Shown here: piece by piece, positions 1 through 64,000 of the stretch
Layout of the letters: each line of letters opens with the position of its first letter
How positions within the stretch are numbered: the stretch's first letter is position 1
Translations under genes and position numbers: made by a program
Notes under the pieces: generated by a model
What the model was told of the DNA's origin: nothing
Database searches by the model: none
What the model saw: only the letters and a program-made list of their open reading frames with translations
Origin: Candidatus Omnitrophota bacterium
GTDB taxonomy: Bacteria > Omnitrophota > Omnitrophia > Omnitrophales > Aquincolibacteriaceae
Direction: 5' to 3'
NCBI GenBank assembly: GCA_030698625.1
Contig: JAUYMS010000035.1
Span: forward strand, 135,950-199,949
DNA: 64,000 bases

Positions 1-1
1 C

Positions 2-3000
2 CTGAGGAACTTTTTCTCGCAGATCGCCGAGCAGATGGCGCTTCGATATGGAAATTACAACGAGATCGTAAGGCTCGCGCCAAATGAATTACCCACCCTT
101 GACGAATTTATCGCCAAGAGAGCAGGATTTACCAGCGTAAAAGCATTACGAGAATATCTGCTCGAACAAGCAGTCATGCTCGCCGACGGAGACAGTAATG
201 CGGCAGGCCAGACGCGCCAGCGTCTCTTACCGGCTTTCTACAACGGAGCGAGTTACACGGAAGATGACGGCTCCGAGATTCCGCGAGTCCCGTCCACGAT
301 GATCGTTTATCACCGCCTCAATGCCCTTTTTACCGACGTATTCAATGGGTTTACCGAGCGCCATTTAAATGAAATCTTCCCGGAATTTGATCCTGAAAAG
401 GGAAAACTCATGACGAACCGGGCGCGAAATTTAAAGGCGCTTCGCCGGCATGTCTTTAACGGCGATTACGAGGAAACAACTCGTATGTTAGTTGAAGAGG
501 TGCTTGAGGCGGACCAGGTCTTGCACGATACGGAAACGGAAATCTTTCTCATCGGGGAGCGCGATTTATTAGACGCCAAAGAAACCGACGCGTTGAGTTT
601 GCGAGACGCGGAAAATATCGCATTGCGGTCGTTTGAAGGAAGACGGGCTCAAGATTTTTCGATACGGGCGTATCTGGCCCACCCCCGTTTGGAAGGAAGA
701 CTCCGAGAAGAAGACTTCGTGTTGGAACCCGAAGCATTCATGACGCTGCTTACCTCACAGGGACTGACCCAAGGGAAGGCCGGCGAGGTGGGCTTCTTCA
801 GGGTATTTCGTAAGGAGGTAGACAAGTATCTGGAACTCGCGGAAGCGCGTGCCGGCCAAGTCCGTGATCAGACCCTCGGGGAAGTTGCGGTGAATCTCAA
901 TAGGATGATGACGGTGTCTGAGAATTTTTATTTTTTTGATGCGGCTGATTTAACTCAGCGCCGGATCGAACAAATCATGGAAGTCTCCGGCCTTATCAAT
1001 ATGGCCCAAGCCGAAATGGAAGTCGGCGAGATCAGCGAAGAGCACCGCGCGGTCAGGGAGAATCTCGACAACCTCATGACCCATGCCCGCCTGCGCTGGA
1101 GTGTTGCCGCGTCCGGCATCCCCGGTGTTCAGATAACGGTCGAGAGAACAAAGGACCCCAATCAGTTTAATATCAACGTGACCTCAGAAGAGCCGGAAGA
1201 CGATGCCTTCCTCATTAATGCGGAACTGCCGGTGCTGATACGGCCCGACCACCTGAATCGTTTGCATGCCTATGTTGTAGATGCAGAGATGACGAATCTG
1301 GAAGTTTTTCACGCCGCCCTCGACGACCGGGAACAGGAAGAATTGGAAAACGCAGTCATCGAAGTCTTGGGATCCATTCGGGAAATCTATGGTGAAGATC
1401 TGGTGTTCGTGATTCCCCGCGATCGTCAGGACTCGGATTTATTTTCGGGCCTGTTTGGCGGTATCTTGGGACTGGAGGGTACGAAGGACTGGAATGTGCT
1501 GGGGCAGGTCGAAGAGATTGCTCCCAAACAGGGCGGGCACTTCTATCTGTCCTTCTCGCTTGACGGAATTAGTCAGAGTCGATTGCACTTTCTCGACCAT
1601 GCGGTAGTGCGCCAATTGAGACGATCGTATTCGACTCAGAAATGGGTCCCCGGCCAGCATAAAGGATTAGTGGTCAGCACGCTCGGCGGCGCGAAGAATA
1701 AGCAGGCCTTTGTTTACATCAATCTCTACGAGTACTGGACACGCTGGCGTCCGAAATGGGAAAAGCTCAGTCCGCGCATAGCGGCTTATGAGCCCTCAGC
1801 CGACATGGAGCGCGTTTACGAATATCTTACAAAAAATCTCGACGGACTGATCCGCGACGACGTCAGAGGCATGGCGCCGATGGAATCACTACAGGCAATC
1901 GTTTATGCCATGGATGATGAAGATCCGAGTCAAGCGCTTACCGACGAACAGATAAAGATCATCGCCCTGCTGCGGGCTGCCGGGAGCTTATCCAGGGAGG
2001 GATTGTCGGAGCAAAAACTCCGGGGGATCATGCGGACCATGCTGGATCGCTATGTCAAGCTCAAGAAAATTTCTGACAAGGCCGAGGTCGCACTCCCTGA
2101 AGAACTCGTCGCCTCAATTCAACGGTTTATGGACAAGGCCCTCGCGCAATTTCTGGAAAGTGAAGCCTTTGGTGATGACATGATTCCGGAGGTTCTTAAG
2201 TTGAGCCGCGAACTGGCGGAACCGCTTGATGCCGCTTACGCGACCCTGACAGAAAAGCGCGGGCATGCTTTTGCCCGGGCGATGCGGACAGGGCGGGACG
2301 AAGCCGATGCCGACCGCGACGCGAAAACACCCCCGTTCTTTACAAGGCAGGGCAAGCTCCTGTTTTTTGTTCAGCCGGGGAAAGGCAAAAGATCTCCGGC
2401 CACTCTTCATATTGATCCCGATTGCCCCCAGTGTTCTCTCTCATCGGCGCAGGTGACCAAAGCGAGTGAGGTCGAAAGCCAGCACGACCGATATCGGTTA
2501 TGTAGCACGTGCAGTAAGACCCGCTTTGCGAAGGTCTATTGGGCGAGCGAGGAGCAGAGTTTTTACGATAAGTACGGAGGCCCCACCGGAGACCATGTCT
2601 GGCCAGGGGAAGGCGGAGACCGTTCCGAGCTTCGAGTGATCCCCAAGGATGCGGTTGTCTGGGGTATGTTTGCCGCCGACGGCCCGGTAATTTTTGTGCC
2701 CGGGCGGGGTCGCGGCGGTAAGGTTCCGGCAGCCGTTCAGCACGCCCTTGATTTGCTTGATGACTCCGGCCTCTTCACGGGCATGCTGCCGACCGTTTCC
2801 GCCAGAGCGACCTTCACGCTGGATGGCACCGAACTGTTCCGGTCCGAGCTGAGGGATGATAGGGAGTTGACTCCGGACGAGCTTGAGAACATTACCCCGC
2901 AATACCAAGGCGAAGGCGCCCTGCGTACCTTTATGGAGAACTATCCCGAGTGGCAAGCCGAGAATCCGGATTCGAAATTATTCTTCACGGTCCGTCATGG

Positions 3001-6000
3001 CGAGTCGGCCTCGAACCTGCTTGAATTTACGCAATCCTACGATGTTGCCACACCGCTCACCGCACGCGGTGAAAAGCAAAGAGACGCCATGGCGGATTTC
3101 TTCCAATTCTTTTTTGAGCAAATCGGGTTTGAGTTTGACGACTTCAGCGCCAGTAATTTGGAGCGTGCCTATGAAACTGTGCAGCCTCTCGCGGAGCGGC
3201 AGGGCCGGCTGGCGCATCTCATCAGGCGTTTTCGTGAAGTCCTTGTTTACCCGGTCGGCGGCGCGCCGTGGCATCTCTCGGAAAAAATCTGGGCGGGGGC
3301 GTGGGACCGCTTTATGGACGACCCTGAAAATTTCATCGTGCCTTCACCGGAACCGGGAGCGGAGCCGCTGTATTCAGGGAAAAAACTCAAGCAGTATCTA
3401 AGGCCCTATGTGGATGAAGTAGCCGAGAGCGGGCCTCAGAAATCCATGCTGAGCACGCACGGCATGACCGCAGTGCTCACGCTCATGGAGATCTTTAACA
3501 TCCCGTGGACTAAGTACTCAAACGTTTTCCAGAAGCTTGTCACGACTCCGAATCTTTCCGTGACGGCCTATGCTTACAATACGAAGACGAAGGAATGGCA
3601 GCTGCTAGTCCTCTTTGACGACTCCTATTTGCCGCAGGCAGTCCGGGGCAAAACTACGAATTGGTTCTCTAAGCAGTACGAACGCATCCGTTACTACCGC
3701 ATGATGCTCAAGCGGCTAAAGGAAAGGAGGGGCGGCAAGACCGAGGAAAAGATTACGCAGTCGCAGCATCCCATCTCAGATTACTTTCCGAGGAGCCTCC
3801 GTTGGCTCTTTCTCGGGCCCTCCGCGAGAGAGATTCGCGAGATGAAAGCCCGATATGCGGGAGAGCAGTCTCAGCGCTCGGAGCTTCGTGCGGTACAGCC
3901 GGTGTATCGAAAGGCACGAGAGGTCGCCGAGCGTATCAAGCGGCAGGTTCCCTCAGGCGGCATGGTGTCTGTCGACGGAGCGTCAGGGGCCGGGAAGACA
4001 ACGTTTATCGAGAAACTCGTAGCGGAATTGGAAGCGGCAGGCAGGCATGTCGTCGTCATTGGGTTGGATTTCTTTATGAAACCCGAACAGTGGCGATCTG
4101 ATTTTGATTTCGAGATTTTTGAACAGGAAGGCCCGTATTTGGAAGAGTGGCGGAATTTTGATGAAGACCATACGCGTGAAAAACTGCAGGAAATTCGCAC
4201 CTTCCTGGGTTCGGTAAGACCCGCCCATCACTTGGAAATACCACAGGCCTGGGATCGCAGTCCCGAGATTCGGGATTATGTGAATAAGAGCTTCGACCTC
4301 ACCGAGGACACGATTGTCATTGTCGACGGGAAGTACGCACAGCGATTCCCGGAATTCTACGACCGCAGTTTCCGAATCGAGAACGATATGCGTGTCGTAC
4401 GAAGCCAGTTTGAAAACCGAAAAAGGCCCGCGGAATTGCAGGAGCAAAAAATGAAGCTCTACGACAAGGCCACCGTGCCGAGTTGGGAACATTACGCCGA
4501 ACAAACTCAGGACCGTATTAGCGGAATCATCGATGTAACGCAGCCCCACATACGCCTCTGGCGAACGGCCCAAAAAATATTCCCGTCTTTAGATTTCTCT
4601 GGCCCGAAACTACAACCGCAGCCGAAGAAACCCATAGGTCCCACAAAGGCACCGGTTCGCGATTCAGAATTACGCGGCAAGCTCGGCACTTTTACGGAGC
4701 GTCTTGACGCACGAAAGACCACTGTGGAAATAGAAATTCTCTCTTCGCGATTCAAAAATGTAAAATCAAAGCGGTTTGATAATCCGGAAGGAGAGGCGAA
4801 ATACGTAGCGCGAGTGGAAACCGTCGATAACATGATCGCCGAAGGTTCTGCGGATGCCGGGATCGTCCGCGATCCACCGGAGCTCAGTCCGCAGGTAGCT
4901 TACAGGCTCAAGAAGATGCGGCCTTATATCAGAACACAGAAACCAAAGAATCCGTTCACAGATCATCTCTTTCCGTTCCTGGCGAAGTGGTTGTGGAACG
5001 GCCCTTATTCCCCGGTTCATTGGTTGCGGCACCGTAAGCCGTTTCGTTGGCTGAGCGATGTGATTCAAGAGGTGGATCAATACCAGGATCTGCGCGAACT
5101 CTCGTCGGTGTCTTCGGTGCTCATTGGGACCGTGGCCAATCAAATGCGGTCGCGTGCCGAACGCCGTTATCGCATCCTTCACGCGGTTCATACTCAGGGC
5201 GCCGAGATGCTGTTTGTTGTGAGCGGGGGGCATCCCGTACGCAAGATTATTCGCAGCTTGTTCTGGAGATTCCCGTGGTTTGAGAACCGGGTGAAGAACA
5301 ATGTCTTGGATACGCTGCGATTGATCAAAGAAATGAAAGACGCGGGTGAAATCCCGGCCCATATACGCGTTTCCATCGCTTGGGATCTCTATAAGGAGCC
5401 CGATCTGAGAAGGCTCGAGGCCAAGCTGGCGCTGGCGAAGGAAATCAACGGTGAAGCGCGCACAACGGTTTATCTGCAGGCACCTTATTTGCGAAAAACC
5501 GTGGTGCAAAAGCTCGACGCGGCCGCACGGGCAGGCTTGATGGACATTGCTGATTTTAAGGTTCATCTGCCGATCATCACTTCGCCGGGAGGTTTGCGCA
5601 TGACTTACCGCTTTATCGGGGTGGATCCCGATAAGGATCCGGAGGCGAGACTGCAATTGGACAAGTGGGAAAGGATGGAGAATGTCGGCGGCGAGGCCTA
5701 TGAACAGTTCAAGTTGGAATGGAATGCCCAATACGTCGACTGGTTGAAGGGGCTGATCTTCATTACAGGTTTTCGCTTCATGACCTTTACTGAGGAGGCT
5801 GAGAGATTGCTTCCAAAGGTGATGCAGGCAGCCGGGCTTGACCCCGAAGACCGCCTTAAAGAAGACAAGAAGGCAAAGATCCGCAATGAGGTGATGCGGC
5901 CGTTCCTTGTTCGTATGGCTAAGGTCGGCGTCAAGGGTGTGAGTTACCCGGGTGTTTTTGAAGCGGATAGCGTCAACGCGGAGATTCGCCCCTTGTTGGA

Positions 6001-9000
6001 AGTCACGGCGACGGCCTTTGAGGAGCTCGCCGAAGAAGCGAAAGATAACGAGAAACTGCGAGAGTTTCTCGATAACGCGCGCGTGCTGCCGTATCGATTG
6101 CGCTTGCCGGACATTTTTAAGCACTACCGGATTCCCATTGCCTATCGCGATTCCGACGTTGAGTGGCATGAATTTGCGCTCGATCTCAGGCCTTTTAGTG
6201 AAAAGGAGGTCACTGTCGAAGCCGCACAAGTCTATAAGCAGGAACTTAAGGATTCGATCATGACCTTTCTTGCCGCGGGCCGGCAGGATCCCGACGGTGT
6301 CGATCTCGATCTCGATTTCGGTTTGCATGAAAACACCGCGATTTTCAAAATTAGTGACCGTGCGTATAAGAGTAAAGGCGATAAACCCAAAGCTCGTATC
6401 GATGTGGAAGATGCGTTTGTGAAATACAATGCCGAGAACCTGATTCAAAGGGTCAAAGCCATTGCTATTGATAACCCCGTTTACGTTGAGATGTCCATCG
6501 CGGGTATTGACCGGGCCCGGAAACTTATCGAAGAGATTTACGCCCAGGCAAGCGACGGGGAAAAGGCGATCTTTGCGAAGCAGCCGCTGACCTATGTCTT
6601 TACCGACTTCTCGGAACCGGTCCTGCAGCAGGCCGAGCGGGATATGCAAAGGTTGTTGGCCGGCGATGCCGAATTTGCGCGGAAGGTAGGGGAATTAAAG
6701 ATCCATTTCGAGTATTTGCCCTTGCTTGCCGAAAGTGCCGATACCGTCCTTGCGACGTATAAGAACCGGGTGGTCACGGCGCATGCGACGAATCTCTATG
6801 ACGCCATCCGGGCCAATTTCCTGGCCCAGTATCTGGGAATTCCGTATCACGTCCTGACGCAGGCCTATATCCCGAAAGCTGCGGCCGAAGCCTTGGTGGC
6901 TAAGTATGCCGAGTATGGATTGACCGCTGCAGAGTTGGCGGGCATCGCCACCGGCGGGGTCGACGCATTTTTAGATAAATACGAGGATGAAGCCGTCATG
7001 ACGAATGAACAATTCTCCGGATTTCTCGAAGACCTTGCGAACTCCATCCAGGAACGGCACCGCTATAAGAGGTGGACGGATATTGACGGTTATGACTGGT
7101 TGAATATTCCGGGCGTCGACAATCCGAACCTTATTCTCTTTGACCGCCTTACCGGGAATCCGCGCAATAAATGGATGATGGACTCGAAGTACGCATTGCA
7201 AAGCATCGTAAAACTGATGGGAATTCTCCATCCCGACGGAGTTATGGAGCTGACACAGTTCAGCACCACCGTAGAGCGGATTCATCATACTTATGAAGTT
7301 TTCCGGAAGGTCAAGCACGGCGCGACCGTGATTATGCCTTTTCAAATTGATCTCCTGGAAGACATTGCGGCACGCCTCGGATTTACACTCGTGCGCCGGC
7401 CCTTCACCGATTTCGGCGGCAGGTCGGCTTCTGTCGAATTCATCGAAATGGTCCGGTTTGCCGCGACACGCTCGGAACTGCGCAGTGACGCGGTCAATGA
7501 GCTCGCAGCTCGCTTCAGTTTTCTCAGCGTTTCGGATCTCGAGGCGCTCGAAGCCGGCCAAGGGGATTTTCGGTATGCGGTCGAGCAGGGTTGGGACCTC
7601 GAAAGGCTTGGGCGGTATCTTTACGGCTTAAATGACTCCGGCGGTTTCTCCGGCATAAAAACAGCACGGCTTATTTCTGATCCGGAGCAAAGCTATCATT
7701 TTCTAATCGACCGCGAAGCCGGAACTTATACCGTGAACCTAGCTTCGCCAAAGGCCTCTGCCGAAGCACTCGTCGGTGCCGCCCGCTATATTGGCACCCA
7801 CGAATCTATGCATGAGGAGATCGAGGAGGATGAGTCACAATACCTTCATTTCCTGCGTAGTGCATTGGAGGGAAGGTCTGGCCAGCCGGTGAAGCGAGTC
7901 ATGACGCGGATGGAAGCCGACGACGTCCTTGCCGGAATACGAACGGCAGGCGGGCTCACACCCCTGTATGACCTCGATCTCCGGGAGAAGCTCTACAAGG
8001 AGGGAGAAGAAGTCATTGCCGATACCCTTACTCTGAATAAGCTGGGGAGCGACTTCCTCGAAGGCTACTATCGCCTTGCCCGGGAGCACCTGGACTATTA
8101 CTGGAAAAACCGCGGTGACATTGATAACACTTACTATTTTGTCTACCGCGCCGTGGTTGCCAAGGGGTACAGCAACGCGCTTCCTGAAGATCACCCATTG
8201 AAGGCGCCTCTCGCGGAGATGGCCGCGAAGTGGCAACAGTTGGCCGGATTACTGGCCTACAGTTTTGAATGGCCGATTCTTTCCCAGGTGCTTGTCGACC
8301 CGTTCGAAAATCTGTTCACTCAATTCTATAATCCGGACCGGTCCGAGCTGCGAAGTCATGAAGAATTGGTCCCGGAAAGTCTTCGAATCGCTTACGAGCA
8401 GCTGTTCAGAGCCGTCGATGCCGAGTTTCCGGAAGTCGGAAAACCCCTACCCTATTACGGGCAGTTTTATCCGACACCCTACGAAACCCTACCGGTGATA
8501 ACGGCTTATATCCGTGAATTGCTTGGCGATCGCGCTGACCGCCCGAATAGCTTCAACATCTTCGACTTCGGCGGCGGGGACCTGCGTATGGCTTACCATC
8601 TGGCGCTTATTGGCAACGGAGTCAGTGTCGGGTCCATTGAGCTCAATCCGTTTGTGGCCGCGGTCGGCCGGGCTATCCGCCACGGAGTGGATGAACAAAC
8701 GGATTTTGACCTTTTGACCGGCTACCAGACACTCCAGCTGAGTCAGGATGCGGAACTCGCAGCGGCGTTCCCCGGAAAGACGGATGAAGAGCTTCATCGA
8801 GGAATCAGGAGACTTCTGCCTCACCTGCAGCGGGTCTATGGCGAGCTTAGCATGCTGGGAATCCTCGAAAACGTCTCGCCCGTTGAGGGCAACGGTTTTC
8901 TATCCACGGCGGTTTCATTTAAGAGGTTTGACGCAATCTATATTAATCTCCTCGATGTATCTGTGACACAAGCGGGGCGCAGCTATCGCGAAGCCCTATT

Positions 9001-12000
9001 GGCGAAGGTGCGGGAGGAATTGTTGCCCGGCGCCTATCTTTTTATCCGTACTTTTAATGTTTTAGAGCAGACGCGAAGGCCTCATCAGGAAATGATGCGT
9101 ATGCTCGAAGAAGATCTCGGCCTTGAGCGCATCTCCAGGGGGCAGGAGATCGAGAATTATCTGATCGCGTTTCGGGTCCCTGTCAATGCACAGCGCTCAG
9201 AGCTGCGATCTATGAGTCTGCGCGATGTTTTTGGCCGTCTCGAACCGCTACGCCGTGAAGGCCGCACCGCTGCCCTCAGGATCGTAGACGTTGAAGGGCG
9301 GACATCGACCGTTGTCGGGGTACCGGACCAATGGGGTTTTATTGCGGAACAGCGGTTCAGTGTCCGGTTTACCGATAGTGGTGTGCACCATACCGTGAAG
9401 CTCAAGGACCCCGCATCGGATTGGAGGGACGGCGAGCATGAAGTCATTCAGATAATGTCCGTCGCTCGGATGACGACGGATGCGCGGTCTGAACTTCGCA
9501 GTCCACAGGTGCCGACGCCGTGGGGAAAGCCGCTTATCCTGGAAGGGGGACTGGCTTCGATGTACCCCGAAAACGCCAAGGCATTGTTCAATGAGCCGAC
9601 TATTCAGAATCTGCTGGGCATGCTGGGTAAAGTCGCTCCCGGCGAGGTGCCCGAGAGGATTCTCTTTGAGAGGGTGCCGGACAGGCAGCTTCATAAAGTG
9701 GACTTCATCATGCAGGACGGAGAACTGGTGTTTCATTTGCCGATGAGTATCGTTTCCGAAGACGCCGCGGAGACGCTGCCCGTTGTCGAAGCCGCCCTGG
9801 CATTCTTTATTGTGGATGAAGAGATTCAGCGTCGCGATCCGAGAGGGGCGGAGGTCACCGATATTCTCATGAACGACGAAGCGCGTGAATTCCAGATAGA
9901 CGATGGCAATAAGATCAATCTGCGTCCCGTCCTTCGCGAGATGCGTGCGATCGTGCGGATGCAGAGACTGAAAGAAGCCGGAGCGTACCGGGCGCTGGCG
10001 GCAACAGTCCATATGGCCCCGCCCAAAGCCACCGAACTCATGGGATACGACGAACACGGGCAAATGACGGGGGAAGTCATTCACGAAAGCCGAATGTTGA
10101 TTGCGGCCGTCAATGCCCTACTCGTGATTTCTGTGATTGAAGACAAAGCCGATTATGAGCAGATAGCTGCCTATTTTGAGTTCAACGTGGATGATCCTGA
10201 ACTGTTTGAGTATGCGCGCGACATCGTTACGGGCAATGACAGGATCCGCAATCTCGTACTCTCCGGAAACATGCCGACCCTCAAAGAGGTTGAGACGGTC
10301 TATTTGCCTGAAATTATCAAAGAACTGAACGCCGGGTATCTGAGGGACGAAGAACTCGCCGCGGCACAGGCGCTTCGCAACCATTACCCGGATGAGAAGT
10401 CACAGGCGGATCGTATCGAATCGCCGGCACTCATGATCGATATTCTCAAGTATCACGGTCTTGAGCGCGAGGAGAGCTTGAAGCTCCTCAGGCGCATGAG
10501 ACGCCTGAAGCCAAGCCCCGAGGCCGGCAGACAGATGGCTAAAAGAGGCGAGCGTGCCGAAGCCGAAGGTCAGCCTATCACGGCATGGGTTTCTTACCGT
10601 ATTGCGGCACTTCAAGGGGATAAGGAATCTCTGCGGGCGGCCGAAGCCGTTCGGGAAAAATGGACTTTTCAAGGGACGGTCACAGAGGCGTTATCGGAAT
10701 CCGATCACGAGGCATTCTTTCACATTCAATTTCAGGCGGGAAATACGGCGGTCAATCTTGCCTTCGATATCGACGGAACGCCCGTTGTGGTCAATGGCTA
10801 TAAGATGCCGCATCTGTTCTATGATTTAGACGGTTTGGAACTGAATGCGGGTGCGGAAATTTCGGGATATTCTCGCGGACAGCTTGTTGAGACCTTACGC
10901 GTATCGCCGGAAGGGGTAGTGCGCATCGGCGATCAGTGGGAGTCGCGCGTTGCAGGGCTTCCCTTATCAGGCCGAGAACACTTGATCGCGACAAAGGCTT
11001 ATCTTGAAGCTTTCGAGCAGGGCATATCCGGTGCAACTCTCGGCGAGTATATCCGGTTTCTGAAATCGGGGGAGCCGCCACTTTCGAAAGAAGCGGGCGA
11101 AGCGCGCGATACGTTGACGGCTTTCCTCAGCAGCCAGCATGGAATACCGCTTTACGCAGGCGGGGAGGATGCTATCAATCCGCGATTCATTCGCATCATC
11201 GAAGAGGCCGCAGAGTCCCTTAAGCGTGAAAAGGTTTATACGGTGGCTTCGACCCCCTGGGGCAAACCCCTTATCATTGACGGCCCTCTCGCCACTCCCG
11301 ATCCGAAGCTGACTACATATCTTCTTGGTGCGATGAGTCCGGTTTTATATCTCCTCAAGGAACTTCATGAAGAATTGGGACTTCCCATGGAACGAATCAC
11401 CTTCGAGCCTATAAGCGAAGACGGCCAAGAACCGGATGAGGTGACGATGCCGATATTCGGCCTCAGGAACGGCCGTTATGTCTTTAACATTCCCATGCCT
11501 CTGTATGTGGAGAATCCCAATCATGAAGAATTGCTCGATTTTCTCATTATGGGGGTAGCCCGCGACCTTGCCGAACGGCGGGCCGAACAACTGTTTGAGG
11601 CGATTAATACGAATGAGCAGGCTGAAGCCAAACCCTTTGCCGAAGCCTTGCAGACGCGCCTGGCGGTGCGTGCCATTGCCGAAAGGGGATCCCTCGAACA
11701 AGCGGCAACGTTTGCGCGGTCTTCTATAATTCACCTTTTCGTCCAGACCCCCGTAGCGGAGTCCAGCTTTATCGATACCATAACGTCGTTGAATACGGTC
11801 TCAGAGCGTGAATCTCCGCGAGATCTCTTTATCAAAGCGGTCCATGTCCTCGTCGGACTGGACCCCATCGCCGGAACGGATATGGGCCGTCATGTCTTGG
11901 AAGCGCTCGAACAAACCGTTAAGGCAGACGGCATTGTCGATGCCGCGCGGGAATTCGTCGCAAGTAATGAAAGCCTGCGGGAACTGCTGGCCGCGGATTT

Positions 12001-15000
12001 ACCGTCTGACGTGGCAGATCTGGAAGAAAAATATATTCGGCCCGTAGCGCAAGCGGCGGAGGCTTTTTCGAACGAAAGTACAAAGTCGCCCATTCTTCAG
12101 TATGTGCGAAGTGAACCGGTCAGTTATGCCCTGCCTGTGCCGGGCCGTATTTGGCTGCGATCCCCAGACGGTTTGATAGAAGTCATGCTTGTCCTCTCCG
12201 AACAAAGCGCCGAAGAATTGTCGGCCGCCGGTCATCTGATTTCAAACCTCATGTATGAGATTTATTTAGGCGGCCCTGATTATTCTGAAGAGCCGGACAA
12301 TCGTCTTGGTATCAAATTGGAGCCGCCTGGGGTGGTCAGCGGAGCGGGATTTCAGAAACCGGACACGGCCCTCATGCAAGCTCTGCGCCCGTTTCTCATG
12401 AATCTGTCGCTGCGTAAAGTCCCCATTTTCGTCGCCGCCCTTGAAAAAACCTTTAGAGGACGCATTTCTAACGCCATTTCTGATGCCGTGAGCAAAGAAG
12501 CGGCGCAGACCGCCGCCGAGCCCGCCGCTTCCAAAGAACGGCTGCCCATTGAAGACGAGCTTAGTCAGATCGCGCCCGGTCTGGCGGAGAAGATCTTTCG
12601 GGATCCCCGCATGAGTAAGTTGATCGACGCCTTACATCGTGCCGGTTATCCGGTAGAGCGGCTCGTCTTGGAGCGTGAAGTGGACGCTTCAGCGGGCCTC
12701 GATGCAGCCCTTCAGCAGGGTGAGCTAGCGATCGCGATACCGGGAATCACTCTAGCTCAGTCCTCGGACGAAAAAGTGGTTCGGGAGGCCGTTGTCGCAG
12801 TCGCAAGCCACGCGGCTCGAACCGTTATGATGCGCGGAGACTCAGCAACCGTTCAGGCGTTGGACCGCTTCCATACGAGTTTTTGGTTTGGCGAGAAGGA
12901 ACAGCTGAATGCTTCCGAGGTGCTCCGCTATTTCTTTGCGGCGCAGGTTGCCAAGCTTCTCATCGAAGCCGGGGATACGGATTCAGCGGAAAGGCATATC
13001 AAGAAGTTCATTCATTCCAAGATGCTCCGCACGCGATTAAAGATGCTCAACCTCACGAAGCCTGCCGCAGAGGAGTATCTGCGTCTCGTGACGGCTATGA
13101 ACTTTTATCTTTTGAGTGTCCCTTTCGAAGGGACGGGTAAAGAGGATTCTCTGCGCGAGGAATGGGCCAAGGATTTTGGGGATGAGCTGTGGAGCCGCGT
13201 TTCCCGCATTGCTCGTGACAATGCAAAACTTGCTGCGGTCATGCGTACGGATCATACGCCGTCGATGACGCTTATCAAACGGGATTACCTGACACAACTT
13301 TATCGCGAGGTCCGCGACGGGAAGGGCAGGTCCGAATTGCGTTCTCTTTCTATTCAGGATACGCCATGGGGACAGCCGCTCGTGCTGGAAGGCGAGACCG
13401 CGTCCCGGTATGCGGATGACGTAAAGGCTGCCTTTGGGCAGACGGGAGTTCTTGCCCTGCTTCACAAACTCGGCCGGAAGACGCCCGATCAAAGGATCAA
13501 GCGCATCGTTTTTGAGGACCTGGCCGCAGATGAATCTGAGAAGAGTGGCCTGCGATTCGAAAACGGAGAATGGTCTTTCTTTATTCCGCAGTCATTCGTC
13601 GGTCATTATGATGATGAGACACTGCAGTCTCTCGTTTTGCAGGACGCCGCACTTGCCCTCGTGAAGTTTGATATCCGCCGGCAGGATGAAGAGTTCTCAG
13701 AGATTCTTCAAGGGAATGTGACTCGGGAGATACAAATTGCCGACGGAGTCTCCATTGACGCCGCCCATATTGCCTTGGCCATCCGCGATATCCACTGGAT
13801 CAGGGAGTTAATCGGTGTCGGGGCATCTGAAAGACAAATTATGGAGCGTGTGTCCACCGCTTTGAGGCGCCTCATGCGTGTATTACAACCCGGCCGTACG
13901 TCTAATGCGCAGGCGTTCTTATTTGCGGTGACATCTTTGGTGCTGTTATCGGTTATAAGGGAACTGGATGCCGATCTATACGATCGCACGACCGGAGCCG
14001 CGCTTGCCGGTATACGACAGAGCCAAGAAGTGGATTGGATACTCGATGTCGTAGAAACCAATGAGGCGATCAGCCGGTCCTTTGTGACTAAACGGATACC
14101 GGCCTTTGCCGAGATCGAACACGACTTCGTCGGCGTGATTATGGGGGAATTCGAGAAAGGCACGCTCTCAGAAAATGAAACTACAGCGGCGGAATCTCTC
14201 CGTGAGTTGTATCGGGATGCCGAAACATTAGAGGGCGTCCGAATTACAGTGAAGGAATATCTTAAAAAATACGGAACTGTTCGTGATGAGGATGATTCGG
14301 GCAACATTGCGGTTCGTCTCAACACGTATCCCATCCGGCAGGCTGCAGGCGGAAGCGCCCGATTGACCAGAGACGCGCTCAGAGCGATTCCGCTAGCGGT
14401 TCATGTCTTACAGTATTACCGCGTTCATGTCGACAGGATCGATCAGATTTTTGCGCGCGCAAGTCGAAGAAATGCGCCTCCGCCACTCGCAGAACTCTTC
14501 GAAGAACCTGAAGAAAACCCGAAGGAACCCGAGAATGCCCTCAATGCCTGGTTGTCTCATCAGATAGCGTATCTCAGAGGTGACCGAAGGGCGCTCCTAG
14601 CCGCCGCGGATGCCCAAAAGGTTTTCGAAATACAATTGGAAGCCGCAGGATTTGACGGACGCGAGATTGATGGCCGGCGGGTACGGACACAGATACTTTT
14701 GAATGTGGATTACGCAGACGCCATTGCTGCGCTTGATGTTCACGGGGTTGTCCCACCGTTGCTGGATACTGAAGGCGAGGCTGTTTTCCATATCGCCGTC
14801 TATCACGGAGAGGCCAATGCGTTGTTGTCCTTTGACCGCAACGGCAAACCCCTTGCCGTCAACGGACATGCCGTGCCGTATCTCTATTATGGTTTGGATG
14901 AATTAAGGTTGGTGTTGGATGAAGGTATTGTGGTCCACGGCTTGGTTGAAGATGAAGTCGCCGAGGAAGTCGCTATACTACCCACCGAAGTCGTGAGTCG

Positions 15001-17938
15001 AGTGGATGATTGGGATGAGCGCATTGCTGCGCTTAAACTCAGCGAACATGAAAAAACGGCTCGGCGTGAGATGTTCTTTGAGGCCGCTGAGTTTGGTGTG
15101 AGCGCGACAGCCGTGGCTAAATGGATTCAACAGCTTAGGGATTGGGCCAAGCAGGGGAATCCGTGGGAACAGGTTGTGGACGCGGACATCGAGCGCGCCC
15201 GCTCCGTCTTGATGCCGATGATGGTAGACAAGTTTCAGATTCCTCAATTTGCTAACGGGCGGATCAATCCCCGTTTGCTCAGGGTGCTCGAGGAAGTTCA
15301 TGCGCAGATGTTTACGATCCGCAGCCTAACTATTGATGAAACGGTCTGGGGAGAGCCGATCGAGGTTGACGGGACATACGGTACGGCTGATCCCAAACTC
15401 TCACGATTTCTTTTCGGGAAAGAAAGCCCGCTTCACTACCTCTTAAATATCATGCGTGAGGAGTTGGGTGAGTCCGTCGATCGGGTGACTCTTGATCGCT
15501 TGCCGGATGATGCCTCTGACGACGCCTCCTTCGAAATGCGAAACGGCCGCGCCTTCTTCGGGTTGAGTTACAGGGCATTTAGCGTGGACCTGATGCCGAA
15601 GGAAGTCATGCTGATCCATATGGTGTTTGATATGGCCCGCCATATCGTAGGTGAGCGGTCGGCGAGCCATTCCGCGCTGGCGCAAGCCCTGGGTGAAAAA
15701 GGCGACTACCATAACTTCGATGCAGAAAACCGGCTGTCCATGCGCGATGCCCTGAGTGCCCTCCGAGCCAGGCTGGCTGTGGAACTGGCGCTTGAGGCAG
15801 GATCTTTTGAAACGGCATCTCACGTGGTGCAATCGGCGATTCGCCAAACTTTTCGCGAGAGCCGCTCCATTCGGATTCAAGCAAGCAGTCTAGTAGACGC
15901 CATCGTTCAGTTCATGGGCCGGCAGGCCGGCCAAGCGGAAGGCTCCGCTCTGGAGCACCTATTCAAGATCGTTAATGCGCTGAGTCTCTTAGAACCCTTT
16001 GGAGAGGATGAGCGCGCTCAGGAGCTCTATGACATGCTTCGTGAGCAGGCGGCAAACGACGAGCTCTATGAGTTTGCCAGGGACCTTTTAGGCGAGAACG
16101 AGACGCTTCGCGATGCGGTTCAAGGAGGTTTACCTTACGGCCTTGAAGAGTTACAGCGGGAATATCTTCAACCCATTTTTGATGCGGCTAAAAAAGCGGG
16201 GTATGTGGAACAAGAACAACCCGGCGATCATTATAGTCAGCCGCTGGATTATGCAGGCAGCAAGCCGGTCAGCGATGACAATCCCGCACCGGCTTCCATC
16301 CATTTTCGTGCCCGCGAAGACGGGCAGGAACTAGAGCTGTTGCTGACGGAGCAAACGCCGGAGACATTGGTCTACAGTATCCATGCCGGCGAGGTTAAGG
16401 CTGAGGAACCGGCCGCAATCGTGAGGCTCGCGCTGGGTGAAGACGGAGTCATCGAAGGTTTTATGTTTCCAAAAGACGCCGGCGGATTAGTGAATGCGCT
16501 GTTTCCGTGGCTCAAGCGATTGCAGGCCATCGATATACCTTTCACGGCCGGGAATCTGGATGCGATACACCCGGAAATTCCGGCGCCGGAGGAATCACGG
16601 CCGCCTTCCGAGAAGGCGCCCGTCATCGACGGCGACCTGGCGGATACCGACACAGCATTGACCGCACGTATTTTCGCACGACCGGCTGCGGTTGCGATGC
16701 TCGATGAATTGTATCACCTGGGCTATACCACAAAGAAGATCACTTTTCAGAGCATTGAGGGCGCGGAAGCGGACCTGTCCTTTAGCCAAGACCCGGACGG
16801 GCTTGTGTTCTCAGTTCCGGAAAATGTTTTCGTGCAAATAGGTGCCGAAGACTTGGTGCGCCATGCCGTTGTCGCACTTGCCTACTTTTTGGCGGATGCA
16901 AAGATTTTGCACGATGACCGCAGAATTCTACGCGATATCCTTGGGAGGGCTGAACCCTTTTGGTTCGGCAATCAGGAGACCTTTGAGACTGTGCCGGCCA
17001 TGAAGGCCTTTTATGCAGCGCGTGTTCTGCGTAAGCTTGTGAGCCTGGGTGAAGTCGACGCGGCACTCCGACAGGCCCGCAAATTTGCGGAAGAGGAATT
17101 GGCAGCTAAGCTGATACTGGCCTCCAGCATGCCTACTCCCGAGTTCCTCGATCTGGAACAAGCCGTACACGCGGCCAATGTGTTGTTAATCGCAAGTGTC
17201 TTCGAAGGCCGGGACGAATACGAAGCCCTTGAAGAGGAATTCGTTTCATTGACGCGAGCAGGCGGCAGTTTTCAACAGGCCAAGAATCTCAAAGCGGAGA
17301 ATGAAACCGTACGGGCGATCATGGACGGTGAGGAAATGCCCGACCTCGATAGGGTCAAGCGCGACTACCTGAGGCACATTTATCGTACCGTTTCGCGCTC
17401 AGAGCTTCGCTTGTCTCAGGGTGATTTGCGGAAGATGGTCACGAGCCGGACCCGGGGAACGGTGATGGTGGAAGCCGAAGATCTCGCGGGCTTCTCGCAT
17501 GCCGAGCGCGAAGTGTTATTCAAAGCGCTCTATATGAATCGCAGTGAACTGCGCCTGGTTGTTTACAACCAAACACTTTCTACGGACAACGATCCGCTGC
17601 TTGCGGCTATTCTCGCCCTTGCCAATGTGGTGCAGGTCAAGGGTGATGCCGAGCGAGCGCTTCAACTGCACGGTATTCCGGGCGGTACCGTCACGCATCT
17701 CTCAAGAGCCGGTCGCGATCCGCGCGGAGAATTCAGCGGGAATGTCTTGAAGCGCGTTAAATTCTTCCGTTTGCAGGAACAACCCGAAGTGATTGCCGTG
17801 GCGCTCCTTTTTGCCAAGAATGAAGCGGGAATGCCCGGGGTGACTGAACGGGACGGCTTTATGCACACGCACACCGAGTTACTCGTCTTCATCGAGACCG
17901 AATACCTCAACGAACTCGTCATCGCCATTGCGGCATAA
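2..17938 (+). CDS. Giant multidomain protein with SELR-separated segments (5' partial)
   Basis: A single frame is open from position 2, so the ATG at 35 is probably internal and the protein starts before the window. Residue numbers here count that ATG as 1; 5,967 residues are visible. Eleven (R/D)SELR pentapeptides divide it into twelve segments: 1-862 (ends with a CxxC-x22-CxxC zinc-ribbon-like pair, Cys797/800/823/826), 868-935, 941-1280 (histidine phosphatase), 1286-1542 (P-loop kinase), 1548-2478 (unknown, with a possible methyltransferase-like C-terminal half), 2484-2768 (HESMH), 2774-3053 (SAM methyltransferase), 3059-3150, 3156-4431 and 4437-5787 (tandem paralogous modules), 5793-5835 and 5841-5967. 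No long hydrophobic segment stands out, so a cytoplasmic location is likely. The mix of unrelated enzyme folds in one chain fits no known single-function family. It may be a polyprotein or a scaffold; its function is unknown. Giant proteins are known in Omnitrophota. The frame is certain, the biology is inference. Confidence 0.9.
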   Translation: MRNFFSQIAEQMALRYGNYNEIVRLAPNELPTLDEFIAKRAGFTSVKALREYLLEQAVMLADGDSNAAGQTRQRLLPAFYNGASYTEDDGSEIPRVPSTMIVYHRLNALFTDVFNGFTERHLNEIFPEFDPEKGKLMTNRARNLKALRRHVFNGDYEETTRMLVEEVLEADQVLHDTETEIFLIGERDLLDAKETDALSLRDAENIALRSFEGRRAQDFSIRAYLAHPRLEGRLREEDFVLEPEAFMTLLTSQGLTQGKAGEVGFFRVFRKEVDKYLELAEARAGQVRDQTLGEVAVNLNRMMTVSENFYFFDAADLTQRRIEQIMEVSGLINMAQAEMEVGEISEEHRAVRENLDNLMTHARLRWSVAASGIPGVQITVERTKDPNQFNINVTSEEPEDDAFLINAELPVLIRPDHLNRLHAYVVDAEMTNLEVFHAALDDREQEELENAVIEVLGSIREIYGEDLVFVIPRDRQDSDLFSGLFGGILGLEGTKDWNVLGQVEEIAPKQGGHFYLSFSLDGISQSRLHFLDHAVVRQLRRSYSTQKWVPGQHKGLVVSTLGGAKNKQAFVYINLYEYWTRWRPKWEKLSPRIAAYEPSADMERVYEYLTKNLDGLIRDDVRGMAPMESLQAIVYAMDDEDPSQALTDEQIKIIALLRAAGSLSREGLSEQKLRGIMRTMLDRYVKLKKISDKAEVALPEELVASIQRFMDKALAQFLESEAFGDDMIPEVLKLSRELAEPLDAAYATLTEKRGHAFARAMRTGRDEADADRDAKTPPFFTRQGKLLFFVQPGKGKRSPATLHIDPDCPQCSLSSAQVTKASEVESQHDRYRLCSTCSKTRFAKVYWASEEQSFYDKYGGPTGDHVWPGEGGDRSELRVIPKDAVVWGMFAADGPVIFVPGRGRGGKVPAAVQHALDLLDDSGLFTGMLPTVSARATFTLDGTELFRSELRDDRELTPDELENITPQYQGEGALRTFMENYPEWQAENPDSKLFFTVRHGESASNLLEFTQSYDVATPLTARGEKQRDAMADFFQFFFEQIGFEFDDFSASNLERAYETVQPLAERQGRLAHLIRRFREVLVYPVGGAPWHLSEKIWAGAWDRFMDDPENFIVPSPEPGAEPLYSGKKLKQYLRPYVDEVAESGPQKSMLSTHGMTAVLTLMEIFNIPWTKYSNVFQKLVTTPNLSVTAYAYNTKTKEWQLLVLFDDSYLPQAVRGKTTNWFSKQYERIRYYRMMLKRLKERRGGKTEEKITQSQHPISDYFPRSLRWLFLGPSAREIREMKARYAGEQSQRSELRAVQPVYRKAREVAERIKRQVPSGGMVSVDGASGAGKTTFIEKLVAELEAAGRHVVVIGLDFFMKPEQWRSDFDFEIFEQEGPYLEEWRNFDEDHTREKLQEIRTFLGSVRPAHHLEIPQAWDRSPEIRDYVNKSFDLTEDTIVIVDGKYAQRFPEFYDRSFRIENDMRVVRSQFENRKRPAELQEQKMKLYDKATVPSWEHYAEQTQDRISGIIDVTQPHIRLWRTAQKIFPSLDFSGPKLQPQPKKPIGPTKAPVRDSELRGKLGTFTERLDARKTTVEIEILSSRFKNVKSKRFDNPEGEAKYVARVETVDNMIAEGSADAGIVRDPPELSPQVAYRLKKMRPYIRTQKPKNPFTDHLFPFLAKWLWNGPYSPVHWLRHRKPFRWLSDVIQEVDQYQDLRELSSVSSVLIGTVANQMRSRAERRYRILHAVHTQGAEMLFVVSGGHPVRKIIRSLFWRFPWFENRVKNNVLDTLRLIKEMKDAGEIPAHIRVSIAWDLYKEPDLRRLEAKLALAKEINGEARTTVYLQAPYLRKTVVQKLDAAARAGLMDIADFKVHLPIITSPGGLRMTYRFIGVDPDKDPEARLQLDKWERMENVGGEAYEQFKLEWNAQYVDWLKGLIFITGFRFMTFTEEAERLLPKVMQAAGLDPEDRLKEDKKAKIRNEVMRPFLVRMAKVGVKGVSYPGVFEADSVNAEIRPLLEVTATAFEELAEEAKDNEKLREFLDNARVLPYRLRLPDIFKHYRIPIAYRDSDVEWHEFALDLRPFSEKEVTVEAAQVYKQELKDSIMTFLAAGRQDPDGVDLDLDFGLHENTAIFKISDRAYKSKGDKPKARIDVEDAFVKYNAENLIQRVKAIAIDNPVYVEMSIAGIDRARKLIEEIYAQASDGEKAIFAKQPLTYVFTDFSEPVLQQAERDMQRLLAGDAEFARKVGELKIHFEYLPLLAESADTVLATYKNRVVTAHATNLYDAIRANFLAQYLGIPYHVLTQAYIPKAAAEALVAKYAEYGLTAAELAGIATGGVDAFLDKYEDEAVMTNEQFSGFLEDLANSIQERHRYKRWTDIDGYDWLNIPGVDNPNLILFDRLTGNPRNKWMMDSKYALQSIVKLMGILHPDGVMELTQFSTTVERIHHTYEVFRKVKHGATVIMPFQIDLLEDIAARLGFTLVRRPFTDFGGRSASVEFIEMVRFAATRSELRSDAVNELAARFSFLSVSDLEALEAGQGDFRYAVEQGWDLERLGRYLYGLNDSGGFSGIKTARLISDPEQSYHFLIDREAGTYTVNLASPKASAEALVGAARYIGTHESMHEEIEEDESQYLHFLRSALEGRSGQPVKRVMTRMEADDVLAGIRTAGGLTPLYDLDLREKLYKEGEEVIADTLTLNKLGSDFLEGYYRLAREHLDYYWKNRGDIDNTYYFVYRAVVAKGYSNALPEDHPLKAPLAEMAAKWQQLAGLLAYSFEWPILSQVLVDPFENLFTQFYNPDRSELRSHEELVPESLRIAYEQLFRAVDAEFPEVGKPLPYYGQFYPTPYETLPVITAYIRELLGDRADRPNSFNIFDFGGGDLRMAYHLALIGNGVSVGSIELNPFVAAVGRAIRHGVDEQTDFDLLTGYQTLQLSQDAELAAAFPGKTDEELHRGIRRLLPHLQRVYGELSMLGILENVSPVEGNGFLSTAVSFKRFDAIYINLLDVSVTQAGRSYREALLAKVREELLPGAYLFIRTFNVLEQTRRPHQEMMRMLEEDLGLERISRGQEIENYLIAFRVPVNAQRSELRSMSLRDVFGRLEPLRREGRTAALRIVDVEGRTSTVVGVPDQWGFIAEQRFSVRFTDSGVHHTVKLKDPASDWRDGEHEVIQIMSVARMTTDARSELRSPQVPTPWGKPLILEGGLASMYPENAKALFNEPTIQNLLGMLGKVAPGEVPERILFERVPDRQLHKVDFIMQDGELVFHLPMSIVSEDAAETLPVVEAALAFFIVDEEIQRRDPRGAEVTDILMNDEAREFQIDDGNKINLRPVLREMRAIVRMQRLKEAGAYRALAATVHMAPPKATELMGYDEHGQMTGEVIHESRMLIAAVNALLVISVIEDKADYEQIAAYFEFNVDDPELFEYARDIVTGNDRIRNLVLSGNMPTLKEVETVYLPEIIKELNAGYLRDEELAAAQALRNHYPDEKSQADRIESPALMIDILKYHGLEREESLKLLRRMRRLKPSPEAGRQMAKRGERAEAEGQPITAWVSYRIAALQGDKESLRAAEAVREKWTFQGTVTEALSESDHEAFFHIQFQAGNTAVNLAFDIDGTPVVVNGYKMPHLFYDLDGLELNAGAEISGYSRGQLVETLRVSPEGVVRIGDQWESRVAGLPLSGREHLIATKAYLEAFEQGISGATLGEYIRFLKSGEPPLSKEAGEARDTLTAFLSSQHGIPLYAGGEDAINPRFIRIIEEAAESLKREKVYTVASTPWGKPLIIDGPLATPDPKLTTYLLGAMSPVLYLLKELHEELGLPMERITFEPISEDGQEPDEVTMPIFGLRNGRYVFNIPMPLYVENPNHEELLDFLIMGVARDLAERRAEQLFEAINTNEQAEAKPFAEALQTRLAVRAIAERGSLEQAATFARSSIIHLFVQTPVAESSFIDTITSLNTVSERESPRDLFIKAVHVLVGLDPIAGTDMGRHVLEALEQTVKADGIVDAAREFVASNESLRELLAADLPSDVADLEEKYIRPVAQAAEAFSNESTKSPILQYVRSEPVSYALPVPGRIWLRSPDGLIEVMLVLSEQSAEELSAAGHLISNLMYEIYLGGPDYSEEPDNRLGIKLEPPGVVSGAGFQKPDTALMQALRPFLMNLSLRKVPIFVAALEKTFRGRISNAISDAVSKEAAQTAAEPAASKERLPIEDELSQIAPGLAEKIFRDPRMSKLIDALHRAGYPVERLVLEREVDASAGLDAALQQGELAIAIPGITLAQSSDEKVVREAVVAVASHAARTVMMRGDSATVQALDRFHTSFWFGEKEQLNASEVLRYFFAAQVAKLLIEAGDTDSAERHIKKFIHSKMLRTRLKMLNLTKPAAEEYLRLVTAMNFYLLSVPFEGTGKEDSLREEWAKDFGDELWSRVSRIARDNAKLAAVMRTDHTPSMTLIKRDYLTQLYREVRDGKGRSELRSLSIQDTPWGQPLVLEGETASRYADDVKAAFGQTGVLALLHKLGRKTPDQRIKRIVFEDLAADESEKSGLRFENGEWSFFIPQSFVGHYDDETLQSLVLQDAALALVKFDIRRQDEEFSEILQGNVTREIQIADGVSIDAAHIALAIRDIHWIRELIGVGASERQIMERVSTALRRLMRVLQPGRTSNAQAFLFAVTSLVLLSVIRELDADLYDRTTGAALAGIRQSQEVDWILDVVETNEAISRSFVTKRIPAFAEIEHDFVGVIMGEFEKGTLSENETTAAESLRELYRDAETLEGVRITVKEYLKKYGTVRDEDDSGNIAVRLNTYPIRQAAGGSARLTRDALRAIPLAVHVLQYYRVHVDRIDQIFARASRRNAPPPLAELFEEPEENPKEPENALNAWLSHQIAYLRGDRRALLAAADAQKVFEIQLEAAGFDGREIDGRRVRTQILLNVDYADAIAALDVHGVVPPLLDTEGEAVFHIAVYHGEANALLSFDRNGKPLAVNGHAVPYLYYGLDELRLVLDEGIVVHGLVEDEVAEEVAILPTEVVSRVDDWDERIAALKLSEHEKTARREMFFEAAEFGVSATAVAKWIQQLRDWAKQGNPWEQVVDADIERARSVLMPMMVDKFQIPQFANGRINPRLLRVLEEVHAQMFTIRSLTIDETVWGEPIEVDGTYGTADPKLSRFLFGKESPLHYLLNIMREELGESVDRVTLDRLPDDASDDASFEMRNGRAFFGLSYRAFSVDLMPKEVMLIHMVFDMARHIVGERSASHSALAQALGEKGDYHNFDAENRLSMRDALSALRARLAVELALEAGSFETASHVVQSAIRQTFRESRSIRIQASSLVDAIVQFMGRQAGQAEGSALEHLFKIVNALSLLEPFGEDERAQELYDMLREQAANDELYEFARDLLGENETLRDAVQGGLPYGLEELQREYLQPIFDAAKKAGYVEQEQPGDHYSQPLDYAGSKPVSDDNPAPASIHFRAREDGQELELLLTEQTPETLVYSIHAGEVKAEEPAAIVRLALGEDGVIEGFMFPKDAGGLVNALFPWLKRLQAIDIPFTAGNLDAIHPEIPAPEESRPPSEKAPVIDGDLADTDTALTARIFARPAAVAMLDELYHLGYTTKKITFQSIEGAEADLSFSQDPDGLVFSVPENVFVQIGAEDLVRHAVVALAYFLADAKILHDDRRILRDILGRAEPFWFGNQETFETVPAMKAFYAARVLRKLVSLGEVDAALRQARKFAEEELAAKLILASSMPTPEFLDLEQAVHAANVLLIASVFEGRDEYEALEEEFVSLTRAGGSFQQAKNLKAENETVRAIMDGEEMPDLDRVKRDYLRHIYRTVSRSELRLSQGDLRKMVTSRTRGTVMVEAEDLAGFSHAEREVLFKALYMNRSELRLVVYNQTLSTDNDPLLAAILALANVVQVKGDAERALQLHGIPGGTVTHLSRAGRDPRGEFSGNVLKRVKFFRLQEQPEVIAVALLFAKNEAGMPGVTERDGFMHTHTELLVFIETEYLNELVIAIAA
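2855..3874 (+). other. Histidine phosphatase segment of giant protein
   Basis: Residues 941-1280. The RHGES motif at residues 987-991 is the phosphohistidine RHG signature of the phosphoglycerate mutase-like superfamily, and a later 'STHGM' supplies the second conserved His. The segment resembles a free-standing phosphatase embedded between two SELR separators. Its substrate is unknown. Confidence 0.75.
3890..4660 (+). other. Uridine kinase-like P-loop segment of giant protein
   Basis: Residues 1286-1542. A Walker A motif GASGAGKTT lies at residues 1315-1323 (Lys1321), followed by 'VVIGLDFFM', which is typical of the phosphoribulokinase/uridine kinase fold. 'RDYVNKSFDLTEDTIVIVDG' resembles the region of these kinases that carries the substrate lid and Walker B strand. 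The substrate cannot be assigned. Confidence 0.7.
7484..8338 (+). other. HExxH metallopeptidase-like segment of giant protein
   Basis: Residues 2484-2768. HESMH at residues 2589-2593 matches the zincin HExxH motif. About 70 residues later 'GEEVIADTL' could supply a third Glu ligand, as in gluzincins with an ExxxD-type second motif. This is a motif-level call only. If it is active, it is an internal candidate for processing the polyprotein. Confidence 0.5.
8354..9193 (+). other. Class I SAM methyltransferase segment of giant protein
   Basis: Residues 2774-3053. FDFGGGDLR at residue 2843 onward is motif I (SAM-binding glycine loop), and 'GSIELNP' about 20 residues later is the acidic motif II. 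'DAIYINLLDVS' and 'LLPGAYLFIRTF' fit motifs IV to VI. The substrate is unknown. Confidence 0.7.
9515..13327 (+). repeat. Tandem module 1: three related ~270-residue units
   Basis: Residues 3161-4431 contain three related units beginning near 3161 ('TPWGKPLILEG'), 3740 ('TPWGKPLIIDG') and 4170 ('LPIEDELSQ'). Each unit ends in a pattern N-E/D-x-(I/L)-R-x7-P-x5-(V/L)-x3-Y-(L/I), for example near 3434, 4009 and 4428. Between units lie linker domains with 'VVNGYKMPHLFYDLD' and 'RFIRIIEE' motifs. The fold is unknown to me, and predicted helices are abundant. Confidence 0.75.
13361..17395 (+). repeat. Tandem module 2: paralogous copy of module 1
   Basis: Residues 4443-5787 repeat the order of module 1. 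Units start near 4443 ('TPWGQPLVLEG'), 5103 ('TVWGEPIEVDG') and 5528 ('APVIDGDLAD'). The linker repeats 'AVNGHAVPYLYYGLDEL' and 'RLLRVLEEV'. Corresponding units of the two modules are offset by 1,282, 1,363 and 1,358 residues, so one ancestral three-unit module of about 1.3 thousand residues was duplicated. The copies have diverged strongly, so the duplication is old. Confidence 0.75.
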
Positions 17939-17963
17939 CGCCTAATCTGTTACATTACCCGCC

Positions 17964-18707
17964 ATGTTGAATTTCTGGGACAAGCTTCCGATGGATCCGC
18001 GAGCATTGGCCGTCGTTTTTATTACGCTAACGCTCTATATGGGAGCGCGGTTGGGATATTTCTCCAAGGTTGTCTCTTTCGCCAAGTCTTTCTCCCTTCG
18101 ACCCTACCGAACCATCCTGATTGCCGTTCCGCTCTGCGTCATAGCCGTTACCTTTATTGACACGGTGTTACTCCAATATATCCAGGTGCAGGAAGGCTCG
18201 TTTCTGAGAAAAATGACGTCCTGGGGACAACTCCTCAACAAAAACGTTGAGGCGTGGCTCGGGGTTATTCTTATCTTTTTCACAGGCCGACTCCTGTCTC
18301 ATAAAGGCATCGAACAAGCGAGCTTTGGGGCTTTTGTCAGCATGGCGCTCGCAGGGTTGACCAGTCACCTGATGAAATTCATCTTTTTGCGAGCCAGGCC
18401 TTACAGTGGCGTAGGCCCGTATGCCTTTTTCCGAATGGAAGGGATTACCGAAAATGCCCACGCCTTTCAAAGTCTGCCCTCGGGAGATGTTACCCTGGTG
18501 GGCGCGGCCGCGTGTTTTGTCTTTCTTACAATTAAAACATGGTATCTACGCTGCCTCTTGCTGTTGTTGCCGTTTGCGGTAGCTCTCGAGCGCGTCTATG
18601 CCGACAAGCATTGGCCCTCAGACACGGTGGCTTCCGTCGGTATCGGTTTTCTAGTTGCTGCAATTGTTCGTGACTATTTTGCATCGGGGTCAACGTCTCG
18701 TACTTGA
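17964..18707 (+). CDS. PAP2-family membrane phosphatase
   Basis: This 247-residue integral membrane protein has several hydrophobic segments and the three PAP2 (acid phosphatase/lipid phosphatase) motifs in order: 'KFIFLRARP' (KxxxxxxRP), 'LPSGD' (PSGH, with Asp in place of His) and 'ERVYADKHWPSD' (the SRxxxxxHxxxD motif, with Glu for Ser). Family members remove phosphate from isoprenoid or lipid phosphates at the membrane. The PSGD variant occurs in bacterial PAP2 proteins, so activity is not excluded. It begins 25 nt after the giant gene. A possible promoter TTGCGG-N17-TACATT (17928-17956) puts the start of transcription almost at the ATG. Confidence 0.85.
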   Translation: MLNFWDKLPMDPRALAVVFITLTLYMGARLGYFSKVVSFAKSFSLRPYRTILIAVPLCVIAVTFIDTVLLQYIQVQEGSFLRKMTSWGQLLNKNVEAWLGVILIFFTGRLLSHKGIEQASFGAFVSMALAGLTSHLMKFIFLRARPYSGVGPYAFFRMEGITENAHAFQSLPSGDVTLVGAAACFVFLTIKTWYLRCLLLLLPFAVALERVYADKHWPSDTVASVGIGFLVAAIVRDYFASGSTSRT

Positions 18708-18727
18708 TCTACATGTGAGGAGAAATT

Positions 18728-19078
18728 ATGTCAAAGATTGTCGTCTATCAGAAACCAACGTGTACGACTTGCCGGCAGGTCCATGCTGCCTTAACCGACA
18801 AGGGTGTTGATTTTGAAGCCGTGAACTACTACACCGATCCCATTCCCAAGAAGAAGATCAAGGAGCTCTTGAAGAAGATGGGGATTCCCGCTGTGGAACT
18901 TTTGCGCAAGAAGGAATCGATTTATAAGGAGCTTAAATTGGGCGAGAAGAAATTCTCGGAAAATGAACTCGTGGATTTGATGGCCGAGCATCCCGATCTG
19001 ATTGAGCGGCCGATCGTAGAAAAGGGAGCCAAGGCGATTCTTGCGCGTCCTGCTGATAGACTGAGAGAGATACTCTAG
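18728..19078 (+). CDS. ArsC/Spx-family thioredoxin-fold protein
   Basis: At 116 residues it has the usual length for the arsenate reductase/Spx/YffB family. It starts with a thioredoxin-like strand and 'CTTC' (CxxC), and the C-terminal 'DLIERPIVEKGAKAILARP' contains the conserved RP..P region of the family. The ATG is preceded by GAGGAG. The family includes glutaredoxin-dependent arsenate reductases and regulators, and no arsenic genes are nearby, so the substrate is undecided. It follows the PAP2 gene by 20 nt and converges on the antiporter gene downstream. Confidence 0.8.
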   Translation: MSKIVVYQKPTCTTCRQVHAALTDKGVDFEAVNYYTDPIPKKKIKELLKKMGIPAVELLRKKESIYKELKLGEKKFSENELVDLMAEHPDLIERPIVEKGAKAILARPADRLREIL

Positions 19079-19090
19079 TCTCAGACGATC

Positions 19091-20380
19091 TTAGATCTTC
19101 GCTTCACCTGAACGGATGAGCGCCCAACGGGTGCCGATCGGTCCGATCAACAGATTGATTCCGATCACGGCAATAAGGAGTGTTTGTAACCCCGCCCCCC
19201 ATTCCGGAAAGCCCCGCAGGAGCATGGCGGCAAGGCCCAGCGATACCCCGGCCTGTGCCACAAAACCGAGCCAGCCGAATTGCTTCATCCCATCCGGTCC
19301 CTTGCCGATGCGGGTTCCGGCATACGTGGCACCGTATAATGCCGCAAGCCGAAGTGCCACGACAACGAGGGCGAGAATCCACATGCTCTTTAATGCCTCC
19401 AGATCAATAACAGCGCCCGTGAGGCAGAAGAACAGCGTATAAACCGGAAGGCTCCCTCTTTCGATGGCATGTACCAGGCGATATCCGCGTTCCGGGGTAG
19501 TGTTTTCCATAAAGAACCCCGCGCTCAGGGCCACGAGTGCGGGTTCCAGATGAAAGTGGATGCTTAGCTTGGCGCTCAGAAAACATACGAAGAGTAGGAA
19601 AAGCGTATTCTCACGATTGACGACATGCAGATAGAGCGATATGAGCAACCCCAGGAGTACACCTACACCAATCGATAAGACAATCTCGAAACTGACCATG
19701 GCTAGAAAATTCAGGTCTAAGGGGGTGTCCGGTTTAATCAAGGCTTTCCCAAAAGTGACCACGATCGAAAAAAGGGTAATGACAAAGATGTCCTTGAGGA
19801 CCGTGACACAGAGTAAACATTTGGTGACGACTCCTTTCGCTTCACACTCATTGATGATGGCCATAGCCACGGCCGGAGAACTGGCTGCGGCCAGGGTTCC
19901 CAAGATCATTCCCACGACAAGTATGGATCGCCAGGACGGATCTTCGAGAAAAGGCATCCACGGATACGCGGCAAACGCAAAGGCAATGAACACGATCCAG
20001 AGAACCAGGATAAACATAAAGGTTATCGCCAATACGCTTTTCCATAGCGGTTTAAGTTCGTCGATTTTTAGCTCGCCGCCGGCGGTGATAGCAATCAAAG
20101 ATAATGCCAAGCCGTTAATGAGCTGAAGTTGCTCCGTCATTTCATGAGAGACCAGATCCAGGACATAAGGGCCTACGACAACACCGACAATCATGTATCC
20201 GGTAATTTTCGGGAGCCGGTAGCGGGAAGCCAGCTTCCCGGCCATATACGCTATCAATAGAATAAAACCTACCGTCATCGTCGAAGGTGTCAGCGGGCCG
20301 CCGAGTTCTTCGAGCCACTCGAACTGTTTTAGGCTCCACATGAGCATCATGATGAGAGCTGTGGCGATGACCTGGCTCAT
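19091..20380 (-). CDS. Cation:proton antiporter (CPA2-like), second of a pair
   Basis: This polytopic membrane protein of about 429 residues has the Na+/H+ exchanger architecture ('LPKITGYMIVGVVVGPYVL', 'ASSPAVAMAII', 'GFVAQAGVSLGLAAMLL'). The chosen start is the ATG at 20380, which overlaps the stop of the upstream antiporter gene by ATGA; the longer frame read into that gene gives low-complexity, unmembrane-like sequence. It probably exchanges Na+ or K+ for protons in the cytoplasmic membrane. It belongs to a minus-strand operon with another antiporter and a PII-like gene, both of which appear damaged. Confidence 0.85.
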   Translation of the reverse strand: MSQVIATALIMMLMWSLKQFEWLEELGGPLTPSTMTVGFILLIAYMAGKLASRYRLPKITGYMIVGVVVGPYVLDLVSHEMTEQLQLINGLALSLIAITAGGELKIDELKPLWKSVLAITFMFILVLWIVFIAFAFAAYPWMPFLEDPSWRSILVVGMILGTLAAASSPAVAMAIINECEAKGVVTKCLLCVTVLKDIFVITLFSIVVTFGKALIKPDTPLDLNFLAMVSFEIVLSIGVGVLLGLLISLYLHVVNRENTLFLLFVCFLSAKLSIHFHLEPALVALSAGFFMENTTPERGYRLVHAIERGSLPVYTLFFCLTGAVIDLEALKSMWILALVVVALRLAALYGATYAGTRIGKGPDGMKQFGWLGFVAQAGVSLGLAAMLLRGFPEWGAGLQTLLIAVIGINLLIGPIGTRWALIRSGEAKI

Positions 20381-21590
20381 GATTTTTGGGGCTCCGGGGG
20401 AGGCAAAACGCCTTGCAGCAATCTGCCGGCAAGGAGTTCGTTGATGAAACCGCCTGCGAGGATGGCCGTTACGACAGTATCCAGGAGCGGTCCCGCATAG
20501 AGCTGTTTGTATCCCACGACCATGGCGATTGCGAGCGGACCCTGTGCGATGATGCCTCCGAGTGTCGGAAAACGCAGCCGCAGCCGCGGTTCCGCTCTCG
20601 AAACCGCCCAAAGGGCAAATCCCTTGGCAAGCAGCCGAATCAATATATAAATGACTAGAAAGCCCCAGGCAAAGAGAGATTTGAAATTCCAGAGACTGCC
20701 GGCAAGAATGAGCATGATGAAATAGACGGGGCGCTCGGCATGCCTCAGGACATTTTCCATGAGGAGGTTATTAAATCCGGGAAGATTTGCAAAGATGATG
20801 CCGGCGATGAAACAAATAACCACGGGCGAAAGATGAAGGTAGGCGGCGACGCCGGCTGAAAGGGTAATGCCTCCGAGAATGAGAAGCTCACGTTCTGACT
20901 CCGTGAGCCGGACCTTAAGCAGATAAAAGAGAATAAGTGCTAATCCAAACCCGACCGCGTGGTGAATGCCGAGCCATACCCAACCCGAGTGTCTCGCCCC
21001 GTCGACTTGATCGATATGGAAGAAAGAGTAGAGAAAGGCAAGCGTGAGTATAGGAACAAAGACGTGGAGGCTGACCAGGTATTCGAGGATATGAAGTTTC
21101 TTTGCAGCCTCTGTCGACGAGCGCGCATAGTAATGCAAAGTTAAAGAAGAAGAGACGGCACCGCATGCGGTGAGGATAACGGCGGTCGTCCACACATCGA
21201 ATCTTCCGACGGCAAAGATCTTTGCCGTGAATCCCAAAACAATAAGAAGCCCCGTGAACAATATGGCTGAACTCAAAAGCCCTTCCATCTGAGCCAAGAG
21301 GAAGATGCGCTTTGGGAGATGGGCCATGAGTCGCCACTCGAACTGGATGCCCACGATGAAGCCGACCCACCCCAGCCCCAGGTATATTATGGGGTCTAAC
21401 TGACGAAGGGCCTGCGGCGTGACTATGTTGAAAATGTTAGAGCCGAACAAAACCCCCAGAAAGATAAAGAGGAAACCGCTGGTGAAGAGTTGGTCGAAGA
21501 TTTTCCAGCGACGCAGAAAACTACGGTAATGGTAGGCTGCCAGGTATCCGATCAGGACACGAGGACAACGAGGCCGAGGATGCCTTGCAT
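20377..21590 (-). pseudogene. Cation:proton antiporter, first of a pair, frameshifted near its start
   Basis: The main open part (TTG at 21450 to the stop at 20377, 357 residues) is a CPA2-type antiporter with about ten membrane segments. The same frame stays open upstream to about 21556 and encodes 'LIGYLAAYHYRSFLRRW', a plausible first helix end. The ATG at 21590 starts MQGILGLVVLV in another frame, which hits TGA at 21552-21554. One missing base at about 21557/21558 would join the two into a continuous hydrophobic N-terminus of a roughly 404-residue protein. It is therefore either a real frameshift or a base-call error. The ATG lies 10 nt after the PII-like gene. Confidence 0.7.
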
Positions 21591-21600
21591 GGGGGCCGCG

Positions 21601-21978
21601 CTACGGGTGTTTCGTTCCGTGCGGGGGCAGTGAAGAAATATTGACGAACCGAGAGAGAGGCACCGTGAAAAGGACGCCTCTGGAGCTCTCAGATTCCCGC
21701 AGGCCGGGAATCAGCTCGACAACCTCATCGACCAGACGGGGGTTGTCAACGACTGAGATGACGGTGTAGTTGAAAGGGCCGCCGCCCCGAATAAGTTCCC
21801 GTTAGCCGGCAAAAAGGGGAACATCGCGTGCCAGAATACGCCCCATGCCCTGGCTCTGAATAACGGTGGCTCCTGAAATTCCTATTTCGAGAAACCCCTC
21901 AAGAACGTGGTCTAGAAATTCCTTCCCCTCGAGAATACACACAAGCATCAATTTTTCAGACTCTGATTCTTTGGCCAT
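21601..21978 (-). pseudogene. PII-like regulator with in-frame stop
   Basis: From the ATG at 21978 the product reads through 'LMLVCILEGKEFLDHVLEG' and 'ISGATVIQSQGMGRIL', the strand-helix and SG(A/G)T(V/I)..SxGMGR pattern of PII-superfamily proteins. A TAA stop lies at 21802-21804. The same frame then continues as 'RELIRGGGPFNYTVISVVD' to a TAG at 21601-21603, giving a normal length of about 125 codons. Because the frame is unchanged, a substitution rather than an indel is implied. PII-like proteins of this kind often precede CPA2 antiporters and may regulate them. A longer start at 22002 is possible. Confidence 0.65.
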
Positions 21979-22001
21979 TGATACATAGTAGCAAAAGAGC
22001 A

Positions 22002-22031
22002 TTGGAATCGCTACTGCAAAAGCATTATACT
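22002..22031 (+). promoter_or_regulatory. Promoter of receiver-like gene
   Basis: TTGGAA (22002-22007), an 18-base gap, then TATACT (22026-22031). This lies 25 nt before the ATG at 22057, which also has a GGAGAGAG ribosome site. Confidence 0.5.
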
Positions 22032-22056
22032 AACCCGCAAAACGGAGAGAGTTATT

Positions 22057-22518
22057 ATGGATAAGAAAAAAATCCTGATTGTTGATGCCGAGGATAAGTA
22101 CTGCAATAAGCTTAAAGCCGAATTGGAAAAGACGGGCAAGTATGAATGCGAGATAGTTAAAGAAGGCACCAAGGTCGCCCAAACCGCGGTAGCCTTTCAT
22201 CCTTACGTCGTCTTTCTGAATGTTATCATGCCGGATAAGCGCGGCGGCGAGATCGCCATGGAGATCCAAGGGCATGAAAAGCTTAAAAAGACACGAATCT
22301 TATTCATGTCGAAGGATGCCAAAAAGAATCAGGCCGAACTCTTCCTGGGATTAGTGAACGGTATTCCGTTCCACGCGAAACCGATTGTGCCCCGCGGTAT
22401 CAATCCGCAGGAGCTTGGCGCTAAAATCGAAGAGCTTCCGCTCCCCGAAATTGCGCCGCCTGCCGATGAGGGCGCAACCCCGCCTACAGACGACGGTGCT
22501 GCCCCGCCTGCCTCATAA
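22057..22518 (+). CDS. Atypical receiver-domain protein lacking the phospho-acceptor Asp
   Basis: The 153-residue product has a response-regulator receiver fold: 'KKILIVDAED' carries the first acidic residues, and 'FHAKPIV' carries the conserved Lys-Pro. The expected phospho-acceptor is Asn55 ('VVFLNVIMPD') in place of Asp, so ordinary phosphorylation should not occur. The C-terminal 25 residues are rich in Pro, Ala and Asp/Glu, with 'PP(A/T)DEGAxPP'-like repeats. There is no output domain. It may act as a phosphorylation-independent partner protein. It is transcribed away from the PII-like operon. Confidence 0.75.
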   Translation: MDKKKILIVDAEDKYCNKLKAELEKTGKYECEIVKEGTKVAQTAVAFHPYVVFLNVIMPDKRGGEIAMEIQGHEKLKKTRILFMSKDAKKNQAELFLGLVNGIPFHAKPIVPRGINPQELGAKIEELPLPEIAPPADEGATPPTDDGAAPPAS

Positions 22519-22531
22519 GGACTTCCTTCCC

Positions 22532-22622
22532 AAATGTTAACCTGATGGACTTATGTTAACATAAGTTAATTATTGACAGGTGATTTAACTTAAGTTAATA
22601 TCCCCCATTAGGTTAACATAAG
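22532..22622 (+). promoter_or_regulatory. Promoter with overlapping palindromic operators
   Basis: A near-consensus promoter TTGACA (22573-22578)-N17-TAATAT (22596-22601) is flanked and overlapped by related elements. These are ATGTTAAC at 22534, an 18 bp perfect palindrome ACTTATGTTAACATAAGT (22549-22566), a 14 bp perfect palindrome TTAACTTAAGTTAA between the -35 and -10 boxes (22585-22598), and GTTAACATAAG (22612-22622). This layout is typical of autorepression by the HTH protein encoded next. Confidence 0.8.
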
Positions 22623-22628
22623 GGAGTT

Positions 22629-22883
22629 ATGGACTACGAGTACATGTCGATACCGGAATTCGCAAAGTGCCTGGGCGTCAGCCGTATTGCGGTTTACAAG
22701 CGGGTGAAGTCCGGCCACATTGAGGCCAAGCGGATCGGGAGAAACTTTGCGATCCCGAAAAAATGTCTGGCTCAGAGTGTCGGTGGTGAGTTGGACGAAG
22801 CAGGGCGCAGGGAGCTTGATCGGGGAGTTAAACGTGTATTTGCAGAGTATGGTGGGGTTGTGCGTCTTATGGGCGAGCGTTGA
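22629..22883 (+). CDS. Excisionase-type HTH protein, probable antitoxin
   Basis: An 84-residue protein whose first 45 residues are an excisionase/MerR-like helix-turn-helix: 'SIPEFAKCLGVSRIAVYKRV', then 'GHIEAKRIGRNFAIPK', the wing that reads DNA. The rest is a charged helix. Its stop codon is directly followed by the ATG of the Doc-like gene, the usual antitoxin-toxin order. The operators upstream fit autoregulation. A role as a plain transcription factor cannot be excluded. Confidence 0.75.
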   Translation: MDYEYMSIPEFAKCLGVSRIAVYKRVKSGHIEAKRIGRNFAIPKKCLAQSVGGELDEAGRRELDRGVKRVFAEYGGVVRLMGER

Positions 22884-23300
22884 ATGAGGCCTTTGACCGT
22901 GAAGGATGTTGAACACATAGCTGCGGCAGTTTCGCGTGAGCTCTCAGGCACCAAGAAGGGGCGTCGGGACATTACTGAGTACCGACCCGAAACTTTGGAA
23001 CAGTGTTTGATGATTCCTTTTCAAACGTTTGCGATTCGTTCTTCCTATCCTTCGCTTGCATCCAAGGCAAGCGTATTGTTTTACCTGATCATGAAGAACC
23101 AGCCGTTTCGGTGCGGCAATCAGCGGATGGCCCTCGTCTCATGGTTCCTCTTTCTTTTCAAAAACAAAAAATGGCTGGAAGTAGAACCGAAAGACCTACA
23201 TCAATTTGCTGTATGGATCGCGCAAAGTCCTGCCAATGCCAGAGAAGGAGCTCTGAAAGCGATCGAAGACTTTTTGAAGCATCACATGAGCCAAGCTTAA
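22884..23300 (+). CDS. Doc/Fic-family protein with degenerate active-site motif
   Basis: The 138-residue product begins 'LTVKDVEHIAAAV' and has 'LASKASVLFYLIMKNQPFRC', as in death-on-curing toxins. The Fic core motif HxFx(D/E)GNxR reads NQPFRCGNQR, so the catalytic His is Asn and the acidic residue is Cys, while GN and R remain. AMP or phosphate transfer to EF-Tu, the activity of Doc, may therefore be lost or altered. The ATG directly follows the HTH gene's stop. It is either a silenced toxin or a diverged one. Confidence 0.75.
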   Translation: MRPLTVKDVEHIAAAVSRELSGTKKGRRDITEYRPETLEQCLMIPFQTFAIRSSYPSLASKASVLFYLIMKNQPFRCGNQRMALVSWFLFLFKNKKWLEVEPKDLHQFAVWIAQSPANAREGALKAIEDFLKHHMSQA

Positions 23301-23335
23301 AAAACCGTTGTGGGGACAACAGTGGGGAGGTTGCG

Positions 23336-24670
23336 GTGGATGATGAACGGCAAGTGCAGGGGGAATTTCTCGAGGAGATTGAAGTACTTCGAGGCCGCAT
23401 CGCCGAGTTAGAAGAGGTGCTCTCGGGTTTGAGAAAAAAGGAAGTAGAAGTCTACGATGAGAAAGGCGTCTATGAAGGTCTCTTTGAGCAGGATTCCTAT
23501 CTCGCTCAAATGCTCGGTCCCGACGGCCGCTTCGCATACGTCAATCGTTTGTGGCAAGAAACACTGCGTTACAGCGACGACGACGTGCGTGAAATGACTT
23601 TCATCGATATTTTGGCGCCCGGCGAAGTCGAAGCTTGGCAGGCGGTGCTCCAGAGGCTCGTGACGGAGGAAGAGAGCCAGACGGTCCGACTCGCCTTGCA
23701 GACCAAAGACGGCCGTGAAGTGCGCGTGAGGGGCCGTGTCAGTCCCGTCATTCGGCGGGGAGACCTGATCAGAATTAATGCTGTATTCGAAGACCTTGCA
23801 GTCTTGGAAAAAGTCGAATTGGAGAGGGACAGATTTTTTCACCTCTCGCTTGATATGCTCTGTGTCATTGGTTTTGACGGCTACTTCAAACGCATCAACC
23901 CGGCCTTTGAGAGGATCCTGGGCTACTCTGCCGAAGAACTTGCAGAAAAGCCGCTGCTTGATATCGTCTATGAAGACGACCGCAAAGGCACCGGCGAGGA
24001 GATGCAAAGACTGGCCGCCGGAGCGCCGAGCGGCCATTTTGAGAATCGCTATCGCTGTAAGGACGGCTCCTATAAGTGGCTCGCCTGGACGAGTTTCCCG
24101 GTGGTGACAGACGGGGTTTGTTACGCTGTGGCGCGTGACGTGACGCAGAAAAAACAGCTTGAAGAAGAGCTTCGTAGGCTCTCTTTTACCGATGAATTGA
24201 CTGCCCTCTACAACCGCCGCGGATTCATGACCTTTACCAGTAAGCTGTGGGAGATTGCGCAACGCTCGGACAAGGGGCTGCTAGTCACCGTCGTAGACAT
24301 TGATTGTATGAAGGGGATCAATGACCGATTCGGCCATCAAGAAGGCGATCGAGCCATTATTAAAACAGCTGAGATTCTGCGCATGGTATTCCGCGGTTCT
24401 GATGTAGTGGCACGAATCGGCGGAGACGAATTCGCGGTAAGCGCCATGGTCGGAGACCAGGACAGCGCTGGGATGATTCGGAGGCGCCTCGATGAACTTC
24501 TCGTCAGCCATAATACCGAGGCAGGCGTTCCTTATCCGCTATCGCTCAGTTTGGGATTGGCTTACTGGAATCCTAAAAGTGAATTTTCGATCAACGAGTT
24601 GGTTGCCAGCGCCGATGCTTTTCTGTACGAAGACAAAAAGAGGCACCGCGCTATGAGGTCGCAGCCCTAG
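23336..24670 (+). CDS. PAS-PAS-GGDEF diguanylate cyclase
   Basis: The chosen start is GTG 23336, six bases after GGGGAGG, giving 444 residues; the frame is open further upstream but overlaps the Doc gene. The order is a short coiled coil, a first PAS domain ('MLGPDGRFAYVNRLWQETL'), a second PAS domain with PAC ('VIGFDGYFKRINPAFERIL' and 'WLAWTSFPVV'), then GGDEF. The intact 'RIGGDEFAV' active site predicts c-di-GMP synthesis. There are no membrane segments, so it is a cytosolic sensor of an unknown small signal. Its TAG overlaps the convergent gene's stop. Confidence 0.88.
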   Translation: MDDERQVQGEFLEEIEVLRGRIAELEEVLSGLRKKEVEVYDEKGVYEGLFEQDSYLAQMLGPDGRFAYVNRLWQETLRYSDDDVREMTFIDILAPGEVEAWQAVLQRLVTEEESQTVRLALQTKDGREVRVRGRVSPVIRRGDLIRINAVFEDLAVLEKVELERDRFFHLSLDMLCVIGFDGYFKRINPAFERILGYSAEELAEKPLLDIVYEDDRKGTGEEMQRLAAGAPSGHFENRYRCKDGSYKWLAWTSFPVVTDGVCYAVARDVTQKKQLEEELRRLSFTDELTALYNRRGFMTFTSKLWEIAQRSDKGLLVTVVDIDCMKGINDRFGHQEGDRAIIKTAEILRMVFRGSDVVARIGGDEFAVSAMVGDQDSAGMIRRRLDELLVSHNTEAGVPYPLSLSLGLAYWNPKSEFSINELVASADAFLYEDKKRHRAMRSQP

Positions 24671-24912
24671 TCCTGCAGGCTGCTCGATATTTCGGAAACT
24701 TTTTTTGCGCGGCGCATCCACACCAGGATCGTTGCGCCCACCCCGGCCAGCATGGAAACAATAACTCCCAGCATGACTAAGACTGCGATGCTCACGGACT
24801 TGGCGGCGCGTGAACTCGGATCGCCGAAGCACACCGAGCACGCCCATAAAAGTTTCGGAGAAGTGAGTAAAATCAGAAGTGCAAAACCTATCTGAGCGGG
24901 AAGGTTCCTCAT
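24667..24912 (-). CDS. Small CSVCFGD membrane protein of oxidase cluster
   Basis: 81 residues from the ATG at 24912, which overlaps the preceding stop (ATGA). A signal or membrane segment (residues 8-20) is followed by 'ACSVCFGDPSS', then a second membrane helix and a basic tail. Small proteins with CxVCFGD after the first helix occur at the end of cytochrome oxidase clusters in PVC bacteria; this is recall, not a search. Cys-x-x-Cys on the outer face suggests metal binding or a lipoprotein. Its position as the last gene of the cta operon suggests a role in assembly. Confidence 0.6.
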   Translation of the reverse strand: MRNLPAQIGFALLILLTSPKLLWACSVCFGDPSSRAAKSVSIAVLVMLGVIVSMLAGVGATILVWMRRAKKVSEISSSLQD

Positions 24913-25091
24913 GAAGTGCCCATCTTCCTGGTCTTCCCCAGAAACCAGAAAAGATAGAAGACGAGCGAGATGCAGATCCCGAATGCCGCAACGGCCCACC
25001 CGAGGTTTACGGCAACGGACCACGTGCCGAACCACGCCAGAGTCGCGATCGAGAGAACGATAAAGAAGATGTGAAAGGATCGGAGTGACAT
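24909..25091 (-). CDS. Small two-helix membrane protein of oxidase cluster
   Basis: 60 residues with two hydrophobic stretches (about 5-25 and 29-50) and a basic C-terminus 'GKTRKMGTS'. The ATG at 25091 abuts the ctaF stop, and its own stop overlaps the next gene by ATGA, so it is co-translated with the oxidase genes. It has no recognisable family motif. It may be an accessory subunit or assembly factor. Confidence 0.55.
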   Translation of the reverse strand: MSLRSFHIFFIVLSIATLAWFGTWSVAVNLGWAVAAFGICISLVFYLFWFLGKTRKMGTS

Positions 25092-25372
25092 TAGGATGTC
25101 ATCGCCGGGATGAATAGGAGTACGAGAAAGAACGCGAAGGTCAGCAATAAAATCCAGAAGATAATCTGCTTTTCCGAAATCAAGTGCATGAAGAAAGCCG
25201 CCACCAGAGATGCCTTGACGGTCGCGATGATGAGAGCAAGTGCGATCGCTCCCGCAAGCGGCAGGTCGAGATAGGAAACGGCAACCGTGATAACCGTGAG
25301 TGCCGCCAATGCCGCAAAAACGCTGATATAGATCTTGACGTGCTTTCGAATTTCTTCTTGTGTGTGTTCCAT
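25091..25372 (-). CDS. ctaF: Cytochrome c oxidase subunit IV (CtaF-like)
   Basis: 93 residues with three predicted helices. 'KIYISVFAALAALTVITV', 'ATVKASLVAAFFMHL' and 'FWILLLTFAFFLVLLF' match the prokaryotic COX4/CyoD-type small subunit, including the K(A/S)xLVAxFFMHL signature. The start is ATG 25372, because the longer frame reads into the subunit III gene. It lies between subunit III and two further small membrane proteins in the cta operon. Confidence 0.88.
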   Translation of the reverse strand: MEHTQEEIRKHVKIYISVFAALAALTVITVAVSYLDLPLAGAIALALIIATVKASLVAAFFMHLISEKQIIFWILLLTFAFFLVLLFIPAMTS

Positions 25373-25380
25373 GGTTTTTC

Positions 25381-25977
25381 CTATAGTAAATAGAGTACGG
25401 GAAACAGAAAGATCCAGACAAGATCGACAAAATGCCAATAAAGACCCGCACACTCGATCCGGCCCAGGAACCGCTCCGGTTCTGTTTGCCACATAGCGCT
25501 TCCCGGGAAGAGAAGATAGAGGTTTACGACAATGCCACCGACGATGTGCAGGCCGTGCAATCCGGTTAGCGTATAGTAAATGGCATAAAAGGTGCTTGAG
25601 TTCGGAAAGTGATGGTGCTCAAATTTCGCCCCGTATTCAAAGCCCTTTACCACCAGAAAGGCGCATGCCAGCAGGATCGTAAGCCCCATATAGATTCGGA
25701 ACCTCGATAAATCCTTCATGGCCAGAGAAGCCCAAGACATGACGATCGTGACGCTCGAGGCAATCAGGATCAGCGTGTTTACGGTGGCTAAAGGAACATT
25801 CAGGAGATCCGCACCCACCGGCCACTCTGTGGCACCGGTGCGCAAAAGAATATACGCGGAGAAAAGAGCCCCGAAGAGCATGACCTCAGAGGCCAGGAAG
25901 CACCAGATGCCGAGCTTTGCATTGGTGACTCCCGTGACGGGATGGGGCTTTGAAATATATCGAATCATATCTGACAT
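25381..25977 (-). CDS. ctaE: Cytochrome c oxidase subunit III
   Basis: 198 residues, the short bacterial form of subunit III with five predicted helices. 'KLGIWCFLASEVMLFGALFSAY' carries the conserved W..FL.SE..FF segment, and 'LTGLHGLHIVGGI' and 'YWHFVDLVWIFLFPVLYL' are the classic H-containing motifs. It supports the catalytic subunit in the membrane. The ATG at 25977 is 9 nt after the subunit I stop. Confidence 0.95.
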   Translation of the reverse strand: MSDMIRYISKPHPVTGVTNAKLGIWCFLASEVMLFGALFSAYILLRTGATEWPVGADLLNVPLATVNTLILIASSVTIVMSWASLAMKDLSRFRIYMGLTILLACAFLVVKGFEYGAKFEHHHFPNSSTFYAIYYTLTGLHGLHIVGGIVVNLYLLFPGSAMWQTEPERFLGRIECAGLYWHFVDLVWIFLFPVLYLL

Positions 25978-25986
25978 AGAATTGAA

Positions 25987-27708
25987 TTAACTCCCAGATT
26001 CGTGCTGGGGATGAAAATCCTTTTCACGTCCCGGCACGCTGTACTCATAGGGGCCCCGGTAAACGGTAGGCACCGTTTCGAAATTACCGTGAGGCGGGGG
26101 AGAAGGCGTTGCCCACTCCAGAGTTGTTGCCTGCCACGGATTCGTATCGACTTTTTCCCCCCAGAAAATACTTCCGAAGAAGTTAATGATAAAGGGAATC
26201 TGCGATAAGGCCAGACACCAGGCTGAGATTGAAATGAAGACATTCAGCGGCTGCGTCGGTTGTGCGTGAGCATATTGCGTCGGATCCCACAAGCGGCGTG
26301 AAACACCGGCAAGGCCCATGGAGAACATGGGCATGAATACGCCGTTGATGAAAATAAAGGAGAACCAGAAGTGAATCTTTCCCAAGATCTCGGACATCTT
26401 TCTGCCCGTCATTTTCGGGAACCAGTAATAGATTCCCGCGAACAGGGCAAAGATGGTTCCGGGCGCTACGACATAATGAAAGTGCCCGATGACGTAATAG
26501 GTGTCATGCAGGTGAATGTCGGATGCCGCTAGGCCGAGGGGCAGTCCCGTGAGGCCGCCAATCCCAAACATCGGCAGAAAGGCAATAGCAAAGAGCATGG
26601 GCGTATTGAAGCGAATCGAGCCTCCCCAGAGGCTCAGCATTAAGGAGGTCAAGATAATCACCGAAGGAATCGAGATGATCATTGTGGTGACCTGAAAGAA
26701 GGCGCTCATTTCCGTACTCATGCCCACGAGGTACATGTGATGTGCCCAGACGATGAAGGACATGAAGCCGAGAAAAATAACCGAGTACACCATGGATTTA
26801 TACCCGTAAATCGGCTTGCGTGTATTGCAGGCCATGATTTCCGCGACGATTCCCATCGCCGGGAGAATTAGCACATAAACTTCGGGGTGCGCTAGAAACC
26901 AGAAAAGATGCTGCCAAAGCAGGGGGTTGCCGCCTCCGCTGACTTGGAGAATCTCACCGCTTACGACCAGACCGCTCGGCAGGAAAAAACTCGTGCCGGC
27001 CAGACGATCCATCAACTGCAGGACGCCGGCCGCTTCCAGCGGAGGGAAAGCCAGGAGCAGGAGAAAAGAGGTCACAAACTGGGCCCACACAAAGAACGGC
27101 AGGCGGAAAAATGAAAGCCCATCCGCCCGCAGCTGAATAATCGTGACCAGAAAATTGACCGAACCCAATAAGGAAGATGTAATAAGAAAAACCATGCCGA
27201 AAAGCCACCACGTTTGACCGGCAGGCGCAATGTCCGAAAGGGGAGGATAAGCGGTCCATCCGGACTGAGCCGCGCCTTGCGGCAGAAAGAAACTGGCCAG
27301 CATGATGACGCCGCCGACGAAATAAACCCAGTAGCTCATCATATTGAGTTTTGGGAAAGCCATATCGGGGGCCCCGATCTGCAGAGGGACAAAATAGTTT
27401 CCGAAGGCCCCGACCCCTAGGGGAACGACGCCGAGAAAAATCATGATGGTGCCGTGCATGGTACCTAGCTGATTATAAAACTCCGGAAGCATGATACCGC
27501 CGGGCATGAGCGCGTCGCCGAAAAAGCCGCCGATCCACGGCATCGGCTTCGCAGGAAAGGCCAGTTGCCAGCGCATCATGAGCATTAAACAAAACCCCAG
27601 TAAGAGAAACAGAAGTGCGGTGATGCCGTACTGAATGCCGATGACCTTGTGGTCTATCGAAAAGATGTATTTCCGCCAAAAGGGGAGTTTGTGTTCGTCA
27701 TGGCTCAT
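25987..27708 (-). CDS. ctaD: Cytochrome c oxidase subunit I
   Basis: 573 residues from the ATG at 27708, which overlaps the ctaC stop (ATGA); an ATG 24 nt upstream at 27732 is less likely. Twelve helices are expected. 'HPEVYVLILPAMG' holds the CuB His, the cross-linking Tyr and the D-channel Glu of A1-type oxidases. 'VWAHHMYLVGM' holds the other two CuB His, and 'YYVIGHFHYV' holds the heme ligands. It reduces O2 to water and pumps protons. Having O2 reduction next to Fe-S and c-di-GMP sensors suggests a facultative lifestyle. Confidence 0.97.
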   Translation of the reverse strand: MSHDEHKLPFWRKYIFSIDHKVIGIQYGITALLFLLLGFCLMLMMRWQLAFPAKPMPWIGGFFGDALMPGGIMLPEFYNQLGTMHGTIMIFLGVVPLGVGAFGNYFVPLQIGAPDMAFPKLNMMSYWVYFVGGVIMLASFFLPQGAAQSGWTAYPPLSDIAPAGQTWWLFGMVFLITSSLLGSVNFLVTIIQLRADGLSFFRLPFFVWAQFVTSFLLLLAFPPLEAAGVLQLMDRLAGTSFFLPSGLVVSGEILQVSGGGNPLLWQHLFWFLAHPEVYVLILPAMGIVAEIMACNTRKPIYGYKSMVYSVIFLGFMSFIVWAHHMYLVGMSTEMSAFFQVTTMIISIPSVIILTSLMLSLWGGSIRFNTPMLFAIAFLPMFGIGGLTGLPLGLAASDIHLHDTYYVIGHFHYVVAPGTIFALFAGIYYWFPKMTGRKMSEILGKIHFWFSFIFINGVFMPMFSMGLAGVSRRLWDPTQYAHAQPTQPLNVFISISAWCLALSQIPFIINFFGSIFWGEKVDTNPWQATTLEWATPSPPPHGNFETVPTVYRGPYEYSVPGREKDFHPQHESGS

Positions 27709-28445
27709 GGTTTTACCTGCTTTGCGAGCCATGTATCGAATTCTGTTTGCTCTTCAACCGTGAAAAAACCCCGCATGCGGTAATGGGCCAGGCCGCAGAA
27801 CTGGGCACATGCAATTTCAAATTTTCCCGTTTTGCCGGCCGTAAACCACACCGGTATTTCCTGGCCGGGGATGGTGTCCTGTTTGACTCGCATCACGGGA
27901 AGCGAAAAACTGTGAATCACATCTTTGGAGGACAGCCTTACGATAACTGGTTTGTTGACAGGCACATGGAGCTGGTTGATTGTCGTAATATCGTCCAGCG
28001 CCGCCGGGTCCGTGGGATCCAGCCCAATGGCATTACCGACTTTGACGAGATTCACGTCGGTTTTTCCGAATAGGCCGTCGGGGCCGGGGTAGTGAATATT
28101 CCATGCAAACTGCTCGGCGACAACCCGGATCTCAACGGATTCATTGCGCGCAGGCGGCACATTTCGGTACTGATGCATGATTGGGAAAGCGAAGCCCACC
28201 AGGAGGACGACTTCAAAGAGGGCCACGGCAACTTCTATATAGGAAGGGGCCTTGAAATGCTTTAAATGGTAGTTCGCCTTGTGCCCCGGGCGTGCGCGAA
28301 ATCGGAATAGCACGATGATAAGGAAGATAAACCATCCGACGAAAAGCACCGCCATGAAGCCGTGAAAGATGTATATCAGTTGGTCGATCTTTTCGCCACC
28401 GACCGACGCATTGAATGGGAGTCCCCAACCGTAATATTTTTCCAT
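27705..28445 (-). CDS. ctaC: Cytochrome c oxidase subunit II
   Basis: 246 residues: two N-terminal membrane helices followed by a periplasmic cupredoxin domain. The CuA site is intact: 'HSFSLPVMRVKQD' and 'CAQFCGLAHYRM' provide the His, Cys-x3-Cys, His and Met ligands. There is no fused cytochrome c domain, so electrons must come from a separate cytochrome c, not seen here. First gene of the minus-strand cta operon, facing the Rrf2 regulator gene across 211 bases. Confidence 0.95.
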   Translation of the reverse strand: MEKYYGWGLPFNASVGGEKIDQLIYIFHGFMAVLFVGWFIFLIIVLFRFRARPGHKANYHLKHFKAPSYIEVAVALFEVVLLVGFAFPIMHQYRNVPPARNESVEIRVVAEQFAWNIHYPGPDGLFGKTDVNLVKVGNAIGLDPTDPAALDDITTINQLHVPVNKPVIVRLSSKDVIHSFSLPVMRVKQDTIPGQEIPVWFTAGKTGKFEIACAQFCGLAHYRMRGFFTVEEQTEFDTWLAKQVKP

Positions 28446-28571
28446 GGGCCCTAAAAGTAAAGAATGTCAGTTATGATGGCAGAATTGGCTTGAAGTTTGA
28501 CATACAAGAAACTTTGCTGTCAAGGGAATATCTGCGTCAATAATGAAGATACGGCAATTTTGAGGTTTAGA

Positions 28572-28600
28572 TTGACAAAAAAGTATATTTAGGATAAACT
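28572..28600 (+). promoter_or_regulatory. Promoter of Rrf2 regulator operon
   Basis: TTGACA (28572-28577), a 17-base AT-rich spacer, then TAAACT (28595-28600), 56 nt before the ATG. In the same divergent region TTGACA (28497-28502) and TGTCAA (28518-28523) form an inverted repeat that could be an operator or the -35 box of the oxidase operon. I could not find a convincing -10 for the latter. Confidence 0.6.
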
Positions 28601-28656
28601 CATCCCAAATTTGTGCCGAATCTTATGAGAAAGGCAGAGGAGCCGAGGCCAAGGGA

Positions 28657-29142
28657 ATGATCTATTCCAAGACATGTGAATATGCAATTCGGGCATTGTC
28701 CTATATTTCATCTAAGGGTAAGGGGGTCTTCACGATGATCCCGGAGGTGGGCCGCGAGACGGGTGTTCCGGGACCTTATGTCGCTAAGATATTTCAGGGT
28801 TTAGTCCGAAATGGAATTTTGAATTCTCGCCGAGGGCCCGGCGGTGGTTTCTCTATGAACAAGGCCCCTGAGCAAGTGTCTCTGTGGGAGATTGTTGAAG
28901 CCATTGATGATTCGAGCAGTTTTAAAGACGATTGCGTCATGGGACTCAATGACTGTTCTTCGGCGAGTGCGTGTCCGCTGCACGAGGTGTGGGATAAAGC
29001 GCGAGCAAAAATTCTCGACAAGCTTCGCAGTTCCACTTTGAAACAGTTGACGGGAAAGAATGCAAAATTCGAGTATCGGGCGCTCAAGCGGTCGAGGTTG
29101 AGCGAAACCTTACAACTCGGCATATTAAAGGAGTTAGCATAA
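28657..29142 (+). CDS. Rrf2-family transcription regulator, probably Fe-S
   Basis: 161 residues. The N-terminal winged helix 'MIYSKTCEYAIRALSYIS' and 'GPYVAKIFQGLVRNGILNSRRGPGGGF' is characteristic of Rrf2. A cysteine cluster 'DDCVMGLNDCSSASACPLH' in the usual place gives three Cys, as in IscR and NsrR, so a [2Fe-2S] or [4Fe-4S] cluster sensing O2, NO or iron is likely. It is divergent from the cytochrome oxidase operon and directly followed by the desaturase, so both are plausible targets. Confidence 0.88.
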   Translation: MIYSKTCEYAIRALSYISSKGKGVFTMIPEVGRETGVPGPYVAKIFQGLVRNGILNSRRGPGGGFSMNKAPEQVSLWEIVEAIDDSSSFKDDCVMGLNDCSSASACPLHEVWDKARAKILDKLRSSTLKQLTGKNAKFEYRALKRSRLSETLQLGILKELA

Positions 29143-30324
29143 ATGTCACTTCAAGCAACGTCGCGTAAGAAAATGATTTGGGTGAATATCGTCTTTTTTG
29201 CGGTCACGGCTTTGGTGGCCGTCATCGGGGGGCCGCTTTACGTTTTGAAATACGGCGTCAGCCTGCCCGAAGGCCTCCTCTTCGTTTTTTACATGGTGGC
29301 CACCGGTTTGAGTATTACGGTGGGATATCACCGCCTTTTTTCCCACGTGGCTTACAAGGCGCATCCCGTGATTCGATTTCTTCTCTTATTTTTTGGTGCG
29401 GCAGCGTTTGAACAGACGGCACTCATGTGGAGTTCTCAGCACCGGGATCATCACCGGTATGTTGATACCGAGCGAGATCCCTACAGTATCAAGAAAGGTT
29501 TTTGGTATGCGCATGTCGGGTGGATGCTCTTCTGGGAGCATCAGGTCAATTACGACAATGCCGGAGATTTGAAGAAAGATCCCATGGTGATGCATCAGCA
29601 TCACTACTACTTGGGGTGGTCGGTTGTTAGCGGAATCCTTGTGCCGGTCTTTATCGGGGCCCTGACGGGGCATGCCCTCGGTGCTTTCATTCTTGCCGTC
29701 TGCGGCAGGATCACCCTTGTTTACCACGCGACCTTCTGTATTAATTCCGTATGCCATATGTTCGGAAGACCTACCTACGACATCTATGCCACGGCTAAAG
29801 ATCATTGGTTCATCGCCTTTTTAACATACGGGGAGGGGTATCATAATTTTCACCACCGCTTTCCGGGAGATTATCGGAACGGTGTCCGCTGGTATCAGTG
29901 GGACCCGAGCAAGTGGATGATCTGGGTTCTGGCCCGTTTGGGACTCGCGGAGAGGCTGCATCGGGTATCGCCGTTCCGCATTTTGGCGGCCCGTCTTGCA
30001 GCCGAGAGTCAGCTGGCGCAGGATAAGCTTCAGACACACAGGTGGCAGCCTGAGATTGAGGTCCGCAGGGCCCTTGAGACATTGAAGCTGAGATATATCA
30101 GCCTATGTGCCAATCTCGCTGTATGGGAAAAGGCCGCTCGAGACTCTCAACGTATCTTTCAGCAGCAAGTATCAAAACAGTCGCGCGAATTGCAGTGCTC
30201 GGCTTCGAAAAAGGTCGAGGAGGCAAAACGTCAATTTGCCGTGACCCATGAGCGCTGGAGGGAATTGATCTGCCATAATCCTCTCGACCTGCGGAGGGCC
30301 CTTCTGCTAAACTCTCTTGGTTAG
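29143..30324 (+). CDS. Membrane fatty-acyl desaturase (delta-9 type)
   Basis: 393 residues with the three diiron His boxes of acyl-CoA/acyl-lipid desaturases: 'HRLFSH', 'HRDHHRY' and 'HNFHH', plus four membrane segments. It introduces a double bond using O2 and electrons from a reductase. The last 100 or so residues are a charged helical extension not needed by the core fold. The ATG directly follows the TAA of the Rrf2 gene with no gap, implying co-transcription. That would tie an O2-consuming enzyme to an Fe-S regulator. Confidence 0.92.
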   Translation: MSLQATSRKKMIWVNIVFFAVTALVAVIGGPLYVLKYGVSLPEGLLFVFYMVATGLSITVGYHRLFSHVAYKAHPVIRFLLLFFGAAAFEQTALMWSSQHRDHHRYVDTERDPYSIKKGFWYAHVGWMLFWEHQVNYDNAGDLKKDPMVMHQHHYYLGWSVVSGILVPVFIGALTGHALGAFILAVCGRITLVYHATFCINSVCHMFGRPTYDIYATAKDHWFIAFLTYGEGYHNFHHRFPGDYRNGVRWYQWDPSKWMIWVLARLGLAERLHRVSPFRILAARLAAESQLAQDKLQTHRWQPEIEVRRALETLKLRYISLCANLAVWEKAARDSQRIFQQQVSKQSRELQCSASKKVEEAKRQFAVTHERWRELICHNPLDLRRALLLNSLG

Positions 30325-30347
30325 TCGATTTGAAAGGAGAGGTTCGG

Positions 30348-30788
30348 ATGGGTCCTGACGGCAGATGGGTGATGCACGATTTTGAGCGGGTTTTTAATGA
30401 TAGCTACGAGAGGGTGTTGTCGGCGTCCAAAGGGGGCCCGGATTTTTTTGATTCCTTCTATGAAAGGTTTATAGGGTCTTCGGAAGAGATTAGGGCGAAA
30501 TTCAAGAATACAGATATGATAAAACAGAAGCAGGTGCTGAGGGATTCTCTCTTCCACATGCTTCATTACGCGATTGACGGTTTTGCGACGGAATACCTCG
30601 AGCATTTGGCTGTTATGCACGCGAAGACCGAAAAAGATATCCCCCCGGCCATGTACAGAATTTGGCTCGAGAGTCTCGTGGCGACGGTGAAGAAGTGGGA
30701 TCCGAAGTTTGACAACAAAGTGGAATCCGCGTGGCGTGACGTGATGTCTCCCGGCATCGAATTCATGATTGCGAAATACGAATCATGA
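30348..30788 (+). CDS. Single-domain globin
   Basis: 146 residues from the ATG at 30348, five bases after AGGAGAGG; an in-frame extension to 30330 lacks a ribosome site. It is all helical, with the globin pattern 'FFDSFYERFIGSSEEIRAKF' in the B to CD region, 'HLAVMH' placing the probable proximal heme His at residue 91, and 'YRIWLESLVATVKKWD' as helix G. It should bind O2 or NO. Its stop overlaps the start of the EAL gene (ATGA), suggesting a sensor-effector pair. Confidence 0.75.
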   Translation: MGPDGRWVMHDFERVFNDSYERVLSASKGGPDFFDSFYERFIGSSEEIRAKFKNTDMIKQKQVLRDSLFHMLHYAIDGFATEYLEHLAVMHAKTEKDIPPAMYRIWLESLVATVKKWDPKFDNKVESAWRDVMSPGIEFMIAKYES

Positions 30789-31519
30789 AGCAAAAGGTGA
30801 TTACAGAAAAAACGGTTTCGAAAGCTATTTACTCGGTCTATCAGCCGATTATCCAATTAGAAGACCAAGCCATAATCGGCTATGAGGCACTTACCCGTGG
30901 GCAAGGTGTGGGAAGATATCCCCAAGAATTGTTCCGCCGCGCCTATATGGACGGGATGGTGATTTCTCTCGATTTCGAGTGCCTTCTTTCCGCAATTAAG
31001 GTTTTACCTATCCTTGGCAACGGGCACCTGCTGTTTCTTAACGTGGAACCCATGACGTTGGCTCGAAGCTTTCGCGCTAAGCATGACGGCGAGTTTTTCT
31101 TGAAGAAATTTGCAAAATATGCCGAGAACATCGTTTTCGAGTTGACCGAGGGCATGAAGATGAGCGACTTTGCTTATGTGAAACACGCGGTTACCTTCCT
31201 GAGACGAATGGGTTTTCGATTTGCACTGGATGATGTCGCCGACGTCGGGTACAAAGTCCTCAAACTGATTTCTCTTAAGCCCGACTTTATTAAACTTGAT
31301 ATGTCTCTGGTCCACGGACTCAGGGAAGATCGCATGCACCTTTTGCTGATCAAGCGATTGACCGAAGAAGCCCGCGCGTGTCACGCCCGAGTCGTTGCGG
31401 AAGGCGTCGAATCCGAAGATGAGATCGAACCGCTGCGAAAAATGGGTATTGAGTATGCACAGGGATTTTATTTTGGCCGTCCCAAGAAGACACTTCAGCG
31501 CAAACCTTCCAATTTATAA
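30785..31519 (+). CDS. EAL-domain c-di-GMP phosphodiesterase
   Basis: 244 residues consisting almost only of an EAL domain: 'GYEALTRG' (EAL motif), 'NVEP' in the metal-binding position, 'FELTEG', 'ALDDVADVG' (DDFG loop with an insertion), 'FIKLDMSL' and 'VVAEGVES'. The key metal ligands appear to be present, so hydrolysis of c-di-GMP is plausible, though the loop-6 region is non-standard. It is translationally coupled to the upstream globin gene, a two-gene counterpart of a globin-coupled sensor. Confidence 0.85.
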   Translation: MKQKVITEKTVSKAIYSVYQPIIQLEDQAIIGYEALTRGQGVGRYPQELFRRAYMDGMVISLDFECLLSAIKVLPILGNGHLLFLNVEPMTLARSFRAKHDGEFFLKKFAKYAENIVFELTEGMKMSDFAYVKHAVTFLRRMGFRFALDDVADVGYKVLKLISLKPDFIKLDMSLVHGLREDRMHLLLIKRLTEEARACHARVVAEGVESEDEIEPLRKMGIEYAQGFYFGRPKKTLQRKPSNL

Positions 31520-31537
31520 TAGAGATTACTTGCCTTT

Positions 31538-32977
31538 ATGACTAAGAAAGTAGTGATCGTCGGGGGAGGTATATCCGGGCTTACCGCGGCGTACCGTTTG
31601 AGTGAGCTTATGCGGGAGCGCAAGACGGCCGTTCGGATCCATGTCCTTGAAGCCGCCGAGCGTTTCGGCGGGGTGATCGAGTCGACACCTCAGGATGGAT
31701 TCTTACTGGAACGCGGCCCCGATTGTTTTACTGCCGAACCGCCGCATGCCGTGAATTTATGCAAGCGGCTCGGTCTTGAAAAAGAACTTGTCGGTGTGAG
31801 TCCGGAGAACCGGCGTTTACATCTCTGCCATAACGGCCGTCTCTTTCCCTTCCCCGATGGTTTCCAACTCATCGCTCCGGTGAAAGCAAGCAGTTTGCTG
31901 CATCTCCCTTTCTTGAGTTTATCTGCGGTTATCAGGATGGCTTGTGAACCGTTAATCCCGCCGCGAAATTCTCCGGGCGACGAAAGTCTTGGTGCGCTTA
32001 TCCGGCGCCGTTTCGGCGGTGAAGTCGCCGAAAGAATCGGCCAGCCGCTCTTCGGCAGTATTTTTTCCTGCGATATCGATACCCTAAGTGTGCAGGCGGC
32101 CTTTCCGCGCTTTGCCGAAATGGAAACGAAATATGGCAGTCTGGTGGCGGCATTCCGGGCAATCGCCAAAAAGCACGCGGCGAAGCAAGTGAAACCGGGC
32201 GAACGGCCGCCGAGCATTTTCTACACGTTCGCAGACGGATTGCAGACTTTAGTTGATCGATTAGTTGAGAAGCTTAAGGAATCCGATCTGCGGACATCCG
32301 CCGAAGTCGAGTCTATCGGAAGAGGAACTTCATGGGAGGTCACTCTCAAAGGGGGCGAGAGGCTGGAAGCGGATGCGGTCTGCCTGGCCCTGCCGTCTTT
32401 TTGCAGTGCCAAACTCTTGACAGGTATCGCACCCGAAACCGCGCATGCCCTGAAACCGGTCGCGCGCAAGTCCATGATCACCGTGAATATCGGATTCGCG
32501 GCCGGTGATGGCCCGTCCTTGCCGGCGGGATCCGGATTTATCGGGTCCCCCAAGGACAAGTTTGAAATTTTGGGATGTACTTTTTCGAGTCAGAAGTTTT
32601 CAAGCCGGGCACCGGAGGGATCGTCTCTACTCCGTGTTTTTATCGGGGGGACGTCTTGTGAGGCGCTGTTATCCGCATCTGATACTGAGATCGGTGATTT
32701 CGCATTAGAGAAGCTACGAACAGTGCTAAAAATAGTGACAGGCCCTCTGTTTGTGACCGTGAGCCGATATCGGGGAGTCATGCCGCATTACCAGCTGGGA
32801 CATCTGGATCGCGTCGCGGCCATCGAGGGCTCACTCAGGGAGTCTCCCGGGCTCTATCTTGCGGGTAATTCCTTCCGCGGCGCCGGTATTCCGGCCTGTA
32901 TCGAACGCGCCGAAGCGACGGCTGTTTCTATGGCGGAATTCATCACTTTCTTCGAAATGAGTTTAAAAGGTGTTTGA
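31538..32977 (+). CDS. hemY: FAD-dependent proto/coproporphyrinogen oxidase
   Basis: 479 residues. The N-terminal FAD-binding 'VVIVGGGISGLTAAYRL' and 'LEAAERFGGVIES' match HemY-type oxidases, as do 'LLERGPDCFT', 'GSIFSCDIDTLSVQAAFPRF' and the C-terminal 'LYLAGNSFRGAGIPACIERAE'. It oxidises porphyrinogen to porphyrin late in heme synthesis using O2. Its place between the oxidase/globin genes and the cytochrome-rich island suits heme demand. Membership of the coproporphyrin- or protoporphyrin-dependent branch cannot be decided from sequence by eye. Confidence 0.92.
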   Translation: MTKKVVIVGGGISGLTAAYRLSELMRERKTAVRIHVLEAAERFGGVIESTPQDGFLLERGPDCFTAEPPHAVNLCKRLGLEKELVGVSPENRRLHLCHNGRLFPFPDGFQLIAPVKASSLLHLPFLSLSAVIRMACEPLIPPRNSPGDESLGALIRRRFGGEVAERIGQPLFGSIFSCDIDTLSVQAAFPRFAEMETKYGSLVAAFRAIAKKHAAKQVKPGERPPSIFYTFADGLQTLVDRLVEKLKESDLRTSAEVESIGRGTSWEVTLKGGERLEADAVCLALPSFCSAKLLTGIAPETAHALKPVARKSMITVNIGFAAGDGPSLPAGSGFIGSPKDKFEILGCTFSSQKFSSRAPEGSSLLRVFIGGTSCEALLSASDTEIGDFALEKLRTVLKIVTGPLFVTVSRYRGVMPHYQLGHLDRVAAIEGSLRESPGLYLAGNSFRGAGIPACIERAEATAVSMAEFITFFEMSLKGV

Positions 32978-33084
32978 GTAAATCCGGCATTTTGCTAAGC
33001 TTACGTCCTGTTAAGATTAAATCCTATTCCGAAGTACACTAAAGCCAACACCAAACCCGAACTATAATAAGGAGAAGATTGACC

Positions 33085-34425
33085 ATGAAAAAGACGCCCA
33101 TGATGTTCATTTTATGTGCCGCTCTAACCTTTGGTTCTGCGGGCCCGGGGATGGCTGATGATGCCCGATTGATGAGTATGATTCAGAACATGCAGACACA
33201 GATGGAAGGCATGCAGAAACTCATCGCGGCGCAGGGGGCCGAAATTCAGGCGCTCAAGAAGCAGAGCCCCGAGAGATCCGTACTCCCGGAACCGGCCGGT
33301 AATTTTAAGGAAAATCTAAAAGCCAGTATCGGGGATTCGGACAGATGGCTCAAAGACCTCGACTTCAAAGGCGACGTGCGCCTGCGTTATGAGGCCCTGG
33401 ATTTTTCAGACGGAGAAACGGTAAAGGGAACAAGAGACCGCAACCGTTTTCGCTACCGGTTGCGTTTCGGCTGGGATAAACAATTGTATGACGACCTTAG
33501 CCTCGGTTTTTGGCTGGCCTCGGGGGATACCGCCGCCGGAACGTCAACCAACGACACGCTAGATACCGATTTCTCAAAGAAACTTATTTGGATCGAGCGC
33601 ATTTATGTGAACTATACCCCGAGCTACATTAAAGGTCTCCGGATCACGGCCGGTAAGTTTGAGAATCCGCTTGTTTCCACGGCGTTGGTTTGGGACAGTG
33701 ACATCCGGCCCGAGGGGTTGTACGAGCATTACAAATTTTCACTCATGGGCGGAAAGGTCAGTCCCTTTGTCACTTTGGGGCAGTGGATCCTGCAGGAGGA
33801 TTCCGTAGGCGCACCCGGTGATGCCGAGCTTTTTGTCTACCAGACGGGGCTCGATTGGATCGCGTCCGATGATTTCTTGAACGATCAACCGCTCAAGGTA
33901 AAATTGGCGGCGTCGTATTATGATTTTACCGATTATGGCGATTCCTTTGTCGCGGCCGGCGGGAATCCGCTTCAGGCCAACGGGAACCTTGCGGCACAAG
34001 ATTTTAATCTCGGGGATGTCTATTTCGAGACCCGATTTACGCCTATTAAGATCGGGGATAAGCCGGTTCCCTTGAAACTCTTTGCTCACTATATCCAGAA
34101 CTTTGACGGCAGTGCCATCCAAACCACTACGAGCCTGGATGATCAGGATTATGCGTATGGCTATGGCCTCCAAGTCGGAGAAATCAAAGCGCCGGGGGAT
34201 TGGACGTTCTATTGGCGCTACGGTTTCATTGCCCCAAATGCGGTTCCGGGCGGGTTAGCGGATGCCGATTTTGGCGCCGCGAATCGCCGCGGTATGCAGG
34301 GCAGTTTCACTTACCGCCTGCGTGACAATCTGGATTTTGAGTTCACGACTTATTTAACCGGTAACGTCACCGGCGTGGACACGGAAAACAGAACCTTCCA
34401 AAGCAACTTGTTAATGAAGTTCTGA
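33085..34425 (+). CDS. Outer-membrane porin
   Basis: The ATG at 33085 (AAGGAG ten bases before) starts a 446-residue protein; a TTG at 33079 is in frame. It has a signal peptide ('MMFILCAALTFGSAGPGMA', cut near AMAD-like sequence), a short coiled coil with 'MQNMQTQMEGMQKLIAAQG', then a beta-barrel of alternating aromatic strands ending in Phe ('QSNLLMKF'). This matches the 'putative porin' families of Gram-negative bacteria. The coiled coil may trimerise or contact the cell wall. The gene sits at the head of the respiration island and may admit anions, which is inference. Confidence 0.8.
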   Translation: MKKTPMMFILCAALTFGSAGPGMADDARLMSMIQNMQTQMEGMQKLIAAQGAEIQALKKQSPERSVLPEPAGNFKENLKASIGDSDRWLKDLDFKGDVRLRYEALDFSDGETVKGTRDRNRFRYRLRFGWDKQLYDDLSLGFWLASGDTAAGTSTNDTLDTDFSKKLIWIERIYVNYTPSYIKGLRITAGKFENPLVSTALVWDSDIRPEGLYEHYKFSLMGGKVSPFVTLGQWILQEDSVGAPGDAELFVYQTGLDWIASDDFLNDQPLKVKLAASYYDFTDYGDSFVAAGGNPLQANGNLAAQDFNLGDVYFETRFTPIKIGDKPVPLKLFAHYIQNFDGSAIQTTTSLDDQDYAYGYGLQVGEIKAPGDWTFYWRYGFIAPNAVPGGLADADFGAANRRGMQGSFTYRLRDNLDFEFTTYLTGNVTGVDTENRTFQSNLLMKF

Positions 34426-34432
34426 ACCTTAA

Positions 34433-35014
34433 ATGCATCCGAACGCGTTTGATTTTAGGGAGCGGCCGTTTCTGGTTATCTGGGAGACGACGCATGCCTG
34501 CGACTTGGCCTGTGTGCATTGCCGGGCTTCGGCCGACCCGAACCCGGCTCCCGACGAATTAAACCACGAAGAGGCACGCGAACTGATTCAGGGCGTCAAG
34601 GATATGGGGACGCCCATTCTTGTCTTCAGCGGCGGAGGTCCGTTGAAACGCCCCGACCTTGACGACCTCGTCCGTTATGCCAAGACGCTGAAACTGCGCA
34701 CAGGAGTCATTCCTGCGGTGACGCCTGCGCTTACCCCCGAAAGAATTCAGGCTTTAAAAGATTGCGGGCTCGATCAGATCGCCTTCAGTCTGGATGCGGC
34801 ACGGCCCGAGGAACACGATGCCTTCAGGCGGGTCGGCGGTGTGTTTGACCGCACCATGGAAAGTATTCGCATTGCCAATGAATGCGGCCTCGCCGTTCAG
34901 ATTAATTCGCTCATCAATGTACACAATCAGGAAAATCTGGATGAGTTAATTGAACTCATTGCCGGTTTCAATATCGTTTTCTGGGAAGTCTTTTTCCTGG
35001 TGCCCGTGGGCCGG
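34433..35014 (+). pseudogene. Radical SAM/SPASM protein, truncated at a junction
   Basis: About 194 codons remain. The N-terminal radical SAM core is intact: 'HACDLACVHC' (CxxxCxxC, 4Fe-4S) and 'FSGGGPLKRPDL'. The frame runs to 'FFLVPVGR', the point where AhbD/NirJ-like and TIGR04053-type proteins continue as 'GR' plus a further 150-200 residues with SPASM cysteines. Here the sequence switches into the NarK C-terminus in another frame. The open frame continues to 35137 but encodes unrelated residues. It may be a heme-modification or peptide-modifying enzyme by family. Whether the truncation is real is unknown. Confidence 0.75.
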
Positions 35015-35196
35015 TGCTGGGGTGGACATCGGCCATCGCAGCTTACGGGGCCTTTATCATTCCGAAGGTATTTGGCCAACAGATTAAAGCCGGCCATGCC
35101 GAGTATGCCCTTTATGGTTTTACGGTTTATTATTTGATTTGTCTTGTGTTAAACTGGCATTTCTATGATCGCAAGAATTCTGGAATTCAGTGTTGA
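35005..35196 (+). pseudogene. narK: NarK nitrate/nitrite transporter, C-terminal remnant
   Basis: From 35005 the frame reads 'RGPVLGWTSAIAAYGAFIIP', 'KVFGQQIKAGHAEYALYG' and 'LICLVLNWHFYDRK', the last two membrane helices of NarK-type major facilitator transporters, ending in a TGA at 35196. Nothing of the first ten helices is present. The start overlaps the last radical SAM codons in a shared ten-base CGTGGGCCGG at 35005-35014. It cannot function as a transporter. It is evidence that nitrate/nitrite transport genes stood here. Confidence 0.8.
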
Positions 35197-35220
35197 GTAA
35201 GGCAGTACAGCATTAAAGTG

Positions 35221-35325
35221 TCTCCGAGTTCGGAACCCTAAAGCGAGCGGGTTGCTCCCAGGGGTACCGGGACCTGAGGGTCTTTCTGGAAACGGAAGGG
35301 CCTCCCGAGTTGTGCGGCGAACTTG
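35221..35325 (+). ncRNA. Probable Moco riboswitch
   Basis: The leader of moaA contains conserved-looking blocks 'GGGTTGCTCCCAGGGGTACC', 'GGGACCTGAGGGTC' and a GAAA-capped stem 'CTTTCTGGAAACGGAAG' followed by 'GGCCTCCCG'. These can fold into the multi-stem MOCO RNA element known upstream of molybdenum cofactor genes. The element ends about 40 nt before the GTG of moaA and its AAAGGAG site, a position suited to translational control. The call rests on recall of the motif, not a covariance search. Confidence 0.65.
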
Positions 35326-35362
35326 ACGTCCGTCAGCGTGACGAATTGGAAAGGAGAAAAAA

Positions 35363-36379
35363 GTGAATCATGTTCCGCTTGTCGACTCCTATGGTCGGCA
35401 TATAAATTATCTGCGTATTTCGCTTACCGAAGCGTGCAATTTCCGCTGCGTTTATTGCGTCCCCAAGGAAGGTCTCCCTGCGCAAGTGAAGCCATCAGGC
35501 TTTCTGACTCCGGATCAGATCGCCAGATTCGCGCGCATCATCAGCGGTTTGGGTGTCTACCGCGTTCGCTTGACCGGAGGAGAACCCCTGCTTCGCACTG
35601 ATATTCTCGAGATCGTCCGCAAGATAAAAGATGTGCCTGGGATAACGGACCTTTCGATTACGACAAACGGGAGCAAGCTCGTCCCTCTGGTGCACTCGCT
35701 CAAGGCCGCCGGTCTTGACCGGGTCAATATCAGTTTCGACAGTGTCGACCCCGAGCGGTTCAAGAAGATTACCTTGTCGAATGCGTATGCGGAGGTGTTG
35801 GGGGCCGTGCATGCAGCGGTTCGTGCCGGGTTCCCGGTGAAACTCAACATGGTGATCCTTAATGGGGTTACACCCGGTGAGATCATCCGCTTTGTGGAAC
35901 TTGCCGTGAAATTTCCTTTGGAAGTTCGCTTCCTGGAATTTATGCCGCTTTGCGGCAGCGGTTGGAGTAATGATCTCTTTTATCCGATCGAAAAGGTTCG
36001 TGAGATCGTTCGGGAAAATTTCAAGCTCGGGCAGGTAGAAGCCCGGGGTTCGGAAGTCGCGCAATCATTCCCACTCGAGGGTGGCTGCGGTAAGGTCGGT
36101 TTTATTGCGTCGCTAACAGAATCGTTCTGCGAGCAATGTTCGCGCATGCGCCTGTCGGCCGACGGCCAGATCTATCCGTGTCTCTTTTCGGACACCCGCG
36201 TGTCAGTAGCGGAACTATTACGCCGGGAAGCTTCGGACGAAGCCGTAATCGAGGCGATTCGGCATGCGGCCCGCATCAAGCCTGCGGGGAACCAGTTCAA
36301 AGAACGTCCTTTTGAGAAAGATACGGGCAGGGCGGTGGAGGTTCATGAAACTCCGCTCATTCATCATATCGGAGGTTAA
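35363..36379 (+). CDS. moaA: GTP 3',8-cyclase
   Basis: 338 residues from GTG 35363, seven bases after AAAGGAG. The N-terminal radical SAM cluster 'CNFRCVYC' and 'VRLTGGEPLLR' bind SAM. The C-terminal second 4Fe-4S site has 'CEQCSRMRLSADGQIYPC' (CxxC plus C). MoaA ends in GG, and here the last residues are 'HHIGG', as needed for activity. It starts molybdenum cofactor synthesis from GTP. First gene of an eight-gene operon behind the predicted Moco riboswitch. Confidence 0.96.
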   Translation: MNHVPLVDSYGRHINYLRISLTEACNFRCVYCVPKEGLPAQVKPSGFLTPDQIARFARIISGLGVYRVRLTGGEPLLRTDILEIVRKIKDVPGITDLSITTNGSKLVPLVHSLKAAGLDRVNISFDSVDPERFKKITLSNAYAEVLGAVHAAVRAGFPVKLNMVILNGVTPGEIIRFVELAVKFPLEVRFLEFMPLCGSGWSNDLFYPIEKVREIVRENFKLGQVEARGSEVAQSFPLEGGCGKVGFIASLTESFCEQCSRMRLSADGQIYPCLFSDTRVSVAELLRREASDEAVIEAIRHAARIKPAGNQFKERPFEKDTGRAVEVHETPLIHHIGG

Positions 36380-36383
36380 TTTT

Positions 36384-37358
36384 ATGACGAGTCAAAAACT
36401 AGCAGTAAAAAAAGAGAAGGGGAATACTGTGTCCCAGTTGCAAGGGGGGCAGATGCGCTCGGTTACGGACAAGATCGACACGCACCGCATCGCGACGGCT
36501 GTAAGTTCTGTTCGCGCGAAGCCTGAAACCTTGGAGCGCCTGAAGGCAAACGATGTCCCCAAAAAGGATGTCCTGTTAATGGCGCGAGCCGCGGGCATTA
36601 TGGCCGCGAAGAAGACAAGCGAGCTGATTCCGTATTGTCATCCGCTACCTATTGATGTGGTTGAAATTCACTTTGAGATTACGGCTGACGCTGTGGTGAT
36701 AACGGCCCTTGTCGAAGCCCTGTGGAAGACCGGCGTTGAAATGGAAGCGCTGACGGCAGCTTCGGTGGCAGCGTTGACGGTCTACGATATGCTAAAACCC
36801 GTTGACAAGGACTTGGAGATTGTTTCCACGCGGCTACTCCGGAAGAAAGGGGGAAAGTCGGGGTTCCGGGAGTGGACACCCGAAGGTTTTAAAACCGCGG
36901 TAATCGTCACCTCGGACGGCACGGCTCAAGGAAAGCGCGAAGACAAATCGGGAAAAATCATCCGCGAACGGCTCGAAGCCCACGGCTTGACGGCACTCTA
37001 CAAGGTTATTCCCGATGATAAAGAATTGATCCGCGCCACGCTTACGGCCTATTGCGATGAGGGGGTTCATCTCATTTTGACTACCGGAGGAACGGGCCTG
37101 GGGCCGCGTGACGTGACTGTCGAGGCCACCGCTGAGATCATGGATCGGGAGATCCCCGGTATTATGGAAGCGGCCAGAAGCTATGGTCAGCGGCGCACGC
37201 CCTACGCCATGCTGTCGCGAGGATTAGCGGCACAGCGCGGCAACAGCCTCATTATCAATTTGCCCGGCTCTTCAAACGGGGTACGCGAGTCGCTGAATGC
37301 GATCTTTCCCGGGATATTGCACGCCTATTCCATGATGGGGGGAGGCGGTCACTCGTGA
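36384..37358 (+). CDS. moaCB: Bifunctional MoaC/MoaB fusion
   Basis: ATG 36384 (GGAGG eight bases before) gives 324 residues; the longer frame into moaA is not used. Residues about 20-160 are MoaC (cyclic pyranopterin monophosphate synthase: 'KKTSELIPYCHPLPID', 'KTGVEMEALTAAS', 'DMLKPVDKDLEI'). Residues about 170-324 are a MoaB/Mog molybdopterin adenylyltransferase domain ('LTTGGTGLGPRDVTVEAT' and 'NLPGSSNGVRESLNAIFPGI'). Such fusions are known in several phyla. It joins the second and the last-but-one steps of Moco synthesis in one chain. Confidence 0.95.
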   Translation: MTSQKLAVKKEKGNTVSQLQGGQMRSVTDKIDTHRIATAVSSVRAKPETLERLKANDVPKKDVLLMARAAGIMAAKKTSELIPYCHPLPIDVVEIHFEITADAVVITALVEALWKTGVEMEALTAASVAALTVYDMLKPVDKDLEIVSTRLLRKKGGKSGFREWTPEGFKTAVIVTSDGTAQGKREDKSGKIIRERLEAHGLTALYKVIPDDKELIRATLTAYCDEGVHLILTTGGTGLGPRDVTVEATAEIMDREIPGIMEAARSYGQRRTPYAMLSRGLAAQRGNSLIINLPGSSNGVRESLNAIFPGILHAYSMMGGGGHS

Positions 37359-38104
37359 CGGAGCTTCCGGCTTGGCTTATCGCCGGGTTTTTCCTCATCG
37401 CCCTCTTTTATTCAATGGTGGGTTTTGGCGGAGGCTCTTCTTACTTGGCGGTTCTCGTCTTGGCGGGTCTTTCCTATCAAACCATTCCGTCGCTCGCCCT
37501 TTGCTGCAATCTCATCGTTACCGCAGGGGGCTGTTGGCATTTTTATCGTGCCGGCCATTTTCGTATTAGAAATGTTCTGCCGTTTATTATTCTTTCCGTT
37601 CCCATGGCGTATCTGGGCGGGAGAATGCATGTCTCGAAAGAGGTTTTCTGCATCCTCCTGGGATTTTCCCTTTTTGCCGTAGCCGTTCGAATGTTTATGC
37701 CTAATCGCATTTCTCAGGATCCCCGAGAAATCTCGGTGAAGCATGCGTGGGCGATTGGCGTCCCTCTCGGCGGGGCATTGGGGTTGTTGGCAGGAATTGT
37801 GGGTATCGGCGGCGGTATCTTCCTTAGCCCGCTGCTCCTACTCATGCGTTGGGTCACGGTCAAGCAGGCCGCGGCGGCTGCCAGTTTTTTTATCCTATTT
37901 AATTCTATTTCCGGTCTAGCGGGACAGCTGCAAAAGGGAGCCGTTGATGCGGCGCTACTGTTGCCGCTCGGGCTTGCGGTGTTTGCCGGCGGCCAGATCG
38001 GATCGCGGCTCGGCGCCTATCGCATACCCGTCATACGATTACAGCAGATGATTGGGGTTCTGGTTTTGTATGTCTCGGTCCGGCTGATCATGGGGGCCTT
38101 ATGA
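37355..38104 (+). CDS. TauE/SafE-family permease
   Basis: 249 residues with about eight membrane helices and the two-fold repeat of the family ('FYSMVGFGGGSSYLAVLVL' and 'GIVGIGGGIFLSPLLLLM'). GTG 37355 overlaps the moaCB stop and its own stop overlaps moeA (ATGA), so it is translated as part of the Moco operon. TauE/SafE proteins move sulfite, sulfoacetate or other small anions. Placement here suggests a substrate linked to the cofactor, such as a sulfur or molybdenum oxyanion; that is inference. Confidence 0.88.
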   Translation: MTELPAWLIAGFFLIALFYSMVGFGGGSSYLAVLVLAGLSYQTIPSLALCCNLIVTAGGCWHFYRAGHFRIRNVLPFIILSVPMAYLGGRMHVSKEVFCILLGFSLFAVAVRMFMPNRISQDPREISVKHAWAIGVPLGGALGLLAGIVGIGGGIFLSPLLLLMRWVTVKQAAAAASFFILFNSISGLAGQLQKGAVDAALLLPLGLAVFAGGQIGSRLGAYRIPVIRLQQMIGVLVLYVSVRLIMGAL

Positions 38105-39330
38105 TTACAATTAATGAAGCGCAAACGCGAATACAGAAATCGATTCCTCCTTTACGGACCGAGACGCTGCCTCTCGGCCGATCCTTAGGTTACATCCTAG
38201 CCGAAGACATTAGAGCGGGCGTCGATTTGCCGACAGCGGACAACTCGGCCATGGATGGCTTCATTTTAAGGTCTCGCGATACGGCTTCCGCGTCTGCGGT
38301 GCGCCCTGTGCGTTTACGTATTCGAGGCGCCATCAAAGCGGGGGACCGAGGACCGCGTCTCCTGGCTAAGGGAGAAGCCTACAGGATTATGACAGGTGCA
38401 TTTATTCCGCGCGGGGGTGACACCGTTCTCATTAAAGAGAATGCGGTTATCGAGAAGGGGAAGCTTGTCATTGCCGCGCCCCTCAAGCCGGGTTCTCATA
38501 TCCGCCGCAGGGGTGAAGAGCTGCGTAAAGGCAGCAAGATCCTGAAAATGGGCGGTGCCATTCATCCCGGCATCGTCGGCATTCTGGCTTCCGTTGGGCG
38601 CGATCGCATCAAGGTTTTCACCAAACCGCGAGTCTCCGTGATTGCGACGGGCAGTGAACTCGTCGAACCCGGCCGCAGACTCAGAAGGGGCCAAATCTAC
38701 AATAGTAATGCATGGATGATTTGGGCGGCGTTGCAATCCATGGGCGTGACCCCTGTTGCCGTGATGACGGCGCGCGACCAACTTTCCGTTTTGAAGACGG
38801 CGGTTAAAAAGGCGCTCGGCAAGAGTGATCTTGTCATTATTATGGGCGGCGTCTCAGTCGGAGATTATGATTTTGTCAAAGACGTGCTCGGGGGATTCGG
38901 AGTGCGTCAAATCTTTTGGAAGGTAAAGCAAAAGCCGGGTAAACCGCTCTATTTTGGAAAGCAGGGGCGCGCACTTGTCTTCGGCCTGCCCGGAAACCCG
39001 GCCAGCGTTTTTACCTGCTTTTATGAATATGTCTTCGGCGCAATCAGGCAGATGTCGGGGTTTCGCCGTCCCTACTTGCGGCGTGAAAACGTGATGCTCC
39101 AAACGCCCATTCGCGGCGACGCGAAACGCAGTCTACTGCTTAAGGCGAAAATGAGTACGCGGTTCCGAAAGAGAACCATTGCACCCCTGGGATTTCAGGC
39201 TTCCCATATGATCTCATCGCTGCGTGATACGGATAGCTTCATTGTAATCCCCCCCGGCCGAAAGACCGTAGCTAGGGGAAAGAAAGCGACGGCGGATCTA
39301 TTACCCTATGCCGTGGAGGTCGAATCATGA
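38101..39330 (+). CDS. moeA: Molybdopterin molybdenumtransferase
   Basis: 409 residues, normal for MoeA. 'LPTADNSAMDGFIL' is the conserved N-terminal signature, 'PRGGDTVLIKEN' lies in domain 2, 'TGSELVEPGRRLRRGQIYNS' and 'VIIMGGVSVGDYDFVKDVL' form the adenylated molybdopterin and molybdate site, and 'GLPGNPASVFTCF' follows. It inserts molybdate into adenylated molybdopterin. It is coupled at both ends by ATGA overlaps to the permease and moaD genes. Confidence 0.96.
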   Translation: MITINEAQTRIQKSIPPLRTETLPLGRSLGYILAEDIRAGVDLPTADNSAMDGFILRSRDTASASAVRPVRLRIRGAIKAGDRGPRLLAKGEAYRIMTGAFIPRGGDTVLIKENAVIEKGKLVIAAPLKPGSHIRRRGEELRKGSKILKMGGAIHPGIVGILASVGRDRIKVFTKPRVSVIATGSELVEPGRRLRRGQIYNSNAWMIWAALQSMGVTPVAVMTARDQLSVLKTAVKKALGKSDLVIIMGGVSVGDYDFVKDVLGGFGVRQIFWKVKQKPGKPLYFGKQGRALVFGLPGNPASVFTCFYEYVFGAIRQMSGFRRPYLRRENVMLQTPIRGDAKRSLLLKAKMSTRFRKRTIAPLGFQASHMISSLRDTDSFIVIPPGRKTVARGKKATADLLPYAVEVES

Positions 39331-39572
39331 AGATAAAGGTGTTATTCTTTGCGCAGTTTCGTGATTTGCTCGGAGCCGCCGAAAGGTCAGTCGAGGCTGA
39401 GGAGGGAACCACGGCGGGGAACCTTGTGAAGTCCCTTTTGGAAGAGAGCGGCAAGTCTAAGTATCACGAGCTTCCCGTCCTGTATGCGATCAATGAGAAC
39501 TTCGAAAAGGCGGAGACCGTACTTCGAGATCAAGACGTACTGGCCGTGTTACCGCCGGTTTCGGGAGGTTAA
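39327..39572 (+). CDS. moaD: Molybdopterin synthase small subunit (sulfur carrier)
   Basis: 81 residues with a beta-grasp fold: 'IKVLFFAQFRDLLG' at the start and the obligatory C-terminal Gly-Gly ('LPPVSGG') that carries the thiocarboxylate. It overlaps moeA by ATGA and ends two bases before the GTG of its partner moaE. It donates sulfur to precursor Z in the MoaD2-MoaE2 complex. Confidence 0.95.
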   Translation: MKIKVLFFAQFRDLLGAAERSVEAEEGTTAGNLVKSLLEESGKSKYHELPVLYAINENFEKAETVLRDQDVLAVLPPVSGG

Positions 39573-39573
39573 T

Positions 39574-40002
39574 GTGTTCTTGACGCGTGACCCCATTATT
39601 CCGGGGGTTTTTTTTAGCCGGGTTTTGGATCCGACTTGCGGCGCGGCGGCTACCTTTGTAGGTGCCGTTCGCAATCATCATGAGGGCAAGCCCGTGCATG
39701 AACTCTGTTACGAGTGCTACGAGGTGATGGCAGAGAGGCAGTTGGCCCACATTGCCGACGATGTGAAAAAAAAGTACGGCGTTTTCTCGGTGCGGATCTC
39801 ACACCGGGTTGGCTGGCTTCAGATCGGCGACGTGGCCGTGGCCATCGAAGTCAGTTCGGCGCATCGCGATGAGGCCTTTCGCGCTTGCCGCGACGTCATC
39901 GAACAGATCAAAGTGAGTGTCCCGATATGGAAAAAGGAAGTCTACGCGGACGGCACTTCCGAATGGGTCATTTGCACGCATCAGCATCAGGAGATCTCAT
40001 GA
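39574..40002 (+). CDS. moaE: Molybdopterin synthase large subunit
   Basis: 142 residues from GTG 39574, five bases after GGGAGG; the frame is open further upstream within moaD but that part is not MoaE-like. 'TFVGAVRNHHEGKPVHELCY', 'RISHRVGWLQIGDVAVAIEV', 'SAHRDEAFRACRDVIEQIK' and 'PIWKKE' are the diagnostic MoaE motifs, with the active-site Lys residues. With MoaD it converts precursor Z to molybdopterin. Confidence 0.95.
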   Translation: MFLTRDPIIPGVFFSRVLDPTCGAAATFVGAVRNHHEGKPVHELCYECYEVMAERQLAHIADDVKKKYGVFSVRISHRVGWLQIGDVAVAIEVSSAHRDEAFRACRDVIEQIKVSVPIWKKEVYADGTSEWVICTHQHQEIS

Positions 40003-40589
40003 ATCGGCCGTTTGTAGGCATTATCCTGGCGGGGGGCAAAAGCCGCCGTTTCGGAAAGGATAAGGCGCTGGCGGAGGTTGGCGGACGCTCCATGATTGAA
40101 CACGCCGTTTCCCTCATGCGCTTGCTCGGAATGGACCCGTGTATTGTGACCGCGCCGTCGCGGGATTACCGCTTTACGTCCTGCCGTATTGAAGCGGACA
40201 TCTTTCCGGACCGAGGACCGCTGGCCGGGCTCTGCACGGCGTGCCGCCTTTTTCCGGCGAGGCGTCTTTTAGTGCTGACCTGCGACATGCCGGGGCTCGA
40301 CGTTCAGACCTTACGAAGGCTTATTCAGTGCCACGATCCCCGGAGCACTGCGACGGTTTTTCGCACGTCCGCAGAGCTTGTCCATCCGTTTCCCGGAATC
40401 TACGAGGCTTCCCTTGCCGGCGAGATTCTCCGGCATCTTCACGCGGGTCAGAGCTCCATGAAAGGTTTTTTGGCAGGGCTATCCCGGGTCCGGTTCATTT
40501 CCGCCGGGCCGGCAAGTCTTAGTCTTACCAACATCAATGACGAAAAGACATGGCAACAGTTTAAGGTGAAGGTCGCAGGGAGGGTGTGA
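39999..40589 (+). CDS. mobA: Molybdenum cofactor guanylyltransferase
   Basis: ATG 39999, overlapping the moaE stop, gives 196 residues. 'GIILAGGKSRRFGKDKALAEV' is the nucleotidyltransferase P-loop, and 'FPDRGPLAGLCTA' and 'LLVLTCDMPGLD' (metal-binding Asp) are MobA signatures. 'TNINDEKTW' near the end also fits. MobA attaches GMP to Moco to form the bis-MGD cofactor used by nitrate reductases and other DMSO-reductase-family enzymes, none of which remains in the window. Confidence 0.93.
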   Translation: MNRPFVGIILAGGKSRRFGKDKALAEVGGRSMIEHAVSLMRLLGMDPCIVTAPSRDYRFTSCRIEADIFPDRGPLAGLCTACRLFPARRLLVLTCDMPGLDVQTLRRLIQCHDPRSTATVFRTSAELVHPFPGIYEASLAGEILRHLHAGQSSMKGFLAGLSRVRFISAGPASLSLTNINDEKTWQQFKVKVAGRV

Positions 40590-41473
40590 TGAGCACGGGC
40601 TTAGAGAGTCTCTATCGCATGAGTGTGGAACAAAATCCCATCGCAATAATGATTACCGACACCGATGGCAATATTGTCTACGTGAATCCGCAGTGGACGT
40701 CCCTTACGGGTTACACGCAGAGAGAGGTTGTCGGCGAAAACCCCCGTCTTCTGCAGTCGGGCAAGACGGAACTCGGTGTTTATAAAGATCTCTGGCAAAC
40801 CATAACCTCGGGTAAGGTCTGGTATGGGGATCTGATCAATAAGCGCAAAGACGGAGAGATCTACGTGGAGTCCATCTTCGTCGCACCTCTGAGGTCTGAC
40901 GCCGGAAGGACAACTCATTATTTGGGCGTGTGGCAGGATGTTACCGAGTTACGCGAGGGCGAGAAGAAGCTGGCTCATGCGGCTCACTTTGATTTCCTGA
41001 CAGGCCAGTATAACCGCGGGCATATCCTCGAAAGGCTGGAAGTCGAGGTTGAACGTGCGGCGCGTTATAAGCGCCCGCTTTCGGCAATGATGATCGACAT
41101 GGATGACTCCAAGGCCGTCAATGATGAACACGGCCACCTGGTCGGGGACCGAATTTTAAAGGCCTTTTCCACGCAAGTGGCACAGAGCATACGTAAAATG
41201 GATCTCCTGGGGAGGTATGGCGGGGATGAGTTCCTCGTGGTGCTGCCTGAAGCGACCCTGGAAACCTCGACGGTGGTTGCCAAGAGAATTCAGCAGAGTC
41301 TGGCCGATTATCGGCATGACGTGGTCGGGGACGTGACGAGTTTTACCTGCAGTATCGGGTTAATGTCCTTTTCTGACGCGGAAAAAATTGACAAAACTCT
41401 TTTGATTGAGAAAATTGACCGCGCCCTGATGAAGGCTAAGCGAGCAGGGAAGAATCAAGTCGTTGTCGAATAG
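40589..41473 (+). CDS. PAS-GGDEF diguanylate cyclase
   Basis: ATG 40589, four bases after AGGGAGGG (a GTG at 40586 is also possible), gives 294 residues. The N-terminal PAS domain has 'NPIAIMITDTDGNIVYVNPQ' with PAC 'TTHYLGVWQDVTEL', and resembles flavin- or heme-type redox PAS sensors ('GENPRLLQSGKT'). The GGDEF domain has the intact 'GRYGGDEFLVVLPEA'. It makes c-di-GMP in response to an unknown, possibly redox, cue. It is the last member of the Moco operon by overlap with mobA. Confidence 0.88.
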   Translation: MSTGLESLYRMSVEQNPIAIMITDTDGNIVYVNPQWTSLTGYTQREVVGENPRLLQSGKTELGVYKDLWQTITSGKVWYGDLINKRKDGEIYVESIFVAPLRSDAGRTTHYLGVWQDVTELREGEKKLAHAAHFDFLTGQYNRGHILERLEVEVERAARYKRPLSAMMIDMDDSKAVNDEHGHLVGDRILKAFSTQVAQSIRKMDLLGRYGGDEFLVVLPEATLETSTVVAKRIQQSLADYRHDVVGDVTSFTCSIGLMSFSDAEKIDKTLLIEKIDRALMKAKRAGKNQVVVE

Positions 41474-41482
41474 GGGAAATCT

Positions 41483-41845
41483 ATGGAAGAGCAGGATAAA
41501 ATCAGAAAAATGTTCGGCATCAAGCCGGAATTGGCCGGGGTGATTGCTTGTCTGCAGGAGATTGAGTTGATCTGCGGGGCTCTCGAAGACCGCAGCGACC
41601 TCGAAGGTGCAGGAACTGCGGCGGAGATGAAGCGAAATGTGCAGCGCTGTCTGGCGGATAATTCAGGCGCCCATGCCCGGCAGCTAATGTCCTTTTTGAA
41701 AGGGCATCACGCGCGTTACCGTGACATTCCCGCTGCTAAGAATCTATTCAAAGCCGAAGTTAAAATTGACGGGACGATGACGACACTTGATGCACTTCTA
41801 GTTGAGTTTGCCGAAGTCATTGAAGACTTGCCGCCCTCCGCGTAA
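41483..41845 (+). CDS. Helical protein of unknown function
   Basis: 120 residues, predicted all helical, with no transmembrane segment. '[18 protein letters not shown]', '[20 protein letters not shown]' and a C-terminal '[16 protein letters not shown]' are the visible features. The His-rich helix pair might bind metal, but no family motif is recognised. It lies 9 nt after the PAS-GGDEF gene with AGGGGA before the ATG, so it probably belongs to the same transcript. Confidence 0.55.
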
Positions 41846-41853
41846 CCGGATCC

Positions 41854-42270
41854 ATGAAGTCCTTAACAGAGCATCTATGGTTTGAGACCACGAAGCGGCG
41901 GGAGTATCTCAATATCACGCCTAAAGTGGAATCGTTGGTCAAAAAAAGCGGTGTCAAGGAGGGGCTCTGTCTGGTTAATGCTATGCACATTACGGCCAGC
42001 GTCTATATCAATGACGACGAACCGGGATTGATTCAGGACTTTGACGAGTTCCTGGAGGGCATTGCTCCCTATGATGTGGAGAAGTACCGCCATCACCGAA
42101 CCGGTGAGGACAACGGGGATGCCCACCTGAAGCGCCAGCTTTTTGGGCGGGAAGTGACCATCGCAATAACAAAGGGTAAGCTTGATTTCGGACCTTGGGA
42201 GCAGATCTTTTATGCCGAGTTTGACGGCCGTCGGCGCAAACGGGTCCTCGTGAAGATCATCGGCGAATAA
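41854..42270 (+). CDS. YjbQ/UPF0047 family protein
   Basis: 138 residues, the normal length of UPF0047. '[18 protein letters not shown]', '[20 protein letters not shown]', '[20 protein letters not shown]' and '[20 protein letters not shown]' are the conserved blocks, including the metal-site His residues. E. coli YjbQ has weak thiamine-phosphate synthase activity, and the true role is unclear. It has no visible ribosome site and follows the previous gene by 8 nt. Confidence 0.9.
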
Positions 42271-42301
42271 GGAAATTGTAGAGGCGGCTGCAGTCAGGGT
42301 A

Positions 42302-42307
42302 TATAAT
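42302..42307 (+). promoter_or_regulatory. -10 box nine bases before the CRP-like gene
   Basis: TATAAT at 42302-42307 lies nine bases before the ATG at 42317. Transcription would begin within one to three bases of the start codon, leaving no room for a ribosome site. No good -35 box is visible. Confidence 0.5.
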
Positions 42308-42316
42308 CATCGCGCC

Positions 42317-43009
42317 ATGAAAAAGCCCAAACCGCAAATCGGCATCGAAGACGTTCCTTTGTTTCGCGGCCTTACGAAAGAGGACCTTCAGGCGCTGAAG
42401 CCATGTTTGCGGGAGCGCAGCTTCGACAAAGGCGAGGTTTTGTTTCACGAAGGCGCTCAATGCGAGAGGATCTTTATCGTCCGGTCGGGGCGGGTGAAGC
42501 TTTACCGGCTTGCCGCGACGGGTCGAGAGCAGATTCTGGAGACCCTGGAGACGGGTGACACCTGTGCTTGTAATCCGGGTGAGAAGACGTGGAGTTGTTC
42601 TTCTTCGGCTGAAGCTGCGACACCCTGCAGTGTCTGGTTTTTATCACGCTTCGACTACCTCAAACTGGTTGAGTCGAACTCGAAGTTTACCAACAGCCTC
42701 AACCACCTCTTCGCCGAGAAACTTCGCTGCTTCAGCACGCTCATCGAAGATTTCTCCCTGAAGGATTCCCGCTCGCGTCTGGTCAAATTTCTTTTGGATA
42801 TGCAGGCCAAGAAAAGTGTGACGGCTTCCAAGGACGGGGTGCTCTACATCCCGTTTACCCGTGAAGAGATCGCGCAGAGAATCGGTACGGTCAGAGAAAC
42901 CGTGGCCCGCCAGCTGCATCAACTCAAAGATCTGAACCTCATCGATATCAAGCCGAATCAAATTATCATCCTCGACAAAGAAGGTCTCGAGGCCCTCCTT
43001 CGCCAGTAA
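42317..43009 (+). CDS. Crp/Fnr-family transcription regulator with CRP-type recognition helix
   Basis: 230 residues: an N-terminal cyclic-nucleotide-binding-like barrel ('VLFHEGAQCERIFIVRSGRV', 'ILETLETGD') and a C-terminal winged helix. The recognition helix 'TVRETVARQLHQL' keeps the R-E-T-V-x-R residues of E. coli CRP that read TGTGA, unlike the ExxSR of FNR. The middle has clustered cysteines ('DTCACNPGEKTWSC', later 'PC'), which could sense redox or NO; the FNR N-terminal cysteines are absent. A perfect TGTGA-N6-TCACA site lies 59 bp downstream, before the hemerythrin operon, the probable target. Confidence 0.88.
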   Translation: MKKPKPQIGIEDVPLFRGLTKEDLQALKPCLRERSFDKGEVLFHEGAQCERIFIVRSGRVKLYRLAATGREQILETLETGDTCACNPGEKTWSCSSSAEAATPCSVWFLSRFDYLKLVESNSKFTNSLNHLFAEKLRCFSTLIEDFSLKDSRSRLVKFLLDMQAKKSVTASKDGVLYIPFTREEIAQRIGTVRETVARQLHQLKDLNLIDIKPNQIIILDKEGLEALLRQ

Positions 43010-43065
43010 TTCCCCCGAGCTTAGTTCCATAACCCGTTTAAAACATTTGACTTAGAGCATTCCAT

Positions 43066-43110
43066 TCTGTGACATAGGTCACAGACCGGGTCCTTCCTCT
43101 CGCATACACT
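43066..43110 (+). promoter_or_regulatory. CRP-type operator and class II promoter of the hemerythrin-HAO operon
   Basis: TCTGTGAC-ATAG-GTCACAGA (43066-43085) is an 8 bp-arm perfect palindrome containing TGTGA-N6-TCACA. A -10 box TACACT lies at 43105-43110. If transcription starts near 43117 the palindrome is centred at -41.5, the classic position for activation by Crp/Fnr proteins. The ribosome site AGGAGGG is at 43117-43123. Confidence 0.75.
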
Positions 43111-43131
43111 TTAAAGAGGAGGGTAGTGTTC

Positions 43132-43677
43132 ATGGGCCAAAATGGTAACGGTTCCGCCGGTATTGCGGTTTATATAACGCAGCGTAATGAGACGGCTTTG
43201 AAGAAAGCTGGGGAGCTTAACGATTTGCTGACTCGGAGCCGCTATGAAGGCAAAATGCATTTTGGCCGAAATCTAGACGCGATTACGCGGCTTGTTGCTT
43301 ACTTCGATAAGGAATTCGGGGAGCATTTGCGGTTGGAAGAAGAAGTGATCTACCCCTATCTAGAGAAACACGTGCCGAAGTCGCGCAGTCCGCTGGCTTT
43401 CCTCAGGGGCGAGCATGCGGACTTCAGGTCGCGTTTGGGTGAGATTAAATCCTGTGCCGCGCGGCTCGGCAAGCAGAAAACAGACAGTGAGCGTTCACTG
43501 ATCTTTGAGATGCTTCAAAACACGGGGGTCTATCTGGTTTATTGGACAAGAAATCACTTGCATGCTGAAAACGAAAGCGTCTATAAGATGATAGACAATC
43601 AGTTGTTACCGGAGGAAAAAAGAGAGTTGTCGCGCGAAGTGACAACTTATGCAGAATCCTTAGCCAAAAGGAATTGA
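43132..43677 (+). CDS. Hemerythrin-like HHE-domain protein
   Basis: ATG 43132, eight bases after AGGAGGG; a GTG at 43126 is too close to it. 181 residues. 'FDKEFGEHLRLEEEVIYPYL', 'LRGEHADFRSRLGEIK' and 'TRNHLHAENESVYKMID' supply the spaced His and Glu of a diiron hemerythrin four-helix bundle. Proteins of this type bind O2 or NO or repair Fe-S centres under nitrosative stress. First gene of an eight-gene operon that ends in an octaheme cytochrome. Confidence 0.85.
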   Translation: MGQNGNGSAGIAVYITQRNETALKKAGELNDLLTRSRYEGKMHFGRNLDAITRLVAYFDKEFGEHLRLEEEVIYPYLEKHVPKSRSPLAFLRGEHADFRSRLGEIKSCAARLGKQKTDSERSLIFEMLQNTGVYLVYWTRNHLHAENESVYKMIDNQLLPEEKRELSREVTTYAESLAKRN

Positions 43678-43683
43678 TTAAGC

Positions 43684-43935
43684 GTGATCAGTAAGGAAGA
43701 ACTCACGGAAATACTAAAGGCCGTCATGAAGTTTGAAGAGGAGATGACGCCGGTCATATTCGAGAAGAGTCTGAGTTGTTTGCGTGAAATCCGGCGCGAG
43801 AGCTCGATGACCGAAGAGGACCAGAAGCGGATGCGCGACCTCCTTTTCCGGTTAGTCGATGAGGCCAAGGGTCACGAAAACGTGATTAAAGATCTGATCC
43901 GGCGCGTAGAAACGAGTCCTGACCGTGAGTACTAG
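43684..43935 (+). CDS. Small helical protein (paralogue of the 44934 gene)
   Basis: 83 residues from GTG 43684, six bases after the hemerythrin gene; its end overlaps the next gene by 11 bases. It is all helical. The C-terminal 'LVDEAKGHENVIKDLIRRV' aligns with 'LSDDSKRHKEMLWEIIDRL' of the gene at 44934, sharing D(D/E)xKxH(K/E), and both may be ferritin/rubrerythrin-like helices. No function is known. The operon position suggests partnership with the ferritin-like GGDEF protein. Confidence 0.6.
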   Translation: MISKEELTEILKAVMKFEEEMTPVIFEKSLSCLREIRRESSMTEEDQKRMRDLLFRLVDEAKGHENVIKDLIRRVETSPDREY

Positions 43936-44944
43936 CGGCAGGATTCGCGGATTGGTACACGCCATCCGCCTGCAGGAAGAGAAGGCGAAGAACGTTTACA
44001 GTGGATTACTCGGCCGCCTGAGTGATGACACCCTCAGACGCGATGTGGCCCGGTTTCGCGATGAAGAGGCGAGTCACGTACGAATCACTGATGAGCTCCT
44101 GGGTGTTCTCGACAAGTATGAAGCCCGCGGCCAATCTTTCGGCGCCCGCCACGGCGGTTTTCTGTGGAAGATTTACGTTATTATCGGCATCGTTCTTGGG
44201 ATGGGCGCTCCGATCGGCTGCATTTTGATTCGTTACCTGTGGCAGCAACCCGAGGATCTGAGCCTTTGGTGGAATCACGAGTTCAGTCAAAACCGATGGT
44301 TTTATGTGTACATGACGGTCGGCACCGTTTTCACCTTCAGTCTGTCGGGATGGGTCGTTGGATTTGTCCACGATCGTCTTAGTGCGCAGGCCAAGAAGCT
44401 TACCCTGCAGACGCGGGTCTTTGAGGAGCGCTCGGAAAAGGATTCGCGTACCGGGCTTTATAATTTCGCGGCCGTCAAAGACCGGCTTATGAGCGAAATT
44501 GAGAGAGCTAAGCGCTTTGGTTCACCGCTGACCTGTCTGATGATCGATATCGATAATCTCAAAGAGGTCAATGATACCCATGGCCACCCTGCCGGTGACG
44601 AAGTCATTTATTACGTATCACAAGTCCTAGAGAATGAGATTCGTGTTATCGATACGGCGGCTCGCTATGGCGGCGATGAGTTCTTTGTGATATTGCCGGT
44701 TACGCCGAGTGACGGGGCACGCACCGTGGCCGAAAGGATTCGCGCGAAGGCCGCTGACGGGGTAGCGGTGCACGGCGGCACGCTTATCAAGACGTCGGTG
44801 AGCATAGGGGTGGCAGGCTATCCCTCGTCGCGAGTGTGGGATGTCCACTCTCTCATTGAGGAAGCCGATCGGGTTATGTATGAAGCGAAGCATCAAGGGC
44901 GCAATAAAGTCGTTTTACCCGAGGAAATCAAAGATGAATCTTAG
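43925..44944 (+). CDS. Ferritin-like domain/two-TM/GGDEF protein
   Basis: 339 residues from GTG 43925. Residues about 10-65 resemble a half ferritin/rubrerythrin bundle: 'LQEEKAKNVYSGLLGRL', then 'RFRDEEASHVRITDEL' with ExxH. Two membrane helices follow (about 80-100 and 125-150). A GGDEF domain with 'LIDIDNLKEVNDTHGHPAGD' and the intact 'RYGGDEFFVILP' fills the C-terminal half. The layout suggests a cyclase anchored in the membrane and controlled by a small diiron or metal-binding module. I do not know this architecture as a described family. Confidence 0.8.
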   Translation: MSTSGRIRGLVHAIRLQEEKAKNVYSGLLGRLSDDTLRRDVARFRDEEASHVRITDELLGVLDKYEARGQSFGARHGGFLWKIYVIIGIVLGMGAPIGCILIRYLWQQPEDLSLWWNHEFSQNRWFYVYMTVGTVFTFSLSGWVVGFVHDRLSAQAKKLTLQTRVFEERSEKDSRTGLYNFAAVKDRLMSEIERAKRFGSPLTCLMIDIDNLKEVNDTHGHPAGDEVIYYVSQVLENEIRVIDTAARYGGDEFFVILPVTPSDGARTVAERIRAKAADGVAVHGGTLIKTSVSIGVAGYPSSRVWDVHSLIEEADRVMYEAKHQGRNKVVLPEEIKDES

Positions 44945-45176
44945 AGGGAATGAAAAAAAGGCGATGATCGGTAAGCTCCTCGTCGACATGGAAGAAGAAG
45001 ATGTCGCTATCAGCCTCTTTGACATTTTTATGAAAAATACGGATGAGCTCGAATATTTCCCGGAGGAGGAGCGTTCGCGGGTAGTAAAAATTCTAAAGCG
45101 GCTTTCCGACGACAGTAAGAGGCATAAGGAAATGCTGTGGGAAATTATTGATCGTCTGGGCAAGGGGCACCCATGA
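44934..45176 (+). CDS. Small helical protein, ferritin-like helix
   Basis: 80 residues from ATG 44934, overlapping the GGDEF gene's end by 11 bases. Helical throughout: 'MIGKLLVDMEEEDVAISLFD', an acidic loop 'EYFPEEERSR', then 'LSDDSKRHKEMLWEIIDRL'. The last helix matches the protein at 43684. The ATG at 44961 is an alternative start. Function is unknown. Confidence 0.6.
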   Translation: MNLRGNEKKAMIGKLLVDMEEEDVAISLFDIFMKNTDELEYFPEEERSRVVKILKRLSDDSKRHKEMLWEIIDRLGKGHP

Positions 45177-45415
45177 AAAAGGAGTTCCTTCATAGACTGT
45201 GGCGGTTGAGATTCGATAAGATGCGCAAGACGGAAGAGGAAGCTGCTTGGGCTTACCAAGATATGCTCGATAAATGCCTTGTACTGCTCAGCAAGCAGGA
45301 CCCTGTTATCGAGATGCTCCGTACCCTCGTTCGCGAAGAAAGAATTCATGAAAAGTTGGCCGAAGAGCTGGGCAAGATATGCCAGCGTTGCCACCCTGAA
45401 GTGGAGTCGGACTAG
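45173..45415 (+). CDS. Small helical protein with ExxH motif
   Basis: 80 residues; the ATG overlaps the previous stop (ATGA) and its TAG is directly followed by the GTG of the Rieske gene. 'TEEEAAWAYQDMLDKCLVLL' and 'VREERIHEKLAEELGKI' (ExxH) resemble two helices of a ferritin-like bundle, and 'CQRCH' near the C-terminus looks like CxxCH but is cytoplasmic, without a signal peptide, so heme attachment is unlikely. Function is unknown. Confidence 0.6.
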   Translation: MKKEFLHRLWRLRFDKMRKTEEEAAWAYQDMLDKCLVLLSKQDPVIEMLRTLVREERIHEKLAEELGKICQRCHPEVESD

Positions 45416-45913
45416 GTGAGCCAAGATCAAGAGGAAAGACCGGTCAATCGGGGGCGGCGGTCATTCATGGAGCGGGCCGCCTCTTTTTTTATGATGACCG
45501 GGCTGGTGGCCGGCTATGGTTATTTTCTATCCATTGCGGCCCGCTTCCTGTATCCCGCGGACGGTCAGAAAAAGGGGTGGCTCTTCGTTAAAACCCTAAA
45601 GGAGTTTGAACCGGGTCAGTCTCATGAATACTATTCACCGGCCGGTGAGAAAATCGTGGTCACCAGGCAGGGAGCTGCCGACATCGCCGAAGATTTTACC
45701 GCATTATCCAGTACCTGCCCTCATCTGGGATGCCAGGTACATTGGGAAGCAAACAATGACCGGTTTTTCTGCCCGTGCCACAGTGGTGCTTTTGATCTTA
45801 ACGGCCGGGCTGTTTCCGGGCCGCCGGCCGATGCGGGGCAGAGCCTTCCGCGTTATCCCTTAAAAGTCGAGAACGGTCTGCTTTTTATCCAGACGTTACT
45901 CAAGAAGATATAA
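45416..45913 (+). CDS. Rieske iron-sulfur protein of a bc-type complex
   Basis: 165 residues. A Tat-type N-terminus 'RGRRSFMERAASFFMMTG' provides a signal-anchor helix. The Rieske domain has Cys101-Pro-His103-Leu-Gly-Cys106 and Cys119-Pro-Cys121-His122, i.e. all four [2Fe-2S] ligands and the stabilising disulfide pair. It accepts an electron from quinol at the cytochrome b Qo site. It lies immediately before cytochrome b. GTG start, zero spacing from the gene before. Confidence 0.95.
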   Translation: MSQDQEERPVNRGRRSFMERAASFFMMTGLVAGYGYFLSIAARFLYPADGQKKGWLFVKTLKEFEPGQSHEYYSPAGEKIVVTRQGAADIAEDFTALSSTCPHLGCQVHWEANNDRFFCPCHSGAFDLNGRAVSGPPADAGQSLPRYPLKVENGLLFIQTLLKKI

Positions 45914-45924
45914 AGGGTTTTACC

Positions 45925-46974
45925 GTGGGTTCGTTAAAGTCGTGGTTCCAGGAGCGTCTTCCAGTTTCCGGAGAACAACTTCGTGAAATGACGAATGAAC
46001 CCGTGCCCAATCACCTCAAGAGGTGGTGGTTCTGTCTGGGCGGTACGCCGGCCTATCTTTTTCTTATCCAGATCATGACGGGAATTCTCCTGGCATTCTA
46101 CTACGAGCCCTCGACCAAGACCGCGTATGAGTCCGTCCGTTATATCACCGAAGAAGTCAATTTCGGGTGGTATTTGCGCAGTGTGCACAAGTGGGCTGCC
46201 ACATTTATGATTGCGTCGGTGATCTTACATCAGATGCGTGTTTTCTTTACGGGGGCCTACCGGAAGCCGCGTGAGATCAATTGGATGGTCGGCATGACCC
46301 TGCTCGTATGCACACTACTGACGGGCTTTACCGGCTATAGCCTTGTTTACGAACAACTGAGTTACTGGGGGGCTACGGTCGGTGCGAACATTTCCGACAG
46401 CATTCCCTGGATCGGCGGATTTCTCAAAAAAATGATGCTGGCGGGAGACACGTACAACGAGAGGACACTCTCCCGCTTTTTCGTGCTGCACGGCGCCATT
46501 CTACCGGCCACGATCGTGGTGTTATTGATTGTCCATATTTCGATTATTCGCCTGCAGGGGATTACCGAGCTGAAATTCGAGGAGGACCGGGACGATAAGC
46601 CCGGTCATTTCAATTTTTTCCCGGATCATCTCATGACGGAACTGATCATCGGTCTGGTGCTGATGATTATCCTTAGCGCCTTGGCCACGATTTTGCCGGC
46701 GACACTCGGCGAAAAGGCGAACCCCCTTGTCACGCCCGAAGTCATCAAGCCGGAATGGTTTTTTTATGTGATGTTCAGGTGGCTGAAACTCTTTTCGGGC
46801 ACCACGGCGGTCCTGAGTACGGGGTTCATTGTTTTTACCATGTTTTTTTGGCCCTTTATTGACGATTGGCTGCGGAAGAAAACGCGTGTTTCTGAGATCA
46901 GTGTTTGGATCGGCATCGCGGCCGTCTTCGCTATCGTGGGTCTTACATTATGGGAAGCTATCGTCGCACATTGA
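45925..46974 (+). CDS. Cytochrome b of a bc-type complex
   Basis: 349 residues. The N-terminal four-helix part has the heme His pairs 14 residues apart ('SVHKWAATFMIASVILHQMR' and 'VLHGAILPATIVVLLIVH'). The C-terminal part corresponds to b6f subunit IV ('KANPLVTPEVIKPEWFF'-like region), and the Qo-site PEWY motif reads PEWF. With the Rieske protein it oxidises (mena)quinol. No cytochrome c1 or f gene follows; the next gene is an octaheme cytochrome. GTG start. Confidence 0.94.
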   Translation: MGSLKSWFQERLPVSGEQLREMTNEPVPNHLKRWWFCLGGTPAYLFLIQIMTGILLAFYYEPSTKTAYESVRYITEEVNFGWYLRSVHKWAATFMIASVILHQMRVFFTGAYRKPREINWMVGMTLLVCTLLTGFTGYSLVYEQLSYWGATVGANISDSIPWIGGFLKKMMLAGDTYNERTLSRFFVLHGAILPATIVVLLIVHISIIRLQGITELKFEEDRDDKPGHFNFFPDHLMTELIIGLVLMIILSALATILPATLGEKANPLVTPEVIKPEWFFYVMFRWLKLFSGTTAVLSTGFIVFTMFFWPFIDDWLRKKTRVSEISVWIGIAAVFAIVGLTLWEAIVAH

Positions 46975-47005
46975 GAAAACGCGAATCTTAGAAAGGAGTT
47001 AGGCC

Positions 47006-48661
47006 ATGTCACTCAGGACAAAGCAATTCATTATCGCAGGTCTCGGTTTCATATTTCTTTTGTCGCTCGTTTTTGTCGAATGGCGTGAGGTCATTCGGAA
47101 GCAGGAAGAAGCGGGGCTGGCCAAGCCGCACATTGCGGTGCCGGAGAGTTCGGCAAAGTGTGTCGAATGCCATCGGCAGGAAACGCCGGGGATTGTGGAC
47201 CATTGGGAGGGGAGCACGCACGCGCAACGCGGGATAAGCTGTTTTGAATGTCACCAGGCCGTGAAGGGTGACGCCGACGCCTTCGACCATTATGGAGCAA
47301 AGATTGCGACGGTCGTTTCTCCGCGGGATTGCGCGCGTTGTCACTCGGACGTGGCCAAAGAATTTTCCGAAAGCCATCACGCCAAGGCCGGAAACATATT
47401 GGCATCGCTCGATAATTTTCTCGCGGAAACGGTTGAGGGGTCACGGGGCTTCTTTAATCCGCACTCGCCGACGCCGGGCATGGCGGTCGACAAAGTCAAT
47501 GGTATGGCGAGCGCGTTTTCGGGCTGTCAACAATGTCACGGCAGCAAGGTGGGCTTACAGTCGACCGACGGTGGTATGATCACTGCCGATGATCTCAAGC
47601 CCGATGAAGACGGCCAGCCGACCAATGAAAGTGCCATCGGCCGTATCCTCAAGGATTCAAACGGTAAGCCTCTCTATCATCCGGGCACTTGGCCGAATAC
47701 TGGAATTGGCCGCATCAATTTGGATGGGTCACTCGGATCATGTACAGCTTGTCATTCCCGCCACGATTTCTCACCGCGCCGGGCACGGCAGCCGGAAAAC
47801 TGCGGGAAGTGCCATTTGGGTCCGGATCATCCGCAGAAGGAAATTTACGAAGAGTCCAAACACGGTGTGGCTTACAGGGACCTTCGCGAGCAGATGAATC
47901 TCAATGGGGATTCCTGGGTATTAGGACAGGACTACTCCCAAGCCCCCACTTGCGCGACATGTCACATGTCGGGACATACACGCAATCAGGGAAAGATTAC
48001 GCACGATCCGGGAGAGCGTATTTCTTGGACCAACCGGCCGCCGGTGAGTTTGAAGATGGACACTGACGCGGATCACAACATCGTTACCGAAACGGATCCC
48101 GCCAAAAGAGCGGCGAAAATCGTGGATACCTCGGAGGCAAAGCGTAACCGTATGAAAGCGGTATGTGGTCATTGCCATACACCGGATTACGTCAACGCGT
48201 TTTACAAGCAATATGACGACCTGGTGGTTCTTTACAATGAAAAATTCGCCAAGTCGGGCCAGAAAATCATTGGGTCCTTACGCGAACAGAAACTCATTAC
48301 GGAAACGCAGTTTGACGAAGAGATCGAATGGACCTGGTTCTACCTGTGGCATCATGAGGGACGCCGTGCCCGTCACGGGGCATCCATGATGGCGCCCGAC
48401 TATACGCATTGGCACGGCATGTTCGAGGTGGCGGATCGCTTCTATATGCATTTGATCCCGCAAGCCCGCGAGATTGCCGATCACGCTGCTTCAGAAGGCA
48501 ATGTCGCTGCGGCTGCCGCCGTAAACGCTGTGATTAGCGGTATTCTGGCGCGTCCCGAGCATCAATGGTTTGAAGAGGGTGCCGAAGAGCAGATGGCCAA
48601 GATCCGCAAGGGGATGGAAGAGCGCTACGGTCAGGGAGGCGAGAGCCAGTCCAAAAAGTAG
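47006..48661 (+). CDS. Octaheme HAO-family cytochrome c
   Basis: 551 residues with an N-terminal membrane anchor (8-26) and eight CxxCH sites at residues 52, 79, 109, 174, 246, 266, 316 and 387. Spacing, 'CHSRHDFSPRRARQPENC', and the C-terminal 'HHEGRRAR...MMAPDY' signature (449-466) place it in the hydroxylamine oxidoreductase/octaheme nitrite reductase family. Tyr466 might correspond to the cross-linking Tyr of oxidising HAO, but alignment is needed. AAAGGAG precedes the ATG. It probably receives electrons from the Rieske/cytochrome b pair and reduces nitrite, NO or hydroxylamine; the reverse direction is possible. Confidence 0.92.
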   Translation: MSLRTKQFIIAGLGFIFLLSLVFVEWREVIRKQEEAGLAKPHIAVPESSAKCVECHRQETPGIVDHWEGSTHAQRGISCFECHQAVKGDADAFDHYGAKIATVVSPRDCARCHSDVAKEFSESHHAKAGNILASLDNFLAETVEGSRGFFNPHSPTPGMAVDKVNGMASAFSGCQQCHGSKVGLQSTDGGMITADDLKPDEDGQPTNESAIGRILKDSNGKPLYHPGTWPNTGIGRINLDGSLGSCTACHSRHDFSPRRARQPENCGKCHLGPDHPQKEIYEESKHGVAYRDLREQMNLNGDSWVLGQDYSQAPTCATCHMSGHTRNQGKITHDPGERISWTNRPPVSLKMDTDADHNIVTETDPAKRAAKIVDTSEAKRNRMKAVCGHCHTPDYVNAFYKQYDDLVVLYNEKFAKSGQKIIGSLREQKLITETQFDEEIEWTWFYLWHHEGRRARHGASMMAPDYTHWHGMFEVADRFYMHLIPQAREIADHAASEGNVAAAAAVNAVISGILARPEHQWFEEGAEEQMAKIRKGMEERYGQGGESQSKK

Positions 48662-49510
48662 CTAGAAGAGTTTTCGGAATTTTCCTTGCTGCCATCCGTA
48701 CAGGAGGGACGGGGTTGTCGTCTGAATCACCACATGCCCCAAGCGGTTCAGTCCGATCGCGCCCATGTAGCCCTTGCGCGCAGATACCTCAGAAAATGTC
48801 TTACGGAAAGCCTGTTTAAGGCTGTTCATATCGGCAGCGCGCTGGGCGATGCGAACGGCAAGCGCCGCCTCGATAATTTCCTCTCCGTGGCCGGTGGCGG
48901 AGATTGCGCAGTAGTCGGTGGCGTAGGTCGCAGCGGGCATGGGACTGTCACTAACGCGGCCCGGGCATTCATAGCCACGCCCGCCCGTTGATGTCGCGCT
49001 CGCCAGTTGCCCGAACGCATCTAATGCAACGGCTCCGACCGTATCACTTCCCGCGGAGCTTTTCTTTTCCCATAGCCGTATGGACCGTGCTGTCCTCGTA
49101 GCGCCCGTTTCAAAACCGGCATCGACGGCCCAACGTCTAGCTTCCGGGCCCGCAAGGATGCGCGAGGATTCTTCGAGTAGGGAACGTGCGACGAGTACGG
49201 GATTGCGAATCCCTTCTATATTGATCACGCCTGCGAACCGTGACCGCGCGCCGTCCATCACAGCAGCGGACAGACGAGCCTTGCCGTCGGCTTGTAACAT
49301 GGCGCCCCGTCCGGCATTAAATTCCGGATCGTTCTCCAGCAGGCGCGTGACCCAGGTCACGGCGGCGATCGCATTTGCAGACAAGAGTTTTTTGTAACCG
49401 CGGTCCAAGATGCCGGCCATTTTTTTGCGGATCTTTAACCGCCGCCGCTTATCTTTAATAAGGCCGCCGGCTCCGCCCTGAATCACAAGTGTGGGAATGA
49501 TCCTTCTCAT
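48662..49510 (-). CDS. Isoaspartyl peptidase/L-asparaginase (Ntn family)
   Basis: 282 residues. 'LVIQGGAGG' at the start, 'NDPEFNAGRGAMLQADGKAR' and 'GSDTVGAVALDAFGQLASAT' are signatures of the plant/bacterial type asparaginase that self-cleaves before the Thr of DTVG. It removes isoaspartyl residues or hydrolyses asparagine. The C-terminal part has a shortened active-site loop. It converges on the HAO gene with no bases between the two stops. Confidence 0.9.
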   Translation of the reverse strand: MRRIIPTLVIQGGAGGLIKDKRRRLKIRKKMAGILDRGYKKLLSANAIAAVTWVTRLLENDPEFNAGRGAMLQADGKARLSAAVMDGARSRFAGVINIEGIRNPVLVARSLLEESSRILAGPEARRWAVDAGFETGATRTARSIRLWEKKSSAGSDTVGAVALDAFGQLASATSTGGRGYECPGRVSDSPMPAATYATDYCAISATGHGEEIIEAALAVRIAQRAADMNSLKQAFRKTFSEVSARKGYMGAIGLNRLGHVVIQTTTPSLLYGWQQGKFRKLF

Positions 49511-49576
49511 GGTTTAGAAGGTAATTATAACATTGATTTATGACGGAGCCCCGTCTCTCGATACCTAATCGACAGT

Positions 49577-49605
49577 TTGAATTCTCCCACCCTTCCTGAT
49601 ACAAT
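49577..49605 (+). promoter_or_regulatory. Promoter of CheY-like gene
   Basis: TTGAAT (49577-49582)-N17-TACAAT (49600-49605), followed by GGAGG at 49632-49636 and the ATG at 49643. Confidence 0.6.
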
Positions 49606-49642
49606 CACCGCATAAGATTAACCATGGAACGGAGGCCTTTTA

Positions 49643-50014
49643 ATGGCGAAAAAGATCCTGTTGATTGATGACGAACGGACGATGCTTTTTTTGGGGTCCA
49701 GCCGTTTGAAGAAGAGCGGTTATGATGTCATAGTGGCTGAGAATGGTGCCGAAGGCCTGGTCAAAGCTCACTCAGAGCGGCCCGATATAATTGTTCTAGA
49801 TCTGATTATGCCGGAAATGGGCGGATTCGATACTCTTAAAAGGCTAAAAGAATTGAATGAAACGCGCGACATTCCGGTCATTGTTTGTTCCGCCAAAGAT
49901 CGCCCGGATGATCTTACTCTCGCTAAGGAGCTGGGTGCCGTTGATTATGTGGTGAAGCCCTTTGAGCCCATTCCGTTTCTTGAAAAAATCGCGAAGGCTC
50001 TTGCTCCTGCGTAG
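49643..50014 (+). CDS. CheY-like single-domain response regulator
   Basis: 123 residues with every canonical receiver residue: 'LLIDDE' acidic pair, phospho-acceptor Asp in '[13 protein letters not shown]', 'VIVCSAKD' Ser/Thr switch and 'YVVKPF' Lys. There is no output domain. No histidine kinase or chemotaxis gene is nearby, so its partner is elsewhere. The end lies 16 bases before the DUF255 gene. Confidence 0.92.
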
Positions 50015-50030
50015 TTTGCCATTATTTCCT

Positions 50031-52211
50031 ATGCGTATCGACTCCAAGCGCTTCCGCACCCTGATTTTGGGTCTTTCATTGTGTCTGGCTTTTAACGGCA
50101 TTCCGCTTTTTGCTGCGGGCCCCGAAGAATTTTCCAACCGCCTTGTCCTCGAAAAGAGTCCCTATCTGCTCCAGCATGCCCATAACCCCGTGGATTGGTA
50201 TCCGTGGGGAGAAGAGGCCTTTGCAAAAGCGAAGGCCGAAGACAAACCCATTTTTCTCTCGGTCGGTTATTCGACATGCCACTGGTGCCATGTTATGGAA
50301 GATGAGTCCTTTTCCGACACCAAGGTGGCCGAGTTTATGAATGAGAATTTTGTTGCCATTAAGGTAGATCGCGAAGAGCGGCCGGATGTGGACCAGATAT
50401 ATATGGAAGCGCTCAGGCGCATGACCGGATCGGGCGGCTGGCCGATGAATGTTTTCCTCACGCCTGAAAAAAAGCCTTTTTACGGAGGGACCTATTTCCC
50501 GCCTGACGACCGTTACGGAAGCCCCGGTTTTGCCACAGTGTTGAAGTCCGTCAGCGATTCCTGGAATGATGACGAGCGCAGGACAGGTATCCTGCGTTCA
50601 GGCGAAGTCTTTTTCAGGGCCATTCGCCGTGAGGCGGAAGAGGCGAATGAGGAAACCGAAAAGTTGGACGAGGCAATTCTTAAGGAGGGCTATGACCGTC
50701 TTGTGGCTCGCTTTGATGAAGAAAGCGGCGGTTTTGGGCCGCCCCCGAAATTTCCGCGCGCTCATAGTCTCTCGTTTCTTTTGCGTTATTGGAAGCGTTC
50801 AGGCGAAGAGCAGGCGCTAGCCATGGTAGAGCAGACGTTGCTCAGCATGGCCGCGGGGGGTCTTGCCGATGCCCTGGGCGGCGGATTTCATCGCTATTCG
50901 ACGGACGCTTACTGGAAAGTCCCGCATTTTGAGAAGATGCTCTATGACCAGGCGATTCTGGGGCGGGCCTACGTTGAGGCGTATCAAGCGACACGCAAAA
51001 CGGAGTACGCCCAGATCGCGCGGGGAATTTTTAATTATGTCCTCCGGGATATGACGGATCCTCACGGTGCATTCTATTCCGCTGAGGATGCCGATAGTGC
51101 CGTAAGTGCGGACAAGCCGGATGAGAAAACAGAAGGTGTTTTCTATCTTTGGGCAGATCAACAGGTTGTCGAACTCCTAGGTGCCGAACGAGGAGAGGTT
51201 TTCAATTACTATTACGGTGTCGAGGCAGAGGAAAGCATTCTTCATACGGCTCATACGATTAAAGCGACAAGCGTAAAATTTGGTAAGCCCGAAACAGAGA
51301 TTCGCAAGATCCTGAGGGAGGCACGCGAGAAACTGTTTCAGGCCCGCGTGAAGCGCGTACGCCCGCATTTGGACGATAAGGTGCTTGCCGATTGGAATGG
51401 GTTGATGATTTCAACGCTCGCCTATGCCTTCCGCGTTCTCGATGAGCCGCGCTATCGCGATGCCGCGCGCGCGGCCGCCGACGTGATCCTCGAAAAGATG
51501 AAGCGCGTCCCGGATGGGCGCTTGCTGCACCGGTTTCGGGACGGAGAGGCTGCGATTGGGGCCTTTATCGACGATTATGCGTTTCTCTCTAACGGGTTGC
51601 TCGATCTTTATGAAGCGACCTTCGAAGCGCGGTATCTGGCTGAAGCCGTCAGGCTTTTGGAAGAGATGATTTCGTTATTCGCGGATAAAGAACGCGGGGG
51701 TTTTTACTTTTCAGCTCAGGATGCCGAAACCATCATTACGCGCAATAAAGTAATTTATGATGGGGCACACCCTTCGGGAAATTCGATTGCGGCCTTAGCG
51801 CTGTTTCGGGCAGGGCGCATTACCATGAACAAGTCTTTCGCGCTCGCCGCTCGCCGCGTGATTCATTTTGCGTCTAGGGACGTTGCCGAGGTTCCCGATG
51901 CTTACACGCAGATGCTCATGGCGCTGGATTTTGATCTGGGCCCTTCGCGCGAAATTGTCATTGCGGGTTCTGCTGATGATGAGGCTGCTCATGCCATGGT
52001 GAGCGAAGCCTTTGCTGAGTTTCTCCCGAACAAAGTTGTTGTGTTTCACCCGGCTGAAACCGAAGCCGCCAAAGCGATTCAAACTCTGTCTCCTTTTGTA
52101 GAAATGCAAGTCCCAATAAACGGAAAGGCCACCGCGTATGTCTGCAAAAATTATGTCTGTGATTTCCCCACGAACGATCTTGAAAAATTCAAAGAACTCC
52201 TGGCAGGGTAA
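50031..52211 (+). CDS. Exported DUF255/YyaL thioredoxin-domain protein
   Basis: The ATG at 50031 yields 726 residues starting with a signal peptide ('[18 protein letters not shown]'); the longer frame into the CheY gene is rejected. The thioredoxin-like domain has '[15 protein letters not shown]' (CxxC) after the family hallmark '[14 protein letters not shown]'. The C-terminal half is an (alpha/alpha) six-hairpin glycosidase-like barrel ('[10 protein letters not shown]', '[13 protein letters not shown]'). Members (YyaL, SPATA20) are widespread, but their function is not established. A periplasmic location is predicted. Confidence 0.9.
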
Positions 52212-52212
52212 G

Positions 52213-52998
52213 ATGAAAAGGGTCGCGCTATTCCTGCTTTTGGCGTTTTTTATCGCAGGTCATTCTTCCTGGGCCGCCGACGAGGTATCTCCGAAGATTA
52301 TTGACCTGTCGCATGCCTTCGATGAGGACACGATTTATTGGCCCAATGCGGAAGGGTTCACTCTCGAAAATATTTCCAGGGGGATGACGAAGGACGGCTA
52401 CTATTATTATGCCAACCGCTTTCGGGCGCCCGAGCACGGGGGAACCCACATCGATGCCCCGCGCCATTTCTCAGAATCAGGTTGGACGGTCGACAAAATT
52501 CCCTTGGAGCGGCTGGTCGGTCAAGGCGTCATGGTGGATGTCTCGAAGGCGTGTGCCGGAAACAGGGACTATCAGATCCAGATCAAAGACTTTCTCGAGT
52601 GGGAAGCCCAGCACGGCACCATTCCGGCCGGGACGATCATTTTTATGAATACAGGTTACGGGAAGTTTTGGCCGAATCGCAAAGCTTACCTGGGAACAGA
52701 TAAGACCGGGCCCGGATCCATTGCCGATCTCCATTTCCCCGGGCTTCATCCGGATGCGGCTCGTTGGCTGGTTGATGACCGTATTATTCAGGCGGCCGGT
52801 CTGGATACGCCGAGTATTGATTACGGCCAATCTAAGGATTTCGCGAGTCATGTTGAACTCTTTAAGGAAAACCTCCCCATCCTTGAAAATCTGGCGAACC
52901 TTGACCTTCTTCCGGCAAAGGGATTTATGGTCATTGCCCTACCGATGAAGATTCGTGGGGGAAGCGGCGCGCCGACGCGCGTGATTGCGATTCGCTGA
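52213..52998 (+). CDS. Exported cyclase-family metal hydrolase
   Basis: 261 residues from ATG 52213, one base after the previous stop. The signal peptide ends near 'GHSSWAADE'. 'IIDLSHAFDEDTIYWP' and the metal-binding 'HGGTHIDAPRHF' (HxGTHxDxPxH) define the cyclase/kynurenine-formamidase-like family, and 'AGLDTPSIDYGQSKDF' is also typical. It hydrolyses an amide or ester of unknown identity in the periplasm. It is probably co-transcribed with the DUF255 gene. Confidence 0.9.
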   Translation: MKRVALFLLLAFFIAGHSSWAADEVSPKIIDLSHAFDEDTIYWPNAEGFTLENISRGMTKDGYYYYANRFRAPEHGGTHIDAPRHFSESGWTVDKIPLERLVGQGVMVDVSKACAGNRDYQIQIKDFLEWEAQHGTIPAGTIIFMNTGYGKFWPNRKAYLGTDKTGPGSIADLHFPGLHPDAARWLVDDRIIQAAGLDTPSIDYGQSKDFASHVELFKENLPILENLANLDLLPAKGFMVIALPMKIRGGSGAPTRVIAIR

Positions 52999-53000
52999 AT

Positions 53001-56000
53001 TTAGGCGATCGGATTCCGAACCTGGGGAGTGTAGGCCAGATTGGGCGAGAGCCATTTCTCCACGGCTTCGACGCTCATGCCCTTGCGTGCGGCATAATCT
53101 TCAATCTGATCCCGCTCAATCTTGCCTAAGGCAAAATATTTGGCCTTTAGATGTGCGAAGTAATATCCCGAAACGGATGCGGCAGGCATCATCGCAAAAT
53201 TCTCGGTAAGATCGACCGCGGCCAAATCAGAAGCATTGAGAAGATCAAAAAGCGTTCGCTTTTCGGTATGATCCGGGCAGGCCGGATATCCCGGTGCCGG
53301 ACGGATACCCCCATATTTGATGTGAATGAGTTCCTCATTTGCGAACTTTTCATCCGGAGCATAACCCCACAATTCTTTACGCACCCGTTCATGAAGGCGT
53401 TCGGCAAAGGCCTCCGCCAAGCGATCGGCCAAGGCCTTGATCATAATCGCCCCATAATCGTCGTTGTCTTTCTCAAAGGCCTTAACGGATTTTTCCGTAC
53501 CAATGCCAGCGGTTGAAGCAAAAAACCCTAAATAGTCGGGGACCCCGATCTCCTTCGGAGCAATATAATCGCTGAGGCTCAGGTTCGCTTTGCCGTCTGG
53601 TTTCTGAGTTTGTTGGCGAAGCGTGTGGATTATCGCCAGGATATTTTTGCGATTCTCATCGTTATAGATCTCGATATCATCGCCTACAGAATTGGCAGGA
53701 TAGAGTCCTACTACGGCGTTGGCGGTCAGAAGGTTCTCGTCGATGATGCGTTTTAATAGGGCCTGAGCGTCGGCATAGAGCGATTTTGCCTGCTGCCCCA
53801 TATTCGGGCTCTCAAGTATTTCGGGGAAGCGGCCTTTCATCTCCCAGGTATGGAAAAAAGGGGACCAGTCGATATACTTTGCAATCTCGGCAAGCGGGTA
53901 ATCACGAAAAACCCGGGCTCCTGTGTGAGCGGGTTTTGCGACAGCGGAGTTCCTCCAGTCCAGCGCGAGCTTATTTCGGCGTGCTTCGGCTATGGAAACA
54001 TAGGCCACCGCAGACTTCCGGGCCTCATGCTCCTTCCTGAGACGCGTATAGTTGTCTTTTGTCTCTTGGGTGATCTGCGGCCTGGAGGCAGGGTTCATGA
54101 GCCGGCTGACGACTCCGGGCGTACGCGATGCGTCGAGCACGTGAATAACCGCGCTTTTATAAGCGGGATCGATCTTTACGGCGGTATGGATCTTCGAAGT
54201 CGTTGCGCCGCCGATGAGGAGGGGAGTCGTGAGCTTTCGGTGCTGCATCTCGGCCGCGACATAAATCATCTCGTCCAGGGACGGAGTGATCAGGCCGCTC
54301 AAGCCGATAATATCGGCCTTGTTTTTCTCCGCTTCATCCAGGATTTTTTCCAGGGGCACCATGACGCCGAGGTCGATGACTTCGTAGTTATTACAACCTA
54401 GTACGACTCCCACGATATTTTTGCCGATATCGTGGACATCGCCTTTAACGGTTGCCATGAGAATCTTTCCGGCTGACCGTGCCGTACTCGACTCTTGTTC
54501 CATATAAGGCGTGAGTACAGCAACGGCTTTTTTCATAACCCGGGCGCTTTTGACGACCTGCGGCAGAAACATCTTCCCGGCGCCGAAGAGATCTCCGACG
54601 ACTTGCATCCCTGCCATGAGCGGGCCTTCGATGACCTCAAGGGGCTTAGCGAACTTCTGACGCGCTTCTTCCGTATCCGCTTCGATATAATCCGCAATTC
54701 CGTTGACGAGGGCGTGAGAGATGCGCTCTTCGACGCTCGCTGTGCGCCATTCGGCTGTCTTGATCTGTGTCTTCGGCTTTCCTTTCACGCCTTCTGAGTA
54801 TTTTAGGAGTCTTTCGGTGGCGTCCGGCTTGCGGTTCAAGACGAGATCATCGACGATTTCCAATAGGTCTTTGGGGATATCCGCGTAAACGGTCAGGAGC
54901 GCAGGGTTCACGATTCCTGTGTCGAGCCCCGCACGGACGGCATGGTAGAGAAACACGGCGTGTATGGCTTCACGAATGACATTGATGCCTCGGAAAGAAA
55001 ACGAAACATTACTAATTCCGCCGGTGATATGGACATGAGGTAGAGTTTTCTTTATCCGCCGGCATGCTTCAATATATTCGGCTGCATAATTATTATGCTC
55101 TTCCATCCCCGTACCGATTGTGAGGACATTGGGGTCAAAGAAGATGTCCTGGGGAGGAAAACCGACCTGCTCGATGAGAAGCTTATAGGAGCGCGTGCAG
55201 ACTTCAACTTTTCTATCGGCGGTGACCGCCTGCCCGTCCTCGTCAAAGGCCATGACAACCGCGGCCGCACCATATCGGCGGATAAGCCGGGCCCGTTCCA
55301 GGAAGACGGCTTCACCCTCCTTCAAACTGATGGAATTGACGATGCACTTTCCCTGCAGACACTTCAAGCCGGCTTCGATGACCGACCACTTTGAGGAGTC
55401 CAGCATGACCGGCACCTTGCAGATTTCGGGTTCCGCAGAGATCAGGTTCATGAATTTCGTCATGGCCTTTTCGGAGTCCAGGAGCCCCTCATCCAAATTG
55501 ACGTCAATGATGACGGCCCCGGCCTCGACCTGATGTTGGGCGATCTTCAGGGCCTCATCGTAATTGCCGGCCAGGATAGCCTTGGAAAACTTGGGAGAAC
55601 CGGTGATATTGGTGCGTTCACCGATATTAATGAAATTGCTGTCAGGACGGATCGTTAGCGCCTCTAACCCGCTTAGGCGGGTCAGCGGTTCGAGTCGCGG
55701 AATCTTACGCGGCGGATACTTTGCGGCCGTTTCGGCGATCTGCTGAATATGCTGCGGTGTTGTTCCGCAACAGCCGCCCAGTATGTTCACCGAGCCTCCC
55801 GAGACAAACTCTTCAATGATTCGCGCCATGATCTCGGGGGTCTCGTCGTATTCTCCGAACTGGTTCGGCAGACCCGCATTCGGATACGCGCTGACATAGC
55901 AATCGGCAATGCGTGATAACTCCTCGATATACGGTCTCAGCTGGTCGGCACCCAATGCGCAATTGAGGCCCACGGCAAAGGGGCGGGCATGTGAGATCGA

Positions 56001-56687
56001 ATTCCAAAAGGCCTCGAGCATTTGGCCTGACAGAGTTCTCCCGCTGCGGTCCGTGATGGTACCGCTCACGATAATGGGCAATTCTTTGCCCGTTTTAAGA
56101 AAGTAGGCAGAGGCGGCGAAGAGCGCGGCCTTACAATTGAGAGTATCAAACACTGTTTCGATGAGTAAAAGGTCTACGCCCCCGTCGACGAGACCGCGAA
56201 TCTGTTCCGTGTAACTGGTGACAAGTTCATCATAGGCTACCGCACGAAAGCCCGGGTCATTAACATCGGGGGATAGCGATGCCGTCTTGTTGGTCGGTCC
56301 GATTGCACCTGCCACAAACCGGGGTTTGTCCGGTGTCCTCTTCGTCGTGCGGTCGACCGCTCTGCGGGCAATTTTTGCGGCAGCCAGATTGATATCGTAG
56401 ACGTGACTTTCAAAGCCGTAATCGGCCATGGAAATGGACGTTGAATTGAAGGTGTTGGTTTCCACGATGTCGGCGCCGGCATCCAAATAGGCGTGGTGGA
56501 TTTCTTCGATAATCTTGGGCTGGGACAGGGAGAGCGCGTCATTGTTACCTTTGATATTCTGGGAGTGGTTCTTAAAAATAGCCCCTCGATACCCGGCTTC
56601 ATCCAGCTTGTGGGACTGGATCATAGTCCCCATCGCACCGTCCAAGATGAGCACTCTTTTCTCGATTTCTCTAGTAATATCAGGCAT
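53001..56687 (-). CDS. metH: Cobalamin-dependent methionine synthase
   Basis: 1,228 residues from ATG 56687 (a TTG at 56747 is open upstream). All four modules are present: homocysteine-binding ('[11 protein letters not shown]', Zn ligands 'NCALG' and 'GGCCGTTP'), folate-binding ('[19 protein letters not shown]'), B12-binding ('[20 protein letters not shown]' with the cobalt-ligating His) and the SAM-dependent activation domain ('[16 protein letters not shown]'). It methylates homocysteine from methyltetrahydrofolate. It is divergent from ino1. No cobalamin riboswitch is evident in the short upstream region. Confidence 0.97.
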
Positions 56688-56754
56688 TTCGGGCCGACTC
56701 TCCCCCGTGATTAGGGCATTATGCCCGTAGTATAGCAAATCTAGCAAATATTTA

Positions 56755-56784
56755 TTAACTCCTATTGAAACGAGCTGATATAAT
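56755..56784 (+). promoter_or_regulatory. Promoter of inositol-phosphate synthase gene
   Basis: TTAACT (56755-56760)-N18-TATAAT (56779-56784), 43 bases before the ATG at 56828, with GGGAGG at 56810-56815 in the leader. Confidence 0.6.
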
Positions 56785-56827
56785 GGCGCGCTCCATTTTT
56801 CTACCGAAAGGGAGGACTATAAATTCT

Positions 56828-57955
56828 ATGGGACGTAAAATCAAAATCGCAATTGTCGGAATTGGCAATTGCGCGAGTTCCTTGATTCAAGGCATTCATT
56901 ATTACCGCGGCAAGGCTGAAAAAGAGGCCATCGGCCTTATGCATTGGGAAATAGGCGGGTACAGGCCCTCAGATATTGAAGTTGTGGCAGCCTTCGACAT
57001 TGATAAGAGGAAAGTCGGAAAGGGTATTCACGAAGCGATCTTTGCCCGGCCCAATTGCACCACCGTATTTTTTAAGGACATACCGCCCAGCCATGTGCGC
57101 GTAACGATGGGGAAAGTACTCGACGGTGTCTCCGAGCATATGTCGGAATACGATCCGGAGGATTCCTTTATCGTCTCCGACGAAGCAGAGATCGAGAAAC
57201 AGGAAGCCATTAACATCCTGCGCACATCAGAAGCCGAAATCCTCATGAATTACCTCCCGGTGGGTTCCGAACGCGCCACGGAATTTTATGCCGAATGCGC
57301 GCTGGAAGCCGGCCTCGGACTCGTTAATTGTATCCCCGTTTTTATCGCCAGCAATCCGGCATGGTCCGAGCGGTTTCGCGCCAAGAATCTCCCGATTATC
57401 GGTGATGACATCAAGGCCCAATTTGGCGCGACGCTTACGCATCGCTTGCTCGTGGATGCCTTCAGGAAACGCGGGGTCAAGATGGAGAGGACCTATCAGC
57501 TCAACACGGGCGGGAACACCGATTTTCTCAACATGCTGAATCAGAAGCGGCTTCGCTCGAAGAAGATTTCTAAGACCGAAGCCGTGCAGTCGGTTGCGGC
57601 GGAGCGTCTTGATCAGAAGGACATCCATATCGGGCCGAGTGACTATGTGCCCTGGCAGAAGGACAATAAGCTTTGCTTTCTCCGTATGGAAGGGAAGCTT
57701 TTCGGTGATGTCCCGATGAACTTGGAAGTGCGCCTTTCGGTTGAAGATTCGCCGAACTCGGCCGGGGTTGCCGTGGATGCTATCCGCTGTATGAAGCTGG
57801 CTTTAGACCGAGGTGAGGGAGGGATTTTGGAAGGGCCATCGGCTTATTTCTCCAAGCACCCCCCGAGGCAATATACCGACGATGAAGCTTGGCAGATGAC
57901 CGAACAATTTATTGCAGGCGAAGTCAAAGTGCCTGATGCGCCGGCTCTAACTTAG
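56828..57955 (+). CDS. ino1: Myo-inositol-1-phosphate synthase
   Basis: ATG 56828 gives 375 residues, the size of the short archaeal/actinobacterial type; the frame open upstream spans the promoter and is rejected. 'IAIVGIGNCASSLIQGIHYY' is the NAD-binding loop. 'NYLPVGSERATEFYAECALE', 'PIIGDDIKAQFGATLTHRLL' and 'YQLNTGGNTDFLNML' are family signatures, the latter with catalytic Lys and Asp nearby. It converts glucose-6-phosphate to inositol-1-phosphate, for inositol phospholipids or compatible solutes, which is uncommon in bacteria outside some phyla. Confidence 0.95.
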   Translation: MGRKIKIAIVGIGNCASSLIQGIHYYRGKAEKEAIGLMHWEIGGYRPSDIEVVAAFDIDKRKVGKGIHEAIFARPNCTTVFFKDIPPSHVRVTMGKVLDGVSEHMSEYDPEDSFIVSDEAEIEKQEAINILRTSEAEILMNYLPVGSERATEFYAECALEAGLGLVNCIPVFIASNPAWSERFRAKNLPIIGDDIKAQFGATLTHRLLVDAFRKRGVKMERTYQLNTGGNTDFLNMLNQKRLRSKKISKTEAVQSVAAERLDQKDIHIGPSDYVPWQKDNKLCFLRMEGKLFGDVPMNLEVRLSVEDSPNSAGVAVDAIRCMKLALDRGEGGILEGPSAYFSKHPPRQYTDDEAWQMTEQFIAGEVKVPDAPALT

Positions 57956-58446
57956 CTGATCGTACGCCCCACGGCGAGTAGTCCGCCCAAGACGCAAATC
58001 ACCCCTATGACAAAGAGGCGTACCTGCCTTTTCGCAGATCCCGTATACACGATGAGGACAGCTTCTGATGGATTGGTCGGGTTATATTGCACCGGCAATT
58101 TCTGACCGGCTGAGAATGTCCTCGTCGTGAGATTGCCCTTCACATCGGCCACGACGACATCGATTCCGTCGGCTTTCTGATAGGCATCACGAAAGATGCC
58201 GGTTCCCCACAGCAACTGGTTCGCCTGGTGTTTCTCGCCTTTGGCCTCATACTCAAATTCTATAATCGGCAAAGCATCGGCGGGCGCACTCGGGGCCTCT
58301 GCACGTGTGATTGTGGAAAGAGTCTCATGCCAGGTTTGCACGGCCTGATCTTTCACTGCGGATTGCTGCGAAACGCTGACCAGGGCAACTCCCAGACCTG
58401 ATAGAAGGATGGCCACTAGAATAATTAAAAACGAACCTCGCTGCAT
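57952..58446 (-). CDS. DUF3592 family membrane protein
   Basis: 164 residues with a membrane helix at each end (5-25 and about 143-160) and an extracytoplasmic domain between them, including 'QKLPVQYNPTNPSEAVLI', the hallmark of DUF3592. Function unknown. It overlaps the convergent ino1 stop by four bases and is divergent from the FIST gene. Confidence 0.8.
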   Translation of the reverse strand: MQRGSFLIILVAILLSGLGVALVSVSQQSAVKDQAVQTWHETLSTITRAEAPSAPADALPIIEFEYEAKGEKHQANQLLWGTGIFRDAYQKADGIDVVVADVKGNLTTRTFSAGQKLPVQYNPTNPSEAVLIVYTGSAKRQVRLFVIGVICVLGGLLAVGRTIS

Positions 58447-58477
58447 TGCGTTATCTTACAGCACTTTGCGTTAGGAA

Positions 58478-58504
58478 ACAAGAGCACTGCTCTTGTGTTA
58501 TACT
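58478..58504 (+). promoter_or_regulatory. Palindrome and -10 box before the FIST gene
   Basis: ACAAGAGC-ACT-GCTCTTGT is a perfect 8 bp-arm inverted repeat at 58478-58496, directly before a -10 box TATACT (58499-58504). The ATG is at 58512. The palindrome takes the place of a -35 box, suggesting an activator or repressor site. It is shared with the divergent DUF3592 gene. Confidence 0.55.
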
Positions 58505-58511
58505 TTTGGGG

Positions 58512-59693
58512 ATGTCGCCCAAGGTATTTGCATCCCACTGTCTTAGCGGAAAGGCCCTGTCAGAGGCCGCCGAGACCCTTGTCCCCGAAATCAAAGATAA
58601 ACTCGGCGCGAAATCCTGCGATGTTGTCATGGCTTTCGTATCCGAGGGGTTTCATGATGAGAATCCTGCCGAGATCTTTTGTGCCCTTCAAAAGGCTCTG
58701 GGGGCGAGCCACCTCATAGGATGCAATGCCAACGGCATCGTGGGAAGCAATCACGAGATTGAAATGGAGCCGGCGCTTTCAGTCCTCGCGATGCATTTAC
58801 CCGCTGTCCATGTCATGCCCATGACTTTCTCTTCTCTCGAATTGGAGACGGCAACCTCAGGGGCCGACCTCGTCAAGCAGTTGGATTTGTACCCGAACGA
58901 GGAACCAAACTTTATATGTCTCTCGGATCCTATGAGCTGCGATGTCGTGAAGTTATTGCGATTATTCAATGAAGGCTATCCCAAGAGGCCGGTTATTGGC
59001 GGTCTGGCTAGCGCCATGGTCGGAGGAGGTAAGAACTGGCTTTTTCTGAACGGAGATCTCTACGAGGAAGGGTCGGTAGGATTGGCGTTTAGCGGCGATG
59101 TCCGGTTTGATATCGTGGTCTCTCAGGGGTGCCGGCCGATTGGCGAGACTTACACCGTAACGAAGTCTCAGCATAATATTCTCTATGAATTGGCGGGCAA
59201 GCCCCCCATAGAAGTCCTTAGCGCTATTTTTTCAAAATTGTCACCCAAGGATCAGGAATTGGCACGGCACTCCCTTTTTGTCGGTTTGGCAATCGATGAG
59301 AATAAGCGCGAGTTGAAGCGCGGCGATTACCTGATACGTAATATCATGGGTGCCGATAAATCGAGCGGCGCCATATCGGTCGGAGAGTTAATCGATATCG
59401 GTCAGACGCTGCAATTTCATCTTCGCGATGCCGAGACTTCACGCGAGGATCTACAGTTTCTGCTCTCGACTTTGCCGGAGGGCATTTCCGGTCAGGACTC
59501 GGGCGCTCTGCTTATCAGCTGCTGCGGCCGCGGTCAGGGGCTCTACGGAAAGCCCGACCACGATGTCGAGCTCATTCAAGCGGCTCGGGGTCCTTTGCCC
59601 ATGACCGGCTTTTTTGCTAATGGCGAATACGGCCCCGTTAATCAAACGAATTATGTCCACGGTTATACCGCCAGTCTCACCATCATCCGTTAG
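58512..59693 (+). CDS. FIST N/C-domain sensory protein
   Basis: ATG 58512 gives 393 residues; the upstream part of the open frame spans the promoter. 'HLIGCNANGIVGSNHEIEME' and 'VIGGLASAMVGGG' are FIST N-domain motifs. 'DYLIRNIMGADKSSGAISVG', 'IDIGQTLQFHLRD' and 'MTGFFANGEYGPVN' are FIST C-domain motifs. FIST proteins are thought to bind small ligands, perhaps amino acids, in signalling. No partner kinase or cyclase is adjacent. Confidence 0.9.
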   Translation: MSPKVFASHCLSGKALSEAAETLVPEIKDKLGAKSCDVVMAFVSEGFHDENPAEIFCALQKALGASHLIGCNANGIVGSNHEIEMEPALSVLAMHLPAVHVMPMTFSSLELETATSGADLVKQLDLYPNEEPNFICLSDPMSCDVVKLLRLFNEGYPKRPVIGGLASAMVGGGKNWLFLNGDLYEEGSVGLAFSGDVRFDIVVSQGCRPIGETYTVTKSQHNILYELAGKPPIEVLSAIFSKLSPKDQELARHSLFVGLAIDENKRELKRGDYLIRNIMGADKSSGAISVGELIDIGQTLQFHLRDAETSREDLQFLLSTLPEGISGQDSGALLISCCGRGQGLYGKPDHDVELIQAARGPLPMTGFFANGEYGPVNQTNYVHGYTASLTIIR

Positions 59694-59738
59694 CCTCCTT
59701 TAGCCGGAAGATCCCAAACTCTGTGGGTGCTCCGAATG

Positions 59739-59906
59739 CCTCATGCCGCGGAGTGAAAGCGGGGCTGTCAGAAACATGCGGAGGATTTCTCTGGCCGTAT
59801 CAGCGGGTATCAAAGTCAACGGTTCTCGGCAAGACTTTGATGAGCAGGATAGGCCGAGAAATCCGTAGCGTTTCGGACAGCCCCGCTTTCACCTCGCGCC
59901 GTGAGG
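59739..59906. repeat. 168 bp imperfect inverted repeat, MITE-like
   Basis: The element folds on itself almost from end to end. A perfect 17 bp stem GTGAAAGCGGGGCTGTC (59753-59769) pairs with 59876-59892. Outside it CCTCA...CGCG pairs with CGCG...TGAGG. Inside it GAAAC, GGATTTCTC, GGCC and ATCAAAGTC pair in order with their complements, leaving a loop at about 59818-59831. A second hairpin CCCCGAA-C-TTCGGGG follows at 59909-59923. No gene is coded within. It may be a miniature transposable element or a structured RNA. Confidence 0.75.
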
Positions 59907-59951
59907 TACCCCGAACTTCGGGGGTGGATGGCGAGGAGAGGAGATTTGCTG

Positions 59952-59957
59952 TATAAT
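59952..59957 (+). promoter_or_regulatory. -10 box ten bases before leuC
   Basis: TATAAT at 59952-59957, ten bases before the ATG at 59968, so the mRNA would begin about three bases before the start codon. The purine-rich GAGGAGAGGAG at 59932-59942 lies upstream of this and would not be transcribed from it. No clear -35 box. Confidence 0.5.
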
Positions 59958-59967
59958 ATGCGCCGCT

Positions 59968-61368
59968 ATGGGGAAGACTCTTTTCGAAAAAATATGGGAT
60001 CAGCATGTCGTGAAGACACTCGATGACGGGACCACCATCCTGTATATAGACCGCCACCTGATTCATGAAGTGACCAGTCCGCAGGCATTCGAAGGCTTAC
60101 GGATGACGGGCCGATCCGTGCGCCAGCCGCAGCTCACCTATGCCACCATGGACCATAACGTACCCACCACGGACAGGACCCACATTGCAGACCCTATCTC
60201 CAAAGCGCAGATGGAAAAGCTCACAGAAAATTGCCGCGAGTTCCGAGTTGAACTCTATGATTTGGATAGCGAAGAACAGGGGATCGTCCACATCATCGGT
60301 CCCGAACTCGGGCTGACCCTGCCCGGGCTTACGGTGGTCTGCGGGGATTCGCATACATCGACCCACGGTGCCTTCGGCACCTTTGCCATAGGGATCGGGA
60401 CTTCCGAGGTCGAACATGTTTTGGCCACGCAGTGTCTCCCCCAGACAAAGCCGAAGACATTCAAAGTGGAATTTACGGGCCTGCCCGGGGATCATGTGAA
60501 TGCTAAGGATATGATACTCAAATTGATCGGGCAGATCGGTACAGCCGGGGGGACGGGGTATGTGTTGGAGTACTGCGGCGAGGCGATACGGTCCCTTTCC
60601 ATGGAAGCGCGAATGACCCTGTGCAATATGAGCATTGAAGCGGGGGCGCGTGCAGGAATGATTGCGCCTGATGATACGACATTTGAATACATCGCCAGCG
60701 GTGATCGCAGATTTGCGCCCAAGGGCAAGGATTTCGAAAAGGCGGTTGCCGCGTGGCGGAAACTGCCGACAGATTCCGACGCGGTTTATGACCGTGAGAT
60801 CACGATCGATGCCTCTAAGATAGCACCTCAGGTGACCTGGGGATCCAGCCCGGGCATGGTCATTGATGTCACCGGCCGCGTGCCGGAGCCGGACAAAGTT
60901 CCGGGCTATAGCGCTCAGGATGTGAAGAAGGCGCTCGACTACATGGGATTGAAGCCCGGTATTCCAATGACGGACATCAAAATCGATACCGTGTTCATCG
61001 GGAGTTGCACGAATGGGCGCATCGAAGATCTAAGGGCCGCGAGCAAAATATTTAAGGGTCGAAAAGTTGCCGCGGGTGTTACGGTTTTGGTCGTGCCCGG
61101 ATCTCAGCAGGTACGAAAGCAAGCGCAGAGCGAAGGGCTGGATAAGATTTTCTCGGATGCCGGTTGCCAGTGGAGGCAGTCCGGTTGCAGTATGTGTCTC
61201 GCCATGAACCCTGATCAGCTTCAGCCCGAGGAGCGCTGCGCATCGACCTCGAATCGGAATTTTGAAGGACGGCAGGGAAAGGGTGGGCGAACTCATTTAG
61301 TAAGCCCCGAGATGGCGGCAGCGGCCGCGGTCGAGGGCCATTTTGTCGACATCCGCACATGGAGTTAA
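59968..61368 (+). CDS. leuC: 3-isopropylmalate dehydratase large subunit
   Basis: 466 residues. '[14 protein letters not shown]', '[20 protein letters not shown]' and the 4Fe-4S ligands in '[12 protein letters not shown]' and '[14 protein letters not shown]' identify LeuC. '[20 protein letters not shown]' is the usual C-terminal block. With LeuD it isomerises 2- to 3-isopropylmalate in leucine synthesis. First gene of leuC-leuD-ubiD, directly behind the inverted-repeat element. Confidence 0.97.
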
Positions 61369-61381
61369 AAACAAATACATT

Positions 61382-62020
61382 ATGGAAGCGTTCAAGAACT
61401 TTAAGGGAATTGTCGCTGGGCTTGATAGGGCGAATGTTGATACCGACCAGATTATTCCCAAGCAATTCCTGAAATCCATAGCTCGAACCGGTTTCGGCAA
61501 GGATCTCTTCTTTGATTGGCGCTACGCCCCTGACGGGAGCCCGGCGGCGGACTTCCCGCTTAATGCCGAACGTTTTAAGGGGGCATCCATTCTTGTGACC
61601 GGAAATAACTTCGGCTGCGGCTCCAGCCGGGAACATGCCGTGTGGGCCATACAGCAGGACGGATTCCGCGCTCTCATCGCACCCTCCATGGAAAGCGATG
61701 GGACCTGCATCCCCGGCTTTGCCGATATCTTCAGGAACAATTGCGGTAAGAACGCGGTGCTTGCCGTCGAGCTTTCGGCCGAAGAGGTGCGTCGTATTTT
61801 TGATCTCATTGAAACCACCCCGGGTTTGGAAGCGACCGTGGATCTGGAAAAGCAGTGCGTGATTTTTCATGGCCGCGAAGAAGTCTCCTTTGCGTTTGAA
61901 ATAGATTCTGCGGTCAAGCACCGACTTTTAAACGGGTTGGATGATATCGGTCTGACGCTTGAACACGACGACGCCATCCGCTCATTCGAGAAAAAACATA
62001 GCCCCCAATTGTACCGTTGA
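61382..62020 (+). CDS. leuD: 3-isopropylmalate dehydratase small subunit
   Basis: 212 residues from ATG 61382, 13 bases after leuC; the preceding bases carry no clear ribosome site, so coupling to leuC is likely. 'DTDQIIPKQFLKSIARTGFG', 'NNFGCGSSREHAVWAIQQDG' and 'GLEATVDLEKQ' are LeuD signatures of the bacterial 200-residue class. It forms the swivelling subunit of isopropylmalate isomerase. Confidence 0.96.
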   Translation: MEAFKNFKGIVAGLDRANVDTDQIIPKQFLKSIARTGFGKDLFFDWRYAPDGSPAADFPLNAERFKGASILVTGNNFGCGSSREHAVWAIQQDGFRALIAPSMESDGTCIPGFADIFRNNCGKNAVLAVELSAEEVRRIFDLIETTPGLEATVDLEKQCVIFHGREEVSFAFEIDSAVKHRLLNGLDDIGLTLEHDDAIRSFEKKHSPQLYR

Positions 62021-63849
62021 CCTATAAAAGCACTTACGACTGCGTCCTTGATTTGGAAAGAAATGGCCATTTGGTGCGTGTTCACGAAGAAGTGGATCCG
62101 TACCTGGAGATGGCCGAAATCCACCGCCGCGTCTATCGCGCGGGCGGTCCTGCCGTCTATTACGAAAAGGTCAAAGGCAGTCCCTTTCCCGCCGTGTCCA
62201 ACCTATACGGCACTGTAGAAAGAGCCCGATTTATTTTTCGGCATACTCTGGAGCGCGTCAAGAAGTTGGTGCGGCTTAAAGCTTCGCCCGGATCATTCCT
62301 GAAAAATCCCTGGTCCTGTGCAGACATACCGCAGGCGGCCTGGAATGCGTTACCCAAAAAAGTGCGCCGGGGCGCTGTCATGGAGTGCCGCACGAGTACG
62401 GACCAACTTCCGCAGATACAATGCTGGCCGAGGGACGGCGGGGCCTTCGTGCTCCTGCCGCAGGTCTACACCGAGGATCAGGAGAACCCCGGCATCCTTC
62501 ATTCAAATCTCGGTATGTACCGGGTCCAGCTTTCCGGAAATCAATATGAAGCGGGACGTACGGTCGGACTCCACTATCAGATTCGCCGTGATATCGGCAT
62601 TCATCATGCTAAGGCGTTATCCCGCGGGGAACCTCTCAAAGTGAGCATTTTTATCGGCGGTCCGCCTGCCCACAGTTTTGCTGCGGTGATGTACTTGCCG
62701 GAAGGTCTCAGTGAAGTGGCTTTTGCCGGGGCCTTGGCAGGACGCCGATTCCGCTATGCGGAATGCGGGGGGTATAAGATTGCCGCGGAAGCGGACTTTT
62801 GCATTACCGGGTATGTGGATCCGTCGAAGACCCTGCCGGAAGGCCCGTTCGGCGATCATTTTGGTTATTATAGTCTGGAACATGAATTTCCGTTCCTGCA
62901 CGTCGAAAGCGTTTATCACCGTAAGAACGCGGTCTGGCCTTTTACCGTGGTGGGCCGCCCGCCGCAGGAAGATTCTGTATTCGGAAAATTAATTCAGGAA
63001 ATCGCGGGGCCGATGATTCCGCGCGAGATTCCGGGCGTGAAGGCTGTCCACGCCGTGGATGCGTCATGCGTCCACCCCTTGCTCTTAGCGATAGGCAGTG
63101 AGCGCTATTGGCCGCATCAAGAGCGTAAGCCTCAGGAACTCTTGAGTCTGGCAAACTCCCTTTTAGGCTACGGTCCCTGCGCCTTGGCTAAATATCTCAT
63201 GATTGTTGCAGGGGAAGATGACCCCGATTTGGATATCCACAAAGTCGATCAATTTTTTCGCCACTTGCTTGAACGGGTGGACTGGTCCTGTGACCTGCAC
63301 TTTCACACACGCACCACTGTGGATACGCTGGATTACACGGGCACCGCTATTAACGAGGGATCCAAAGTCGTGATGGCGGCTGCGGGGCCGAAGCGAAGAG
63401 ACTTGGCGAAAAAGCTGCCGGAGGGTTTCTCTGGGGCAGAGGGATTCTCTTATCCGCGATTCGCGATGCCCGGAGTTCTGATCATCGAGGGGGAGCCGTT
63501 TACCTCCTATGACAATGCTGCGGCACAGATCGATATGCTGACGCAGAGTATCGCGCGGCGGAAAGACTTTGACGGTATCCCCCTTATTCTCGTCGTTGAC
63601 GACAGTGAGTTTACGAGCCGCCGCTTCGACAACTTTTTGTGGGTGACCTTTACGCGGAGCGATCCGGCGCGGGACATTTACGGAACCGAAAGTTTTACGG
63701 AACACAAACACTGGGGGTGTCGCGGCCCGCTTGTTGTAGATGCCCGCATTAAACCCCATCATGCGCCGCTTCTTGTCGAAGACGCGGCCGTGACGAAACA
63801 CGTTGATCGGCTCGGAGTCTCGGGCGGGTCTCTGCACGGAATCATCTGA
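62017..63849 (+). CDS. UbiD-family decarboxylase
   Basis: 610 residues. TTG 62017 overlaps the leuD stop. 'GMYRVQLSGNQYEAG', 'IFIGGPPAHSFAAVMYLPEG', 'EGPFGDHFGYYS' with the metal-binding Glu, and 'RDIYGTESFTEHKHWG' are UbiD hallmarks, with the E-x-x-R and Glu residues of the prenylated-FMN site. It probably decarboxylates an aromatic carboxylate, such as in the futalosine menaquinone pathway; no ubiX or mqn genes are visible. The start codon is uncertain. Confidence 0.9.
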   Translation: MTYKSTYDCVLDLERNGHLVRVHEEVDPYLEMAEIHRRVYRAGGPAVYYEKVKGSPFPAVSNLYGTVERARFIFRHTLERVKKLVRLKASPGSFLKNPWSCADIPQAAWNALPKKVRRGAVMECRTSTDQLPQIQCWPRDGGAFVLLPQVYTEDQENPGILHSNLGMYRVQLSGNQYEAGRTVGLHYQIRRDIGIHHAKALSRGEPLKVSIFIGGPPAHSFAAVMYLPEGLSEVAFAGALAGRRFRYAECGGYKIAAEADFCITGYVDPSKTLPEGPFGDHFGYYSLEHEFPFLHVESVYHRKNAVWPFTVVGRPPQEDSVFGKLIQEIAGPMIPREIPGVKAVHAVDASCVHPLLLAIGSERYWPHQERKPQELLSLANSLLGYGPCALAKYLMIVAGEDDPDLDIHKVDQFFRHLLERVDWSCDLHFHTRTTVDTLDYTGTAINEGSKVVMAAAGPKRRDLAKKLPEGFSGAEGFSYPRFAMPGVLIIEGEPFTSYDNAAAQIDMLTQSIARRKDFDGIPLILVVDDSEFTSRRFDNFLWVTFTRSDPARDIYGTESFTEHKHWGCRGPLVVDARIKPHHAPLLVEDAAVTKHVDRLGVSGGSLHGII

Positions 63850-63850
63850 T

Positions 63851-64000
63851 ATGCGCGCAATCTTCCTGGGGTTAATCATTCTTTCTTTTATTCCGAGGGG
63901 CCTTGCAGCCGAGGCGTGGGATGTCCTGACGGAGACGGAGAAGCAAACGCTTCATCGTATCTTGGATCATTGGGAGTCCTGGGTTCCCGAGAGGAAGGCC
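63851..64000 (+). CDS. Start of an exported protein (3' partial)
   Basis: The first 50 codons of a gene that runs off the window. 'IFLGLIILSFIPRGLA-AEAW' looks like a signal peptide with cleavage after LAA. The mature start 'WDVLTETEKQTLHRIL' is a helical, acidic stretch. The ATG follows the ubiD stop by one base, so it is probably in the same operon. Family not recognisable from this length. Confidence 0.55.
   Translation, partial: MRAIFLGLIILSFIPRGLAAEAWDVLTETEKQTLHRILDHWESWVPERKA

What the first reader, a model, noticed from the sequence alone, without database searches (positions are those of the whole stretch)
2..17938. Giant protein made of unrelated segments punctuated by a conserved SELR peptide: possible bacterial polyprotein
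Seen: eleven (R/D)SELR pentapeptides fall between segments that carry unrelated folds (histidine phosphatase, P-loop kinase, HExxH protein, methyltransferase, unknown repeats). Synonymous codons differ nearly every time, so the peptide is under selection and not a recent DNA insertion. Segment lengths (43 to 1,351 residues) vary, so it is a separator, not a periodic repeat. Inference: SELR is a processing or recognition site, or a linker that binds one partner, and the gene encodes a polyprotein that delivers many proteins at fixed stoichiometry. Giant proteins are known in Omnitrophota; I know of no described processing system for them.
Basis: partly seen in the sequence, partly recalled or inferred. 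Interest (0 to 1): 0.92.

Follow-up and report, generated by a model that had tools for sequence, protein, structure and literature searches.

The report
Punctuated exported giant polyproteins in Omnitrophota
About a fifth of this uncultured Omnitrophota bacterium's genome encodes some 38 giant, exported, almost cysteine-free proteins built from unrelated enzyme modules with the same five residues (RSELR) at their joins, which look like cut sites of a bacterial polyprotein system although cutting itself is not yet shown.

Summary
The window ORF is the end of a 9,109-aa protein. The genome holds at least 38 such giants (237,073 aa, 20% of the genome) with 305 exact RSELR peptides. In the first 36 examined, 294 were seen and 0.6 expected; one-off variants stay at chance level, and 99,000 aa of ordinary ORFs have none. 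Intact giants share an unannotated ~660-aa N-terminal domain behind a signal-peptide-like segment. They are nearly cysteine-free (0.02% against 1.22%), and 32 of 34 end in alanine (ordinary ORFs 21 of 227). RSELR cuts none of 37 Pfam domains (8.6 expected). Duplicated or shared modules begin and end at it. Relatives use R[S/A]ExR with genome-specific x, kept at orthologous joins. The preferences around it (A/S/T then D/E after it, few K/R or P) look like protease subsites. Best explanation: exported polyproteins cut at RSELR by one trans-acting protease. Not shown: cleavage, the protease, delivery. Against: several RSELR lie inside homologous domains, long stretches have none, and Omnitrophota outside the order keep the giants without it. 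A docking linker on uncut giants is the main rival.

The parts
2..17938 (+). C-terminal two thirds of a 9,109-aa giant protein (ORF begins 9.4 kb upstream of the window, genome C50:126558)
   Evidence: open frame
2621..2635 (+). RSELR site 1 in the window
2840..2854 (+). RSELR site 2
2855..3889 (+). module: histidine phosphatase (branch 1), 345 aa between two RSELR; homologous to a module in another giant (B22) from residues 3/4 after the site on
   Evidence: Pfam PF00300 E 7e-16; module alignment
3875..3889 (+). RSELR site 3
3890..4675 (+). module: P-loop protein; Pfam match begins 6 residues after RSELR
   Evidence: weak Pfam MeaB 3e-5, AAA_22 2e-4
4661..4675 (+). DSELR: at chance level, doubtful site
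   Evidence: non-R SELR 5 observed, about 7.5 expected
4676..7483 (+). 936-aa segment without a Pfam match
7469..7483 (+). RSELR site 4
7484..8353 (+). 290-aa module with HESMHEE (HExxH-like)
   Evidence: sequence; no Pfam match
8339..8353 (+). RSELR site 5
8354..9208 (+). 285-aa module, methyltransferase-like glycine motif (NIFDFGGGDLR)
   Evidence: sequence; no Pfam match
9194..9208 (+). RSELR site 6
9485..9499 (+). RSELR site 7
9500..13342 (+). 1,281-aa module, first of a tandem pair
   Evidence: homologous to the next module over 1,398 columns (26%), edges at 6/7 residues after RSELR and 0/0 before it
13328..13342 (+). RSELR site 8, at the join of the tandem modules
13343..17410 (+). 1,356-aa module, second of the tandem pair
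17396..17410 (+). RSELR site 9
17540..17554 (+). RSELR site 10, inside a C-terminal domain shared with giant B10, which has another sequence there
17555..17935 (+). C-terminal segment (127 aa), ends ...VIAIAA-COOH
   Evidence: alanine tail: 32 of 34 giants against 21 of 227 ordinary ORFs

Best explanation
The window protein is one of about 38 exported polyproteins of an Omnitrophota bacterium. Each intact one starts with a Sec-type signal sequence and a conserved ~660-aa domain (distantly like the ChaN/Tiki/EreA superfamily), continues with a chain of unrelated, mostly enzyme modules, and ends in -(A/S/M/Y)A. RSELR (R[S/A]ExR across the order) sits in short hydrophilic stretches, mostly at module joins, and is recognised by one trans-acting factor, most likely a protease that cuts after the last arginine and frees modules outside the cytoplasm. 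Shown: the motif, its selection, its position, the shared N-terminal domain, the missing cysteines, the tails, conservation at orthologous joins. Inferred: export, cleavage, cleavage point, a protease and its identity (perhaps the N-terminal domain itself, weakly supported), and what the freed enzymes do (possibly act on or inside another cell).
For: Exact motif 294 seen, 0.63 expected, one-off variants at chance; none in 99 kaa of ordinary ORFs. Zero of 37 Pfam domains cut, 8.6 expected, 0 of 20,000 random placements as low. An RmlD-like enzyme domain starts 2 residues after one RSELR in a 299-aa module ending at the next; UDP-glucose dehydrogenase starts 4 residues after one and keeps GSCFPKD. 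Tandem and shared modules end exactly at RSELR. Orthologous joins: RSELR to RSEVR; a C-terminal domain family preceded at about 290-380 residues from the end by RSELR, RSEMR, RSEVR, RAEIR, RSESR, RAELR or RAEMR in most of 15 genomes. Genome-specific form: G001 12 of 12 RSEVR. Flanks: +1 A/S/T 183 (63 expected), K/R 4 (37), P 2 (13); +2 D/E 101 (45). Export: signal-like segments, Cys 0.02% against 1.22%, giants of 13,048 and 23,964 aa with no Cys and the remaining Cys often in close pairs.
Against: No cleavage product or protease is known. Four or more RSELR lie inside homologous domains (B22, B11, B10, B35). Some segments hold two or more enzymes with no separator (NagB + PIG-L; a membrane region + enolase; one of 5,964 aa). 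Giants with the same N-terminal domain in Omnitrophota outside the order lack the motif, and a 23,964-aa Cys-free giant in the same family has few copies. Candidate Arg-specific proteases do not track it: no C11 in 58 genomes, C14 in only three. Many cargo enzymes need cytosolic cofactors, which is odd for exported proteins.
Confidence: 0.6

Rival explanations
1. RSELR is an uncut docking or recognition peptide: the giants stay whole outside the cell as a multi-enzyme coat, adhesin or scaffold, and one partner protein binds every RSELR, like beads held by a common clamp.
For: Fits strict, exposed, genome-specific short motifs equally well and the occurrence in loops inside domains. Omnitrophota giants have been proposed as cell-surface coat or adhesion proteins (PMC10066038).
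Against: Asymmetric flanks (small residue, then acid, K/R and P avoided after it) look like protease subsites rather than a two-sided epitope. Cargo is made of complete stand-alone-size enzymes, not of known adhesin domains in the nine giants scanned.
Confidence: 0.2
2. RSELR is the leftover of how the genes grew: modules were inserted or duplicated at DNA coding for this peptide, as proposed for target-site duplications in DDxP proteins, and it has no function in the protein.
For: 285 of 294 serines are TCN although AGY makes up a third to nearly half elsewhere, so copies descend from one or few ancestors; modules duplicate and move with RSELR at their edges.
Against: Other synonymous positions are scattered near background (215 distinct 15-mers), yet the five residues never drift and single-residue variants stay at chance. 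Old functionless scars would decay. Orthologous joins between families keep R, E and R.
Confidence: 0.07
3. RSELR is a modification or translation-level signal (for example a modified serine, or a peptide that makes the ribosome release and restart), not a protease or docking site.
For: Nothing in the sequence data excludes it; such a signal would also be strict and short.
Against: No ribosome-skipping or modification motif of this form is known to me. Skipping would give modules without export signals, which does not fit a lack of Cys in all downstream modules.
Confidence: 0.06
4. Artefact of assembly, frame or annotation.
For: The genome is a 50-contig draft of 95% completeness; one contig end and one relative's giant contain runs of N.
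Against: 38 giants on many contigs, and the same N-terminal domain heading long open frames in 54 of 58 independent relative genomes and 405 loci in another collection, all 80 listed from Omnitrophota.
Confidence: 0.01

Closest known systems
MARTX toxins (multifunctional autoprocessing RTX)
   Same: Large secreted chain with several effector domains between conserved ends; modules released by proteolysis at junctions (CPD cuts after leucines, L3428-A3429 in the Vibrio cholerae protein, PMC3034196); some RTX-secreted proteins also lack cysteine
   Different: No RTX repeat or CPD match in the nine giants scanned; up to 18 strict identical five-residue sites per chain instead of single leucines; about 38 different chains per genome; Sec-type N-terminus; phylum Omnitrophota
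Giant ORFs of Omnitrophota (Velamenicoccus 39,678-aa protein and others; PMC10066038)
   Same: Same phylum, giant, predicted extracellular
   Different: Described as poorly conserved with few domains and possible adhesion or predation roles; the shared N-terminal domain, RSELR punctuation, Cys loss and alanine tail were not found in that paper's text by my searches
DDxP proteins (PMC7730722)
   Same: Large modular bacterial proteins whose modules end in one short peptide
   Different: There the modules are repeats of 1-5 types with Ca-binding motifs and the peptide is read as an insertion scar; here 224 of 327 segments have no relative among the genome's other segments
Viral polyproteins
   Same: Chain of unrelated functional proteins with recurrent short sites at the joins
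   Different: Bacterial, exported, many loci, protease unknown, cleavage unproven
ChaN / Tiki / EreA superfamily (for the N-terminal domain)
   Same: HxxxxH, EG, GGFH and Arg invariants; weak PF04187 matches; weak Foldseek match to erythromycin esterase EreC
   Different: Below Pfam cut-off, large all-helical insertion, usually behind a signal-like segment and often fused to giants

Membership tests
MARTX toxins | RTX nonapeptide repeats and a CPD cysteine protease domain | tested here: not met
   no such Pfam match in nine giants scanned; 29 giants not scanned
MARTX toxins | release of effector domains by proteolysis at linkers | not testable with these tools
   needs protein data
ChaN/Tiki (PF04187), N-terminal domain | Pfam score above the curated cut-off of 27.7 bits | tested here: not met
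   best 25.5 bits; hits in 15 of 29 genomes, all below cut-off; 8 of 38 members weakly match
ChaN/Tiki (PF04187), N-terminal domain | fold similar to solved superfamily members | tested here: inconclusive
   AF2 model pLDDT 86; EreC among Foldseek PDB hits but E 1.1, prob 0.13
Polyprotein | unrelated complete domains in one chain, sites at the joins | tested here: met
   exceptions inside domains
Polyprotein | cleavage at the sites into separate products | not testable with these tools
   no proteomic data held
DDxP-type insertion products | modules of few repeated types ending in DDxP | tested here: not met
   224 of 327 segments single; motif is RSELR
Exported proteins | signal sequence and depletion or pairing of cysteine | tested here: met
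   hydropathy peaks in the first 80 aa, Cys 0.02%; no dedicated signal-peptide predictor was available
Tsp/Prc (S41) substrates, for the alanine tail | an S41 protease in the genome | tested here: not met
   no PF03572 match in G000 while 10 of 14 control genomes ring

The most novel reading that the evidence does not exclude
An order of Omnitrophota makes up to a fifth of its genome's coding capacity as exported, cysteine-purged polyproteins that one dedicated protease cuts at R[S/A]ExR, releasing dozens of re-purposed cytosolic enzymes and effectors outside the cell or into a prey or host cell; protease and cut site co-evolve from genome to genome.
Probability: 0.35. Interest if true: 0.97.

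Novelty: categorically new. Interest (0 to 1): 0.9.

Why it matters
If processing is confirmed, it would be a genome-wide bacterial polyprotein strategy, so far known to me only from viruses and a few toxins, and it would explain part of the unexplained giant ORFs of Omnitrophota. It predicts a sequence-specific protease with genome-tuned specificity, which could be found by its match to R[S/A]ExR variants. Even without cleavage, a strict five-residue punctuation shared by 38 chains of unrelated modules, together with near-total loss of cysteine over 237,000 residues, is a strong and, as far as I could find, undescribed pattern that makes the function of these giants directly testable.

Tried and rejected
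Structure prediction across a window join (window 2843-4675, one sequence) gave pLDDT 39.5 and says nothing. PDB profile searches of the N-terminal domain found nothing. Candidate proteases: C11 absent from all 58 genomes, C14 in only three including this one and not tracking the motif; S41 absent from this genome, so the alanine tail is not an ordinary Tsp handle. tmRNA search gave only sub-threshold matches, so the tail could not be compared with a tag. NCBIfam gave nothing for the N-terminal domain. Window modules other than the N-terminal domain found no relatives in the 80 named Omnitrophota loci. B02, a 786-aa ORF with one SELR, is an ordinary gene (glycogen-branching-enzyme-like by eye) and was dropped. 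Recent DNA insertion rejected by synonymous scatter. Considered and rejected: pseudo-enzyme graveyard, because enolase, NagB, PIG-L and UDP-glucose dehydrogenase modules keep catalytic motifs by eye.

Full report
OBSERVATION. The frame 2-17938 is open and carries eleven SELR. It is the tail of a 9,109-aa protein that starts 9.4 kb before the window. Ten sites are RSELR; the DSELR at 4661 is at the chance level for non-R SELR.

GENOME-WIDE PATTERN. The window lies in a 3.52-Mb draft genome whose relatives are all Omnitrophota by record title. Fetching the motif-rich stretches gave 38 giant ORFs (some cut by contig ends or by the fetched stretches), 237,073 aa, 20.2% of the genome, with 305 RSELR. 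In the first 36 ORFs, 294 RSELR were seen and 0.63 expected from composition; words one residue away are at chance level. Ordinary ORFs (99 kaa) have none. The DNA under the motif is scattered (215 distinct 15-mers of 294) but serine is TCN in 97%, so copies are old relatives held by selection on the peptide.

ANATOMY. (1) A ~660-aa N-terminal region is shared by 28 of the first 36 ORFs; those lacking it are mostly 5'-truncated, plus a few short ORFs. In most it ends at the first RSELR. It starts with a signal-like hydrophobic stretch, then HIQDAHxxxxAQ...EG...GGFH. AlphaFold gives a confident model (pLDDT 86). Relation to ChaN/Tiki/EreA is suggested by weak Pfam and Foldseek matches but not established. 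(2) Modules: cut at SELR, 327 segments result; 224 have no relative among the others. Pfam finds enolase, NagB-like, PIG-L, transaldolase, PfkB, HAD, UDP-glucose dehydrogenase, RmlD-like reductase, PP2C, histidine phosphatases, Fic, response regulator, HD, helicase, methyltransferase, alpha/beta hydrolase, HEAT and TPR domains. The enolase module has its C-domain before its N-domain, while a canonical enolase is encoded elsewhere. (3) C-termini: 32 of 34 complete giants end in A (21 in AA) against 21 of 227 (0 in AA) for ordinary ORFs, Fisher 1e-24.

EXPORT. Cysteine is 0.02% of giant residues against 1.22% in soluble ordinary ORFs. Giants of 10,304 and 13,048 aa here and 23,964 aa in a relative have none, and leftover cysteines often come in close pairs, such as CPQC/CSTC just before window site 1. 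Together with the signal-like N-termini this argues for an extracytoplasmic location.

POSITION OF RSELR. None of 37 Pfam domains overlaps a site (random mean 8.6, 0 of 20,000 as low). Modules duplicated in tandem or shared between giants begin and end at RSELR, including the two large repeats of the window (9500-13342 and 13343-17410). Around the site, hydrophobic and aromatic residues drop within five residues. After it A/S/T (60%) then acidic residues follow, with K/R depleted for several residues and P nearly absent at +1. Exceptions: RSELR inside the N-terminal domain of B11 and inside C-terminal domains of B22, B10 and B35.

EVOLUTION. The N-terminal domain occurs in 54 of 58 relatives, often heading giants. 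RSELR is enriched in several genera and in other families of the order, RAEVR in others; one giant of another family carries 22 R[SA]ExR. A join in B12 (RSELR) is RSEVR in a genome of another family. A C-terminal domain family found in 15 of 58 genomes is preceded by RSELR, RSEMR, RSEVR, RAEIR, RSESR, RAELR or RAEMR at about 290-380 residues from the end in most copies, all closed copies ending in A. One genome uses RSEVR 12 times of 12. Outside this group the giants persist without the motif, with more cysteine and with other tails (KSL, RSL, TSL, WSV).

MECHANISM. The data are best explained by a trans-acting recogniser of R[S/A]ExR, near constant within a genome and drifting between genomes. 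A protease cutting after the last arginine is the simplest: exposed short site, strict residues, one-sided flank preferences, complete enzymes freed. It is inference. The protease is unknown: C11, C14 and S41 do not fit; the N-terminal domain is a candidate only by distant superfamily resemblance. A docking linker on uncut giants remains the main rival.

COMPARISON. It works most like MARTX toxins or viral polyproteins, but is a member of neither on the features tested. The published account of Omnitrophota giants proposes adhesion and predation and, in the passages searched, does not mention processing (PMC10066038). My literature search covered only the open-licence library.

Noticed in passing
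L022/L023 (genome C13:38330-69241), aa 4497-5013: Enolase in a giant with C-terminal domain before N-terminal domain (order swapped), fused behind a membrane region with HERGH; the metal and catalytic lysine motifs of the C-domain are kept and no cysteine is present.
   Followed up: partly
L121-L200 relatives: Giant proteins of other Omnitrophota lineages end in different lineage-specific tails (KSL/RSL/TSL, WSV) instead of -AA.
   Followed up: no
genome G000: No Peptidase_S41 (Tsp/Prc/CtpA) match, although 10 of 14 control genomes have one; two caspase-like C14 proteins at C41:6058 and C34:18075.
   Followed up: partly
G005:C88:18416-90307 (L099-L102): A 23,964-aa open frame of the same family with no cysteine at all after residue 80 but few R[SA]ExR.
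   Followed up: partly
L011 (genome C7), B06 aa 5264-6026: UDP-glucose dehydrogenase module followed in the same module by a second, partial copy that has lost the catalytic cysteine.
   Followed up: no
L029 and L056/L057 (B13, B31 C-termini): The only two complete giants not ending in alanine both have WCYP at or near the end; possible frame or assembly effect.
   Followed up: no
window 17964-64000: Downstream genes checked look ordinary: PAP2, ArsC-like, Na/H exchanger, GGDEF-PAS, COX1/COX2, desaturase, amine oxidase, MetH.
   Followed up: yes

Follow-up and report, generated by a model that had tools for sequence, protein, structure and literature searches.

The window, the whole 64,000-nucleotide stretch of DNA that was analysed, comes from an Omnitrophota genome of 3.52 Mb that is 95% complete, in which it spans C50:135950-199949. 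Three of its open reading frames encode a Rieske protein, a cytochrome b and an octaheme cytochrome c, all on one strand and separated by gaps of 11 and 31 bases (Table 1). An operon of these three genes at 45416-48661 had been predicted from the DNA alone; all three reading frames were found there, and the Pfam assignments agreed. The stop codon of a small upstream reading frame directly abuts the Rieske start. Farther upstream, the CRP/FNR-family protein is, by its position, a possible regulator of the operon. Judging from the translations, the molybdenum cofactor run comprises MoaA-, MoaC/MogA-, MoeA-, MoaD-, MoaE- and MobA-like proteins.

Table 1. Features of the operon and its surroundings; positions are those of the window.
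Feature	Position	Strand	Length	Basis or remark
Rieske [2Fe-2S] protein	45416..45913	+	165 aa	PF00355, E=1e-12
Cytochrome b, one chain	45925..46974	+	349 aa	PF00033, 8e-54; PF00032, 5e-08
Octaheme cytochrome c, wider HAO superfamily	47006..48661	+	551 aa	PF13447, 2e-20
Small helical protein, may be an operon leader	45173..45415	+		ORF; no Pfam family
CRP/FNR-family regulator, upstream	42317..43009	+		PF00027, PF13545
Hemerythrin-domain protein, upstream (context)	43126..43677	+		PF01814
Molybdenum cofactor biosynthesis genes (context)	35363..40589	+		translations read by eye
Oxidase cluster, caa3-type	24909-28445			same 64-kb window

Other parts of the window were also inspected. The segment just before the Rieske gene (43684-45415) encodes small helical proteins, for which a Pfam search returned no match, and a GGDEF protein with a ferritin-like N-terminus. 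A radical SAM protein related to AhbD/NirJ (34433-35137) matches the first half of TIGR04053 alone (192 of 366 positions), and its gene is possibly frameshifted or truncated. At 35-17938 there is a 5967-amino acid reading frame with repeated RSELR modules, parts of which resemble several unrelated enzyme domains; we take these modules to be of the kind found in giant Omnitrophota proteins.

Hydropathy analysis of the Rieske protein revealed one N-terminal hydrophobic segment behind an RRSFM stretch, resembling a Tat-like anchor. The cluster ligands lie in CPHLGC and CPCHSG, and both CxH motifs are kept in 76 of 77 relatives. In bc1 complexes, a Ser and a Tyr near the Rieske cluster raise its potential. 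The corresponding motif columns, compared over the 77 relatives, contain Gly124 and Phe126, and a Rieske protein lacking the potential-raising residues would suit menaquinol. The second motif reads CPCHNGxF in the family and CPCHSGAF in the Omnitrophota operon.

In the cytochrome b, a b6 part and a subunit-IV part are fused in one 349-residue chain. The heme-ligand histidines (His88/His102 and His189/His204) are present and invariant in the alignment, and we take the spacing of the second pair, with 14 residues between, to be of the b6 type. Cys37 occupies the position of the b6 heme-ci cysteine in a 12-sequence alignment. Heme ci was not supported as a family trait, this position being Cys in 37 relatives and Ala in 40. 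The Qo motif, of the PEWY type, is PEWF (residues 276-279, 46750-46761); the original prediction called this variant unusual, and it turned out to be the family norm, occurring in 71 of 79 members. At two loci (L080:8562-9998 and L054:8542-9960) the family match of the cytochrome b is split into two stretches, in the case of L080 within one 509-amino acid frame, which suggests that a segment has been inserted between b6-like and subunit-IV-like parts. As had been predicted, the operon contains no cytochrome c1; a profile search of the genome's proteins with the c1 family PF02167 also gave no match, and among 41 operon-bearing genomes only weak fragments were obtained, in three of them.

The third protein fits its description as a membrane-anchored eight-heme protein: its CxxCH motifs number exactly eight (residues 52, 79, 109, 174, 246, 266, 316 and 387), and its single hydrophobic segment is N-terminal (residues 8-26). 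A profile search against PDB gave significant matches to HAO, HDH and HAOr entries, and the match to the NrfA model was weak and below its cut-off. All 81 proteins compared share Asp274-His275 (47825-47830) and Tyr466. In an octaheme tree computed in quick mode without bootstrap, a branch with support 100 parts the operon family from HDH, HOX, HAOr, the anammox R/b-3 octaheme protein and other planctomycete forms, and the operon family is grouped with relatives from the phylum of locus L066 and one anammox paralogue. Two more distant Rieske-cytochrome b-octaheme sets, L269 and L271, were also found, the octaheme protein of L269 falling outside on a long branch.

The original prediction had raised the question of whether Tyr466 is the tyrosine that cross-links the P460 heme. 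We aligned the protein with HDH and HOX sequences, a set without HAO sequences of aerobic nitrifiers. In an alignment over the full length, the HDH tyrosine fell on Trp469, and the C-terminal segment was then aligned by itself. In three C-terminal alignments the ATY motif of HDH and HOX aligned with YTH, which puts the tyrosine on His468 (48407-48409), a residue that is invariant or nearly so. The ATY tyrosine is presumably the cross-linker, since it is the tyrosine common to HDH and HOX in this region. Gapless scoring clearly favored His468 for HDH (10 versus −8 or less), and for HOX it did not separate His468 from His470. As no alignment puts the cross-linking tyrosine on Tyr466, this candidate was rejected. 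A 2025 study reported His at the P460 cross-link site in reductive members of the HAO superfamily (PMC12758564). By alignment, then, the cross-link residue of the octaheme protein is His468, of the reductive type.

These results bear on an oxidative role, in which hydroxylamine (or NO) would be oxidised and the electrons would enter the quinone pool through a reversed complex. Although the protein belongs to the HAO superfamily by sequence and has an invariant tyrosine near the cross-link site, the site itself holds His468 and the branch described above parts the protein from HDH and HOX. Moreover, the NapA context described below is reductive, and reversed flow from the Rieske protein to quinone would be uphill. 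We therefore regard oxidation as very improbable.

A structure prediction built from 29 close relatives was of low confidence (pLDDT 61.6), too low for heme ligation or oligomer state to be read from it. Its best fold match was the HAO-like nitrite reducer 6h5l, a weak one (E=6e-5).

A scan that took a single genome for each species turned up at least 572 relatives of the octaheme protein, and 80 loci with octaheme identities of 68-76% were examined in detail. Neighbours were counted by tblastn, the upstream counts being made over the 76 loci with at least 1.9 kb of upstream sequence. The cytochrome b gene lies directly upstream of the octaheme gene in 75 of these and the Rieske gene in 74, a linkage far beyond chance. 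The relatives are spread over many phyla, and their record titles name Planctomycetota, Acidobacteriota, Gemmatimonadota, Omnitrophota, Chlamydiae, Krumholzibacteriota, Chloroherpetonaceae and 'Deltaproteobacteria', among others. The family is rare in Omnitrophota (3 of 285 genomes), and one of the three carriers (L116) has no Rieske or cytochrome b gene beside the octaheme gene. Seven further Omnitrophota genomes have a shorter related octaheme protein. At L090-L095 and L117-L122 this relative is about 490 amino acids long and 45-48% identical, and no Rieske or cytochrome b gene of the operon family was found beside the shorter genes in the stretches read. The patchy occurrence among Omnitrophota suggests horizontal transfer.

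Among the 73 loci with room for a downstream gene, NapA is the next gene after the octaheme gene in 27, leaving 46 without an adjacent NapA. Its identity was confirmed at one locus, where TIGR01706 and NF010055 both scored above cut-off. A four-heme protein follows NapA in 25 of the 73 loci, with a sub-threshold match to NapB. The more distant relative L271 has NapA, a NapB-like protein, Rieske, cytochrome b and the octaheme protein together. Strong NapA matches (E below 1e-140) were present in about 17 of 41 genomes with the operon and a strong NrfA match in only one; with NrfA so rare, the octaheme protein would be the natural candidate for the nitrite reductase that works with Nap. A genome-wide profile search of the Omnitrophota host found neither NapA nor NrfA, and no dissimilatory nitrate reductase was found in this genome. 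Its sole NapA-related molybdoenzyme is encoded on another contig, in a NirB-NirD-molybdoenzyme-NarK cluster that is probably assimilatory. For this host, a local supply of nitrite can thus only be supposed, which counts against a nitrite reductase.

Our favored reading, which we hold with some confidence on sequence grounds, is that the three proteins form a membrane-bound physical complex, a menaquinol:nitrite oxidoreductase, in which the Rieske protein would reduce the octaheme enzyme directly. Quinol would be oxidised by cytochrome b at the Qo site. One electron would return through the b hemes to the quinone pool, adding to the proton gradient, and the other would go to the Rieske protein, one of low-potential type, and from it directly to the membrane-anchored octaheme protein, which would occupy the place of c1 or f. 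Nitrite would be reduced at a five-coordinate heme of this protein, probably to ammonium, or else to NO. In many relatives the adjacent NapA and the four-heme NapB-like carrier would provide this nitrite by reducing nitrate in the same compartment. The loci that have no adjacent NapA count against a nitrite reductase, as does the possibility that some HAO-superfamily proteins only carry electrons. The original prediction had quinol electrons pass straight to the reduction of nitrite, NO or hydroxylamine; an N-oxide acceptor is probably correct, given the adjacent NapA genes in relatives and the histidine at the cross-link site, with nitrite as the likeliest candidate.

The regulators and other neighbours were considered next to this proposal, as they could point to a reductase that detoxifies NO or hydroxylamine, or balances redox, rather than to a respiratory nitrite reductase. 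A CRP/FNR regulator and a hemerythrin are encoded near the operon and an Rrf2 regulator and a globin further off; moreover, a single heme-copper oxidase was found in the host genome, with no further member of the COX1 family (such as NorB), and no dissimilatory nitrate reductase was found, as noted above. However, not all of these neighbours recur at other loci: tblastn placed CRP near one other locus among the relatives and gave no hemerythrin match near their loci. The NapA linkage in relatives points instead to a respiratory pathway, and a Q-cycle complex would be an odd choice for pure detoxification, leaving this explanation distinctly unlikely. Rrf2-type regulators with an NsrR/IscR-like cysteine set lie within 5 kb before the operon in about nine relatives, among them L002:4770-5240, L054, L058, L073 and L080; we count these regulators in favor of the menaquinol:nitrite oxidoreductase.

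The host genome encodes a second R/b complex, on the minus strand of contig G000:C38 (locus L112:5995-11355). It comprises a Rieske protein of 185 amino acids, a cytochrome b of 283, a subunit-IV-like protein of 360 and a 938-amino acid protein with eight CxxCH motifs. This complex bears on the possibility that the octaheme protein serves chiefly as a wire in place of c1, its catalytic site being idle or secondary, and that the operon encodes a general complex III feeding periplasmic carriers such as NapB or those of the caa3-type oxidase. The lack of c1 in the host, the oxidase cluster in the same window and the adjacent NapA, which could be the true electron acceptor, would all fit such a complex. 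The case for a general complex III is weakened because the second R/b complex has its own multiheme c subunit and is better placed for that function. In addition, neither the catalytic-type Asp-His pair nor the C-terminal motif varies across many phyla, an invariance that would be needless in a mere wire, and well over half of the loci have no adjacent NapA. We consider a wire rather unlikely.

The second complex also clarified the relationship to anammox bacteria, in which a kindred arrangement of bc-complex and HAO-like genes had been suggested. The R/b-3 clusters of anammox loci L253 and L259 contain Rieske, cytochrome b, a hexaheme protein and an HAO-like octaheme protein. In the cytochrome b tree, the anammox R/b-3 protein groups with the host's second R/b complex (support 99), away from the operon family, and the L253/L259 cytochrome b proteins are 57-61% identical to that second complex. 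The octaheme proteins of the operon and of R/b-3 are only 24-26% identical, and in the octaheme tree the R/b-3 protein groups with HAOr. Phylogeny thus separated the operon protein from HDH, HOX and HAOr and spoke against its kinship to the anammox R/b-3 octaheme protein. We find it hardly credible that the operon and the R/b-3 complex (kuste4569-4574) are orthologous and share a function. Both do join a Rieske/cytochrome b complex to an HAO-like octaheme protein (PMC12954380; L253, L259), but the Omnitrophota operon has no counterpart of the additional hexaheme c subunit, and both trees are against orthology, barring badly misleading rooting or sampling. With octaheme protein and cytochrome b both apart from the anammox ones, the likeness is one of analogy. 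These data suggest that Rieske/cytochrome b complexes were joined to octaheme proteins more than once.

A menaquinol:nitrite oxidoreductase of this kind would conserve energy during nitrite reduction, and hundreds of genomes of uncultured bacteria now scored as having no nitrite reductase would carry one. Going further, the operon could represent an unnamed type of complex, a Q-cycle quinol:nitrite reductase that works without a soluble carrier, makes ammonification proton-motive at quinol oxidation and stands in for NrfAH; we give this wider claim slightly less than an even chance. If true, NrfAH would be replaced across the NrfA-poor Planctomycetota, Acidobacteriota, Gemmatimonadota, Omnitrophota and others, and the proton-motive quinol-oxidising step would set this nitrite ammonification apart from that by classical NrfAH. 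There is also a consequence for annotation: 'hydroxylamine oxidoreductase'-type models match the octaheme protein yet suggest the opposite direction, and Tyr466 illustrates how readily one could mistake the protein for an oxidative enzyme.

Several known systems resemble the operon or its parts. NrfA is a pentaheme protein in which the lysine-ligated CxxCK catalytic heme is not universal, and the electron donor in NrfAH is NrfH rather than a Q-cycle complex. NrfAH, ONR and TaNiR resemble the proposed operon product in reducing nitrite in the periplasm with multiheme proteins and in working alongside Nap. A CxxCK heme is present in TaNiR-type enzymes (PMC12142623). This heme of NrfA and TaNiR is missing in the operon protein, all eight motifs of which are CxxCH. 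In Phycisphaerae, candidate HAO-like nitrite reductases were described without a link to a bc-type complex (PMC11266412).

Among solved structures, the best sequence match, obtained with the family profile, is PDB 4qo5, a 'hypothetical multiheme protein' (E=6e-53). This is presumably the Ignicoccus hospitalis octaheme protein, and we know of no link between it and a Rieske/cytochrome b complex. The second best sequence match and best fold match, HAOr Kustc0457/0458 (PDB 6h5l), is, like the operon protein, an octaheme protein of the HAO superfamily without the tyrosine cross-link, and it reduces nitrite to NO. It differs in being soluble, in its partner subunit and in belonging to a separate clade.

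The Kuenenia R/b-3 complex resembles the operon in combining Rieske/cytochrome b with an HAO-like octaheme protein that is a proposed nitrite reducer (PMC12954380, PMC12485887). In contrast to the operon, it has an octaheme protein on the HAOr side, a split cytochrome b of another clade, and both an extra hexaheme subunit and an NAD(P) oxidoreductase; its closer counterpart in the Omnitrophota host is the second R/b complex.

We found no description of the operon as a widespread module in the open-access literature. The closest counterpart is that of Caldithrix abyssi, in which genes for Rieske and cytochrome b (Cabys_2558, 2557) and an octaheme 'epsilon-Hao' (Cabys_2556) lie beside a nap cluster (PMC5317091). 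C. abyssi ammonifies nitrate without NrfA, and its authors proposed electron transfer from Rieske/cytochrome b to the octaheme protein (PMC5317091). The same genes occur in the same order in the Omnitrophota operon, and both systems have no NrfA, no canonical bc1 and no cross-link tyrosine; the octaheme proteins are likened here by gene content and published description rather than by clade. C. abyssi differs in having a NapMADGH-type cluster and a tetraheme NapM, whereas the Omnitrophota genome has no Nap. Given the published Rieske/cytochrome b-octaheme-Nap cluster of C. abyssi, the Omnitrophota operon is a variant of a known arrangement.
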